Assembly (NCBI RefSeq): GCF_964355755.1
Contig: NC_092670.1
Coordinates: 24,055,201-24,119,200 of the forward strand
Length of the DNA: 64,000 bases
Direction: 5' to 3'
DNA from: Antedon mediterranea
Lineage: Eukaryota > Echinodermata > Crinoidea > Comatulida > Antedonidae
This document shows positions 1 to 64,000 of the stretch, in pieces. The notes beneath the pieces are model-generated. The model was not told the DNA's origin and searched no databases. It saw only the letters and a program-made list of their open reading frames with translations. Numbering within the stretch: the first letter of the stretch is position 1; each line of letters begins with the position of its first letter. The position numbers and the translations under genes were made by a program.

Positions 1-2994
1 AGCCTATTCTCTGTAGGCCTAACTGTATCTCCAGCCAGTATCATAGCAAAGTACCATGATACAGTATCACATGTGTTTCACAATATCGCCAAGTACCATA
101 GACCATAACCTAACCCTTAACCTAACATTACATGATGCAGGCACATCATGTGATACACTTGAGATGCTGTATTACGGACATTTCCTGGAGACTGGGCACA
201 TAATGTTATAAGTGAAGATACAGCACTGCTATTCGGATGTAAAATCAAGATGATGTGCTGTATTAACGCGAGGTTGTATTTGCCCCAGTTTCACTTGTTC
301 GTAATCGTTTTTACGGTTTTACATCATCTCTAGAAAGAAAACATGGTCATTTGTCTAAAATTTAAAAGCAAAAACTGTAGACAAAGTGACACTTTAATTG
401 CAATATTGAAACTGATTGGCAGAGCATTACCTTTATAGATACCATTTGTATTTTTTGATAGACATTTAGACAGATGCAGACAATTGTTATTACGCCACAG
501 TTTTTTAAGTATCTGGCCGGCCTTCATCATTAAACCATTGAATTTTACGATATTGTTATAAATACTTTTGGCTAAACTCATAATCTACATTCTCGCTTAA
601 CATAGGGAGAGGTAGTTTGGATCTACGTAGGCCTATCTTACGTTTGTAACGGTACCATGTTACATAGAACCCTATTAAATGGACACCTTCGGAAACAAAT
701 TAAGTGTAGCCGTAGTCGAGGTGTCCCAAATGAGATCTACTGTACTTCGAAATTGACAAATACATGCACTCCAAGAACTTACCAAAACACTTTGCAAATA
801 GGGAGGGCATTAGAGGGCGTGCTATTTAATATTTCGACCCATATTGAAGATATAAATAACTCGAGCTTTTAGTAATCTTTTGTGACGTTACTATATACAG
901 TATATCGATTTTCCTGTTGTCGTTTTTGAAAGGACGATTGTATCAAGTAAAAAGTAATTTTTAAAAATGCATATGATGCCTGCTAGTCTACTGTCTGAAC
1001 TAATACAGTGCTTACAATATCGATTTTGTTCTCTCTCCAGTGAACTCTATCATTCCGTCTTAAGTTTGTAAGTTCAACTTAAAAAATAAAGAAATGTTAT
1101 ACGTTGATGAAATGACTGATTGATTAATTTTTTCGTTACTATAGACTATATTCTTTAATCTTATTTCTTGTGGATAGTTTAAAAACCGTCTGTTAATGTC
1201 ACTAAAAAAACCCAGTAATGAATGATGTGCCGAAAATGTCTCAAAATGTGTATGAGTTGTCGCTGTACAAAACAATGTTCATTAGAAGTGTACATTGCTG
1301 TCTCGTTGTTGTTGTAATAAGAGAGAGTTGAGAGAGAACCGTGGACCGTCAACCTTTACTTTTGTTGTGGTGATTACTAATGTAATCATCTTCGATACGT
1401 GCTTGGAATAATATTCCATGGAATAGTTCGAGTTGAAGGGAAAGCAATGTATCCTTTTATTAACATTTGGGTTAAACAACCCAGAGGGTTTATTATTATG
1501 CCCACATTCTAAAAGCTATAGTTTTAAGAAGTACCTGTAAACCTGACAATCAAACGTGTTCAGAAAGATATTTAATGCGTTACTATTCAATATTCATACT
1601 CTGTTGTTCACTAGTAATGACATTTAATAGAGTATTCGTTAGGGAGTAAAGAACATTTTACAGTAGAATTATATGAATATTTAATATAGATTATCGCTCG
1701 ATATAAGATAAGTTTTTGTACGCGTTTAAATTTACTTTATTTTATTCTCTTAAAAAGAGATCAAAACAATTGAAATACATATTATAATTAGTATCATGAT
1801 ATTAATATTTTTGTAGTTGCAAATTAACGACGCGTCTGTGTATACTTCCATGTCCCTTCTTTTGTGATGAAGTCCCTGATAAACTTTCTAACGAAGGTTT
1901 TTTTTCCATCCCAAACTTGTCGAAGCTCAGCGACGCCAAATTAGATATTTTCACCGTTTTGGCGTCGATTTGTATCTGTAGGCCTATTTGTATGCTTAGT
2001 TTCCAGTCGGCATTTCAATCTCTGTCTGTAAAAACTAGAAATCAAACGTATGAAACGTTATGTGTGCCAAAATATGTTTTTACCCGAATCACCGTCTATA
2101 ACCTAACAGTTCCTATGGAGAAAACAGGCAAAACTCAATACTTGTTCAAAGTGCATTGAAAACTATGCAGAAACTTATTTCTCCTAGTGGTTTGTGTTTA
2201 GTAGTGTAAAAGTGCAAACGCACACGTAAATAACTTGTTTAAAAACATGTTAAATTCTCCCTCATCTTGAAGTTCACAATAAATTGTCCTAAAATAAATG
2301 ATACATTTCGCTGAAAATGTATCATAAAGCTAAACAGTGCTTTGTTGGATCTTTTTAACATGTTATTGTTAGATGTCATTAATGTAATTTCAATTAAAAA
2401 AGATTTTAATACGAATTAAGTCCCAAACGACCTGTCGAAATATTGTCACCATAAAGAGCACAAAATTCAAATATAATTTATGACACGCTCCTCACAGGAT
2501 AAACTGCACTTTGTACCGTATACAGTGTATTGGATAATGTCGAGTCTGATAAAGCCGATTTTAGGCTTAGTATACGTACAATATTTGTTTTATTACATAC
2601 TAATTACTATAGACAATATACATCTTAATTTTATTCCGTTTATTGTTTTATTTCGAAGTTATATTCACATAAAACATCGACGGTCCAAATTTATAATATA
2701 ATCCACGCAACCACATCGATGTATCGTGACGTCACAAAACTAGAGGGTTAACTCGCTTCGCTCGCATACATTCTAGAAAGTAAACGCATAACGATGACAA
2801 AACGTTGACCTCTATTTTACAAAAATACTGAACTTTTTTTATTTGACCCCCCTGATTTGGGTTTTATTTTCCCTTATTGGAATAGAAATTCATTTTAAAA
2901 TGTAATTACAGATTTGTATATTAATGCACAAACGTTTGATTCCCAGGTTTTTAAACACACCGTTCAGAATTACGAAAGTTCTGTATTCGGCCAT

Positions 2995-3022
2995 AGAGAT
3001 ATTATAGTACTATAATATCTCT
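2995..3022. repeat. 28-bp perfect palindrome
   Basis: The sequence reads AGAGATATTATAG, then TAC, and returns as its exact reverse complement with no spacer. It could extrude a cruciform or be the centre of a decayed MITE. No flanking duplication was found. Confidence 0.8.
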
Positions 3023-4470
3023 GTGATTCGGCTAAACCCTCTTAAATCCTTGTATTATTCAATAGCCCGTATGTGATGTCTCCTGCTTACGTCATAACAC
3101 GGATTTCCTACGATATCGTTTTGATCGATATGTTAAACCATGTAGATCTTACTTGATTTGGAAATAAGTAAATCCGTCGCCAAACTATCATGTCCTTGCG
3201 AGCACATGCGGCGCGAGTATGCTCGAGGGCTACAGTATATATAATATAATATTCCTAATCCAAAATATGTCCTAATTTTTTAAATAAAAATAGGCCTAAA
3301 ATGCATCGGCTGAATTATGAATGTATTTCACACTAAAAAGGCAAATCATAATTCCGGTTGTACTGTATTATATTGCATAGCCAATGATTTATTCCCCAGG
3401 AGTACTGGAGGAGCTGCATATGTGTTTTAATAATTCATTATTCTTGTAAACAAAATAATATTGTATAATTTTGTCGTTTTCCCACGAGAAAATTGTGGAA
3501 AGTTGTTGTAATTATTTTCAGACCTCCTGATTGATTTACGCTGTTTTGAAGGCGAAGGATTAACTTGTCGAAAACAAAACGATTACGCATGATGTGAAGT
3601 TTTAAAAGTTTGCACTTCGTTGACAGAACCATCAACACATTTAAAACAGTTTAACTTGTAACTGTTGTCAACATTGTATATGGTACCGGGTTTAAAATTA
3701 TTTTGTATTCACAACAACACTCCTTTCGCATTGCGCACCAAACCTGCAAACACTGCAATACGTCGGTGGTTGTGCTGGCGACCATGCAGTGTGTGTGTAA
3801 ACTTTGGATCGAGTTCGAGTTTTGGGCGATAAAAGTGGTATGCGTACTCAGTGATACGATATTCATTTATGATGATCACATACATTACATAATCGTTGGT
3901 TTCCGGTGCCAAAACCGTGTGGTTAACATATTGCAGGCCTACAGTTAATGCAATTACAGAAACTTATATATATATATGTACAAATATGTAAACTTAATTA
4001 TCTTTTAGAGGAACGTATATTTCGACAAGACATTTCTGGAAGAGAACAGTCGTGTAAAAATCCCATTCGAAATGATCATTAAAAACGTATTTGTTAGTAT
4101 CATAAAATATTATAGTTGCTGATGGCAGACACGTTAGTGTAACCTGTTTATTGTCACTAGATATGATACCGTACGATTATCGTAATATAAACTTGTATAA
4201 TGATTGACAGATTTATTACTTTCAAAAGTCATTATTACTATTGATTAAAAATTGTAGAAATTAATCAGATTGGTTTAAGGGCGGGATGGTTAAAGACACC
4301 GTTTAAGCATTCAAGCCTAAAGCGGAATAAAGTCGTTTATGTTTGAAGGCGTTTAATTTATCGCCATATTGAACGGACGTGGTTTTCTACTGAACACTTA
4401 CAGTAATTCTTTCAAAACGGACATTCTCAAAGAAAATCATTCATAATTGCGTATGTTAAGATACGCCAAA

Positions 4471-4634
4471 CGTAACGAAGCTAATTTATAGATTTTAAGA
4501 CGAACATCATAACAGGGAGTCTCAATCACAAAGTTATGACACTATAAGCAGGAGAAATACATTTCTCATGCTTATAATTGAGACTCCCTGTTATGATATG
4601 ATCGTCTTAAAATCTAGTAAATAGCTTCGTTACG
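4471..4634. mobile_element. MITE-like inverted repeat
   Basis: Left arm from CGTAACGAAGC and right arm ending GCTTCGTTACG are inverted copies of about 55-60 bp, both containing the AACAGGGAGTCTCAAT core. A spacer of about 50 bp separates them. This fits a small non-autonomous DNA element. No coding content. Confidence 0.7.
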
Positions 4635-6866
4635 TTTTGAGAAATACTCATTTCGTTTTCTGTATAATTTTGTTATTTTTTTCATCAATAATAATGCGTT
4701 ATTACTGAAGTGTTATTTCTATAACTATAAATGCGACTGTTTGAACTTGATTGACCATATGACCATAAACCACTCTGTGATTCACAAACTTACCGATTAT
4801 GAGTTTCATAGTTTGACCTCGTGTTTTATGAACGCTTTTAGTTGGCGTAATTACAGTACCAAGTGCTATCAATTAATAAACCAACAGTTTAAAGGCACCA
4901 CAACAGCCGCGGATAGAGAAACGGTCGTGTAAATTATCAGTTAGATCAACTCTTCGTTTGGGAAACAACAACACGAAATGAAAAAAAAAGCTTAAGCCTA
5001 AAGGTTTTACAGCAGTAACTGATGTTCCAGAGTCGTACGACGAGTCGTCGCGTCGGGATAAAATTAAACATGTTTGAAGTTCTCGCGACGACAAACTACG
5101 CCCGACGCTATCTCTTTCGACTCGTCTCGTCGTGCTGCAACTCAGATATCACCGTCGATCCAAGGCACTTGGCCTTTATTAGAACAATAGTTGTCCAATA
5201 TTTGGTTGAACAATATTATTACAATGCCCGCCTTTCACCCATCTTAAGCTTTTTTTAATTTTTTTTTTAATTTGACAATTACGACGACGCGATGATCATA
5301 ATTAATATATCTTGCTTGCTGTACATACGTCATTGCGTCGCGCCCTTCTAGTGGGAACCAAACGTTATCTTTGTAATTGTAATGTTCTAAGAGAGAGGGT
5401 ATCCTCCGCATGACTGCCCCTGAGTGTCACTTATTAGCCAATTCTCAACATACGTCAGTGTTGGAACTCTCCCTTTCATTTCGGAGTAGGTCTATGGTCT
5501 AAAACAATACTAACAGGTGTTTCCACATAGTACGTGTTTTCTAATGCATTGCATGCAATCTACATCATGTATTAGTTGCTATCGTCGATTATAACCCATA
5601 TTAAGAGGACACCTTTGTGACCCAACAAACTGTCCCCTGAATATATCACTGCTAAAACATTATATTATGTAGTATTTTCCACGTCCGTCTCATAAAGTGT
5701 ACCCCTTTAATGGGTTTTCCTAAATGAGGCGTGTCATCCCCAACGAATTTTCAAATGTATAAGTCTACCCCTCTTGATCGTCCAAACTGAACGATACGCC
5801 TAGTTTAGTTAGTCGGGTTGTTTGAAACAATCGTAACGTTTCTGCGACACATGTATAACATCTTTGATACTCTGTTTTGTTATATTAATATATAATAGAA
5901 TTTGTTTTAAATAAATATACCAGTGAGACGTTGTCGCCTCTTTGCATCTGTCAGCATCATTATCTGCCGAAAGTAGTCCGAGACGTTCATGTTTTATTCA
6001 TAGTGAGGAAGATGTGTTATAATTAAATTAATCAGTATAGGTAAACAAGTAGGTAATATAATACTGTTTTTCTTACATAGTCTTATTTACATAAACGATC
6101 CAGACAGATTATTTCAGTTTGTTAGTTACCATATTGTTTTTCCTATTATGGTAGTCATCTTCAAAAAAAAAAATGAAACAATAAAATAATGATTAATGGC
6201 ATTAAATGATAACATGATAATGAAAAACTAAATTTGCTTTATTCTTAGAGGGCATGCGTTTGAAATCATGTTTCAAATCATAGAGTGGCCCCTAAAGTTA
6301 AGACTGTTATGCGAATCATTTTATTCATGCGAATCGAAAGCGCTGCGTATTCTGTGACGTAGAAAATTGCGCAACCAATCCGGATTTAGGAATGTTCGAT
6401 TCACGGAAGAATGTATTCGCCTCTGACTAAAAAAATGGCCGCCTCACGTGACGGGAGTACAAAACTATGTTCTACACATACCACTTTAGTCTACGTTTAC
6501 AACCCATCGCGGAAAAAAACCGTTTATATAAAAAAAAATGAATTATAATATTATTGAGAAAGGCAACCGACGTATGCCCTGAGGTAGGATATATTGAAAA
6601 TTGGACATTGATGAATGAGAGACGGTCCGACGCATTTGAACACGATCTGCATTTTCCCTAAGACTGTTTTCTGCCAACTTATATCACTGAATAATGTTTT
6701 CTTACTTTTAAAACCAATAACCGAATAAAGAATTTCATCTACGCATTTTTTTTTATCTCTCCAAATCTTACAATTTTGTGATTTAGAATGATATGCGCTT
6801 AGTCGAGGTACCGGACTACGTCCAATCTTTGCCAGTTGCATGATAGAGGGAGGTATACATGATTTT

Positions 6867-6926
6867 AATTCCTGACTTCATACTATTTAATAAAGGCTCT
6901 TTATTAATAGTATGAAGTCAGGAATT
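6867..6926. repeat. Long hairpin, about 27-bp arms
   Basis: AATTCCTGACTTCATACTA at the left is matched by its inverse TAGTATGAAGTCAGGAATT at the right, with the arms continuing toward a short AGGCTC loop. It is a foldback repeat or MITE remnant and overlaps no gene. Confidence 0.7.
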
Positions 6927-8392
6927 GAATTCATCAAACTCGAGTCTTATACGTTTAAGATTAAATTGTGTTTATTTTAACATGTATAGTTTGACGATCA
7001 TTCAAATGCAAAGCGATTATAACTACGAATTACTTCTACTCGTCGTTAGAGTGTTATAATAACAACTTAATCTTTATATTAATAATATCACTTATATTCA
7101 AGGTCCTTAGTATTAACACAAGACTGGAATTTAAGGTGACATAACCGTTCACTGAAATGCTGAACAAACGGTTATTTTATGTAGACCGTACTTAGCAACC
7201 CCGTAGACAGGATTTAAGTTTTACAGGGGATACTTTTTTTTCACAGGCAAGCAATTGTCTCCAATGATTTGGCCAAATTTGAGCTAGCCCCAAAGCCGTC
7301 CAATACAGCAATTCGGTTATTGTCTGTAGTTTGGAGGGTTGGTTCTCCAGAAAAAAGCTGCAACAACATGTTGGGAGCAGTCTCATCATACGTGTTGTCC
7401 AACGACCGGAGTAACTGTGAAGCGCTTTAAGGCTTTGAACATGCGCTTATGTAAGAACGGTGATTATTAGGGCATATACTAATAACTATTTAGCCATTTT
7501 AAATAATAGTCTGGGTTCCAGACGGTGTTTTGACTTAATATTAGTAAAAAGAAAATATAAAAAATAAAAGACAATGAATACAGACTTGGGGCAAGTAATT
7601 ATTCAATTGGTTTGTACTGACGTGACCTGATTATCTTTGATTTAAAAGAACGTGCATCCATCCTCAAATGGTGCTAATTGACTTGTTGATGACTACACTT
7701 TGAGACCTGTTAAATTCAGTTTAATTACATCGTAACACAGGAGTAATTGATTGCTCTAACGCAATTTAAGTATCAATATTGTATAACATCATTAAAGCTG
7801 TTGATAAATTGTTTATACTGAGTTATACAATTTAGAATTATCGCCTTGTCGTCAAATGTTTTTTTTTCGTTCTATTTTTAAATCTCAATACATAAATAAT
7901 GATTTATGTGTTATGATACATTCTAATAAAATATCTTACTATTTAGCATAACTAAAGTTAGGCCTAAAATGTAGGCCTATACATACAATAGATTTTATGT
8001 ATAATTGCTTTTTTGTTTGCGAGGATGGATTCATTTCCTCGATATAAACTGTCCTAACATTTCTTATTTATCATGGCTTTGTTGTAAGGAAAGTTCTCCA
8101 CTGCGATTGATGTGGAGCTTTGATTTTGAAGAAAATAAACATTTTAATATAGGCCTAGTAGCCTACTAAGTAGTTTTGGATTAAAATTGGGTGGTGGTAG
8201 ATAGTAGAGGAAGGGAACTTTTAGAAACGATGGGGGCGCTCTTTGTGAAGAAAATAAATTAGAGCGAGGAGCAGGAGCTGAGAGGAGGAGGCCATGCAAT
8301 TCAATTAACAACACAAAAAAACAGGTGTCGTGTGTTTTTTTCGTTGATGAACAAATGTGTAGGCCTAATTTCCCCATCATAAATATAAAATC

Positions 8393-11300
8393 ATGTCCGA
8401 AAGCACAAATGCCGAGAAGCGTTATTTTGCTCTGTACACGTATCATACAAATAGGTACAATTACGTTTCGTTTTAATGTTATAAAATGTATTATTGTATG
8501 AATATAGACTTAGAGGCCTAGCTAGGCCAGAGGGGGCCTAGCTAGGTAGGCTAGATAGCTAGGCTATAGGCCTAGAGAGTATAGGCTAGGTAGGTACAGC
8601 CCCCTGCATGACTGACCCTGTCTGCGGACCTAGCCTAGACATGGGGAGGCTGATATAGGCTATCCGATCTTCCAGGCCTAGTAGTAGTTAGGGATAGGCT
8701 TCATCATCATCATCATCATCAATAATATTCGCCCGGCGGCAGTAGGATCCAGCCAGTATAGGAGTTTATTTTTGAAATAAAAAAAAATGTTAATATACTG
8801 ACTGATACAGTAGGCCTATGATGATATGGTTTATTCTGAAACTCAAAGACATTATTGTCGTATCCTATTCACAATTGATATGGTCAACCGGGGGTGTCCA
8901 ATGCATTGAAACAAATTTGACTGTACGCCTTTTGAACTAGGCACACCGTGTCAATAAACGCTATGTTAAGATGCAATCATGTTGATGGAAAATAATAATG
9001 ATTGACCCATGCCATGGAGGTATAAAATTAGATTTTTAGAAAATTAGATACCTCCATGATTTTTATTTTTTTATTTAATCGGTATAAAAAGACTCAAAAT
9101 ACAACTCATAGTTGAAATGAAGAGCTTACATATGAAAATGATAATTCACATAAACAAAGTTAAACGAAGAAAAAACACATTAAAGCCTATGAAACAGTAA
9201 TAATTACTGTATAATTCGTTAAACTTAAAATTACTATAAAAAATGCACAAATTCTTAAATATTTACAATTTTAAAAAAAAGAGACTAATATTAATAATCA
9301 CATTATTTTTATACACCAATAAAATATATGTAAAATTCATTAAACTAAAAGTACAATAAAAATTGCACAAAATTCAAATTCAAAGGATGATATTAATAAT
9401 TACAAATTCTTATATATTTACAAATTTAAAAAATTGAATCTTATAAATCACATTTTTATAGGCCCATAAATAGTTACAAAAAAAAATTTGACCTATGCCA
9501 TGCCTATATAGACTATATTATAGCACTATTTTTATAGCACCTAGACTATATATTTATTTTGAATAGGTCCACGGGAAATGACACTTCTTCAATCACTGAT
9601 GAACATGACAATGGGGTGTCTGAATTTTTACAAAGAGAAGCCATGTTTAACAGCGATTTCAGGTATTACATGCTTTATTCAAATTTATTCAGTATTCTAA
9701 CATATTCAGTATAAATAAAATAACATAACATACTTACTGTTGAAACTATTTTGTTACAGTCTGTCTGTTATAACTACAAACCTAGAAGCAGAACAAGAGA
9801 CAATGTTGAGAGGATTTATTGCAACAAGATTGTCCAAGGGAACAGTGTTTAGTGGAATTGGAGACGTGACAGATTTTCATCTAGAGTAAGAAACAACATT
9901 TGAATTTTCTAGAGAATGATCAACTGTCTATAAACCTTGATCCGCATTTTTTATAATGTTTTATTTCCTGGTGTGAACCAGTGTTAAAGCACTTTGAGCT
10001 TATTTGATCTCTTTGGACAAAATGGAAAAACTATTTTTACTGTGTTATGTTTGTCATACTTACGAAAATTGCTTTGTGCGAATAACAGGAACTTGATTGA
10101 TTTGACATGGAACCTATGTAAATTATGCTTTTTGTATTAGATGTTGCCCAGTTCTGTAAAATTGATTTCAATTTTTTTTCAATATGACTTTACCGCCAAA
10201 AACGGTTGAAATCTGAATGTCTGTGATAGCAGGATCCAAGGTCGTCACCTGGTCCTTGTCATCGCAAAATCAAAATTTCCTTTTCATTTTGAATAAAAAC
10301 TGATTACTTACATCAGTAACATTTTATAAATAACACCCTTTGTTGACATAAATTTATTATGATAATTGGTTATCCGCACTTGGCGGTTAACCTCTTGTTA
10401 TTGTCAGGATCTTTTTTTTTTTTTTTTTTTTTTTTTTTCTATGTTATTCTTCTTTCTTTCCCAAAATTTTGTGTCACGTGTATCTCAAATTCTGATCAAC
10501 ATTACATCGTATAACTTTGTCAGAAGATTTACCTCTATGTGTAGAAGTGCAGGACAGCTCGTTTTTTTACTTTAGAGTCGCGCAGCGTAAGCTACGCGCG
10601 ATTTTATGAATTTCGCGTATTTAACATAGACTAAAAAGCAAAAGTCATTTTGTAATGACACTTGGTGAACATTTAAGTCATATCAAGGGCAAACTTTCTA
10701 TGGATTAAAAATGGCATGTTTGACATAAAGTTACGCGCGCACGCGCGTTTAAAATTTCAAGTTGCGAAAAATTCATTTCTAATCAACTTTCTACGCGTTT
10801 CAGGTCATTTTGAGCATTTCAAAAATTCCCACGCGTGCGCATATTTTTTACGCCCGCGTGCGCACGTAGCGCAAAAACATCTTTTTTTTGCTTGATTTTT
10901 GTTTTTTCAGCCTTTTCTAGTACATTTACCAATTTTCAATCAATTTCGACTTAAAATCACGTCATACGAGCACGTAGAATTGAACCAATTTGCGCGCGTT
11001 TTTGATGAAAAAGTTAAAAAATTTGTGAAAATTATGCCTTTTTTAAAAAAGTCATAGATTCTAAACTCCGAGGTGAAAATATTTAAAATTTCAGATTCTG
11101 GAAGTAGATGAGTTGTTTTTCTCGAATCATGCATTGATATGGCTAACCAGACATTGTGACGTCATCGTATGGCCACCCGAATATAAAATATAGGATTTTT
11201 TTCTCTTTCGTCATAGCTCGTCAATTTAATAGAGCGCATCTCTACTTATCCTTATTCCATTTCACTCAATTTTTTTATATTGTCTAGATCAATCAATTAC

Positions 11301-14300
11301 CTTTCGCATGATCCACCATTTTAAAAATTGTGATGACGTCATCATGTTCAAATGCGTCAATAACTTTGGTCACTTATTTTCACCTATTCTGCACTGTATG
11401 TAGTACGTATACAGTATATAGTGTTATACCGTATATACTTAGACGCGACGCAACATAGAGAGCGCACTAACATTTTTCAATGCCATAATCGTTTTATTTT
11501 TTTGCGCGCACTATTCTAACGTATGACGTGCACGTGGCTTTTGCACTGCGGATAACCTAACTCGTCCGTAGTGACGAGTTCAAATCTAGTACTTGTTTGT
11601 TGCTGTAGTATAATTTATCTAATCAAATCCCATGTCTATGTCTCTTCTTTATAGTGAAGAGAAACTTCAATGTTATTATTATCATCTAAGAGAATTAAAT
11701 GATGAACATGTAGCAGACAGTGAGTCATCTATGTACCCATCTGAAGAGTATGTCGTCTGTTTCCTAGCAACAGCTGAAGATAGTTTGGATTTATATCCTT
11801 TATAGAACATAATATGAAAGCTATGCACACACTGAGATTGGATTTTGTTTCAGTGGCCGGATACAAATTTGTGAAATGGGTGTAGTGTTTAAGAATAGAA
11901 CCGTTGATACTAAACTGAGGACCATATGTAAAACACGTACTATATGTATACCTGATATGTTTTTATCCTGTATAAATATGTTTTAAATAAATAAATTTCA
12001 TACTCTTTACCAAAGCCAAATTGTACAATTGACCATTTTTTTAAGTTGTTATCCAAGAAACTTGTTCCACCAACAGGGATGAGAGGAGAGCCTTAAATCT
12101 TTTTTTACTATAGATTACAGTCAGTGCCCCTGCTTTAACCGCTTGGCCACTTAATTCACTGAACACCATGAAAATAGAAGTTGTTTATTCAACTAACCTG
12201 ACTTACTACCTTAACAAATTTGTTCACGTTTCGTGTAGATTTGGATTCCTATAGTGAAGAACTTCTACCAATGTTAGATAGTGAGGTAAATATTGACAGT
12301 AGTATGCAATACAATCTTCTGGTTGTGCTCGCTTCTCTATGACGCCCTCTTTTAAAATACACTTTGTTTGAAAATAAAAGTCTATTTTACATCACAGATT
12401 TTTTAAAGAGCCATAATAATTCATACCACAGTAAATATAAATATATGATATAAACATTTTATTTCCATTGGTTAGGCGTGACTTTACAAGTTGTTAATAT
12501 CTGTATGTATTTTTACTTGTAGATGAAAGCGGTTGACAAGGTACAAATTTACATGTCTAAATGGTATGAACAAGCAGTGCAATATATAACCAGGTCTATC
12601 AAGAAACTAAGCAGTCAACTCTCAATACTGTTACATGAGGTGTGTTAAAATAAAAAGGGTTTATTTCAATTAATTCCTTAAGTACAATCAAATTCAATAC
12701 AAGTACAATACAAGTTCATTTAAGTACAATACAAGTCCATTTCAGTTAATAAAATTATATAAGTACAATACAAGTCCATATAAGTACAATACAAGTCCAT
12801 ATAAGTACAATACAAGTCCATATAAGTACAATACAAGTCCATATAAGTACAATACAAGTCCATATAAGTACAATACAAGTCCATACAAGTACTACAAGTC
12901 CATATAAGTACAATACAAGCCCATATAAGTACAATACAAGTCCATATAAGTACAATACAAGTACTACAAGTCCATATAAGTACAATACAAGTCCATATAA
13001 GTACAATACAAGTCCATATAAGTAGGCCAACAATACAAGTTCATAGAAGTACAATAAAAGTTCATTTAAGTACAATACAAGTCCATATAAGTACAATACA
13101 AGCCCATATACTGTAAGTACAATACAAGTCCATATAAGTACAATACAAGTCCATATAAGTACAATACAAGTTCATATAAGTACAATACAAGTCCATGTAA
13201 GTACAATACAAGTCCATATAAGTACAATACAAGTCCATATAAGTACAATACAAGTCCATATAAGTACAATACAAGTCCATACAAGTACAATAAAAGTCCA
13301 TATAAGTACAATACAAGTTCTTAACGGATGGCTTTGTACCAAAAGATTGGAAACTCGCGAATGTCACTCCTATTTTTAAGTCAGGTAATCGTAACGATGT
13401 TAATAATTATCGACCCATATCGCTATGTTCTATTATAGGTAAGGTTTTTGAACGTATTATAGCAGATAACATTCTTTTTCATCTTCAATTTTTTGGATTT
13501 ATAAGTCCCACGCAACACGGGTTTTATCCAGGTAGATCGTGTATTACACAGGCCTCAGCGTTATATCATGATTGGTCACAAGCAATGGATGTTAGACAAC
13601 CTCCTGTAATTGATGCAATATTCCTTGATTGGGAGAAGGCCTTTGACCGTGTTCCCCATGATTTAGTAATCAAGAAACTGCACAACATGGGAGTATGTGG
13701 ATCTCTCCTAAAGTGTCTTCACTCCTTTCTCAGTGACAGATTCCAACGTGTTGTTCTTAATAAGGAGCATTCTGATTGGGATAGAGTGGGCTCGGGTGTT
13801 CCTCAGGGATCAGTGTTAGGCCCGCTTCTATTTAATCTCTTTGTTTATGACCTACCTCTAAATACCTCTTCTGTTATGAAGCAGTATGCAGATGATACAG
13901 TAATTTATAAACCTGTATTCAGTCGTCATGATGCACTTACCTTACAATAGGATCTTTGTAAAATTTCCAAATGGTGTGAGGATAATAAAATGAAATTAAA
14001 TGCAAAGAAGTGTAAAGTTATGCACATAACTAGGAAACGTAATTATATCCCTCATTTTATTTATACAATCGAATCCAATCCCCTTGAAGCTGTTAATTCA
14101 CATAAATATCTTGGTATTAACTTCTCACGTGATTTAACATGGTCTGCTCACGTTAATGATGTATTGATGAAATCTATGAGAATGCTTGGGTTTATCAAAC
14201 GGTTTGTAGGTTTCAATGACACCGAAATTTTACTACGACTTTTTAATGCACTATGTCGACCTGTTATTGAATATGGTGCTCCTGTGTGGGATCCACATCA

Positions 14301-17300
14301 AAAACAACATAATATAGCTATTAACAAGTCATTAAGACGGGTTACTAAATTGTGTGTCGAAGGCGATTTCACTGACAGGCTTAAGATACTAAATTTACCA
14401 GATATGGTTCAAAGAATGAAATTTCATAGTATAATTTTTGTAGTTAAGTGTTTGCATAATTTAATTGATTTTGATATATTTGAATACCTTACAATTAATT
14501 CTCGGTATCTAGAGTCGCTCACCTTTAAACACATGTATGCTAGAACTAATGCATTTAAATACTCCCTGTTTGTTAATTTCCCTCGAATATGGGAATGTAT
14601 CCCGCATGAAGTTCGTAACAAAGTCCTGTTTAACTTTGGGGGGTTTAGAAGGGATTTGAAAAAATTGTATTACTGATATCGAATTCATCTAGACTATCAC
14701 TGTGTTTTTATGTCTATTGCGTTTTTCGTACTATTAGTTGGGAAAGCCACTCGACAGTGCAGTTCTTTTGAACTGATCCACTTTTGGTTACCCGCAGGTG
14801 CTGATAGTACTTTTGTTCTGTTTTGTTGAATGATGCCGTACCTTGTTTATGATTTTTGTATGTTACCTGGAAATTGAATAAAATAAAATAAAATAAAACA
14901 TATAAGTACTACAAGTCCATACAAGTACAATACAAGTCCATACAAGTACAATACAAGTCCATACAAGTACAATACAAGTCCATATAAGTACAATACAAGT
15001 CCATATAAGTACAATACAAGTCCATATAAGTAGGCCAACAATACAAGTTCATAGAAGTACAATACAAGTTCATAGAAGTACAATACAAGTCCATATAAGT
15101 ACAATACAAGTCCATATAAGTACAATACAAGTCCATATAAGTACAATACAAGTCCATATAAGTACAATACTACAAGTCCATATAAGTACAATACAAGTCC
15201 ATTTAAGTACAATACAAGTCCATATAAGTAGGCCAACAATACAAGTTCATAGAAGTACAATACAAGTTCATAGAAGTACAATACAAGTCCATATAAGTAC
15301 AATACAAGTCCATATAAGTACAATACAAGTCCATATAAGTACAATACAAGTCCATATAAGTACAATACAAGTCCATATACTGTAAGTACAATACAAGTCC
15401 AAATAAGTACAATACAAGTCCATATAAGTACAATACAAGTCCATATAAGTACAATACAAGTCCATATAAGTACAATACAAGTCCATATAAGTACAATACA
15501 AGTCCATTTAAGTACAATAAAAGTCCATATAAGTACAATACAAGTCCATATAAGTACAATACAAGTTCATAGAAGTACAATACAAGTTCATAGAAGTACA
15601 ATACAAGTCCATATAAGCACAATACAAGTGTGTCCAACATTTGTACGTCACGTTAATTCATTATGTGTATGCAAGGAAATTTAGATGTGCTTCGACGATA
15701 AAATTTGAGTTGATTCTAGATCCGCAATATGCACCTAAAGCTTGATGTGACAAAAAAATGCCCATATATGATGTCATATCACTACCATATTTGTGCATAT
15801 CACTACCATATTGGGGCACATTACACTTTTTTTTCAAACTAGTTTGATAGTGTAGATAGAGATTAAGTCATATCATGACAGAAATCTCAGCCAGTGCACT
15901 TCGGTAATTATATCCATACATATAATATTATTATTTTTTTTTTTCTCTAGACTATTTCAAATTCAAAAGTAGAAATTGAATGTGATGATAAAGTCACCGA
16001 GTTAGAAATAAAGAGGTATGTGCATATTATTTACATAAATGTTTGTTGCGTTAGGGACACTTGTATTATATGGTTTTCCCTGTAAATTACTAACGCATAT
16101 CAATTTTCTTTGCTGTATATAATTACATTATGCAAATATATGCTTTTATTTTATTTGATTACAAACTTGACAAAATATTACCATAATAATTTAATAATGT
16201 TTGATTACCATTTAAATTACTAAAATGTAAATGAATGTCTGTCTGTCTGTAAGCAAAATGTTATTTAAAATGTGTTCTTTTTGTAAGATTCACAGCCTAA
16301 ATTTTTGTTCAATAATTTAATTATATTTTTTTTTTTCAGATTTATGCATTGTTGTAGCCTTTCTGACCTTCTTCTACAAGCTAATGACCGAGGTAGCGGT
16401 CATCAGGATTCCTCATCTGAGCCTAGTCTTATTGACTTTGACGAAGCAAGTTCAAAGGTCTTTGACCTCAAAGCAGACAAAGCGGTGAAGATGTACATTA
16501 AAGAAGATACCATTACCTTTGACAATTCAGGTATGATTAATAAGAGTGACCGGTCGTGCGGCCCATATCCATAACATCGACAATGGTTTGCAGCACACTA
16601 GCTCCATGGTATTGGTAGTGGAACAAGGACTATAAACCATAGGTCCTGCAGTGTACAAACATTGCTCGTGTGCACTTTAAAGAACCTAGTACATCTTTTG
16701 AGGCGAGTAGGAGGTTACTCCGGTGTACTAGTTCAGATGAGAGAGCGTCTTAAAGTGACTGCACTGACATTACATGACCCTTAGGGAGAAGCATGTAGTT
16801 GAAAAGTGTAATCCGAGTTTACAGCGTCATGAGCAATGAACCATTTCTTGGAATTGGGCGCTACAAGAACTTGCATATTGCTTTTCTGACTGCTTGAAAG
16901 CGGATTTGTATGTATAATGCAATAGTCTCCTCAGAGCGTACATACATCTTGCATTTCAAGTCACCAAAAACACTACTTTTTATTTCACAAACATTCTGAA
17001 ATGTACTTTAGGGTCTGAGAGTAGGGCAAATATCACTTTTCAATAGTGCCCTGACAAAACTATACCAATCACTTATTATTCTTATAACAATTCTGTTCAT
17101 GAATTATGTTTTAGTTGAAAATGACTTTTGTAAAGAATGGATGAATACACTACTGGATGCATGCAACAGCAACCCAGCCTACAGTCGCCAAGTGATTGAG
17201 AGCTATAAACTTAGAGTTATTCAAGATATGAACTTATTAAAACGCCTCGTAAGGCAGGCAGAGTCGGACCATTATGCTCTCTACAGGTAAGGATATGGGT

Positions 17301-20060
17301 TATTTTGTGTACATTTTTCTTCTGTCATCTCAAAATTGTGTTCATATCTTAATTATTCCATTTGACAAAAATCACATTCAAGGGATATTGGACTTACAGC
17401 CTTACTTACGTACTCAAGAACTGAAAAAAGTTTGTTTGATACTTGGAAACAACTAGCAATAGTTACTACCTAAAATTCAAAGCAAGAACCAATAACTTAG
17501 ATTTAGAAGGCAGAAAGCGATTATGGTCAGATTCCTACCCAGGCCATTGTCTCATTTGTAAAAGTAATTCAATAGAAACAATTGATCATTTCTTGTTTAA
17601 TTGTGTAAGTTTATCCTCCATAAGGAATACTTGTTTTAATGAATTGAAAAGTGACTTATATACAATTAATGAACATTATTGGGACATTTTTATTAATGGT
17701 TCAACAGAATTTAAGCATCACTTATTACTAGACGACATATATAACTTGTACCAAGATAAAACAATTTGCTCCATTTTTGACAATAAAAGTAAATCATTTT
17801 TAATTAAAGCTATGTCACATAGGACTGAAATATTGAAAAACATTTCTACCCTTTATTTATGATTTTTTTGTTCTTTTCTCTTCTTTTTTTGCTGTTATTA
17901 AGTCAGTAGAATTTGTGCTGCTTGATATTATGAAATTGTGAACCATTATTAACTTTTTGTACCTGTATATCGTGAATAAAAATACTGAAAGATGAGGGCG
18001 TATCAATTTGATCTCTTTTGCGCGTGCGTACAACTGAGGACTAGTGCTGTTCCGCCGTACCACGCCAAGAATGTTAAAGAGTCGTTATCCGATCGAGTTC
18101 GAACAATACCATGAAAGCCCCAGTGGTCTAATGGTTAGGACATCTGCATATCAAGCAGGCGGTCCGAGTTCGAGTCTCGGTTGGGGCGACTTTTTCTCAT
18201 TCTCACAGATTTCCTCATCTTTATCGTTTCAAATTAATTAATTAAATTTCAGTTTATCACCGGGCGGTTTAGAATTAATGTTCTTTGCCTCTTGTGTTTA
18301 TATATATAAAAGTATCTCTTCGGAGATCCCGCCTCGTGAATAAAAATACTGAAAGATGAGGGCATATCAATTTGATCTCTGTTGCGCGTGCGTACAACTG
18401 AGGACTAGTGCTGTTCCGCCGTACCACGCCGAGAATGTTAAAGAGTCGTTATCCGATCGAGTTCGAACAATACCATGAAAGCCCCAGTGGTCTAATGGTT
18501 AGGACATCTGCATATCAAGCAGGCGGTCCGAGTTCGAGTCTCGGTGGGGGCGAATTTTTCTCATTCTCACAGATTTCCTCATCTTTATCGTTTCAAATTA
18601 ATTAATTAAATTTCAGTATATCACCGGTCGGTTTAGAATTAATGTTCTTTGCCCCTTGTGTTTATATATATAAAAGTATCTCTTCGGAGATCCCGCCTCG
18701 TAAATAAAAATACTGAAAGATGAGGGCGTATCAATTTGATCTCTGTTGCGCGTGCGTACAACTGAGGACTAGTGCTGTTCCGCCGTACCACGCCGAGAAT
18801 GTTAAAGAGTCGCTATCCAATCGAGTTCGAACAATACCATGAAAGCCCCAGTGGTCTAATGGTTAGAACATCTGCATATCAAGCAGGCGGTCCGAGTTCG
18901 AGTCTCGGTTGAGGCGACTTTTTCTCATTCTCACAGATTTCCTCATCTTTATCGTTTCAAATTAATTAATTAAATTTCAGTATATTACCGGGCGGTTTAG
19001 AATTAATGTTCTTTGCCTGATTTGTTTATATATATAAATTGATACGCCCTCATCTGTCAGTATTTTTATTTACGAGGCGGGATCTCCGAAGAGATACTTT
19101 TATATATATAAACAAATCAGGCAAAGAACATTAATTCTAAACCGCCCGGTAATATACTGAAATTTAATTAATTAATTTGAAACGATATATATATATATAT
19201 TGTAATAACTGTATGACTTTATTTTGTAAACAGTTTGTATGGGTCGAACCTCTTGTTACGAGAGTGTTCCTCCGTTTTAAAGGAGAGTAACCAATAAATA
19301 TTATTATTATTATTGCTACATGCTGAGGCTGCTAATTTACCTTACACTCTTATCTACTGTATAACAATTGTTTCCCTAACCCAAACAAATGTCCACCTTT
19401 TGAACCAACTTCTTCTATGCCACACATCGTAAGAAAAAATCATTAATTTTCTCTGAACTCAATTTCAAGTCTTTTTCTTGTAGAATATTAGAATTCTGGT
19501 CTGAATATTTCTTTGGTTGTTTCTATTGAACATAAATGCAGTACAGTAGTTACATTTTTTATGTCTTACAGTAAGCTCTGTCTACACTATCAAACTATTG
19601 TGACAAAAAAAGTGTGATGTGCCCAAATATGGTAGTGATATGACAATACGTACGGGCACATCACATTTTGTTGTCACGTAAAGTTTGATAGTGTAGGCAT
19701 AGATTTAGTATATACATTTTATCCATGTTTTTATATGACAGTGATCTTATGAATTTTGGCGTACTTGTGGTTCGGATCCCCAAATTGAGCCCATTTTGCT
19801 TCCTTTTGTTCTTTTAAGGCATCTGTTCAAACTTACCCTTTCAAGTTGCTGACCTTATACATACTTGTTGTCCCGATCCCCAAATTGAGCCGCTTTTTGC
19901 TTCCTTTTGTTCTTATAGGGCATTTATTTTCTTAAAGAAATGTGGAAACTGTGCAGTTCTTTTGAAACACACCAACGTTGACTGCTCTGCAATGTCAGAG
20001 GATGCTAATCATGTGCTTAGAATCTTACAAGAGTTTGTGCTACAGGACATACCTGCTTAA
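8393..20060 (+). CDS. C17orf75: C17orf75 / NJMU-R1 homologue, WDR11-complex subunit
   Basis: Ten coding exons give a 388-residue protein (human is about 396): 8393-8454, 9567-9662, 9760-9885, 11655-11792, 12228-12285, 12523-12639, 15951-16015, 16340-16530, 17115-17286, 19919-20060. All junction phases agree. Matches to the vertebrate family run from end to end: YFALYTY near the N terminus, DFSLS, then GFIATRLSKGTVFSGIGDV, SEEYVVCFLA, LFRVDLDSY, FCKEWM, and KLRVIQDMNLLKRLVRQAE followed by FLKKCGNC. The known family member binds WDR11 and FAM91A1 and helps capture AP-1 vesicles at the trans-Golgi network; transfer of that role here is inference. The ATG at 8393 is the only start giving the conserved N terminus. 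Exon 4 joins exon 5 through an AT-AC U12 intron. Intron 6 is swollen by a minisatellite and a LINE. A weak ATTAAA signal lies at 20071. Confidence 0.95.
8510..8720. repeat. TAGGCC/CTAG-rich island plus ATC microsatellite
   Basis: A short island just inside intron 1 of C17orf75 is built almost entirely from overlapping GGCCTAG, CTAGCTAGG and TAGGCTA words, which are self-complementary. It ends in a (CATCAT)n run near 8701-8720. It lies about 60-270 bp downstream of exon 1. A similar island lies upstream of NUBP2 at 60187-60440. Function unknown. Confidence 0.6.
10368..11557. mobile_element. TIR element in C17orf75 intron 3
   Basis: The left end GGTTATCCGCA is inverted at the right end as TGCGGATAACC, bounding about 1.2 kb. 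The interior is noncoding and unusually CpG-rich (GCGCGCACGCGCG stretches), with a poly-T run at about 10410-10438. A diverged copy of the interior recurs at about 54390-54715, including the TTACGTCATACGAGCACGT-type block, so it is a dispersed family. No transposase is visible, so it is non-autonomous. The 11-bp TIR is short and no clear target duplication was found; the boundaries are therefore approximate. Confidence 0.55.
11793..12227 (+). other. U12-type AT-AC intron (C17orf75 intron 4)
   Basis: The 435-bp intron begins ATATCCTTT, exactly the U12 AT-AC donor consensus. It ends AC, with TACCTTAAC at 12207-12215 matching the U12 branch consensus TTCCTTAAC at eight of nine positions. The branch adenosine is about 13 nt from the acceptor, in the usual window. 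Splicing here yields LDLFRVDLDSY, which aligns with the family sequence LELFRLELDKY. No GT-AG solution restores that segment: the only nearby GT donor is a poor GTTTGG, and the alternative acceptor TGTAG|AT deletes FRV. The call is therefore supported by splice signals and protein conservation independently. Confidence 0.92.
12690..13320. repeat. 21-bp minisatellite, left block
   Basis: Tandem copies of a 21-bp unit, AAGTACAATACAAGTCCATAT, lie in C17orf75 intron 6. Variants include a CCATACAAGTACTACAAG shortening. A longer variant carries AGTAGGCCAACAATAC followed by a TTCATAGAAG unit and recurs in the right block, giving a higher-order structure. Because 21 is divisible by three, several frames stay open as 7-residue periodic peptides; these are not genes. 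Confidence 0.95.
13321..14898 (+). mobile_element. 5'-truncated non-LTR retrotransposon (LINE) with RT
   Basis: One reading frame runs from 13321 to 14676 with a single internal TAG at 13948-13950. It encodes a Jockey/CR1-group-like reverse transcriptase from the early fingers onward. The NYRPIS block, motif A FLDWEKAFDRVPH, motif B GVPQGSVLGPLLF and catalytic motif C QYADDT are all visible, followed by the thumb and C-terminal region (LNAKKCKVMH, RPVIEYGAPVWDP). The upstream ORF1 and endonuclease are absent, as expected from incomplete target-primed reverse transcription. The 3' end is a short (AATAA)n tail at about 14876-14898. It sits exactly between two blocks of the 21-bp minisatellite, on the same strand as the host gene. 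The clade assignment is tentative. One nonsense codon and otherwise intact catalytic residues suggest a fairly young insertion. Confidence 0.9.
14899..15630. repeat. 21-bp minisatellite, right block
   Basis: This continues the same 21-bp unit on the far side of the LINE, with the same higher-order variants (AGTAGGCCAACAATAC at about 15030 and 15228; TTCATAGAAG units near 15050, 15250 and 15565). Sharing of variants between both blocks implies one ancestral array, either split by the LINE or re-expanded after insertion. Confidence 0.95.
15760..15890. mobile_element. MITE copy, GTTTGATAGTGTAG family
   Basis: The right end reads AGTTTGATAGTGTAGATAGA. Internal CATATCACTACCATAT and GGGCACAT words match the fuller copies at 19570-19710 and 29665-29790. 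It lies just upstream of C17orf75 exon 7. The left terminus is degraded. Confidence 0.6.
16540..16765 (+). mobile_element. tRNA-derived SINE fragment
   Basis: This directly follows exon 8 of C17orf75 and shares the block GTGCACTTTAAAGAACCTAG plus GACGAGTAGG-like and CCGGTGTACTA words with a second copy at 61713-61960. The tRNA-like head (promoter boxes) is decayed in this copy and better kept in the other. Non-coding. Confidence 0.6.
17300..17970 (+). pseudogene. LINE 3' end with RT-associated zinc knuckle
   Basis: The open frame 17443-17862 encodes YYLKFKARTNNLDLEGRKR, followed by CLICKSNSIETIDHFLFNC. The latter is a C-x2-C...H-x4-C knuckle of the kind found at the C terminus of many LINE reverse transcriptases. 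The preceding LRTQELKK segment is in another frame, so the element is frameshifted and 5'-truncated. It lies in C17orf75 intron 9 and its 3' end (GTGAATAAAAATAC) runs directly into the 364-bp tandem array, whose units begin with the same words. A coding role is unlikely. Confidence 0.7.
18117..18188 (+). tRNA. tRNA-like gene, anticodon ATC (Asp-type), copy 1
   Basis: This folds as a complete cloverleaf: acceptor GCCCCAG pairs with TTGGGGC (one G-T), the D stem is GTCT/GGAC, the anticodon stem is TCTGC/GCAGG and the T stem CCGAG/CTCGG is perfect with loop TTCGAGT. The loop ATATCAA places T33 before anticodon A-T-C at 18150-18152, so it would read GAT (Asp). The discriminator is G, as in Asp tRNAs. 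The A box (TGGTCTAATGG) and B box (GTTCGAGTC) are good, and a T5 Pol III terminator follows within 3 nt. The body otherwise resembles tRNA-Glu. A34 Asp tRNAs are not expected in eukaryotes, so this may be a SINE-like or neofunctional RNA rather than a translating tRNA. Confidence 0.7.
18481..18552 (+). tRNA. tRNA-like gene, anticodon ATC, copy 2
   Basis: It is identical to copy 1 through the T stem and keeps the same ATC anticodon and promoter boxes. The 3' acceptor strand is TGGGGGC, which creates one A-G mismatch. A T5 run follows at about 18555. Transcription is plausible; processing and charging are doubtful. Confidence 0.6.
18845..18916 (+). tRNA. tRNA-like gene, anticodon ATC, copy 3 (decayed)
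   Basis: Same body and ATC anticodon. It has a G-to-A change in the D-stem 3' strand (GTTAGAAC) and an acceptor mismatch (TTGAGGC). It is probably a pseudogene of the array. Confidence 0.55.
19036..19190 (-). repeat. Inverted copy of the 364-bp unit ends
   Basis: The reverse complement carries the unit tail (ATTAATTAATTAAATTTCAG, then CCGGGCGGTTTAGAATTAAT), the CTTCGGAGATCCCGCCTCG segment and the unit head TGAGGGCGTATCAATTTATA. Together with the end of unit 3 it forms a hairpin of roughly 90-bp arms, followed by a (TA)n run at 19185-19200. Confidence 0.8.
19195..19320 (+). mobile_element. Retroelement 3' end with (ATT)n tail
   Basis: A stretch ending AACCAATAAATATTATTATT has a short trinucleotide tail, in the style of LINE/SINE 3' ends. 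It is too short to classify. Confidence 0.4.
19570..19712. mobile_element. MITE, CTACACTATCAAACT family, fullest copy
   Basis: Left end CTCTGTCTACACTATCAAAC and right end GTTTGATAGTGTAGGCATAG are inverted copies. The interior carries GTGATGTGCCCAAATATGG. About 140 bp, no coding capacity. Related copies are at 15760-15890 and 29665-29790. Confidence 0.8.
19762..19918 (+). repeat. Duplicated 3' splice-site region before C17orf75 exon 10
   Basis: A segment of about 56 bp containing CGGATCCCCAAATTGAGCC and TTGCTTCCTTTTGTTCTT occurs twice, 100 bp apart. The downstream copy ends in the real acceptor TTATAG at 19918. The upstream copy ends in TTTTAAG at 19818 and is a decayed or cryptic acceptor preceded by the same pyrimidine tract. 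Confidence 0.8.
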
Positions 20061-20858
20061 TGTATCTATTATTAAAACAATTTGTATATTATAAATTATA
20101 GTATACAAAAACAACAAAGTATTTATTATGAAATGACTTGAGGAAGAAAGGACAATCAAGTTTTCAACGATAAAAATATATTCCCGTTCGCTGTTATAAA
20201 GTAAACTTTTATTGAATTTAGTCAGCTTCTTTCGTCAGTAACAAACGTTAGATGAGAGGCTATTGAAAAATACACCACTGCTCGATTTTGGCCACTGAGA
20301 TCAGGTTTATTCTTGAACATGTTGTGTCTGCACAAATTTCTATTTTTTTTAAACAAAAAGCTGCCATGTATTCGAAACATAAAAGAAAGATAAAATGTCA
20401 CATGATACAGAATTAACCAATCAATTGGAAGAAAACACTCAGGTTCTGTTGGTAATATTATACAAGTCAAAGTCAAACTGAAGTTATTCCTTTATACTTA
20501 CTCAGCTGTACTTAACATTTACTGTAAGAAAATGTTTGTACTTAATTCTTTCTTTTCCCTTGAGTGATTTGATAAAACAAAAACGGAAAAAAATTACTGC
20601 TTTTTTGTGTTATTGCCTCAAAAACATTTTATTTGTTTGTAGTCAAATACATCTTTTCTTCTATAATAATGTGGGAGGGTACTGTGCTACGGTATTCGAA
20701 ATAATACATTCTAAATTTTTGATAGGGTTTTATACCAATTGACAGGACTATATATTATTTTTTATTAATTTTCACATTTCTTCCATCCTTATTGAAGACG
20801 GTACAGTAGCCCCATAAACCAGAGCCCCACTGGAACTGAGGTTCTTATTTGTGTGAAG

Positions 20859-20864
20859 TTTATT
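20859..20864 (-). terminator. Candidate poly(A) signal of the EMI/EGF/Ig gene
   Basis: TTTATT on the plus strand is AATAAA on the minus strand, 135 nt beyond the stop codon of the minus-strand gene. The cleavage site cannot be confirmed without transcripts. Confidence 0.45.
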
Positions 20865-20998
20865 CATCAACAATCAGGTTATAGATATAAAATTATTGAA
20901 GATTATATGAATATGTGTATTATATATTGACTATTTCAAAGATATAGCTAGGTTTGTATATTATAAAGTAGTCCATTTACCATGGTATCTATAGTGTG

Positions 20999-23900
20999 TT
21001 ATTTTAAACTGTTGGTAAACACGACAACAAACAGTAAACAAACAAAGCCTCCTCCAGCACCTCCAACTGCGTAGATCCAAACATTTTGACCCTTAAAGAA
21101 AAATGAATTTAACATAAGGACAAGAAGTACTTGAGGCCCACAACATTATCTCAAGCCAGCAAGAATGAATTTTACATAAGTATTTCATGGTTGTGATACT
21201 GTCTTAATCATAGAGGTATGCCACTAAATAGTATGCTTTAACCAAATCTGTATTATTACATCATCTACACTAAGTAAATCCAAAAAAAGGAACAACAATT
21301 ACACACAATTTACCTGTTTGTCAGTGGGCTTGCCAGGCATGTTACCAGAAGCTTTGGGAATAATATACAATCAAAATGTTAGTTGCATTGGATTGAAATT
21401 TATTTAATTCAGTTTCAATTTATCTATTAAATACAACCTGTCAGAAATATTAGTAATTGTACTCTTTAAATATTATGCATTTAGACAAACTGATTGAAAC
21501 ACTGTATTTAATTCTAATTCTGAGAAAACAATGTGTAAACATACTGTAGCAAATGGTAGACTTACGAGGTTGTCGATTACAGACGATTGATCCAGTATCA
21601 GTGTTAGTGTAACCATTACACTTCAAGCATTCCATCTGACCTTCCTTTGGCTGATAAAAGCCTTTTGGACACAGCTGACAGACTGCTGGCAGGTTATCAT
21701 TTCCACGATACGACCCAGGAGGACAGTTTACTGCAGGGGAAAAATATTTAAAAATAAAATGTTTTAGAATAGATTCTTGAAAGGATTGTGGTCTGGGTGT
21801 TTCGAAAACTAAGACCTAAGATGTCTTAACCAAAAGGTCTTTCAATAGGAACTCCTGATTATTTTATGTTTAGGTTTTAGATTATTGTTTTTTAGAGTCT
21901 TTGATTCCTATTGTCATGAGAAATTACTACTGTACTGAGTTTAGTCTAACAAATCTTACAGGGTGCTACATAATTTTGATATTTGTCCGTAAAGATTGTT
22001 TATAAAGTGATTGCGTACTTAAAAAGATCCAGACTTACCACAAATATATCCATCAGAGTGCGCATATTGAGTGCTGGGACAGATTGGACCATTCACGTTT
22101 GTTTTAAACTCCGTAACTTCAACTATATAACCACGATGTTCAAATTGTTCACCTGGCGTCAATAACGATTGTAGTTCAGTAACTTTGGCAAGAACACGTT
22201 CGATTTTGTGTTTAACCTGATATGCCGATTCATTCCGACTTGCTTGTGTCATATCAATTGATGTTGCATTGGTACTTTTTATTTCGAATCTGATCCGAGT
22301 AAGAAAGCTTTTTCCGTTTGAATCCAATTCTTGATAATTCAGAGGTTCGAATTCGTTGATATCAATGACATTTGCAATAGCTCCTTCCAATGACATATGT
22401 TTTTCCGTTGAATTGAAATCAGCTCGATAAAGATGAATAGTGATAGGACTAGAGAACTCCGGCATTGATATTCCAAGAACGTGAAGTCTAGCAGGATCGG
22501 ACAACTGTCGTCCATGTTCGTTCCAGGCTCCACAAGTGTACCATCCGTCTTGGTTAAATTCTGGGCTTAATATCTCTATACTCGAGCTATTCTGACCTGG
22601 AATTGCTTCCATATCTGATGACGACGAAGCCTGGAAGTACCATTGGTAGTCTGCTAGTGGTTGAGCAAATGCTTGACAAGTTAAGAAAGCGCCTTCGATA
22701 TTACCATATTCAATAGTTGTGTCTGTCGGATGCTCCGTAATCAATGGTGCAAACTCAACCTTGACGTCACACTGTAGAGATGAAACTGACGTCACTGCAT
22801 TGCTAGCCTGACAAGCGTAAGTACCAGCAGTAGACGAGTTTACCTGTTCTAGATGTAGCAAGTTTGAATATTTTCCATCCAGTGGTTGACCATTAAACGT
22901 CCAACTGAATGTTGGGGAAGGCCTACCAGTAGCTTCACATGTCAAAGTGATATTTCCTCCTTCGATTGTTGTGATATTTGGTTTAGGATGCTGAGAAATA
23001 ACAGGCACTTCTAAACACACATCGTTGTTGTCTTTGAGAAAGGTAACTTGACTTAAAACAACCACTCCGCCTAACTTGGCCTCATCGATATTTGAAATAG
23101 TACTATTCAGAAACGTTGCCACATAACTATCAAGTGCAACAGTATTCTGGTAAGAATGTCGATCCTCTGACAAATGTATCAAAGATATCAATTCAGTTGT
23201 TAAGCAATCATAGAACCCTTCACAGTCAGTCAGACCACTAGAGTTACGAGTATACATGTCCATCACAGTTTCCCATTTAGTCATCACATCAACCGCAAGT
23301 AATGATTTCGTATTTTCTGCTTTAATTTTTGCAGAATCAATAACCTGTGATAAAGCGCCTTGCTGAACACCAATTAAATATGTTGTATTAGTTTCTTCTA
23401 AATCTTCCACAGTTAGGTTAAAATACAGTAATGCTGAGCTATTGTTAATAACATTTGGTGACGTTGATACTGACAGATTGTACATATATTCACTGTGGAA
23501 CTCTTCTTCTTTGTTTATAGATTGTATTTCAGCAATGTTAGTCATGTCTACGATCTCTAACAGTGTTTCAAATGAATGCTCGATAAATCCAAGAATATCA
23601 TTGAATTCTTTGCACCTATTTTCGTTCTGAACGACTCGTTGATCACGGAAAAGTTCACTGGTTATATTGAGGTCTAGTGAATTGTTTACCACATTATATT
23701 TAACCATTTCAATAGGCGGTTGATGAATGATATTAGTTGTGTCACGATTCTTACGTAGTCCGAGTCTTCGGCTGCCCACTCCTCTTTTCCTTCTAATCGA
23801 TCTTGTTATATCACCAAACAATTCTTCAGTAATAAAAAGTGCAGCTTTTTCAATTGTATAATCCAGGTTATTGGCATCAATGAATATTTGAACCTGTACA

Positions 23901-26900
23901 GGAGTCGATGATAGTGACATGTAAAATACTAAGGGTATTACTGAAGTATCTTCTCCAGCTATATCAATATTAAATTTAATTTCCTTTATTTTTAAACTTT
24001 TTTTAATTGATCCATCAATTTGGTGTTGTTTTATAACTAGGGCAGCTTGAACATCTGTACGTATTTTGTTCAATGCCCGTTGAGCATTATCAAGATGTTT
24101 CTGTAAAGCCAAAACTCTGTTTGATACTTCTTTTTGCTGGTTTAATGCATCGTCGAGTTCGATTAATGCTACATTTAATTCTGCTTCCGCAATTGACGCA
24201 CGTAAGACAGCCTTGTCAACGTTTTCAATTGGCACTGCGATGTCAGGAGCTATTTTCTTTATTTGATCAAATATTCGATTTCGTTTTTTTCGGCATTCTT
24301 CATTTTGTCGTACGCAATTAGCATCAGGAAGTTGTACATTGCATGGAATTGCTTCTGTTTCTATCTTCTCTATTTGACCAATAACCTCGTAATTGACACA
24401 GGTACTGCATGACTCAAACGTAACAGTTATAGAAACTGCCTTTTTACAATCTTCACAACATTCGCCCTTTGAAACTGATTCTCTGCTGCTCTTTTCCACA
24501 GAAGTTACTAAATCTTTTGCTCCCAGTAGATAGTTACCAGTATAAATGTGGAAAGCGGCAGTGACGATTTTAATTGGATTCAAGCTGAAAGACTTGACTG
24601 GTGTTGGGATATAACAAATCCAGCAACAGCTTGTTGTCTCATTAACAACTTTTGATACATCTCTATCACTGCAACATTCGTATGGTACAAATGCATAAAC
24701 ATCTTCTATTTTAGTGACAATTTTACTTCCTGGGAAACATACTCCATTGCATGTATCTACTTTACATACGCTGTTTAATTGTTCTTCTAACTTCTTTGTA
24801 TCGTCACGTTTGTTTTCAAGCAGTGTGCGTGCTTTTTCAACTTCAAGATTTCCCACCTTCACTTCTTTCTCTGCAGAATCATGTTTATCTTTAGCTTTAT
24901 CAACAGTGGCGTTCTGTACAGTTTCTTCATTCAAAGCACTTTGTAATTTTGATTTTGCTAATTCGACCTTCTTAGAAGCCTGACTTAGTCTTCGTTCACT
25001 ATCATCAACTGATTTTTTAGAAAAGGAGATAATCTTTTCCTTGACGATTCGTCCTAGTGTTGATGGACCATCAGCTGAAATTTCACCATTTACAAATAGT
25101 ATCATCGATTCAAACGAACTCAATCTAGAAGTAGCATTGCCAATCATGTCAAATGAGCCCCAAAGTTTACCAGAAAAAGTAAAACGAGTCTCCATCGCAG
25201 TCAGGTACATCACTGTCTCTTGTTCGATTCCAAGGAGTTTTATGTACACTGGTATGTTACCATGCCAATGATCATTGTTGGATTCAAATGTTAAATTCAA
25301 ATTTGAACCAGCCGGGATACTGATGAATTGATTGATGTTTTCAATATTGGAGTACTCTCCGGTTAAACAGATCGTAGGCGTGGCTTGGTTAATCGATTGA
25401 AGCGCTAAGCAATTTGTAATTGAATTCACAATGTCTACTTTTATCGACGGAAAACACATCTGCGACGACAAACATACTTCAGAGGTCAATCGGAAGCCAG
25501 ATCCCGACATACTTTCATCTGCAAAAACATCCTGAACTTCAAGAAGAATTTTATTGCTGAGATTTTCTAATCTGGAGGTGACATTAAATGCAAACGTTCT
25601 CAAATCAGTTAGATTTGGATCAATGATCAGTTCATCATTAACGCTCCAAAGAGTAACTAGAGTCCGTTTACACTGCATACGTAATTCAGCCAGAGAGTTT
25701 GCGATCAGTTTCAGATCTTGACGAGTTAATTCTGTGAAATAATTTTGTAGGGTAATGCCCAGAGCAGTGGAAGCAGACTGTAAATTCAAATACAAGGCAT
25801 CATATCCAATAGTACGAAGGTGTATGGGTAGCCTATTTAATTGAGGTAGTAATACCGTTTGTAGATCACGGATAATCGCAGTAATCGTGTTAAGATCTGA
25901 TGGAATGTCAAGCTTTGGTGACAAGTCGTAATCCACAAACACCTCTACTACTGATTCGTCGCTTGTTTTAAGCAATCGAAAAAATGGTGTGTTGTCAAAA
26001 ACTCCAAATGACGTTGATGATTCCATCTTTATGCCTCGTTCAGACGATAGTAATCCATCAACTATAAACAATCAGATAGCAAAGTAGCTTTAAGATGATA
26101 ATGACGTTGTGAATTGTATTTATGAGTACATAATGGCACATTTAGACCACAAAAGTAGATTGTCGTCAAAAGATTAACAACCTAAGACGGTAAAAGATGT
26201 TTAAGAGTATGCCTACTATATATCAGTTAAATGAGAAGTTGTTTCTACAGGAAATTCACAAGAGAAATTGTCAGTATAAAAACTTACCACCCATGCTACA
26301 ATTTAATATCGGTCTATTCCCCTGATTGGAGATGAAATTCAGTTCTACGTCTTCACCAAACATTTTCCAGTATAGGCTAATTTTGGAGTTTCCAATTTGC
26401 TTCAACTCCCAACGTTGTACAAATAGATGGCTAAATAACTGGTAAATGAATACAATATTAATAAGCAAAGTTTTCAAATAAATTAATTTAAAAAACAATA
26501 TATTAACAATTTCCATTTTTCTTTGGAAATATAGGCCATTTCAAAATGATTTGTTTTTAAATTTAATTTAAATTTACATTTTATTTAGTAATCTAAAATC
26601 CATTCCGATTTCATTTGTTGGTAATAATTATACACCACAAGGGAGAGCTAAAAAGATCTATCTAATATTATGTCTAGGCTTGATTAAGTCTTAGAAATGA
26701 AACGTCATACGTACATGTGTTACATCCTCGAGAGAAATATGCGCATCTCCACTGCCTTCAACTCTTGCAGGAACATGTTTGTTGATGTAGTACGAGTATT
26801 GTAAATTGGCTAATATGCTAATTTTCTCCTTAGCATTTAAATTTAACATCAGGAAATTGACATCAACTTCAAGATCACCATTAAGATTTACATTTCTGAT

Positions 26901-29900
26901 GTAACTTAAAACATTTCTTGATCCTTCTGGAAATACCATCATTACAGTTCTAGATGCCAATTCACAAACACCTACAATAAAGCAGTACTTTCCTTTGAAC
27001 GGTGGTACAGGTAAAGACACAAGTCTGCCACCAATGATCATGTCTACCTTGGAAAGCAAGAAGACTGAGTAGTGACCGTCCTTGTCAACAGGTGCATATG
27101 AACACCATTCTAATGACTTCACCTCACTCCCACGAAGACTCAAAGTTGAAGTAGATGTTTTAGCATTCATTGGATTTATATCAACAGATATAAACGTTAT
27201 CCAATCTGGAAAAACATGTTCAAGTTCACGTGTGTAATTGCGATACAATGAATTAAACTGAACGAAGTGTTGAACATTATCAAATGGTACATCTTTTTGT
27301 AGACATTTGTTATTTGGTGCTACTGTCATCGTCGAACTGCTGGTGATTTCTTGTCCAACAAGACTGAGAGGCAGCTCAAACGTGTCTGTTTTAAGTGAGA
27401 CAATGCCATTAGTGTCCGCAGCAATGTTGTTCGTCTTCCATTCGTCTGTAGATCTATAATTTAGGCCAGCGCATGTAGACTGATCCGATAGTGCAAAACA
27501 ACCTGTCGGCAGATTATATCCCAGTGGGAAGCTCTTGTTTACATTGGTCTGCAACACGAAGATGTCCTCGCCGTCTGGTATATGAAATTTAGGCGCTTCT
27601 TTTCCTCTCAAGACATATGATATTTTTACAAAACCATGTTTAACTCCACGAACAGAAACTGTCAAAGCATTTAATTTTGAAGTAAATGAGAGTTTCCCTG
27701 GGTCAATAATCACGCCGTCGGGATCTGTGCGAATAGTTAAATCGAGGGAATGCTTTGGCTTAGCAATAAACGTCACATTGTAAACACCTCCTACGAAAAC
27801 GTCCGGCCAATCAGGCGTTGTCACAAGACCTTGAGCACATTGCGCTCCAGTGTAACCAGTTCCAGAGCAGTCACATATGTATCTTATTTCATTTTGTGCT
27901 ACCCGACAAGCACCGTTTACACAGGGAGATGGTAAGCACACTTGGGTTTCTAAAACATAAATTAAAGAATATGTATTTAGTTTATGTGAATTGTCAAACT
28001 GTTCTTTTTACAGTAGTGTGGTTCTAAAGAAACGTTTTCCTAGATGAAAGCAGTGATTACAATTTTATTTACCACCATTCCTTAATATCATTGATTAATA
28101 CACAAAAACTCTATCAATAACCCAATCTATAAACTATTTTAGTACAGTAAGTGCCTTACCGATACATTTAGGAAAAGTGCTATTCCATTTTCCAGACAAT
28201 AGACATTGTGCGACAATGTTTTCTTCTAAGAAGTAGCCGACATCACAGCCAAACCGACAGCGACTACCAGCTTGATTTTCACATGGAAACTGAATATATC
28301 CATTAGAGGGTGATGATACCTCAGGACATAAAATCTCTGTAAGCATTTATAAATACATTCATATGATATGTTGTACTATGGTACAATTATACATATCACT
28401 TCGAACGGTTACTGTATATTTTGAATCTCCACTGATTAATGAAAAACTAATGCTCGTTATGTTTTTACTCAAAACCAACAGGGTGACACTGACGTGTCGC
28501 ATAATTAAGCCAACGAGTTTGATTACGACAAGAAGATCATTTTCCTCACAGAAGGCCTACAGTGATTTTATTAATTAATAATTAAAATACAAACCTTTAC
28601 ATTGAGTTACTTGACCAGACCACATACCATCCGATAAGCATTCTCTACTGGCAGAACCCAATAAGATATGACCTCTTTCACACTCAAAGGCACACGTTTC
28701 ATCAGTTGTAAATCCACTGCATGTGCGTTTTCCACCAAACGGTTCACCGATTTCAACACAAGGATTTGCTGTTTTGACAAATTAAAAATAATGTTAACAT
28801 AGTTTACCATCAATCGTTAAATTTTAAAGGGTCATTCCAACGATTCATTCTCATAGCACTGTCAAAAAGAAAAATAAGAAGACGGTGAGTTTTTAGAAGC
28901 GACTTAAAACTGTCCAAAGATGTAGATTTTCTAATATGTAAAGGCAGATTGTTACAGAGCCTAGGCCCAACAGTACTGAATGTCCGATCTCCCCAGTTAT
29001 GTTTTCTACTTGGAATGTGCAACAGTGTGTATTTGCTCGATCTCAGTTCTCATCACTTCAAAGGATAATAATACTGACATTCTGGTGAGGTGATGGCAGA
29101 CCTTCCTGTGGATAAGTATAGTAACATTTGATTTTCCGTACCTGTGCATCCCTTTTTGTCAGGATCAAGTGTCCATCCATTTTTACAATCACAGCTGAAG
29201 CTACCGATTGAGTTGGAACAATTTTGGCCACATCCGGCGGTACCAGTAGCACATTCATCGATATCTGATAGAAGATAATATAACTTAAATTAGTAATTTC
29301 CACCTTAAGTACCGGATTTTTTCCAAACGAAAATTCTTCTTTATCGGTTCGTTTTGGGTGCATTCCGTGTCATTTGTAGTCTGTAAAATAATTTCGCATG
29401 TGATTCTAGAAATACTTGTACGGAACAAGATCGTATACTTGTGGTAGTAAGAGTTTTAGTTTTAGTATTCCCTACCTTTACAGTTGTATAAATCATGAGC
29501 TTCATATCCCGTTTTGCATCGACACTCAAAACTACCAGCAGAGTTTGTACAGTTGTGACAGTTAGCAAAAGAACACTCATCAATATCTAAAATAACAATA
29601 CATGATAAGGAATGACACTCAATGGTGGACTGTATGTATACAACGCACCACGTTATTACTTTCACTTCTTTTTTTCAAACTAGTTTGACGAAAAAACTGT
29701 CATTTGCCTAAATATGGAATTGATATGCCCATATATGGGCACGTCACATTTGTTCACATAAGTTTGATAGTGTAGACAGAACTTAAGGGTACTGTTTTGA
29801 TGAAATTCTAGCCACAGGAGTCAAAAGAAACTAATGTGTAGAACGTTGTATTATTACCTGTGCATATATTCGTTCCAATGAACCCATCCCGACAAGAGCA

Positions 29901-32900
29901 TCTAAAAGTTCCAGGCTGGTTTTCACAAGAATGATCACAACCGCCGTTGTTTACTAAACATTCATCGACATCTGTTGATAATACGTTATAACAATGGAAT
30001 CGGTTAGCGGAATGCACTGACACCTGGGGTAGGGACTTTGACAAAGTTAGTAGTATAAAATATGTTGATCCATTTGAACACAACTATACTTTAGGAAAAA
30101 CGAGTCCTTTTTAGGTTTTCATTCTATTAATTCATAATTATTGCTTTTTTTTACAACAAATTGTAAACTTGTAATAAACCTGTTTACCTGTTTCACATCT
30201 ATCGCCTTTATAGGTATCGGGACAATCGCAGACGTTCGACCCCGAGCAAAGGCCGTTGTTCTGGCATTCAGGCTCACAAATGGCTATAAAAAAGGGAAAT
30301 TGTGAAAACCATCAAGAAAATTAAAAATATACTTGTTGTACATTAATGGTATCAGGGCCAGTCGTCAGATCACTACAAGTATTACGGTTTGATTGATTGA
30401 TTGATTGAATTTATTTGGTTCATACATAAATACATTATAAAAAAGACGATAAACAGTACATCAAATTCAAGACAACACCAGAAAAGTACAACAAAACAGA
30501 AGGTGTCAAACAATGGAAACAGAACAAAATGAACCAAGGATAATTAGATAAAGTTTCACATTTTCAGTGTAACTTATTTCCATCTAAGTCCTTATGTACA
30601 TTTAACTGAGACAAATTGACATCTTAATAAAAAGTTATTTAAACGAAATTTCATAAGAGAGAAACAAAAAGAAACATTAAGTAACATTCGTTACGTTTAT
30701 GTGCTAGAAGACCGTATGTTGTCAATAATTACCGTCTGATCACGTATCAACACCACCTTGTATACTATATAACTGTATCCACAATCTCAGATTAAAGTAA
30801 TATATTTTTTGAATAATAAATACAAAGTACATACAAAATGATTTGAAGTTGTAAATGTGGTTAAGCTGTAGGCCTAAGCAAAAGGTTTAGACCCAAAACC
30901 CCTATAAATGAATAAATTTGAAATAAATAAATTTGAAATAAATAAATAATATAAATAAATAAACCTAAACGAGTTTACGCTAAACCCTTCGTATTGGAGT
31001 GTCTAGATCTTAGAGTAAACAAAAGTTGAACTTACGTAGACATTCGGTAAGTTGGGAAAGTTGATATCCAGAAAAGCATTCACATTCAAATCCGCCATGA
31101 AAGTTGTTACACATGTGTGCACATCCGCCATTGTTGGTCCAACATTCATTTACTAATAAAAGATCAATTTAATATAAAAGTTTGGTTCCAACCTGGACGC
31201 AACGCAAGGGCGCAACTTGTGATGTATGTATGGATCGCCCGAACTGTCGCGATTGTGATTGGTCAACTCACTTGCGCTGCGTCCAAGTGTTAATTAACCA
31301 AGCTTAAATGAATTTAAGCTTGGTTAAGATGATCTTGCTAGTTATTTATATATGCTGTCATTTTCTTTCTCCGCAAACCTTTGATCCGAGTTTATAATTC
31401 AAGAAAGAAAATGGCGAATAATGCGGAGCTACCCACTACCACTAAAGCTTGGTTCCCACTTCCTTGCATGCAACTTAATAGGCGCAACGCAAGTGAGTTG
31501 ACCAATCACAAGCGACAGTGTAAATGACCCATTGCGTCGTGTGATTGGTCAGCGCACTTGGTCTACGTCGTTGCGTTGCGTACTAGTGTGAACCGAGCTT
31601 AAGAAATGATGTTGCTTCGCATTATGTTTTGCCGCATAAATATGGAGAAGTAGCCTACTTACGATCGTCACACGACTCTCCGACGTAGTCTCCATCACAT
31701 ATGCAGTGGTCAGGAGATGTACACGTTCCGTGAATACATGGTGGGCTACAGCTAGCTGTAACGAGATGTAATTAATGTTATAATACTGTATAATAAATGT
31801 TTGCTCAAACCAGGTGACGTGATAATGATAACAATATTAGCTGTTTAATCTATACCTTCACAGTTTCCGTCCGATGTCTCTACGTATCCTGTAAAACATT
31901 GACAATAGTAACTTCCTCTAGTGTCCACACACTTATCGGAACAACCACCATTGTTGACTAAACATTCGTTTATGTCTGAAAAAGTATGGTTGTTTTAATC
32001 GTTAATGAGGAGTGCGTGATATAAACAAATTTAGGCCTACATTCAACGTAAAACTAACGATATTGTTCATTTCTCGGCGCCACGATAAAGTAGTAAAGCT
32101 ACCGACTTCGTGTTGTAATCAAGTGATATATTTTACGTAAAAACTTACTGTCACACTTTCGTCCTTGAAAACCAGCGGAGCAAGAACATTTGTTTGGAGA
32201 AACGCATCTTCCGCCAGCGCCGCAACTCGGTGAACATGTTGCTAAAAAGAATAACAGTTGACCATTGTAAATATTATGTATAATTGATTTTATCAGTAGT
32301 AAGATTAAGAACAAAAAGCAGTCGCATCTATCGGGTCGGGGTGCATTGCGGCCGGGCCGGGTGCATTGCGGCCGGGCCGGGAATGATACTGATGAGACAA
32401 CCTAATAATTTTCTTTCAATCCCTTCTCTTGTGAAAAAGCAAGCATGCTACTAACATCATTCTCTCAGATTTCACTTGTACTCGCGAGACAGTCATGGTT
32501 TATTTAAAACATTTTTGCTTACACGTCAAATTTGCCTCACCTACCATTACTAATGGGAAGTTAATACGGTGTCGTTATATCAAATTATTTAGAAAAAAAC
32601 CCTAAACTTACGGATCGTACAACCTCTAGATTGATCCTCAGCCCAACCAGTACAACAGAAGTAATTCGTTGAATATACTGTATACTGCTGTGAACGATAT
32701 GCTACGCTGTAGCGACGACTTTAAAGACAATAAGATTTGGTAATAATAAACACACGTTTATAAAATTGAAGGGACTCTAAAGACAACTACCATCCGGACA
32801 ACTATAAGGAGTGGTTGTCCAGGAGTGGGGTACGGGAATAAGATCATTGAGGGAATTTGATCTGCGATGATCACCAGCGAACTATGAATAATTATATCAT

Positions 32901-33771
32901 GTATTCATTGTGCATTTCCACACTAGAGTCTTCGCCTCAGTTTTGGTATTCTGTTCCAGGCGCGTTGACCAATGACGTTGAAAATGGGATTACTCCCAGT
33001 AACTTTAAATTTTAATGTTATAAGTGTGCTACAAAAATGCCTACGTCATTATCATGATGCATGGTTGCACCACTCGATGGCTTTGGCTAAAAAGAATACA
33101 CAATTGATGTTCTGGATGTATGGACAACAGGCTAGTAATCGGGGAGGTCACCAACACAGGGAAAAAAATAATGCGAATATTGTAGCATAAATTGCATTTG
33201 TGAAATAAATATTTGTCAAGGAAGGATACCCTGCACGAAAAACCATTTACTAAACTTTATATGGTTTAACCAGGGAGTTGTAACAACTGGTCTAAGCTTG
33301 TTTTAGTCTTTCCTATATTATTTTTACATTAGTAATGCGTTATGTTACCTGTATGTTCTACAGCGATCCCAACCAAAAGCTCCACACTTCGTGCTGCTCT
33401 GAGTTTGATAAGAGACGGAATAGGAAACTCGGCGTGTATGCAGAACGGACACTTTTTTACTACAGACATTGTCACTAAAAGACAGTTGTTTTACGCTGAT
33501 TATTAAGACTGTATTTTATTTGTTTCTTAATTAATTATAAATACAACCCAATAGGATAATTGGAATATTAGTTTAGAAACAAAACACAAATTAAATATTT
33601 ACAAAATACTGAATGAAGTTAAATTGTATACAAGGTTCTGTTCTTATAATTATAATATAAACTAAATAAGTAAGTAATTGCCTCAACAAAGAAAATAACT
33701 TACCGCCCTGCTGTGGGTGCGGACAAAACAAAACAAGGAAGACACGAAACAATTACCAATGCTAATAACAT
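20999..33771 (-). CDS. EMI/EGF/sushi/Ig-domain type I membrane protein, 2396 aa
   Basis: Nineteen exons, all in phase: 33704-33771, 33349-33474, 32612-32718, 32149-32241, 31856-31975, 31663-31755, 31036-31152, 30188-30283, 29858-29971, 29476-29586, 29142-29264, 28595-28768, 28160-28336, 26715-27949, 26288-26405, 22039-26061, 21566-21730, 21314-21351, 20999-21091. Domain order: signal peptide (1-19), EMI (about 24-98, ending CCTGW), eight EGF modules (101-389, several with the DVDEC or DIDEC calcium-binding start), two sushi modules (390-506), EGF (507-545), then an unrecognised region. Exon 16 alone encodes residues 958-2298: coiled coils near 1296-1386 and 1570-1640 flank a Cys-rich stretch, and a furin-type RRKR|G site is at 1714-1718. 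Two Ig domains (1975-2060, 2062-2154), a possible SEA-like segment, a GCC2/GCC3-like module (2290-2340) and one TM helix (2370-2392) with a 4-residue tail complete it. Likely a cell-surface or matrix protein; no named orthologue recognised. The exon 14/15 acceptor is the weakest junction. Confidence 0.88.
28810..29050 (-). pseudogene. LINE C-terminal relic in intron 11
   Basis: The minus-strand frame contains [19 protein letters not shown] followed by [14 protein letters not shown]. This is the highly recognisable C-terminal signature of CR1/L2-type LINE polyproteins. It is only about 70 codons long and lies between exons 11 and 12 of the receptor gene. It is an insertion remnant, not an exon. 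Confidence 0.85.
29665..29790. mobile_element. MITE, CTACACTATCAAACT family, third copy
   Basis: The right end GTTTGATAGTGTAGACAGAA and internal ATATGGGCACGTCACAT match the 19570-19712 copy. It lies in the intron between exons 9 and 10 of the receptor gene. Confidence 0.75.
30385..30960 (-). mobile_element. Retroelement 3' region with (AATC)n tail, minus orientation
   Basis: On the minus strand the sequence ends AAATAAATTCAATCAATCAA. That simple (AATC)n tail is typical of LINE 3' ends. The body is AT-rich and noncoding, and AAATAAATAAAT microsatellite runs occur at about 30900-30965. It lies in intron 7 of the receptor gene. Confidence 0.55.
31180..31610. mobile_element. Two related MITEs, AAGCTTGGTTCNNACT ends
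   Basis: The copy at about 31443-31602 begins AAAGCTTGGTTCCCACT and ends AGTGTGAACCGAGCTTA. A second, more decayed copy at about 31183-31325 begins TTTGGTTCCAACCTGGACGC and ends TTAACCAAGCTTAA. Both share the interior CGCAAGTGAGTTGACCAATC in opposite orientations. They lie between exons 6 and 7 of the receptor gene. Confidence 0.75.
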
Positions 33772-36700
33772 GATTAGGCCTGAAGAGAGACTGGCTTAAG
33801 TGTACCCAAGATAAAATTAAATACACTACTAAGCTTGCTTTTCATTGGTCATGGACTTGTACACGTTTCCAAAAAAGGACATGTTGACAAAGACATGATG
33901 GTAGTTTTACGCGCCTGCGCTCTAACCAACTAATGGCTATTAATTTTTTAGTGAAATTCAATCCTCCCTATTCTTTTGTACACAAATGTAAATACAGAGT
34001 TTTTTTTTTTTAATAATGAAAAATAAACGGTGTAGCGAAAATTTATGTGTGTAGATGACTAAACTAGAAATATAAGTTTAAATACTTTTATTTTCGCGCT
34101 ATATCAAAAGCATATCCACAAATGTTTAATGTTTTTTCGTCGTGATTCTTAATATATTAAAAACAAATTTACATTAAAAAAAAATCAAATATTATGTATC
34201 GAAATGTTATGGGTGTACCTGAGCTTTAATGGACGCGTAGATGGCAATATTAATGTAATGTAGACCAAACATAAATTATGTCTCTCTAAATTGAACCGCG
34301 GTAGTTAACGATGGTTTCTATCAAACTTAAGCAACAAAATTATGCCCTGAAACTGTTAGCAGTTATAGTAAATCGTTTATAATAACATTATCTGATTGAG
34401 ATCGTTATTTATGAATCCTTGAAAGATAGCCCGACACCATGACCTAGATTGTGGGGAATGTATAGTGTTGACAAAAATATAATTCGGGGGAAAATAGGGA
34501 TTTTATTGTTTGGTGCCTAAACGTTGAATTGAGCTTATTTAAAACCACTTCAATGAATGTATTACTTCCACAGTTGGAAAATGAACTTTCGAACGAGGAA
34601 ATAATTGCAATGTTATTATGTCATGATATTGAGTCCATGATTACACCTATACAAACCCTGCTGAGAAACGGGCATTGCTGTTTCAGATGTTTTTTTTTTA
34701 TCTTTTGTGGTTATAACCACCATCTTTATTCATCATTCAATCTTTCATAAATGTATTACAATTGTTGTATATACTCTCACTTCATATAATATATATTACA
34801 TTTCCGTTTTCTCAGTAGTTTTACATTTTTTTTTCTGTTAATACATTTTATTTTCAATAAATCCATCCAACTGTTTTAGATATAGATTCAATTAAGTCTT
34901 ACAATATTAAAACGTTGGCTTGAAACTTTCCACTAACGTTAGATATAATACAATTTGTAGCATCCAATCCAAGTGGTTGATGTTAGCCTCTCTAATGTTC
35001 ACGCACCAACAACATAATATCCAATATTTATTATACGGTGAGGTATCCTGACAGGTGCATGGTTGCGATGGATGAGGAGAATAATGTGGTAATAATAATG
35101 CCTGGTATCCAATATAAAGGATGTACCGCTAATGAAAACCTTAAAGATGTATTGTCCTCCGAAAAAACAATTCGTAACGAATGTTGTTATATATGCCATT
35201 TTAATGTAACATAATAGTTATCCACAAAATTTGATCGGAAAAAAATGTATTTACCCGAAAAAAACTGTCCAAATTATCTGCCAACCAATGGCTTTTTGGT
35301 TGAATTTATTTGTCATTTATTTTGTCATTTTATAAGTGAAAACTTAATTTTTTTAATTTTTTTTTTAATGATTAACTTTATTAAAACTACGAAATAACAT
35401 ATTCAAAGTCTGCGGATTTAATTAATTGTTCATGTTTTTGGGGGACATAATAAATATTTAAGCCAGATAAAGGACAGACATCATCTGTAGAAATTTAGTG
35501 TGTGGATACAATTCTTGTTATTAATAATGTTGATTAACTTAATTAAGGATAATATTATATACCCGTTGTATGCAATCACGATGTGAAACCCTCGATTGCA
35601 ATTTTCTCCCGCAGTAAAAGTCCTCTATTTTGTTTTGTTTTTTTAAACATACATTAGATCGTATTCCAGTACAAAACGATTAACCTTACTAACAACATAA
35701 ACAGTTTAAGTATTACCTATTGATTTTTAGTTCCTGTTTCCTCAACATTCATTCACACGTAGCGGGCACGTAGGCCTATATAAAAAAATGAGGCTGGAGG
35801 ACGACGATCAATTCTGAAACAATAATGTATTGTTTTCGTAGAAATTAAATTACTGGCCTGGCTTGGGTCTACTGCAGCCTGAGCCATTTTTTTGGGTTAT
35901 TTAGTAGTCCATATTTCTCAACCTTTAATAAATACATAATTCATTAATTATATGAAATAAGCCACAGCTTAGTAATAGCATGAATTAATCCTAATATAGT
36001 CTGGGAACCCAGAATGTTTTGAATACAAAAGGTTTCAGGTGAGGGGTATGTAGATGGTCTATAATGGCAATTCGGGTCCGTTCAATTTTAAGGGACTACC
36101 CAATTACCCCTAAAATTGGTTTAATAGCATAGTGAGTACACGGACCGAACCAACTTTAAATAAAGTTCTCTGACCTATCCGAAATCAATATCCATAATTC
36201 TTAAGTGACCATTCCTGTGCTAAATTTACTTAAGAACGCCCTTAATTAATGCTAAACAATTAATTAGCATTTTTGTTTTTGTACGATCAACGAAATTAAC
36301 ATCACCTACCTATGAACATACTGATTAAGGAGTTCTCATTCTTAATCTTAATTAATATTTTAACTAGGCCTACATCGACCAAACCAGTTTTAAAATGTTT
36401 TCCACCTGGGGGCGTGTTTTATCCAAAGTTGTCATTTCTGGCATTATTATGCTTTTTGGCATTATTTGGAGGCCAACGGCATCTGGCACAATGCCGCGGC
36501 ATTATTTAGCCGTTTTTAGCATAATCTATCATACATTTTGTGTTTTTTGAACTACCAAAAAATAATATACCATAGAACAAAACTAATATTTTGTTTAATT
36601 ATGCAATTTCGTACATAGGCCTATCACCACCTTACATAATATCATATCGTATAAAACAGGCTGTCAGGTTTTTTTCAGTACAATAGTTCCTACATTTGTA

Positions 36701-37144
36701 CCCCAATCCTTAAAAGGGCAATTTCCGGTAACTTTTAGCAGCTCTAATTTTTAAAATGTTTTTCCTTGAAATTTCTTTTTCCAAATTTCAAATTAAGTTC
36801 CATTTCCGGGCATCGTAGCAGCCCTATTTTCCCAAATGTTCTTACTTTAGCCCCAGAGACCATGGTGGGCCGAGGTGCTAGAGACTCTTGACGGGTTCAT
36901 ACATAATTCTTATATTAGTTTATTTTTCAGACTGAAAAGTGATTCCAACAGGAGGGGAACCAAGATGGCGGCCATAAATGTGTTCAATAACATTATTTAA
37001 TATAACAAATAATAATCTAATATACATTAAGACCACATCAATTACAACACATATTCTTGTCAAAGCACAGTGAAGTGTTTATAAAATTATTTATATAATT
37101 TATTGTTAATCGCAGTAGAATCAATAATTTCTTGGTAATCTAGC
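33772..37144. other. Intergenic, no gene recognised
   Basis: This lies upstream of the minus-strand receptor gene and downstream of nothing recognisable. An open frame at 34529-34750 has no domain and no splice context. A GGCATTATT-type word repeats several times at 36430-36510. At 36955-36965 AAGATGGCGGC matches the YY1 consensus; its inverse CCGCCATCTTG is at 48339-48349. The receptor promoter should lie just above 33771, but no TATA or initiator could be assigned. Confidence 0.5.
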
Positions 37145-37244
37145 ATTTTATTTCATATACGTTCGCTGTAAACTGAGATCCCGACGCGCACGCGCACCCT
37201 CATATCGGCGCCATCGTTTGGAGACGGCGTGCACCCGAACGATC

Positions 37245-40200
37245 ATGGAACGAAAATCACTTGCAATACAAGAAGATGTGCTGGAGATTTCTGCTGGAAA
37301 TGTAACATTTGCAGCTACAACTCCACTTGTACAGCATACGGTGGCTAAGCCCACCAAAAAGGCCAGGAAGGCGGGGTCTAGCTGTACTATTACTAGGCCT
37401 CCTAAAGCCTGGCGCACACTGGAGCTTTCGGCTGAGCCATCTGGCACGAGTAACAATTGGCTCACTAAAAAATTTGCCGCAAACTATGTTCGCGTTCTAT
37501 CGGACGCACACTAAACGCCTTCAGTACGCGATTTTCTGATTGGATAATTACTTACTACGCTATACAGCACGCGCTGAAATATCATAATAAATCAGAACAT
37601 GTCATGCGCAGTGGAATTTTTTAGTGAGCAGGAAGCTCACGTTCGGCGCACACTTGAGGAAAATGGCACGCGTGCCAAAAAATATTAAACACGATAGATA
37701 TTTTCCTCAGCGGCACGCGTGGCCGATTCCTCACGAAATCCCCGGCGCACACTGTGAGGCAAGTGTTACTCGTGCCAGTTGGCTCAGCCGAAAGCTCCAG
37801 TGTGCGCCAGGCTTAAAGAAGGTAATACGCATAGCAACAGCGATGCCGTTGCTATCGCCGGGCCATCATGCACTAACGTACTGCAGCCTAAAGCCCGGCG
37901 CACACTAGAGCTTCCGGCTGAGCCAACTGCCACGAGTAACACTTGCCTCACAGTGTGCGCCGGGGATTTCGTGAGGAATCGGCCACGCGTGCCGCTGAGG
38001 AAAATATCTATCGTGTTTAATATTTTTTGGCACGCGTGCCATTTTCCTCAAGTGTGCGCCGAACGTGAGCTTCCTGCTCACTAAAAAATTCCACTGCGCA
38101 TGACATTTTCTGATTTATTATGATATTTCAGCGCGTGCCGTATAGCGTAGTAAGTAATTATCCAATCAGAAAATCGCGTACAGAAAGCGTTTAGTGTGCG
38201 TCCGATAGAACGCGATCACAGTTTGCGGCAAATTTTTTAGTGAGCCAAGTGTTACTCGTGCCAGTTGGCTCAGCCGAAAGCTCTAGTGTGCGCCGGGCTT
38301 TAAAGCCCTGCGCACACTAGAGCTTCCGGCTGAGCCAACTGCCACGAGTAACACTTGCCTCACAGTGTGCGCCGGAGATTTCGTGAGGAATTGGCCACGC
38401 GTGCCGCTGAGGAAAATATCTATCGTGTTTAATATTTTTTGGCACGCGTGCCATTTTCCCCAAGTGTGCGCCGAACGTGAGCTTCCTGCTCACTAAAAAA
38501 TTCCACTGCGCATGACATTTTCTGATTTATTATGATATTTCAGCGCGTGCCGTATAGCGTAGTAAGTAATTATCCAATCAGAAAATCGCGTACTGGAGGC
38601 GTTTAGTGTGCGTCCGATAGAACGCGATCACAGTTTGCGGCAAATTTTTTAGTGAGCCAAGTGTTACTCGTGCCAGTTGGCTCAGCCGAAAGCTCTAGTG
38701 TGCGCCGGGCTAACCCGGCGCACACTAGAGCTTTCGGCTGAGCCAACTGGCACGAGTAACACTTGCCTCACAGTGTGCGCCGGGGATTTCGTGAGGAATC
38801 GGCCACGCGTGCCGCTGAGGAAAATATCTATCGTGTTTAATATTTTTTGGCACGCGTGCCATTTTCCTCAAGTGTGCGCCGAACGTGAGCTTCCTGCTCA
38901 CTAAAAAATTCCACTGCGCATGACATTTTCTGATTTATTATGATATTTCAGTGCGTGCCGTATAGCATAGTAAGTAATTATCCAATCAGAAAATCGCGTA
39001 CTGGAGGCGTTTAGTGTGCGTCCGATAGAACGCGATCACAGTTTGCGGCAAATTTTTTAGTGAGCCAAGTGTTACTCGTGCCAGTTGGCTCAGCCGAAAG
39101 CTCTAGTGTGCGCAGGTCGGAGTAGGCCTGAACTATGAGGCTAGGGTTAAAAACCTTGAGCGGTTGGTTGAGCAGCAGGTTAAAGAGACGAAGGCTGCTC
39201 AACAAATAAATGAGTCAACGCACGACCTTTTATCTCAGTTGATGACACAAATGTCATCACAATGTCACAACAATCAATGAATATGATGACAGTAGCTCGG
39301 TGGTAACCTCACGAGTAATATTTACGATAGGCATCATCAGTACGAACGTGATGTGTCTGACCTGGAGGAGGGGGAAGTAACAGGTACACAACTATCCAAG
39401 AAGGATGAAAATCCTGAGGGGCCAGCCACTAATAGTAATAGTAAGGTCAAAGGCCCCCTTCCTCCGGGTTTTGCAGCAAGATTTGCTGTTTCTAACGAAT
39501 TGGCACCAGCAGTCAGCCAAGAGTTGGCTGACACGCTAACATACTTATTGCACTCGCATTGAGTGAGAGTGTAATGACCGAGCTGATCAAAAGCTATCCT
39601 ATACCGGAAAATCTAGAGGCCCTAATGGTGCCAAAGGTCAATCCAACTATTTGGGATTCCATTACACCAAGGGCACGGTCTAACGATCTAAAATTTCAAA
39701 AGGTACAAAAACCTTTGATAAAGGGAATTACCGCCCTTGCTAAATTAGTTGATGGAAATGAGTCATCGGAGATAGCACAGGACACAATCGGCCTACTTGC
39801 CAATGCGAACTTCGAGTTACTTGCACTTCGTAAGGAGATGTTGAAACCGGAAATAAATGCCAAATATACTCATTTATGTAAACCCAGCATTAAGCCTACA
39901 GAGTATTTATTTGGTGACCTGAGTACTACAGTTAAGAAACTGGATGAGGAAAGGAAGGCTACGGCAGGCTTATTTAATTTTAAGTCGTACCAACCAAAGA
40001 CCAGGTCCAACAACTACAGATACCAGCCATACAATAGAAATGGCAAACCTTTTTTAGGTCAAACCCGGCGACACAAATGGTCAACAAACAACTACAACCA
40101 GACCAAATTTTATCAGGGGAAAAAGGACCTAAAACAACAACCGAAGAGGTATGAGTCGATTGATAATATAAGTATTTCTCCTAACAATAAGGTTAACAAA
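37245..40200 (+). pseudogene. DIRS gag-like ORF, interrupted
   Basis: The ORF starts at ATG 37245 (MERKSLAIQEDVLEISAG) and runs to about 37400, where the MITE cluster begins. It resumes at 39114 with a Gln/Glu-rich coiled-coil-like stretch (NLERLVEQQVKE), stops near 39277, reopens at 39353-39562, and shifts frame again into 39559 onward (IPENLEALMVPKVNP). The C-terminal part is basic and Asn/Gln/Tyr-rich (39990-40130), as expected for nucleic-acid binding. It packages element RNA in intact relatives. Identification rests on position and general resemblance, not on a strict motif. Confidence 0.65.
37404..39113. mobile_element. Cluster of four ~400-bp MITEs with GCGCACACT termini
   Basis: Copies: 37404-37814 (inverted), 37891-38300, 38303-38711 and 38713-39113. 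Each is bounded by inverted repeats of about 50 bp beginning GGCGCACACTAGAGCTTTCG and containing GGCTGAGCCAACTGGCACGA. The interior has a second nested inverted block around GGCACGCGTGCC. Copies 2 to 4 are head to tail and differ by few bases. The 2/3 junction reads GGGCT-TTAA-AGCCC, suggesting a TTAA target as for piggyBac or Kolobok; other junctions are degraded. Open frames across these copies are repeat artefacts. Confidence 0.88.
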
Positions 40201-43200
40201 CATAATAACCTTGACATAGTAGGAGGTCGACTCAGGTCATATATACATAGGTGGAAAAAATATACTTCGGATCCATACATCCTAAATGCGGTTTCAGGAT
40301 ATAAAATAGAGTTTGATAAAGCCATACCCTACCACCTAAAAGGAAAAATACCTCATCCATACAAACTCAGCAACATGGATATGGAGGCTATTGATGATCA
40401 AATAGTTAAATTGATATCAAAAGGGGTGGTCAACCCAGCCATGTATGAACATGACCAGTTTGTATCAAATATTTTTACAAGGCCAAAGAAAGATGGAGGG
40501 TTCAGAATGATATTAGACCTCTCTAAATTAAATGAATATGTGACATACAAACATTTCAAAATGGAAATGTTTGGAAATGCATTGACACTAATTTCACCAG
40601 GTGTATATATGACGTCAGTCGACCTCAAAGATGCATATTTTACTGTACCCATAGCAGAGTCGGACACTAAATATTTAAAATTTGTTTGGAAAGACAACCT
40701 GTATAAGTTTGTCGCATTGCCTAATGGGCTTAGCTCTCAGGGCCTAGACTTTTCACGAAATTATTGAAGCCCCCAATTGCGTTTTTGCGCAGCAGAGGGC
40801 ATATTCTGTTGGTTTACATTGATGACATTTTGTGTATAAACCAGTCGGAAGACTTGGCCGGCGGTACCGCCAGGGAAACTAGTGAACTTCTAGCCTCATT
40901 GGGTTTTATCATTAATAGAGAAAAATCAGTAATGAATCCTACGCAGATCATAATCTTCTTGGGATTTGAAATAAATTCTATAAGTATGACGGTTTCCCTT
41001 CCATATCACGAGAAGGAGAAAATTAGAGTTCAAAGTAAACACATACTTACATTAAGTCATACTACCATTAGGAAAGTTGGGTGTCACGAAAGCTCAGACC
41101 ACGAAAGCTCAGACCCCCTAAGACCTAAGATCACGAAAGCTAAGACCCAACACCTAAGATTACAAATACTAAGATATACTACAGATTAAAAACAATACTT
41201 GTTTATCCATACATAATTTTAAACACAGTAGGTTTCATTTATTACCATAAATATAATTTAATACTACCGCAAAACATAGATAAACTCACATTATTTTCGC
41301 CTGTTGAGTAAATGTATATTTTTTCTTTACAACAAACAAACTTGACGGGTTGTTTGTTGGTATATATTTACTCCATTGTGTTGGTTCAGAGGATATTTTT
41401 CTTACGCACCTGCCTTTCTTGTATTTTGACTCCAAATTTGTTGACTAACTTTATCCTGAACACCAAACTTTAAAATTAGGACTTATAAGTACTTTCAGAA
41501 GGAGAAACACATAATAACAAATAAATACATCCTTTAAATTGATGATTTTACATATGTGTTTCTTTGTATACTGTAATGTAACTCCTCGAGCTCCCACCAT
41601 GCTCAATGTTTTTGTTTCCATGGAGCGCCAAAAGAGCAACAATAATAGTACAAGCATAAAAACAGAAAGAAAACGAAACAAAAAAACTTATCATGATTTT
41701 TAAATTAAAATTTATTTGCCAGTATTTATTTCTTCGTACTTGCATGATTATACTATTATCATTACAATTTTAATTTTACATTGTTCCATCCACTCCACAC
41801 TGTAGATGGACTCCACAGAGTTTTCAGCCCTATATATAATTTTTGCTCTTTTGACGTTCCATAGAAACAAAAACATTGAACATGGGGTAGGCCTACTGTA
41901 GTACTGTAGGCTAGTCATTTTGTGTGCGAGAAAAACATCTGTAAAATCATCAATTTAAAAATGTATTTGTTACTTTTTATGTGATTCTTTTTCATGAAAG
42001 TGCCAATTCTAAGGTGTGGTATTCAGAATAAATGTTGGGAGTTAAAATACAAGGCAGGTGCGAAAGATAAATATTTGTAATCTTAGGTGTTGGGTCTTAG
42101 CTTTCGTGATCTTAGGTCTTAGGGGGTCTGAGCTTTCGTGGTCTGAGCTTTCGTGACACCCTAGGAAAGTTGCGCAATTTTTAGGCAAAATTATAGCAAC
42201 ACTACCTGCTGTAGAGTATGGAAAGCTTCATTATAGGGCACTAGAGAAGGAGAAAATACTAGCTCTAAAAATAAATAAAGGCCATTACGATAGGCCTATT
42301 AGTATTTCCGTCAATGGACGGGACGATATTCTTTGGTGGCAAAATAATGTCAAAGACGCATATAAATTGATATATCATGGGTACCCCGACCTAACAATTG
42401 AGACAGACGCTAGTGGTCTAGGCTGGGGTGCCACTGATGGACATACCCACACTGGGGGAAGGTGGATAAACAAAGACCTAGATATTGCATATGCTACAGG
42501 GGCACTAAATATTAATTACTTAGAATTGCTGGCTGCTTTTTTCGGCCTTAAAGCATTGTCCCGTGAGAGAAAAGCTAAGCACATAAGGTTGAAGGTTGAT
42601 AATACCACGGCAGTAGCTTACTTAAACAACATGGGCGGCGCAAAATCAATTGCGTGCAATAAAATTTCAAAAGCCATCTGGTCTTGGTGCATTGAGAACA
42701 ATTTTTGGATAAGTGCAGAATACATCCCAGGTAGAGATAATATAATAGCTGATGCAAAGTCTCGTCAGTTTAAAGATGAGACAGAATGGATGCTTAACAA
42801 AGAATTGTTTATAAAAATCACTAAAACATTCGGCGAACTGGATATAGACCTATTCGCTTCTAGGCACAATGCACAGCTTCCGAAATATATATCATGGAAA
42901 CCGGACCCAGATTCAATTGGTATCGATGCATTTCTACAAAATTGGTCCTCTGCCAAGCTCTATGCTTTTCCGCCGTTCTGCCTTATAGGTAGATGTTTGC
43001 AAAAAATATTGACAGATAATGCCATAGTTATCATGGTGGTCCCAAACTGGCCAACACAGTATTGGTATCCTAAATTACTATCAATGATGGTTGGGGAACC
43101 ACTGAGGTTTAAGAATACCAAACATGCCTTAACATTACATGGTTCAGATGATTGTCATCCCCTTTATAACAGACTTAACCTTTTTGTCTGCAGGCTATCA

Positions 43201-43227
43201 GGGCGGAACTCTACAACAAAGGAATAA
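40200..43227 (+). pseudogene. DIRS RT - RNase H - methyltransferase-like polyprotein
   Basis: The RT is recognisable by FTRPKKDGGFRMILDLSKLN, TSVDLKDAYFTVPI (motif A), LPNGLSS (motif B region) and LLVYIDDI (motif C, YxDD). A 1-bp frameshift near 40740-40750 separates motifs B and C. The foldback element 41079-42161 splits the connection domain. RNase H follows at 42380-42770 with IETDASGLGWGA, NYLELLAAF, VDNTTAVAYL and RDNIIADAKSR, so its D-E-D-D residues are present. Residues DLFASRHNAQ, PDPDSIGIDAF and AFPPF at 42840-42990 match the DAM-methylase-like domain found in DIRS1-type elements. The stop is at 43225-43227. Confidence 0.88.
41079..42161. mobile_element. Foldback DNA transposon, 90-bp perfect TIRs, 10-bp TSD
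   Basis: GGGTGTCACGAAAGC at the left is exactly inverted at the right for 90 bp (41079-41168 and 42072-42161). The 10-bp target TAGGAAAGTT is duplicated at 41069-41078 and 42162-42171. The TIR contains two direct CACGAAAGCTCAGACC subrepeats. Inverted similarity continues inward for several hundred bp (TAAATTGATGATTTTACA near 41535 against TGTAAAATCATCAATTTA near 41941), so nearly the whole element is a foldback. No transposase is encoded. A 9-10-bp TSD and GGG-start ends are compatible with a Mutator-like (MULE) origin; that is inference. Confidence 0.92.
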
Positions 43228-44136
43228 GCAATACTGCAGCAGACGTCATTCTGCAATCCTGGAGACGGTCAACGTGGAAGCAATATAACTCACAGCTAAC
43301 AACATTTATAGACTTTTGTGAAATCAGAGGAATCACATGGCAACAGCTAAACACCGGTCACGTCCTCGATTTCTTGATAAAGCTGAAGGACGAGGGCTTA
43401 GGCTATAGTACTATCAGTACGGCGAAAAGCGCAATTGTAAACTTTCTCGAAATCTTAGATATAAACATGAAGGAGTCTATTGAACTGAAACGATTTATGA
43501 AAGGGTTATTCAATTTTAACCCACCGACTCCAAAATATGCACAAATTTGGGATGTTCGCTTAGTTACAGACTATCTGAGGCGAACAATTAACGACGATAC
43601 ATTATCGCTTAAAGAATTTACCATAAAAGTAGCATTGTTATTAGCATTATTGTCCTCAAGTAGGCTTCAAACCTTATATAATTTCAAATTTTCAAATATG
43701 AATATCGAGAATGAAGCAATCACCTTTTACATTTGTACATTACTAAAAACTAGCAGACCAAACAATACAGGTCAACTGGTGGTTTTCCACAAAAGTGAAG
43801 ACCCTGCGCGCCCTATGTCCGGTCAGAACAATTCTAAAGTACAGGGAAAAAACTAGTAATTTAAGGGAAAATAAGGACAGATTTTTTATATGTCATAAGA
43901 AACCGTATGCCGAGGCATCAAAAGACACAATTGCTCGATGGATAAGGACAGGTTTATCAGAAGCAGGAGTAGATACAACAAAATTTAAAGCCCATTCGGT
44001 CCGAGCGGCTGCATCTTCATCAGCAAAATTAAGGAATGTCCCGGTTGACTTAATAATGAAAACAGCTGGGTGGAGAAACGAACATACACTAAACAGATAT
44101 CTATATATAAATTTACGTAAGGGCAAAATTCGGTAA
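43190..44136 (+). pseudogene. DIRS tyrosine recombinase
   Basis: The frame overlaps the end of the RNase H/methyltransferase ORF and reads YNKGISNTAADVILQSWRR into a SAM-like N-terminal domain (VLDFLIKLKDEGLGYSTI). The catalytic domain shows the first arginine in SSSRLQTLYNF, the H-x-x-R box in AHSVRAAASS, TAGWRNEHT, and the nucleophilic tyrosine region NRYLYI before the stop at 44134. A single frameshift near 43805-43812 separates the first arginine from the rest. The enzyme integrates the circular DNA intermediate in active relatives; here it is broken but all catalytic positions can still be found. Confidence 0.9.
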
Positions 44137-44219
44137 ATCGCGCCTTACTTCTAGAATTTTCACTCGATGGTATGTAAAGTTGGTTCGTACTTTCGGTACT
44201 GATTTTAACCGCCTGATGT

Positions 44220-46655
44220 AACCCTGTTTACTAATTAAATTGAGTTAGATAATTAGTTATTGACGATTAAAACGAATTTAAGTTCAACGATTTGCCCCAA
44301 ATAGGGGTGTTTTCCGATCGTGGTATACACTGTCTAATGGATGTCCATCTTGAAAAATACCCGCCAAAAAAATGCGAGGAGGCTTCGCATTTTTCTATCT
44401 CCTCCTACGATAATTGTTTTTAATAGCTGAAAACCGGTTGAACAGCTAGAGTACACCATCATAATGTTGAAGACAGGCCGATTTTCTTTAAAAAATACTA
44501 TTTTGATAGATTTAATATACGATTATACAAATGTATTGATTTGCGATGAATGGAACATCCCAATCTCTCAGTCTGCCAGAGTTTGGTTTAACACAAGTAC
44601 TGTAGGTAAATTTATGAGCCCTTGGTTTAACACATACGGTAGGTAAATATATGGGCCCTTTGAGAATAAACTTGCAATACTTTGACAATACTGTAAATAC
44701 CTATTAACTATTTTTCATTTGAATCGAACATTTCTTACTGTGAATGTTCGTACTGTTAGATGTAATATAAAAATATATACAAATAAACTTTATTACTGAG
44801 ACTGTGGATAGGCTCTACTGTTAGATATACAAATAAACTTTATACAGTTCCTTCTCAACGTTTGTATTAATTAATAATTACCAAAAATATAAACGTCGTA
44901 GTGGTGTATCGTGACATGTACTTTAATATTTCAATCGATTATGACAGTGACAGTTTTAACAAAGTATTAAATCGCAAATGTTTTAGGCCTACTGTATTTA
45001 GAGGTATATTATTTATAGGCCTATAAAACATGAACAAAATATTTCGTTACTCAGTGGATAAAGAATATATTTAAAAATTGTTCCTCTTTGTACCTATCCG
45101 CTTTCCCATCCCTCAACCCTAATGTTACATAGCGAGGAGGCTTCGCATTTTCCTATCTCCTCCTACGATAATTGTTTTTAATAGCTGAAAACCGGTTGAA
45201 CAGCTAGAGTACACCATCATAATGTTGAAGACAGGCCGATTTTCTTTAAAAAATACTATTTTGATAGATTGCTAGAGTACACCATCATAATGTTGAAGAC
45301 AGGAAAATGTTAAAAACCAATTTCTATTATTTGAATCGGTAAACAGTTTCCATTTATTATACATTGATAATGAAACATGAAATATTCCTATTTGTGTCCC
45401 TCGAGGTTCATTACAATTTATATTTAGTAGTCCCACGGACTTCATCTTAGCCACTCCCCCGAGTGCTAAGGCCAAATTTATGATACCCTACTTTCTATGT
45501 AAGTTTAGTTACAGTTAGTTCTTGACGATAATACAACGAATTTAGGTTACACCCTTCGGCCGCGAAAACGTTTCTGTACAAATATGATACCGATTGGCTT
45601 TATTTCATTCAACAGCGACCATAATCTCGCCAATTACAGGATAGATAAACTATTTTATTATTGATGTGCTTATAAATTAAGACTCATGTAAACAGCTTGA
45701 TTACATCATTTTACAGACAAACGAAACTTTTTTAAACCTACTGTTTCAATAACTGAGTATAATACTGTATACGTTTTCATAAGTAAGTGCATATACATTT
45801 TCGTGTTTTCATTGACGAGATTGTAATAGTAACTTCAGTAACTATTACAGTAATTATTTATTATACGACACTAATGGATGTCAATTTGAAAAATACCCGC
45901 ACACAATAATACGAGGACACTTCGCATTTTCCTATCTCCTCCTACGATAATTGTTTTTAATAGCTGAAAACCGGTTGACCAGTTCGAGTACAGCATCATG
46001 ATGTTGAAGACAGGCCGATTTTCTTTAAAAAATGCTATTTTGATACATGTAATATACGTTTTTACAAATGTATTGATTTGTGATGAATGGAACATTCCAA
46101 ATTATTTGGTTTAACCATAGAGGTATAGATTTAGATTTATGGGCCCCCTTGGAGAATAAACATAAATAGTATTGCAATGCTGTACAATACTGTTAAGGTA
46201 TTAACCACTTTTGATCGCAATTTGAATCGCAAATTTCTTACTGTGAGTGTTGGTACTGTTAGATATAATATAAACAAATATACAAATAAACTTTATTACT
46301 GTGAGTGTGGGTAGGCCCTACTGTTAGATTATAAACATATAATATACAAATAAATAAACGTTATTACTACTGTTGCTTCTCAACGTTTGTATTAATTAAT
46401 AATTTAAAAATATATAAACGTACGTAGTGGTGTATCGTTACATGTACTTTACTATTTCAATCGACTATGACAGTGAAAGTTTTAACAAAGTATTAAATCG
46501 TAAATGTTTTACTGTATTTAGTGGTATATTATTTATAGGCCTATAAAACATTAAAAACAATATTTCGTTACTGAGTGGATAAGAATATATTTTAAAATGT
46601 TTCCTCTTTGTACCTATCTTCTTCCCCCATACCTCAACCCTTAATGTTACATACA
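44220..46655 (+). repeat. Duplicated ~790-bp noncoding segment (two copies plus fragment)
   Basis: The segment containing CTATCTCCTCCTACGATAAT, AGCTGAAAACCGGTTGA and GAAGACAGGCCGATTTTC occurs at about 44336-45129 and 45873-46655. A 160-bp fragment lies at 45130-45305, immediately after copy 1. Looser similarity extends left of both copies (44220 and 45495, the TTGACGAT...ACGAATTTA block). No ORF is conserved between copies. It lies between the DIRS recombinase and the putative right terminus. Confidence 0.8.
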
Positions 46656-46880
46656 AAACAATATAAAATATAGGATTTTTGTCTCTTTCGTTATTGCTCA
46701 TCACATTCAATCTCTCGGAAGTAATTCCCAGGGTGCTAATTTTAGCTGACTACATAAATCATCGTGTATATTTATTCGTTTGTGTAAACGACAATGTAGT
46801 CCTGCAGTACGTACATTTGAAATCTCAATTTTTTTCTCGCTGGGAAATACTGTGTATTCGAGAACCATCTGTGGGCACGA

Positions 46881-46917
46881 CCTAGATGGTACGCGAGCGA
46901 AGCGAGCGTGCCATCTA
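46881..46917. repeat. CpG-rich hairpin
   Basis: CTAGATGGTACGC and its near inverse GCGTGCCATCTAG flank GAGCGAAGCGA. The related ACTCGCTTCGCTCGCAT word occurs at about 2750. It is likely the end of a dispersed repeat. Confidence 0.6.
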
Positions 46918-47348
46918 GTTATAATAAACCTATAAAATTTGTAGAAAACCCGTCATTTCAACAGGCACTGTTGAGAAAAGTTGATTCATCAACTCTTTAA
47001 TATTGGTTGTGTTTGTTGTTGGCTACTACAAATAGCCCCTGTTTTCATTTTGAACCAGTTTAATATTGTTGTTTAGTTTTCTAATTGATGTTTTTAGGGT
47101 GAGAATCCTAAAACGTTGGACTATTGATTATAAGCAAAATAAATGCTTTATTATTAATACAACACGATAGTTGTCATATTTAAGTTGCCCGTTAGGCAAA
47201 CATCCTTATGAATGAATGTAGACTTTTGGAAATAAAGTTGTTTTATTGAAACTAACATTTCCGTCAATTATTTGGTTTACAGTTCAAACATGTTTCCAGA
47301 GTTGGCTTTAAACATCTCAGTTTACAGCGAACGTATATGAAATAAAAT

Positions 47349-47655
47349 AGGAAGATTAAACGAGACTTACCTGTAAGTTGAAGTTTGATCACTATTTTAT
47401 GAATATGTGAGTGAGGTGTAAACTGCCCGCCTCAACCCACCCCAAGTAAAACAATTATTATTATAGAACAATGCAGGTTATCATATATATACTTATCGCT
47501 GCAAATTATTACTCTGGACATGTTTGATTTAAAGTATGAGGGTGCGCGTGCGCGTTGGGATCTCAGTTTACACCTCACTGCACTCACATATTCATAATTA
47601 ATAGTGATCAAACTTCAACTTACAGGTAAGTCTCGTTTAATCTTCCTATTTTTTT
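47349..47655. mobile_element. Internally deleted DIRS-like terminal pair
   Basis: AGGAAGATTAAACGAGACTT onward (47349-47427) is inverted at 47568-47650, giving arms of about 78 bp around a 140-bp core. The inner part of the right arm, 47536-47571, reads ATGAGGGTGCGCGTGCGCGT and matches, inverted, the start of the neighbouring DIRS element at 37167-37202 with one mismatch. This is what remains when only the inverted termini of a related element survive. Confidence 0.6.
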
Positions 47656-47780
47656 GTATTCGAGGATGATATAGAATGCGTTCGCGTTTATACGCTTAAT
47701 GCGCTGCGTTGCGTATCGTTCTCACGCAGATAGGCTCAACACACAGGCATAGCAGTGCGTATGTGCAGGGTAGGGCATAT

Positions 47781-48322
47781 CTGGGGTGGATTGCTATAAA
47801 ACAGTCTTAACTGATGGTCTTAACTCCCCGATTAAAGCCGGCTTTATCAGATAGACGGGCTTATTAAAGCCACTCCTGATAGGCCATTGCTATAAAACAG
47901 TCTTAAATAAGACCACGTAAAGTAACAAATTGAGGGCGTACTTTGCGCGTAGAATACCAAATAAGGTAATGTTCGTCCCGCTTGTTCAATTCACAAATCA
48001 TAACAGTACGTACATTTATACACGACAAAATCTATTCTAGGCCTAGCCTATATAAGAATAAAATCACCGTTATTATTTGATTTAACACTTAAAACTCGTT
48101 CAATTGGTTATCTTTGACGATAAATAATACGTAAAAGCAACAAAAAGAGAGGGTTAAGACTGTTTTAAGACTCCTTCGAGTAGGCTTTAATTTTAAAGAC
48201 CGTTTACAGGTTAGACCGCGGTATAGCAATGGTCTATAATATAAGACTACTTGCTACGTCACGAATTATAGCCGGCTAAGCGCTAAGACCGGTTATAGAC
48301 CGCTTATAGCAATCCGCCCCAG
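47781..48322. mobile_element. MITE with CTGGGGTGGATTGCTATAA termini
   Basis: The left end CTGGGGTGGATTGCTATAA is inverted at the right end as TTATAGCAATCCGCCCCAG (one mismatch). Internal GCTATAAAACAGTCTTAA is repeated near the left end, and GGTCTATAATATAAGACTAC-type words lie near the right. About 540 bp, noncoding. Confidence 0.85.
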
Positions 48323-48603
48323 ATTGGTCGATTGCAGCCGCCATCTTGTTGGTTCCCTCACGTCAAAGATAGTGTGAGTAGGAAGATGTTACACTTCGCT
48401 CAAAAATTAGAGAACCACTCGAGATAGGGCGCCTCTCACGACGAGTAGGGATAGACGAATCTGAAACATGAGTTGCGCAATGGCAAAGCCTAACGAAAAT
48501 GGTGTTTTCGGCAATAAATTGTAAAAATAAGCCACAAAAAACGTCAAACAAACTTCTTTTTTGTTTTTATTATACAAAGTTAAAAATTAATATGATGTTT
48601 TCA

Positions 48604-50990
48604 TACTCTAGTAGCTAGATCAACTTTCGTATGCACTTTGAGGTCCAGAGAATTTGACTTCAGAAATTGGTTTAGGGTGGTCAAACAATCATTTTTGGCT
48701 TGGTTACACATTTTTTAAATGTGGCGAAAGGTCAAAAGGTCAGGATGAAAGGTCATAAGACCAAACACCAATATGTCCTTAAATCTCAACAACCACTGGC
48801 CACAGCGAGGTAATTTACAGTCTCAAATTGATCAGAAGGTATACATTTATATTCAGTCTAATGGAACATTTTAGTCAAAAATGACCGGAAATTTCTGACT
48901 TTTGACCCACAACCCAGGGCATGTATGTATCTCCGTTACTACTGGTCGTAGACACTTGAATTTAGTTTTAAATTGTTCGAAATATATATTTTGTTATTTT
49001 TTACACATTTTGAAAAATGTTACAAAAAGTCAAAGGGTCAGGTCAAGGGTTATATGAACAAATAAAAAAAGGTACTTGTATCTCGGCAACCACTGGTCGC
49101 AGCAAGTCAATTTTAGTCTTAAAATGTTCAAAAGGCATGTATTTATATTCCGTCTAATGGGGCATTTTAGTAAAAAATGATCAGAAATGCCATTTCTGAC
49201 CTTTGACCCACATACCAGGGCATCTTCATGTCTCTGTAAGTACTGGTCGTAGAAACTTAAATTTGGTATCAAATTGTTAGAAATATACATATTTATATTC
49301 ATTGTAATAGAAAATGTGGTTAATAGATGAACAGAAATAGTACTACATATTACTAATGTTTCATACAAAAAACATATCTCTACACAACTTATCCTTAGAC
49401 AGTAATGTTATGCAATAACTGATACTTTAAATTGTTTCAATTTCAAGTACTAGTTATTGCTGTCCCCGAGGACATTTTGATAGAAACGTCAAGCTCAACA
49501 GTTCTTTTCAGAATGCTAGTAACATGCCATAAGTATCCGATTAAACGCCCCGGGAATTTATTGTTTAAAAGGGTTTTTAGGGGGAGTGGAAGCATCTTTA
49601 TTTGGGGTATAATATGGGAATATGTTTAATCAAATAAATACCACCTAGATGTAAAAAAATACGGCACAATTGATATCAAAAAGTGATAAAATTATGTCAA
49701 AATGCTTGGTAAATTGTAGATTACGGTAGTTAGTGAAATGTGTTGTGATACAATTATTGTGTAAATGCATGTGGCGGGGCGTTTATTCCGCATGATGTTC
49801 TATTGGAGGGAATGGTGGCGTTTATTTGAGGGAGGCTTTTATTCAAAGCGAGTGTTTATTCGAATAAATACTCTAATTTTAATAATTATAATTCGTTTCT
49901 CAACTGATAAAAGGTACTTTACATGATTCGTTTTCCTCTTTATGCTTTTTAACGAAACGTTTCTGTATTTTAGAATAAAAGTGACACTGTCATAGAGCTA
50001 TAATTGTGAATTTAAATCCGTTATATAAAATATTTAACGTATTCGAACGGGAAAAAAATCATTGACAGGCTATTATTTGTAATTTTATCTATATATTATC
50101 TTGGTTTTTTTCAAATTGGACATTCTCATTGCATTTGCCCTTTAAATGGATCTTCTCCTCCAGGTGCCAGTATAATGATATAAAATAATGACACATCATT
50201 ATCCTGACACGATTGCACTCATAATGGATCTTCACTCTATCATCTGTTTGTTTGTGACTACAATTTGACAACACTCTTTTGCATATTCTTAAATGCCAAT
50301 ACATAGTTTCATTGCTATTGTACAATATGTCCAGCTTTCCTGAAAACACCCTTGTGTGTACTGTAGTACAGTGTTGTAGTATGATTTTATCATGATAACT
50401 TCTGATGCTTTTATTGTCAATGCATTCAGTACCTTAAACATGTCAACGTTTCTAGTGGTATTGATAATAAATCTCCAGAAATAAATATTGTTTTATTATC
50501 TACACTGGGAACAGACGTGTATAATATACACTGACAAAACTTATACATATTATGTATAAGTTTTGTCGGTGACATTCAAAAATGTTATGCAAATAACAAA
50601 ATGTTTATTTCGAACAATTTAAGACCAAAGTCAAGTGTCTACGACCAGTAGTTACGGAGATACATACATGCCCTGGGGTGTGGGTCAAAGGTCAGAAATG
50701 GCATTTCCGGTCATTTTTGACTAAAATGTCCCATTAGACTGAATATAAATGTATACATTCTGATCAATTTGAGACCAAAATTACCTCGCTGTGACCAGTG
50801 GTTATCGAGATTTAAGGACCTATTGGTGTTTAGTTTTATAACCTTTCACCCTGACCTTTTGACCTTTCGTCACATTTTCAAAATGTGTTACCAAGCCAAT
50901 AATGATTGTTTGACCATCCTAAACCAATTTCTGAAGTCAAATTCTCTGGACCTCAAAGTGCATACGAAAGTTGATCTAGCTACTAGAGTA
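48604..50990. repeat. 2.4-kb inverted repeat with ~385-bp arms
   Basis: The left arm 48604-48995 and right arm about 50605-50990 are inverted copies at high identity (CTAGCTAGATCAACTTTCGT against ACGAAAGTTGATCTAGCTAC). They share ACTGGTCGTAGACACTT and AGGTCAAAAGGTCAGG-type phrases. A third, direct, more diverged copy of the inner arm lies at 49010-49290. The 1.3-kb centre is AT-rich without a recognisable ORF. It could be a long-TIR transposon whose coding core is lost. Confidence 0.85.
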
Positions 50991-51236
50991 ACTGTTTTTG
51001 GATCTTTTTAATTGTTAATACATTTATTTGGAGTGAGTTTTGGCATGACATGACTGTAAACACTGAGCTGAAATCAGGATGAGTCTTACGCGCGCCTGTA
51101 GACGCATTCATGAATGGATGCTGGTCATCTCGTACCCAAACCAACCCGTACCCATAAATAACAAGGCCAACAGCCATAAGTCGCGTGTTCTCAGAAAAAA
51201 ATGAACTTTCAAAAAGTAATGTACTTTAAAACTTTT

Positions 51237-52145
51237 CTGTACATCAAAACAGTTCAAAAAGTACAGAAAAGCGATAAAACGCATAGTGATACCGGACCGA
51301 CAGACAGACCGACCGACAGACCGACATAGTGAACTATTGAGTCGCGTCCACCCACGCGACTAATTGTCTGTACATCAAAACAGTTCAAAAAGTACAGAAA
51401 AGCGATAAAACGCATAGTGATACCGGACCGACAGACAGACTGACAGACCGACAAACCGACTGACATAGTGAACTATAGAGTCGCGTCCACCCACGCGACT
51501 AATTGTCTGTACATCAAAACAGTTCAAAAAGTACAGAAAAGCGATAAAACGCATAGTGATACCGGACCGACAGACAGACCGACAGACCGACCGGCATAGT
51601 GAACTATAGAGTCGCATCCACCCACGTGACTAATTGTCTGTACATCAAAACAGTTCAAAAAGTACAGAAAAGCGATAAAACGCATAGTGATACCGGACCG
51701 ACAGACAGACCGACAGACCGACCGACATAGTGAACTATAGAGTCGCGTCCACCCACGCGACTAATTGTCTGTACATCAAAACAGTTCAAAAAGTACAGAA
51801 AAGCGAAAAACGCATAGTGATACCGACAGAGAGACCGACATAGTGAACTATAGAGTCGCGTCCACCCACGCGACTAATTGTCTGTACATCAAAACAGTTC
51901 AAAAATACAGAAAAGCGATAAAACGCATAGTGATACCGGACCGACATACAGACCGACAGACCGACCGACATAGTGAACTATAGAGTCGCGTCCACTTACG
52001 CGACTAATTGTTTGTACATCAAAACAGTTCAAAAAGTACAGAAAAGCGATAAAACGCATAGTGATACCGGACCGACAGACAAACTGACAGACCGACAGAC
52101 CGACAGATCTACAGACCGATATAGTGAACTATAGAGTCGCGTTAT
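51237..52145. repeat. Seven-copy ~130-bp satellite array
   Basis: Units start near 51238, 51368, 51507, 51638, 51769, 51882 and 52012 (periods 113-139 bp). Each unit is CTGTACATCAAAACAGTTC, AAAGCGATAAAACGCATAG, an expandable (GACC/GACA)n tetranucleotide core, CATAGTGAACTATAGAGTCG, and a small palindrome AGTCGCGT...ACGCGACT. Length differences come mainly from the tetranucleotide core. Open frames here are repeat artefacts. Degenerate single units lie at 52595-52705 (direct) and at 53590-53640 and 54715-54795 (inverted). Confidence 0.93.
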
Positions 52146-54149
52146 AACGTAATTTCGAGTTGAAAAGTAAGTCAAGAAAACAGAAATCGGGCAAAAAGAG
52201 TGCGCAATAACATTTAACGCGTAGGGCGCGCGCAAACATCTGTGCACTCATGGCAATTTTGTAAACGCTTAAAATTGCCTGAAACGTACTCTTATTTCAT
52301 CGAAAATAAATTTTGAAAATTTTAAGCGCGCGTACGCATGCATTACATGCGCTACGCACGTAATTGTATTGCCATATGATGATTTATGCCCTGAAATTTA
52401 TGAGTATCAAATTTTATTTAATTGTGATTCATGGTTATGAAGATATGATTACAAACGTGATTTCGTTAAATCGTGCGTAGACCGCGTAATTTTTTATTGC
52501 GCACCGTGAAAACATAACCACATCGATTCCTGGCCATAAGGAATATACTGTGAAAAATTGACTTAGCTAGATTAAACTGTTATCAAGATAAGGTCAGAAA
52601 GCGATAAAACGCATAGTGATACCGGACCGACAGACAGACCGACAGACCGACAGACCGACCGACCGACCGACATAGTGAACTATAGAGTCGCGTCCACGCG
52701 ACTAAAAAGGCTTAACATGTTCTACGATATATATGGTCAAAAGGTATGGCAAATAATAATTAGGCCTTAATTTAACTTCCTTAACCTTAAATGCATGTCT
52801 AAATTGTTATGTTCTTATGCCTGGTATGTAAGTATTATAAATAACTTTATGTTTTCTTTGCATTATAGTCAAGTGCTCTCACACGTCTTGATACGACGAG
52901 TACGCTGAATAATCCATACCTAATGAAAGGAGATAACAAGGAGAATAAAAAGAAGAAAAAGCAGGAAAAGGACGAAAAGAAAGAGGTGGAGAAGAAGGAA
53001 AAGAAAGAGGTGGAGAAGAAGGAAAAGAAAGAGGTGGAGATGAGAACAAGAAAGAGAAGAAGGAAAAGAATGATGAGTAGAAAAAGGAAAAGAAAGAAAA
53101 AAAGAAAGAGGAGAAAGTGCAGAATAGCACGGTAATTAATATTTATATTAATTTAATTACAGATGAAAATAACTTGACCATTTTGTTTTACCTAAAGTCT
53201 AAAGTGGCAGGTCATATCATTAATGTGATACCAATCGAAACATTTTATGAGGAGGAAGACGATGAGGAGGAAGGGAAGGAGAAAAAGAACAAAAAAGAGG
53301 AGAGGAAAGCAAAGAAGAAAAAGGAAAAAGAAAAGAAGGAAAAGAAAGATGAGGATATTAGCGAAAAGAAAGAAAACAAGGCCATATAGATGGCTGCAGT
53401 CGCGTGCTTAGTGTTTACTGACCGACCGACCAACCTACCAACTGACCGAAATTACTGAACATGTTTAAAAATGTTGAAATGTTTAAAAACAGTTATTTTT
53501 TTTAAATTTACACGTGCGTAGCCTGTCACTTTTGACGTGCTCGTATAACGTAATTTCGAGTTGAAAAGTAAGTCAAGAAAACAGAAATCGGTCTGTCTGT
53601 CGGTCCGGTATCACTATGCGTTTTATCGCTTTCTGACCTTATCTTGATATCAGTTTAATCTAGCTAAGTCAATTTTTCACAGTATATTCCTTATGGCCAG
53701 GAATCGATATGGTTACGTTTTCACGGTGCGCAATAAAAAATTACGCGGTCTACGCACGATTTAACGAAATCACGTTTGTAATCATCAAATCAAATCAAAT
53801 CAAATAAACATTTATTTCTTTCATTCATATTTGAGTAAAAAACATTATAATTTCTGATATTTTATAAATAAATATTTTTTTTTTTTTTTTCAGATTTAAT
53901 ACAGTAAATCATAATGTATAAAAAGATAATTCAGTTATATACAAAATGAAAGAGGCAAAAAAACCCAAGAAAGTATCGATCAATTGGAAACAAAAATCCA
54001 ATTGAAACTTGTATGTTGGGAAGCCATGTAAGAAGATTATATACTTATATATATAAATGTAAACATATAACTACACATATACATAAAGATCAACAGACAC
54101 ACACACACACACCAACAGAAAAGGAAGCAATTTCGAAAAAGTTTCTAAA

Positions 54150-54186
<37 letters not shown>

Positions 54187-54800
54187 TCATATTCACAACC
54201 ATGAATCACAATTAAATAAAATTTGGTACTCATAAATTTCACGGCATAAATCATCATATGGCAATACAATTACGTGCGTAGCGCATGTAACGCATGCGTA
54301 CGCGCGCTTAAAATTTTCAAAATTTAGTTTCGATGAAATAAGAGTACGTTTCAGGCAATTTTAAGCGTTTACAAAATTGCCATGAGTAACAAAACCACAA
54401 AGTAACGCGCGCACGCGCATTTAAAATTTTAAAATGCGCAAAATTCATTTTTAATCAACTTTCTACGTGTTTCTTGTCATTTTGAGCATGTCATTTAATT
54501 CCCATACGCGCGCATATTTTTACGCGCGTGGTGCTCACGTAGCGTTAAATACATACTTTTTTCGCGTGATTTATGTTTTTGCAGCCTTTTCTAATAATTT
54601 TACCATCTTTTAAACAATTTCGACTTAAAATTACGTCATACGAGCACGTCGAATTGGATAATTTGCGCACGTTTTTGATGAAAAAGTTAAAAAATTCGTC
54701 AAAATTATGCCTTTTTAGTCGCGTGGACGCGACTATAGTTCACTATGTCGGTCGGTCTGTCTGTCGGTCTGTCTGTCGGTCCGGTATCATTATTCATTGT
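52138..54800. mobile_element. Broken inverted repeat family around GA-rich core
   Basis: CGTAATTTCGAGTTGAAAAG at 52145 recurs at 53548. The block 52310-52590 (GCGCGCGTACGCATGCATTA, then AATTGTATTGCCATATGATG) recurs inverted as two pieces, 53625-53785 and 54230-54385. The pieces are separated by a retroelement 3' end. The 54390-54715 block matches the interior of the TIR element at 10368-11557. Several layers of insertion and inversion are evident; exact element borders cannot be set by eye. Confidence 0.6.
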
Positions 54801-55623
54801 AGCACGCGACTTAATGGCTGTTGGCCTTGTTATTAGTACTACTGTGGCTTTCATATTATTGTTTATGGTAATTTAAAAACAGATGAACATAACCATTTTG
54901 TTTACCTATTAAAGTCCGAATCGGCAGACAATATCATAACCTTAACACCAATTCAAAGATTTGTTGAGGAGGAAGAACTCGAAGGAGAAGAGAAGGTAAA
55001 AAAGGAAAGAACAAAAAAGAAGAGAGGAAAGAAAAAGAAGGGAAAAAAGAGAGGAAGGAAAAGAAAGACTAGGAGAAGAAGGAAAAGAAAGAAAAAAAGA
55101 AAGAACAGAAGAAGGAGAAGAAGATAGAGGAAAGGAATAAAAAGAAAGAAATGAAGAAGCAGAATGAGAAGAAAAAGGAGGGAAAAGGTATGATGATAGT
55201 ATTTTTCATCTCTTAAATCAATTATAGTTATATAGTGAATAACAATATTAATAGAAATTACATAACTTCGACTGAAATAGTTAATTATCAATGCTATTCA
55301 GATTCTAAACAAGAGTTGGATAGACAATTATCTTCTACTGCACAACCTGGCCGAGAAGGAGCAGCATGTAATGCATGGGCAGGGAATGAGGAAGTGAAGG
55401 AGATTGTATTACCAAAACCTAATTTCTTCAATGCATTAAGAGGAAAACTAGGATTTAAAGACAACAATACCAACACCATCAAATTTATAGTAAGTATACG
55501 ATAAAGCTGTTGATATAGAACGTATTGATTTAAAATGATAACTGAAATATTGGTAAAACAAATATTGCTTATTTAAAGTGTTTTATTACTTATTCTACTT
55601 AGGCTGACTTCGATGATATTTAA
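52873..55623 (+). CDS. Possible Lys/Glu-rich lineage-specific gene (uncertain)
   Basis: An open segment after a TTATAG acceptor at 52872 reads SSALTRLDTTSTLNNPYLMK and then a K/E repeat. At 53150-53390 ITDENNLTILFYLKSKVAG is followed by IPIETF, an acidic run and another K/E-rich run. At about 54885-55130 a diverged paralogue reads TDEHNHFVYLLKSESADNII, then EEE and K/R-rich. A final pair of segments, 55228-55489 and 55603-55623, is joined by GTAAGT/TTAG signals in phase 0 (ending VLPKPNFFNALRGKLGFKD, then ADFDDI and a stop). Frames break within the GA-rich runs, so this may be a real fast-evolving gene, a duplicated pseudogene, or GA microsatellite with chance frames. I do not recognise a family. 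Confidence 0.25.
53785..54190 (-). mobile_element. Retroelement 3' end, (TTTGA)n-type tail, minus orientation
   Basis: On the minus strand the sequence ends AAATGTTTATTTGATTTGAT and a TTTGATTTGAT-type tail at 53785-53805. An oligo-A run on the plus strand lies at 54153-54181. It interrupts the inverted repeat described for 52138-54800, so it inserted later. No ORF remains. Confidence 0.5.
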
Positions 55624-55639
55624 TGAATATACTGAATCA

Positions 55640-58120
55640 GTGCCCCACCATAGAGCAGTCTTAGGACCTCCTACAACACTTTTAAACCAAAGAGATACGG
55701 TGGGCAACTTCATTCTAGGGGTGGATGCTGCCACCTCTGGAATGTTCTAAGTTTTTAGTTAAGGTGAGACATCTTGAAATTGTGAACATTTTTTAATTGA
55801 TATGACTTTTATTGGTCAGTATTGATGTTATCTTATTTTAAAAAGTTGTATTTATTTTTCTCGTTGCAGGAATGGTTTTTGTGTGACTTTTAATGGCGGT
55901 TGGTTTGTGGGGGAGATAAGTGTGTTTGGGTAGGTGAATTTTTTAACTATTCAATGACGCTTTTTTCATCTTTTGACATATTTGTTTTCTTGTTGGGTGG
56001 TTTACCACATGGGTTGGTTATGTTATTTGTTTTGGGGTATGACTGCTGGGTTTGGTGGTGCTTTTATTAACTTACTTTTGCTGAAATAGGGATGTGAAAC
56101 ATTGCAAATTATATGAAGGAAATTACATCTAAGTGGAGAGAGTAAAACAGATGTCTTTAATATGGTTTTTTAAGCGTAAGCGTAACATATTACATGTTTT
56201 GGCATGCTAAAACGTTTTTACTAGGTGAACTAAAGATAATACATTAGTACAAAGGCAATCTGTTTGTTAAACATTTTTATTTTATAATGTACAATACAAC
56301 ATCAGTACATATTATTTGTTAGTTGAACAAAAAGAAATCTCATCATTGTATGGATCATAGTGCCAAACGGTAGGCAGTCTGTGACGACAAAGGTTATTTG
56401 CCATTGAGGATGAATGCACTGGGAAGAGCTACCATCAGTGGGTGTATACATAGGAGCGAGTGTTCTATAACCCAATTGTATTCCGAATGCGTATGGGTCT
56501 GTATCTGCTGTTTCGTGGTTGGTTAGATGTGCATTCATTTTGAATCTCATAGAATTTGTCTGACTTAATACATTGAAAAGAAAAGGTCGTTGCAACTCGA
56601 ACACGGAGAATTGTATCACTCTGTTAAAGACGCATGCCTATGGTACATGCTTAACATTTAACGCAACCTCTGATTGGTCTAATATTTGAATAAATTAGCA
56701 TCTCTTTTGGGACATCTTTTTTATTTCAGTAATATTGATCTTTACTACAAATGGTGAAATTTTGCTTTTCACTAAATATAGTAACATTATGCAATCGCAG
56801 AAACACTGACTGAACACACTGTATCTTAATTTAAGCTCCTGTGCAGGCATGCGCAGTGTCAATCCGATATAATCACAGACTGTTTGCTTTTTGCTATGAA
56901 TTCACTATGGTACTCTTTAAATTTGACATAGTACAATGATAGGGTTAAAATCTTGCAGAGTTCAACCTGAGATTGCCTTTCTGTCTTATGGTACTGGTAC
57001 TTAACATCAACGTAACGTACTGTGCACAAACAGTGGAAAAAATGCATGTATTTATTGCCAAACCTGAAATAGAAAGAGTTTTAAAACACCAACTAGATTC
57101 GAACGAAAATTAACAAATAAAACAATAGCCATCATTGTTTTTCTGCCTACTAATAACATCTAATCAAATAACATCAATTTATGTCTTATAATAGAAAAGT
57201 TTGTCATGTTTGCTCAGAACTCTCTTACCGAATGGTTTGCTTTTTTCACACCCCTACTAAGCAATTGTGTGTTGATAACTGACCATTAAGCCAATCGGCC
57301 TGCTACATTCATTTAATGTCATTTATGTGAATTTCCAAGCTACTTGTCTCGGATATTGCCCGGAAGGAAATTAATCGATAATTTTTCGAGCTAAAATGAA
57401 ACCTGCCATTATATTCATACGAGTTAAACCCATTTTACTTGCCGCCTTATTTATATATTTAAAGCCACTCGTCATGGAATAAATTATTATATATTGTATT
57501 TGAAAGTGTCCGTATTTCATTAGTGTTTTTAGTACTGTACCACTAAATATTGAAGAATACGCATACTTAGAGACGTACGACATAGCACAGACCATGGGGT
57601 ATACTCTATGCACAGACCGACATACCGTAGATTGACAGACAGACCAGCATAACCGATATAATTTCTAGTATTGAAGTAGAAAACAATAGATTCAACTTAA
57701 CCGAAAAGCATTATTACGTTCCATTGACTACTGAACGCAGAGTCACACAAAAAGAATTGATGCATTTCATCAAATACTGCGGCAATAAAATATTGGTGAA
57801 ATTGCGTGAAAAAAATAGGTCATTTACCTCTGACCCGAAAGTGCATCACTATGGCAGATCTACTGTATCAACTAAAAAGTAATTTTTGCCAGAATCACCT
57901 AAAAATTGGGTTTTCATATGTACCAAAGTACAGTATGACACACAAAAATCATGGCTAATGGCAATGTGACTAAATTAGCTTATCTCTCAGATGTGTGTGA
58001 CACCGAATGTAAGGTAATTAAAAGATCGATTGATTGAATGATTATAATAATTGTTTTTTTGCGGTATCTGCTGTAGGCCTACTTCTAAATTGTTTATTAT
58101 AAATTTATTTTAGTTTTATC
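55640..58120. other. Mostly empty region; one minus-strand ORF of note
   Basis: No exon chain is visible. A minus-strand frame at 56302-56619 is listed separately. The other short frames (56859-57047, 57371-57613, both minus) have no splice context or domain that I can recognise. Confidence 0.4.
56302..56619 (-). CDS. Uncharacterised ORF / possible terminal exon
   Basis: This 105-codon frame has balanced composition (HETADTDPYAFGIQLGYRTL, then PTDGSSSQCIHPQWQITFVV) rather than the Asn/Lys/Ile-rich look of random AT-rich frames here. A splice-acceptor-like TTTAACAG lies just upstream (56620-56630 on the minus strand), and an AATAAA lies about 20 nt after the stop. It could be the last exon of an unseen gene or part of a transposon. 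No family recognised. Confidence 0.25.
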   Translation of the reverse strand: MIQFSVFELQRPFLFNVLSQTNSMRFKMNAHLTNHETADTDPYAFGIQLGYRTLAPMYTPTDGSSSQCIHPQWQITFVVTDCLPFGTMIHTMMRFLFVQLTNNMY

Positions 58121-58385
58121 AACGTTGAAATTAGGTCACGACGTCGGACAACCCGATACACTACGTCATTATTTTAACGTTAACGTTGAATTCAGTTTAA
58201 AGTGTGTGATACTTCGTGGTCGATATCTATCGGTACAACGTCACTATTCAACGTTAAAATCGAGGTTGATGTCTGAAAATCCAAGGTCGATATCTACCAT
58301 CGTCGACAACGTTGATAAAATGTTGAAAGTCTGACAATTCAAGGTCAAAACAACGTCGACTATACTCCTGTTAGTTATAGACCGT
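58120..58385. mobile_element. CAACGT-rich MITE-like repeat
   Basis: CAACGTTGAAATTAGGTCAC opens the block, and the words AACGTT, CAACGTC and GGTCGATATCTA recur through it on both strands. This is the style of a widespread family of short non-autonomous DNA elements with AACGTTGA words. Borders are not certain; no ORF is supported. Confidence 0.5.
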
Positions 58386-58724
58386 GTTCGTACGGCGATT
58401 GAAATACACGTTTATTTGGTTTTTACCCTTGGGGTAAAACCCATACGACGTTCGTACGAATAAACAAAGTACCGGTAAGCTGACACGAAACCAATTAAGA
58501 TCGGAATTCTTAGGTCAAAAAGCGCCCTCTGTGCGTCGACCCATATCAATTGACATGGCGTGTTGACAAATTCAACTGGATATTGCATGTCGTTTCGCGC
58601 GCGAATCGTTCAATTATTATTTTTCAATCGACAACCAGACCTATATATTTATAATACATCGAATACAATTTACTTTTTAAATAAATAATGATCGAAAATC
58701 CTGCTAACGTATGTTGTTTGTTGA

Positions 58725-59066
58725 CCACGTGTATTTATCGTGCGAGCCGAACTATTGTTGTGGAAATTCCATTTAATGTACACGCACTGTACCCCTCTTG
58801 TAAAAATCACCACGTGTATTTATCGTGCGAGCCGAACTATTGTTGTGGAAATTCCATTTAATGTACACGCACTGTACCCCTCTTGTAAAAATCACCACGT
58901 GTATTTATCGTGCGAGCCGAACTATTGTTGTGAAAATTCCATTTAATGTACACGCACTGTACCCCTCTTGTAAAAATCACCACGTGTATTCATCGTGCGA
59001 GCCGAACTATTGTTGTAAAATTCCATTTAACACGCACTGTACCCCTCTTATCGTGCGAGCCGAACG
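58725..59066. repeat. 85-bp tandem repeat, four copies
   Basis: Copies begin CCACGTGTATTTATCGTGCG at 58725, 58810, 58895 and 58980, with exactly 85-bp spacing for three intervals. The fourth is shortened and a final GTGCGAGCCGAAC fragment follows to about 59066. Each unit contains an E-box CACGTG. The overlapping open frames shift register from copy to copy (85 is not a multiple of 3) and are not genes. Confidence 0.95.
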
Positions 59067-59069
59067 GTT

Positions 59070-60186
59070 GATGTGGTAATTCACAGACACCAGGCTACCA
59101 CAATACAGAACTCCCTGCCGTTACATGTACATTATAAGCCACCGATTCGCAAGTTCAGGTCACCGGAAAAAAACCAACGAGTTGATTATTTATATATAAT
59201 TTTACAAAACAATAGATATACATTCGCATTCGCAAAAAGAACATTTTAAACAATAATTGTTAAACAATCAGAAAGCTTATTTGAGGTCGCGATTTGACAT
59301 GATCCCGTTAACGCTTGATTAATTATACCCCGAGGCAGCGTGTAATTGGAATGGGATTGAAATAACCAGTAAAGTTGGTGGATTTTTCATCCAGATGGTT
59401 TTCTAATTTTTTATAGCCAGAGGCATAAGTTAATTGCCACACGCGACCTCACAGTTGGAAGTACACGGTAGTTTCAGTCCCGTCCGAACGGGCCCATAGT
59501 AATCTCATTTACTTTAGCAGTCCGTGACCAATTATCTCAGTCTGTATATTTTTTGTTGGTCAAATAATTGAGAATAAATATGAAAATAATTTTATGGCAT
59601 TTTTGTTTTATTGGCTCCATGGTTTAACCAGGGAGTTGTTATTAGAACAACTCCCTGGTTTAACAAGTTGCACCAACCATTTTTTTTTTGCCATTAACAA
59701 AGATACTATCTTTGCCATTAATTAAATAAATTAATATACTGCCCTCTTTAGTTCCATTCTAACAATAATACACAAACACAATTTTTATCTGTGTATCAGA
59801 GGTGTATCATGTGCGATTTGTTTAATTTTGGTAGCTATTAAGTCTAGTTTAAGTTACCCAAAACGTAAACAAAGTTGTTGTTGTCAACGAAATAAAAAAA
59901 CATATAATTACTCAAAATGTATTTGTAGTAAGAAAGGCTGGATAACTAGCCTAAAATAGACCTATCATCAGGGCCTGGACTAGGTCTAGGAATTGTCGAC
60001 TGAGGGCGCAATTTGTTTACAACGTTCGTGGCCAAAAACGATCATTTTCGGAGATGTTTTAGACCTTATATTTCGAAAACTACAAGTCAGATTTTCGTAA
60101 TTCTTTCTTTATTGGAATATTTAAACAAAATACTAACATATAGTGTTTAAATTGGTTGAAAAATAACAACTTTTAATTTTGCATCG
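59070..60186. other. Intergenic sequence upstream of NUBP2
   Basis: No gene seen. It contains a hairpin at 59622-59661 in which TTAACCAGGGAGTTGTT is mirrored by AACAACTCCCTGGTTTAA. A single arm of the same repeat (GGTTTAACCAGGGAGTTGT) is at about 33262-33281 in intron 2 of the receptor gene. Confidence 0.5.
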
Positions 60187-60440
60187 TTATCCCTACTAGC
60201 CTAGGCCTAGCTAGGAGTAGGCCTAGCCCTAGGCCTAGCTAGGCCTAGTAGCTAGCTAGTCTAACCTGTCTAGCCCTATGTTAGTTTAGGAGGCTACTCT
60301 ACTGTACTAGCCTAGCTAGTTAGTGAGCGTGTCTACTGTTTTAGACAAGCCTAGCTAGTAGTATTAGGCCTAGAAAAGTAGTAATACATTACGGGATCCA
60401 CTACTAGTAGGAGGAGGCCGTGGCCATTAATATTTATTAA
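60187..60440. repeat. TAGGCC/CTAG-rich island upstream of NUBP2
   Basis: A 250-bp block made mostly of GGCCTAGCTAGG, CCTAGGCCTAG and CTAGCTAG words lies about 540-800 bp before the NUBP2 start codon. An acceptor-like TTTTTATAG stands 5 nt before that ATG, so this island may lie near a first, untranslated exon or promoter. It resembles the island at 8510-8720 beside the other housekeeping gene. Confidence 0.6.
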
Positions 60441-60983
60441 TAATAATTATTATATTAAAATATAGTAGCTTCTAGTATTCTACTCCAAATATACTGTATG
60501 TAGCTGTATAATATAATAAATAATTGACTATCTAGATGGCCTCACTAGTTAGTAGTACTTGTACAACCCTACCTACTCAAGTGTCAATTTTTTAGAACAT
60601 GTTTGACCATTGATTCATCAGTGGAAAATTATAAATTCCATTTTAATAGGCCTATTTATGTCATTTGCATATAAAATATACATAGAAATTATGTTTGCTC
60701 CCAGATATAGAAAAACAGATTTCAAAGTGTCGCATTGCTTTCGTACAATATACTGAATGGCTGCTGGATAAAAGCTGTTACGAAACCTATTTGTACGAGA
60801 GATGATGGACTGGTAACGTCTACCGCTACGTAACACCTCAAATACATTATGCATGGGATGAGTAGAATTTTGCAATATAGAATGTGTTTTTTTAATTAAT
60901 CCATTTTCAGATAGGGTTATCACTATAAGTTTTTTGAAATTATAGGCAGATTTTTGAATATTAGTTATGTTTTTATAGGCTAG

Positions 60984-63670
60984 ATGGAGGTAAATGAAAC
61001 ATCAACAAAGGGTGGACTTGAGAACATCAAACATGTCATCTTGGTGCTGTCTGGCAAAGGCGGAGTTGGTAAAAGTACCGTGGCAACACAGCTTGCATTG
61101 ACGTTACGCAATGCTGGCCAGAAGGTTCGTCATATATTCCTTGTAATAATATGTAACAAAAACCTATGATTTTTTAACTATTAGTTACACAGATTGGGTT
61201 ATAATGTTATTACTTTACAAATGCAATTAATAAAATACTGTTACAATTTTTCTTAATTATGGAACCGAATCTTCTATGAATGACCATTCCTCACTTATGT
61301 TTTACAGGTTGGTATATTAGATGTTGATCTATGTGGGCCTAGTATACCAAGAATGCTAAATGTTCAGGGTAGAGACGTACATCAGTGTTCTGCCGGGTAA
61401 GATTAAATTACTCAATGCAATATACACTTATTTAATCTTGTAGATTTTGGTGTTGGTTGTATGAGGTATGATACAGAAAAGGTTGTAACTGTAAAAAAAG
61501 ACTTTACATAGAAGTGCACTATTTCTATAATTTCTTCTGAAAATGCTATAGTAACATTGTCTACTAATTAACATATTCCAGGTGGGTACCTGTGTATGCA
61601 GATGCAGAACAACGACTTAGCGTTATGTCAATTGGCTTTTTGTTAGGTAACAATGATGAGGCTGTTGTCTGGAGAGGACCCAAAAAAAATGGTATGTATA
61701 TATCGCAGTTAAAAGCTCAGGAGTGAGTGAACGAGCGGTTAAGACAATGGATCCGTAATGAAGTGATGTAGCCATAACATCGGCAAGGGTTCAAGTCTCA
61801 CCCGCTCCATGGTTCTAGTGCACTTTAAAGAACCTAGTACCTCTTTTGAGACGAGTAGGGGTAACCCCGGTGTACTAATACATCACATCCATAATGATCA
61901 TAACTGGGCCCTCTGAGAGACCAGTCTTTGACTGAAGAGGTCACCCAGTATAAATAAATAATAACAAACCTACTGTAGGATGTTATTAATCATTTTTTTA
62001 ATAAATAAAGATGATGTTGTTATCCACTATTTTTTTCATCTATAAAATGGGAATTGAAATAATCAAATATTTTTTTTATTTTTTTTTATAATAGCAATGA
62101 TTAAACAATTTCTGACTGATGTGTACTGGGGTCATCTAGATTATCTTATTATTGATACACCGCCAGGTATGTCAAACTCAAGATTAAATTATACCTTCAA
62201 ATTTTTTTTTCCGGATTTCACAGATTTCATACATTTTATTAATTATCACTTGTGTCAATTTTAGAATCAAAGAAACAACCTTTTTTAAAATAATTTTTTT
62301 GTTTTTGTATCATAGGAACCTCTGATGAACATATTACAGTCATTGAAAATTTACAAGACCTGAAACCAGAGGGCGCTGTGCTTGTAACAACTCCCCAGGT
62401 TGGTAATAATTCTGCAATGGCAAACTTAAAAACACTCCTCATGTTGGTAACAATTCTGCAATGGCAAACATAAAAACACTCCCCAGGTTGGTAACAATTC
62501 TGCAATGTCAAATTTAAAAATACTCCTCAAGTTGACAAAATTATCCAATTTAAAATTAACACCATTCTATTATGCACCGCATATTATGCAATTATTAATG
62601 TTCAGTTTGCAAATCATTTGTGTATGATTTATGCCATCTTAGACTCAATAAACATTTTTCTTTATTTTGTAGGGGGTTGCAATCGGTGATGTTAGACGAG
62701 AAATCACATTTTGTCGCAAGACAAAGATTCCAATTATAGGAATTGTTGAAAACATGAGCGGATTTGTTTGTCCTCATTGTGCAGTAAGTAAAGGGGTTTG
62801 GGGTTTCTGTTGCCTGATTTATTATTGTCAGATAGAAAACATATCTACTAAAACTTTTCACAGTTGAATTAAAGACTGAAAAAACGCTTAATACAGTATG
62901 AGAGGATGGTAAACATATGAAATATAGGGTGAAGTGGCAAGTGCGCTAGGTATTAAACAGTCGATGTATATGTTTTTTGATAGACAAGTGTATAGTTTTT
63001 GTTGACATTTTGTTTTCCAGGAATGTAGCAATGTGTTTTCCAAAGGAGGTGGTGAGGCTTTAGCAAAACAGTGCAATGTTCCATTTTTAGGTAAACAAAA
63101 AAAACACATAAATTAAATAATGTGGTAGGCTTAATTACTTGTCAATCTACTATGCTTATACTGAATAATGAACAAGTGTAAGCATTAAGCAAATTAATTA
63201 CTATACTAATTAATTTGTGTGTTTTTTTTTAGTGCTTTAAAATTACAAATCAAACTCTTCTACCATTCACTCAAAAGGTTTTAAATTCTGTTGAGATTCA
63301 GCAAACATTGTTTGAATTATGAGTAATGTCACAACCCTAATATATATTTAACCTTTTGTAGTGGGTGTTGATAGTTACTACTATAATAACAATTGTCCCA
63401 CTGTACAATATAGTTATTCACAACCCGGATTTTCACATAACTGCATTAGTTACAAATGAGCAATATATACTAGTTATTGTATTTTGCTCTTTAAAGATTT
63501 ATGTTTCTTTTCACCTTTTATTTTCAGGTTGTATTCCACTTGATCCTATGCTGGCGAAAACGTTAGAAGACGGACAGAATTTTATAGATTTATTTCCCGT
63601 GTCAAATACTTTGAAATCATTGCAAAATATTGCTGTTATGATCACAGAACAACAAAATATAAGAGACTAA
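60984..63670 (+). CDS. NUBP2: NUBP2, cytosolic Fe-S cluster assembly P-loop ATPase
   Basis: Eight coding exons: 60984-61124, 61308-61396, 61582-61691, 62095-62166, 62316-62398, 62673-62783, 63021-63090, 63528-63670. All phases fit and give 272 residues (human about 271). Near residues 23-31 is the deviant Walker [11 protein letters not shown]; then [13 protein letters not shown], the Walker B/switch segment IIDTPPGTSDEH, and the C-terminal cluster-binding CPHC. These are diagnostic of the Mrp/NBP35 family, and the short N terminus without the four-cysteine motif makes it NUBP2 (Cfd1) rather than NUBP1. In known systems NUBP1-NUBP2 scaffolds 4Fe-4S clusters in the CIA pathway in the cytosol. 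AATAAA lies at 63866-63871. Exon 5 is followed directly by a 44-bp tandem repeat that duplicates its donor site. Confidence 0.97.
61713..61960 (+). mobile_element. tRNA-derived SINE in NUBP2 intron 3
   Basis: The tRNA-like head (GAGTGAACGAGCGGTTAAG, B box GGGTTCAAGTCTC) is followed by a body with GTGCACTTTAAAGAACCTAG and GAGACGAGTAGGGGTAAC. The end is a short AATAAATAATAA-like tail. It matches the copy at 16540-16765 in the C17orf75 intron. This copy keeps the Pol III promoter boxes. Confidence 0.8.
62399..62530 (+). repeat. 44-bp tandem repeat starting at the NUBP2 exon 5 donor
   Basis: Three consecutive 44-bp units (62399-62442, 62443-62486, 62487-62530) begin exactly at the exon-intron border with GTTGGTAA and end CTCCNCAN. 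The last 8 nt of exon 5, CTCCCCAG, are restored at the end of unit 2, so a second identical donor CCCCAG|GTTGGT exists at 62486/62487. The donor at the end of unit 1 (CTCAT|GTTGGT) is damaged and that at the end of unit 3 (CTCAA|GTTGAC) is weaker. Confidence 0.93.
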
Positions 63671-63865
63671 ATTTTACTGTCTTTCTTGGCATAGAAATTC
63701 AAAGAAATAGGCTGTGCACTGTCGTAATGTCTTACACAGTGTAATAATATAGGCCTACCTACAGCATCTTTGATTAGTAAGTACTTGAAGGTTAATGACT
63801 TGAAAATACGCATGGATCTTGCTATATTTAGCTTGATTGTTATTTATACATAAATTTCATACCAT

Positions 63866-63871
63866 AATAAA
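63866..63871 (+). terminator. Candidate NUBP2 poly(A) signal
   Basis: AATAAA lies 196 nt after the stop codon. It is the first canonical hexamer downstream; a second lies in the AAAATAAAATAAAATGG run near 63943. Confidence 0.55.
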
Positions 63872-64000
63872 TAATAGGCCCATATTTTAATGTTTTAAAA
63901 ATGAAACAAGCATATATGCCTACATATGTCTAACAAAATGATAAAATAAAATAAAATGGCTAACTATTGATATACAGCAAAGTTTGACTAATAATTTCTC

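Follow-up and report, generated by a model that had tools for sequence, protein, structure and literature searches.

The locus examined here lies in a window of 64 kb of the Antedon mediterranea genome (the whole stretch of DNA that was analysed) and raises the question of which spliceosome removes an intron that begins with AT and ends with AC from a gene of the Njmu-R1/C17orf75 family. A sequence-only reading had proposed a U12-type AT-AC intron in a trans-Golgi tethering gene. The gene model, the boundaries of which were picked by eye using the reading frame and the splice dinucleotides, is given in Table 1; all eight of its introns other than intron 4 are GT-AG. Our analyses indicate, with a probability of about 0.96, that intron 4 of this gene is of the U12 type, an ordinary AT-AC intron of the minor spliceosome.

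The identity of the host gene is clear from the spliced protein, which matched the Pfam family Njmu-R1 (PF15053) with 267.1 bits (cut-off 27), residues 12-382 covering positions 1-350 of the 352 in the profile. It also matched chain 24id_C of the PDB, whose molecule is named Protein Njmu-R1, in phmmer with an E value of 3.2e-59, and this alignment runs without a gap across the junction of exons 4 and 5. The likeness to the Njmu-R1/C17orf75 family, a subunit of the WDR11 complex, consists in the near full-length profile match of the predicted sequence. The PF15053 search of the whole genome returned three matches, all within this gene, and no second Njmu-R1 copy was seen in that search, which weak exons can escape. 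According to PMC5807400, C17orf75 assembles with WDR11 and FAM91A1 in human cells, and trans-Golgi tethering was shown for the human WDR11 complex.

Table 1. Positions, within the window, of the gene model and of the splicing features of intron 4
Feature	Position	Strand	Remark
Njmu-R1/C17orf75 gene model	8393..20060	+	10 coding exons, 388 aa
Exon 1	8393-8454	+	gene model
Exon 2	9567-9662	+	gene model
Exon 3	9760-9885	+	gene model
Exon 4	11655-11792	+	gene model; ends in phase 2
U12-type AT-AC intron 4 (very probable)	11793..12227	+	435 nt, phase 2, 33% GC; Njmu-R1/C17orf75 gene model
U12-type donor ATATCCTTT	11793..11801	+	motif read in window sequence
Branch site TACCTTAAC	12207..12215	+	presumed branch A = 12214
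Acceptor AC	12226..12227	+	read in window sequence
First in-frame stop (TAG) upon retention of intron 4	11803..11805	+	retained-intron translation
Rival in-frame GT-AG pair enclosing the AT-AC intron	11783..12238	+	protein 7 aa shorter
Exon 5	12228-12285	+	gene model; completes LFRVDLD
Exon 6	12523-12639	+	gene model
Exon 7	15951-16015	+	gene model
Exon 8	16340-16530	+	gene model
Exon 9	17115-17286	+	gene model
Exon 10	19919-20060	+	gene model

Across the junction, exon 4 ends in ...GAT TT, the intron runs from ATATCCTTT... to ...TACCTTAAC AAATTTGTTCAC, and exon 5 opens with G TTT CGT GTA GAT TTG GAT.... The donor matches RTATCCTTT at nine of nine positions and carries ATATCCTT exactly at +1 to +8, while the branch site matches TTCCTTAAC at eight of nine, the mismatch being an A for T at the first base of TCCTTAAC. 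We follow convention in assuming the second A of TTAAC to be the branch A; it is located 13 nt upstream of the last base of the intron and 14 nt upstream of the first base of exon 5, a spacing that we take to be the usual closeness to the acceptor. The donor, the branch site 13 nt ahead of the acceptor and the terminal AC were all located where the sequence-only reading had put them. As described in PMC2831892, the classic features of U12 AT-AC introns are ATATCCTT, TCCTTAAC and an AC acceptor. In addition, U12-type introns are biased against phase 0 (PMC7367187), and phase 2 is found in intron 4 and likewise in introns 1-3 of the gene model.

The support of the protein for particular splice sites was evaluated by combining GT, GC or AT donors at 11656-11959 with AG or AC acceptors up to 12285. 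The pairs that were in frame and stop-free were kept (n = 144, with GT-AG, GC-AG, GT-AC and AT-AG pairs included), and the resulting proteins were aligned, ignoring splice motifs, to those residues of 24id_C that the phmmer alignment shows. On protein alignment alone, 11793/12227 ranked first of the 144 (score 522), followed by the AT-AC pair 11802/12227 (score 509), and the best GT-AG pair, 11783/12238, ranked 17th (score 481). Eight splice models were also scored against Pfam Njmu-R1, giving 267.1 bits for 11793/12227, 261.0 for 11802/12227, 252.5 for 11795/12202, 243.1 for 11783/12238 and at most 229.6 for the remaining four. The ranking and the Pfam scores together indicate that the protein selects the same bases as the U12 motifs; the margin over 11802/12227, a pair that adds residues yet keeps LFRVDLD and is without the U12 donor motif, is narrow, at 13 score units and 6.1 bits.

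Against the standard pairs, the earlier claim that LFRVDLD is restored by this splice alone does hold: 19 of the 144 are GT-AG and three are GC-AG, and all of their acceptors lie at or beyond 12238, with the loss of FRV. It goes too far in general, as non-standard pairs such as 11802/12227 keep the segment, at lower scores. The placement of a U12-type AT-AC intron within the C17orf75/Njmu-R1 gene was borne out, with motifs, Pfam match and protein ranking in agreement. As for exon skipping and retention, loss of exon 4 would keep the frame by length and drop 46 codons, and skipping of exon 5 was rejected, as it breaks the reading frame. Retention of intron 4 would lead to a stop after ...EDSLDLYPL, that is, directly after LYPL, four codons past the changed reading of the split codon.

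The GT-AG pair 11783-12238 encloses the AT-AC pair with offsets of 10 nt on the donor side and 11 nt on the acceptor side, amounting to 21 nt or seven codons, and both pairs might be used in a nested, twintron-like arrangement with the enclosing GT-AG pair as a minor isoform or a fallback. U12/U2 twintrons are known in fly prospero and in the fly URP gene (PMC2831892), to which the present case is similar in that GT-AG and AT-AC pairs are nested in frame, and depletion of CENATAC in human cells activated cryptic or annotated major sites (PMC8280824). However, the GT donor here is weak (ATA/GTTTGG matches MAG/GTRAGT at four of nine positions, against five to eight of nine for the eight other GT donors of the gene), and in-frame nesting could be due to chance, given 19 in-frame GT-AG pairs in the scanned stretch. 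We consider such dual use very unlikely. It also appears decidedly improbable that the arrangement acts as a switch, in which slow, CENATAC-aided splicing of the A-type intron would result in retention (with the stop after LYPL) or in use of the GT-AG pair (with seven conserved residues lost), so that minor-spliceosome activity would set the dose or form of Njmu-R1 as a vesicle-tethering subunit. Most likely, intron 4 has no role beyond being removed by the minor spliceosome.

It is highly improbable that the main spliceosome simply removes 11783-12238 as a GT-AG intron. The product, a protein of 381 aa with seven residues fewer (...AEDNLDSY...), would be in frame and stop-free and still reaches its 243.1 bits on the Pfam profile, but it drops the aligned SLDLFRV stretch, stands lower in the protein alignment (481 vs 522, rank 17 of 144) and depends on the weak donor described above. 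Finally, although U2-type AT-AC introns exist, for example in sodium-channel genes, intron 4 is almost certainly not one of them, as these carry G at +5 (PMC2831892) whereas intron 4 has C at +5 together with a full U12 donor and branch site.

For the reading as a U12-type AT-AC intron, chance expectation was examined in the window and in the genome. The exact donor motif occurs twice on the forward strand of the window (at 1449 and 11793) and is absent from the reverse strand. Strict combinations (exact donor, at most one branch mismatch, branch-to-exon distance of 9-18, A..AC or G..AG ends, length of 60-20000) were found three times on the forward strand and not at all on the reverse strand; all three start from donor 11793, the nearest of their acceptors being at 12227. 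When one donor mismatch was allowed, there were 26 combinations on the forward and 15 on the reverse strand of the window, loose pairs being common. The donor 9-mer RTATCCTTT by itself is common in the genome, with 3791 + 3692 occurrences (7483) in 354.4 Mb, a rate of about 1e-5 for each position and strand; its reversed-pattern control is more frequent still (4649 + 4795). In the window, sites combining branch and acceptor numbered 8 + 7 in 2 x 64 kb. A rough hand calculation, treating the sites as independent, gives a joint chance of about 1e-9 for one preset pair and about 2e-7 when all 144 pairs compatible with the frame are taken into account. By this rough estimate, a strict motif pair at the very bases demanded by the protein is not expected to arise by chance.

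Two control genes were chosen for the purpose, STX6 and KCMF1, both of which are listed with AT-AC U12 introns in fly and human (Table 2 of PMC2831892), and a U12-type AT-AC intron was found in both (2/2) in the Antedon genome. The STX6 intron (ATATCCTTG...TTCTTTAAC) has 15 nt between branch A and exon, an AC end and a length of 1253 nt, and the KCMF1 intron (ATATCCTTT...TTTCTTAAC) has 14 nt, an AC end and a length of 839 nt; their removal restores the frame, giving ...EETIGIVEANPRKF... and ...TVRDLDEAAAGRHVRR..., respectively. Intron 4 is like them in the donor ATATCCTT, the CTTAAC-type branch site, the 14-15 nt spacing and the terminal AC, and they differ from it only in host gene and length (1253 and 839 vs 435 nt). 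The positions of the two control introns were equated with those in fly and human via the human sequences, an equivalence that we assume. Of the other zf-Di19 matches (L009, L011 and a fourth one), the one examined, L009, has no U12 donor/branch pair.

The genome also contains matches to the minor-spliceosome snRNAs above the Rfam cut-offs: one to U12 (125.7 bits), two to U11 (88.6 and 82.9 bits), one to U4atac (97.6 bits) and a strong one to U6atac (136.6 bits). The two U11 copies (L004 and L005) have diverged, with a common 5' end and differing stems. A second U6atac-like match (L003, G000:C7:8523554-8523655) is weak, at 33.7 bits vs a cut-off of 33, and is probably a degraded copy, that is, a pseudogene. 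With the branch site, GUAAGG of U12 (from nt 18) can form six pairs to CCUUA(A)C, and with UCCUUU of the donor, six pairs can be formed both by AAAGGA of U6atac (from nt 11) and by AAAGGG of U11 (from nt 3), one of the latter being G-U. We take these snRNA regions to be the pairing regions familiar from other species. Equal or longer chance duplexes exist with the same snRNAs (e.g., seven pairs, two of them G-U, at nt 59 of U6atac), and the length of the pairing alone is thus unspecific. A gene of the CCDC84/CENATAC family is present as well (best match 70.3 bits; five matches within a 3.5-kb stretch of one contig), and CENATAC promotes AT-AN minor intron splicing in human cells (PMC8280824).

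By the standard model, UCCUU of the intron 4 donor would pair first with U11 and later with U6atac, and U12 would pair with CCUUA-A-C of the branch site, leaving the branch A bulged. Removal of intron 4 would then join exons 4 and 5 in phase 2 to give ...EDSLDLFRVDLDSY.... The motifs, the reading frame, the fit of the protein, the snRNA genes and their possible pairings are observed; that intron 4 is actually spliced, and by this mechanism, is what we infer.

Several repeats and other features were observed in the window. Intron 6 contains 21-bp repeat arrays at 12679-13318 (30.8 copies) and 14899-15629 (34.0 copies), and the segment between them (13319-14898) carries a stop-interrupted reverse-transcriptase fragment (RVT_1, 95 bits) that ends in a tail rich in AATAAA; this looks like the result of a LINE-like element inserting into one of the 21-bp arrays. 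In intron 9, 2.9 tandem units of 364 bp, each with a tRNA-like gene, occupy 17970-19038, and a partial inverted copy lies at about 19044-19190. ARAGORN assigns the tRNA-like genes to tRNA-Asp, the anticodon being ATC (Rfam tRNA 57.9, 52.3 and 48.5 bits); A34 would be odd for tRNA-Asp. For a 280-bp piece of the array, 159 or more matches were counted in the genome; many are in tandem and 95-99% identical, and some lie beside inverted pieces. The array thus resembles a dispersed, tRNA-bearing tandem element of young age. On the reverse strand, 22019-26071 holds an open frame of 1350 aa in which two or more immunoglobulin domains are encoded; it is probably one large exon of a gene for a receptor-like protein. 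At 37889-39113 there are three tandem copies (97%) of a 412-bp unit. A search of the genome for mitochondrial COX1 returned no match. On the forward strand, 39532-43856 shows, in a row, a reverse-transcriptase trace (22.2 bits, below the cut-off), a Dam-like methylase (29.3 bits) and a phage-integrase N-terminal domain (34.4 bits), an order that, we presume, resembles that of DIRS-type retrotransposons.

AT-AC minor introns are a well-known kind, and intron 4 is almost certainly a further, ordinary example. In deuterostomes except tunicates, minor-intron densities are vertebrate-like, as in the starfish Asterias rubens (PMC10639083), and AT-AC introns make up 8 to 47% of the U12-type introns in those animals of Table 2 of PMC7367187 that have them; given this density and this share, finding one AT-AC U12-type intron is expected. 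No minor intron in C17orf75 was found in the literature by title or start of abstract, a search outside the scope of which lay U12DB, IAOD and supplementary tables, and which is therefore no proof of absence from such listings.

For annotation, it is plausible that gene callers bound to GT-AG could mis-join the protein at intron 4, because the in-frame GT-AG alternative 11783-12238 (381 aa) exists; such a tool would either overlook the split codon or choose this alternative at the cost of seven conserved residues. As regards the age of the intron, PMC5807400 reports C17orf75 only from Amoebozoa and Opisthokonta, and this distribution would cap the age of intron 4. The presence of the same AT-AC intron at this codon in vertebrates and also in either protostomes or cnidarians would add another case to the ancient minor introns with a dated origin.
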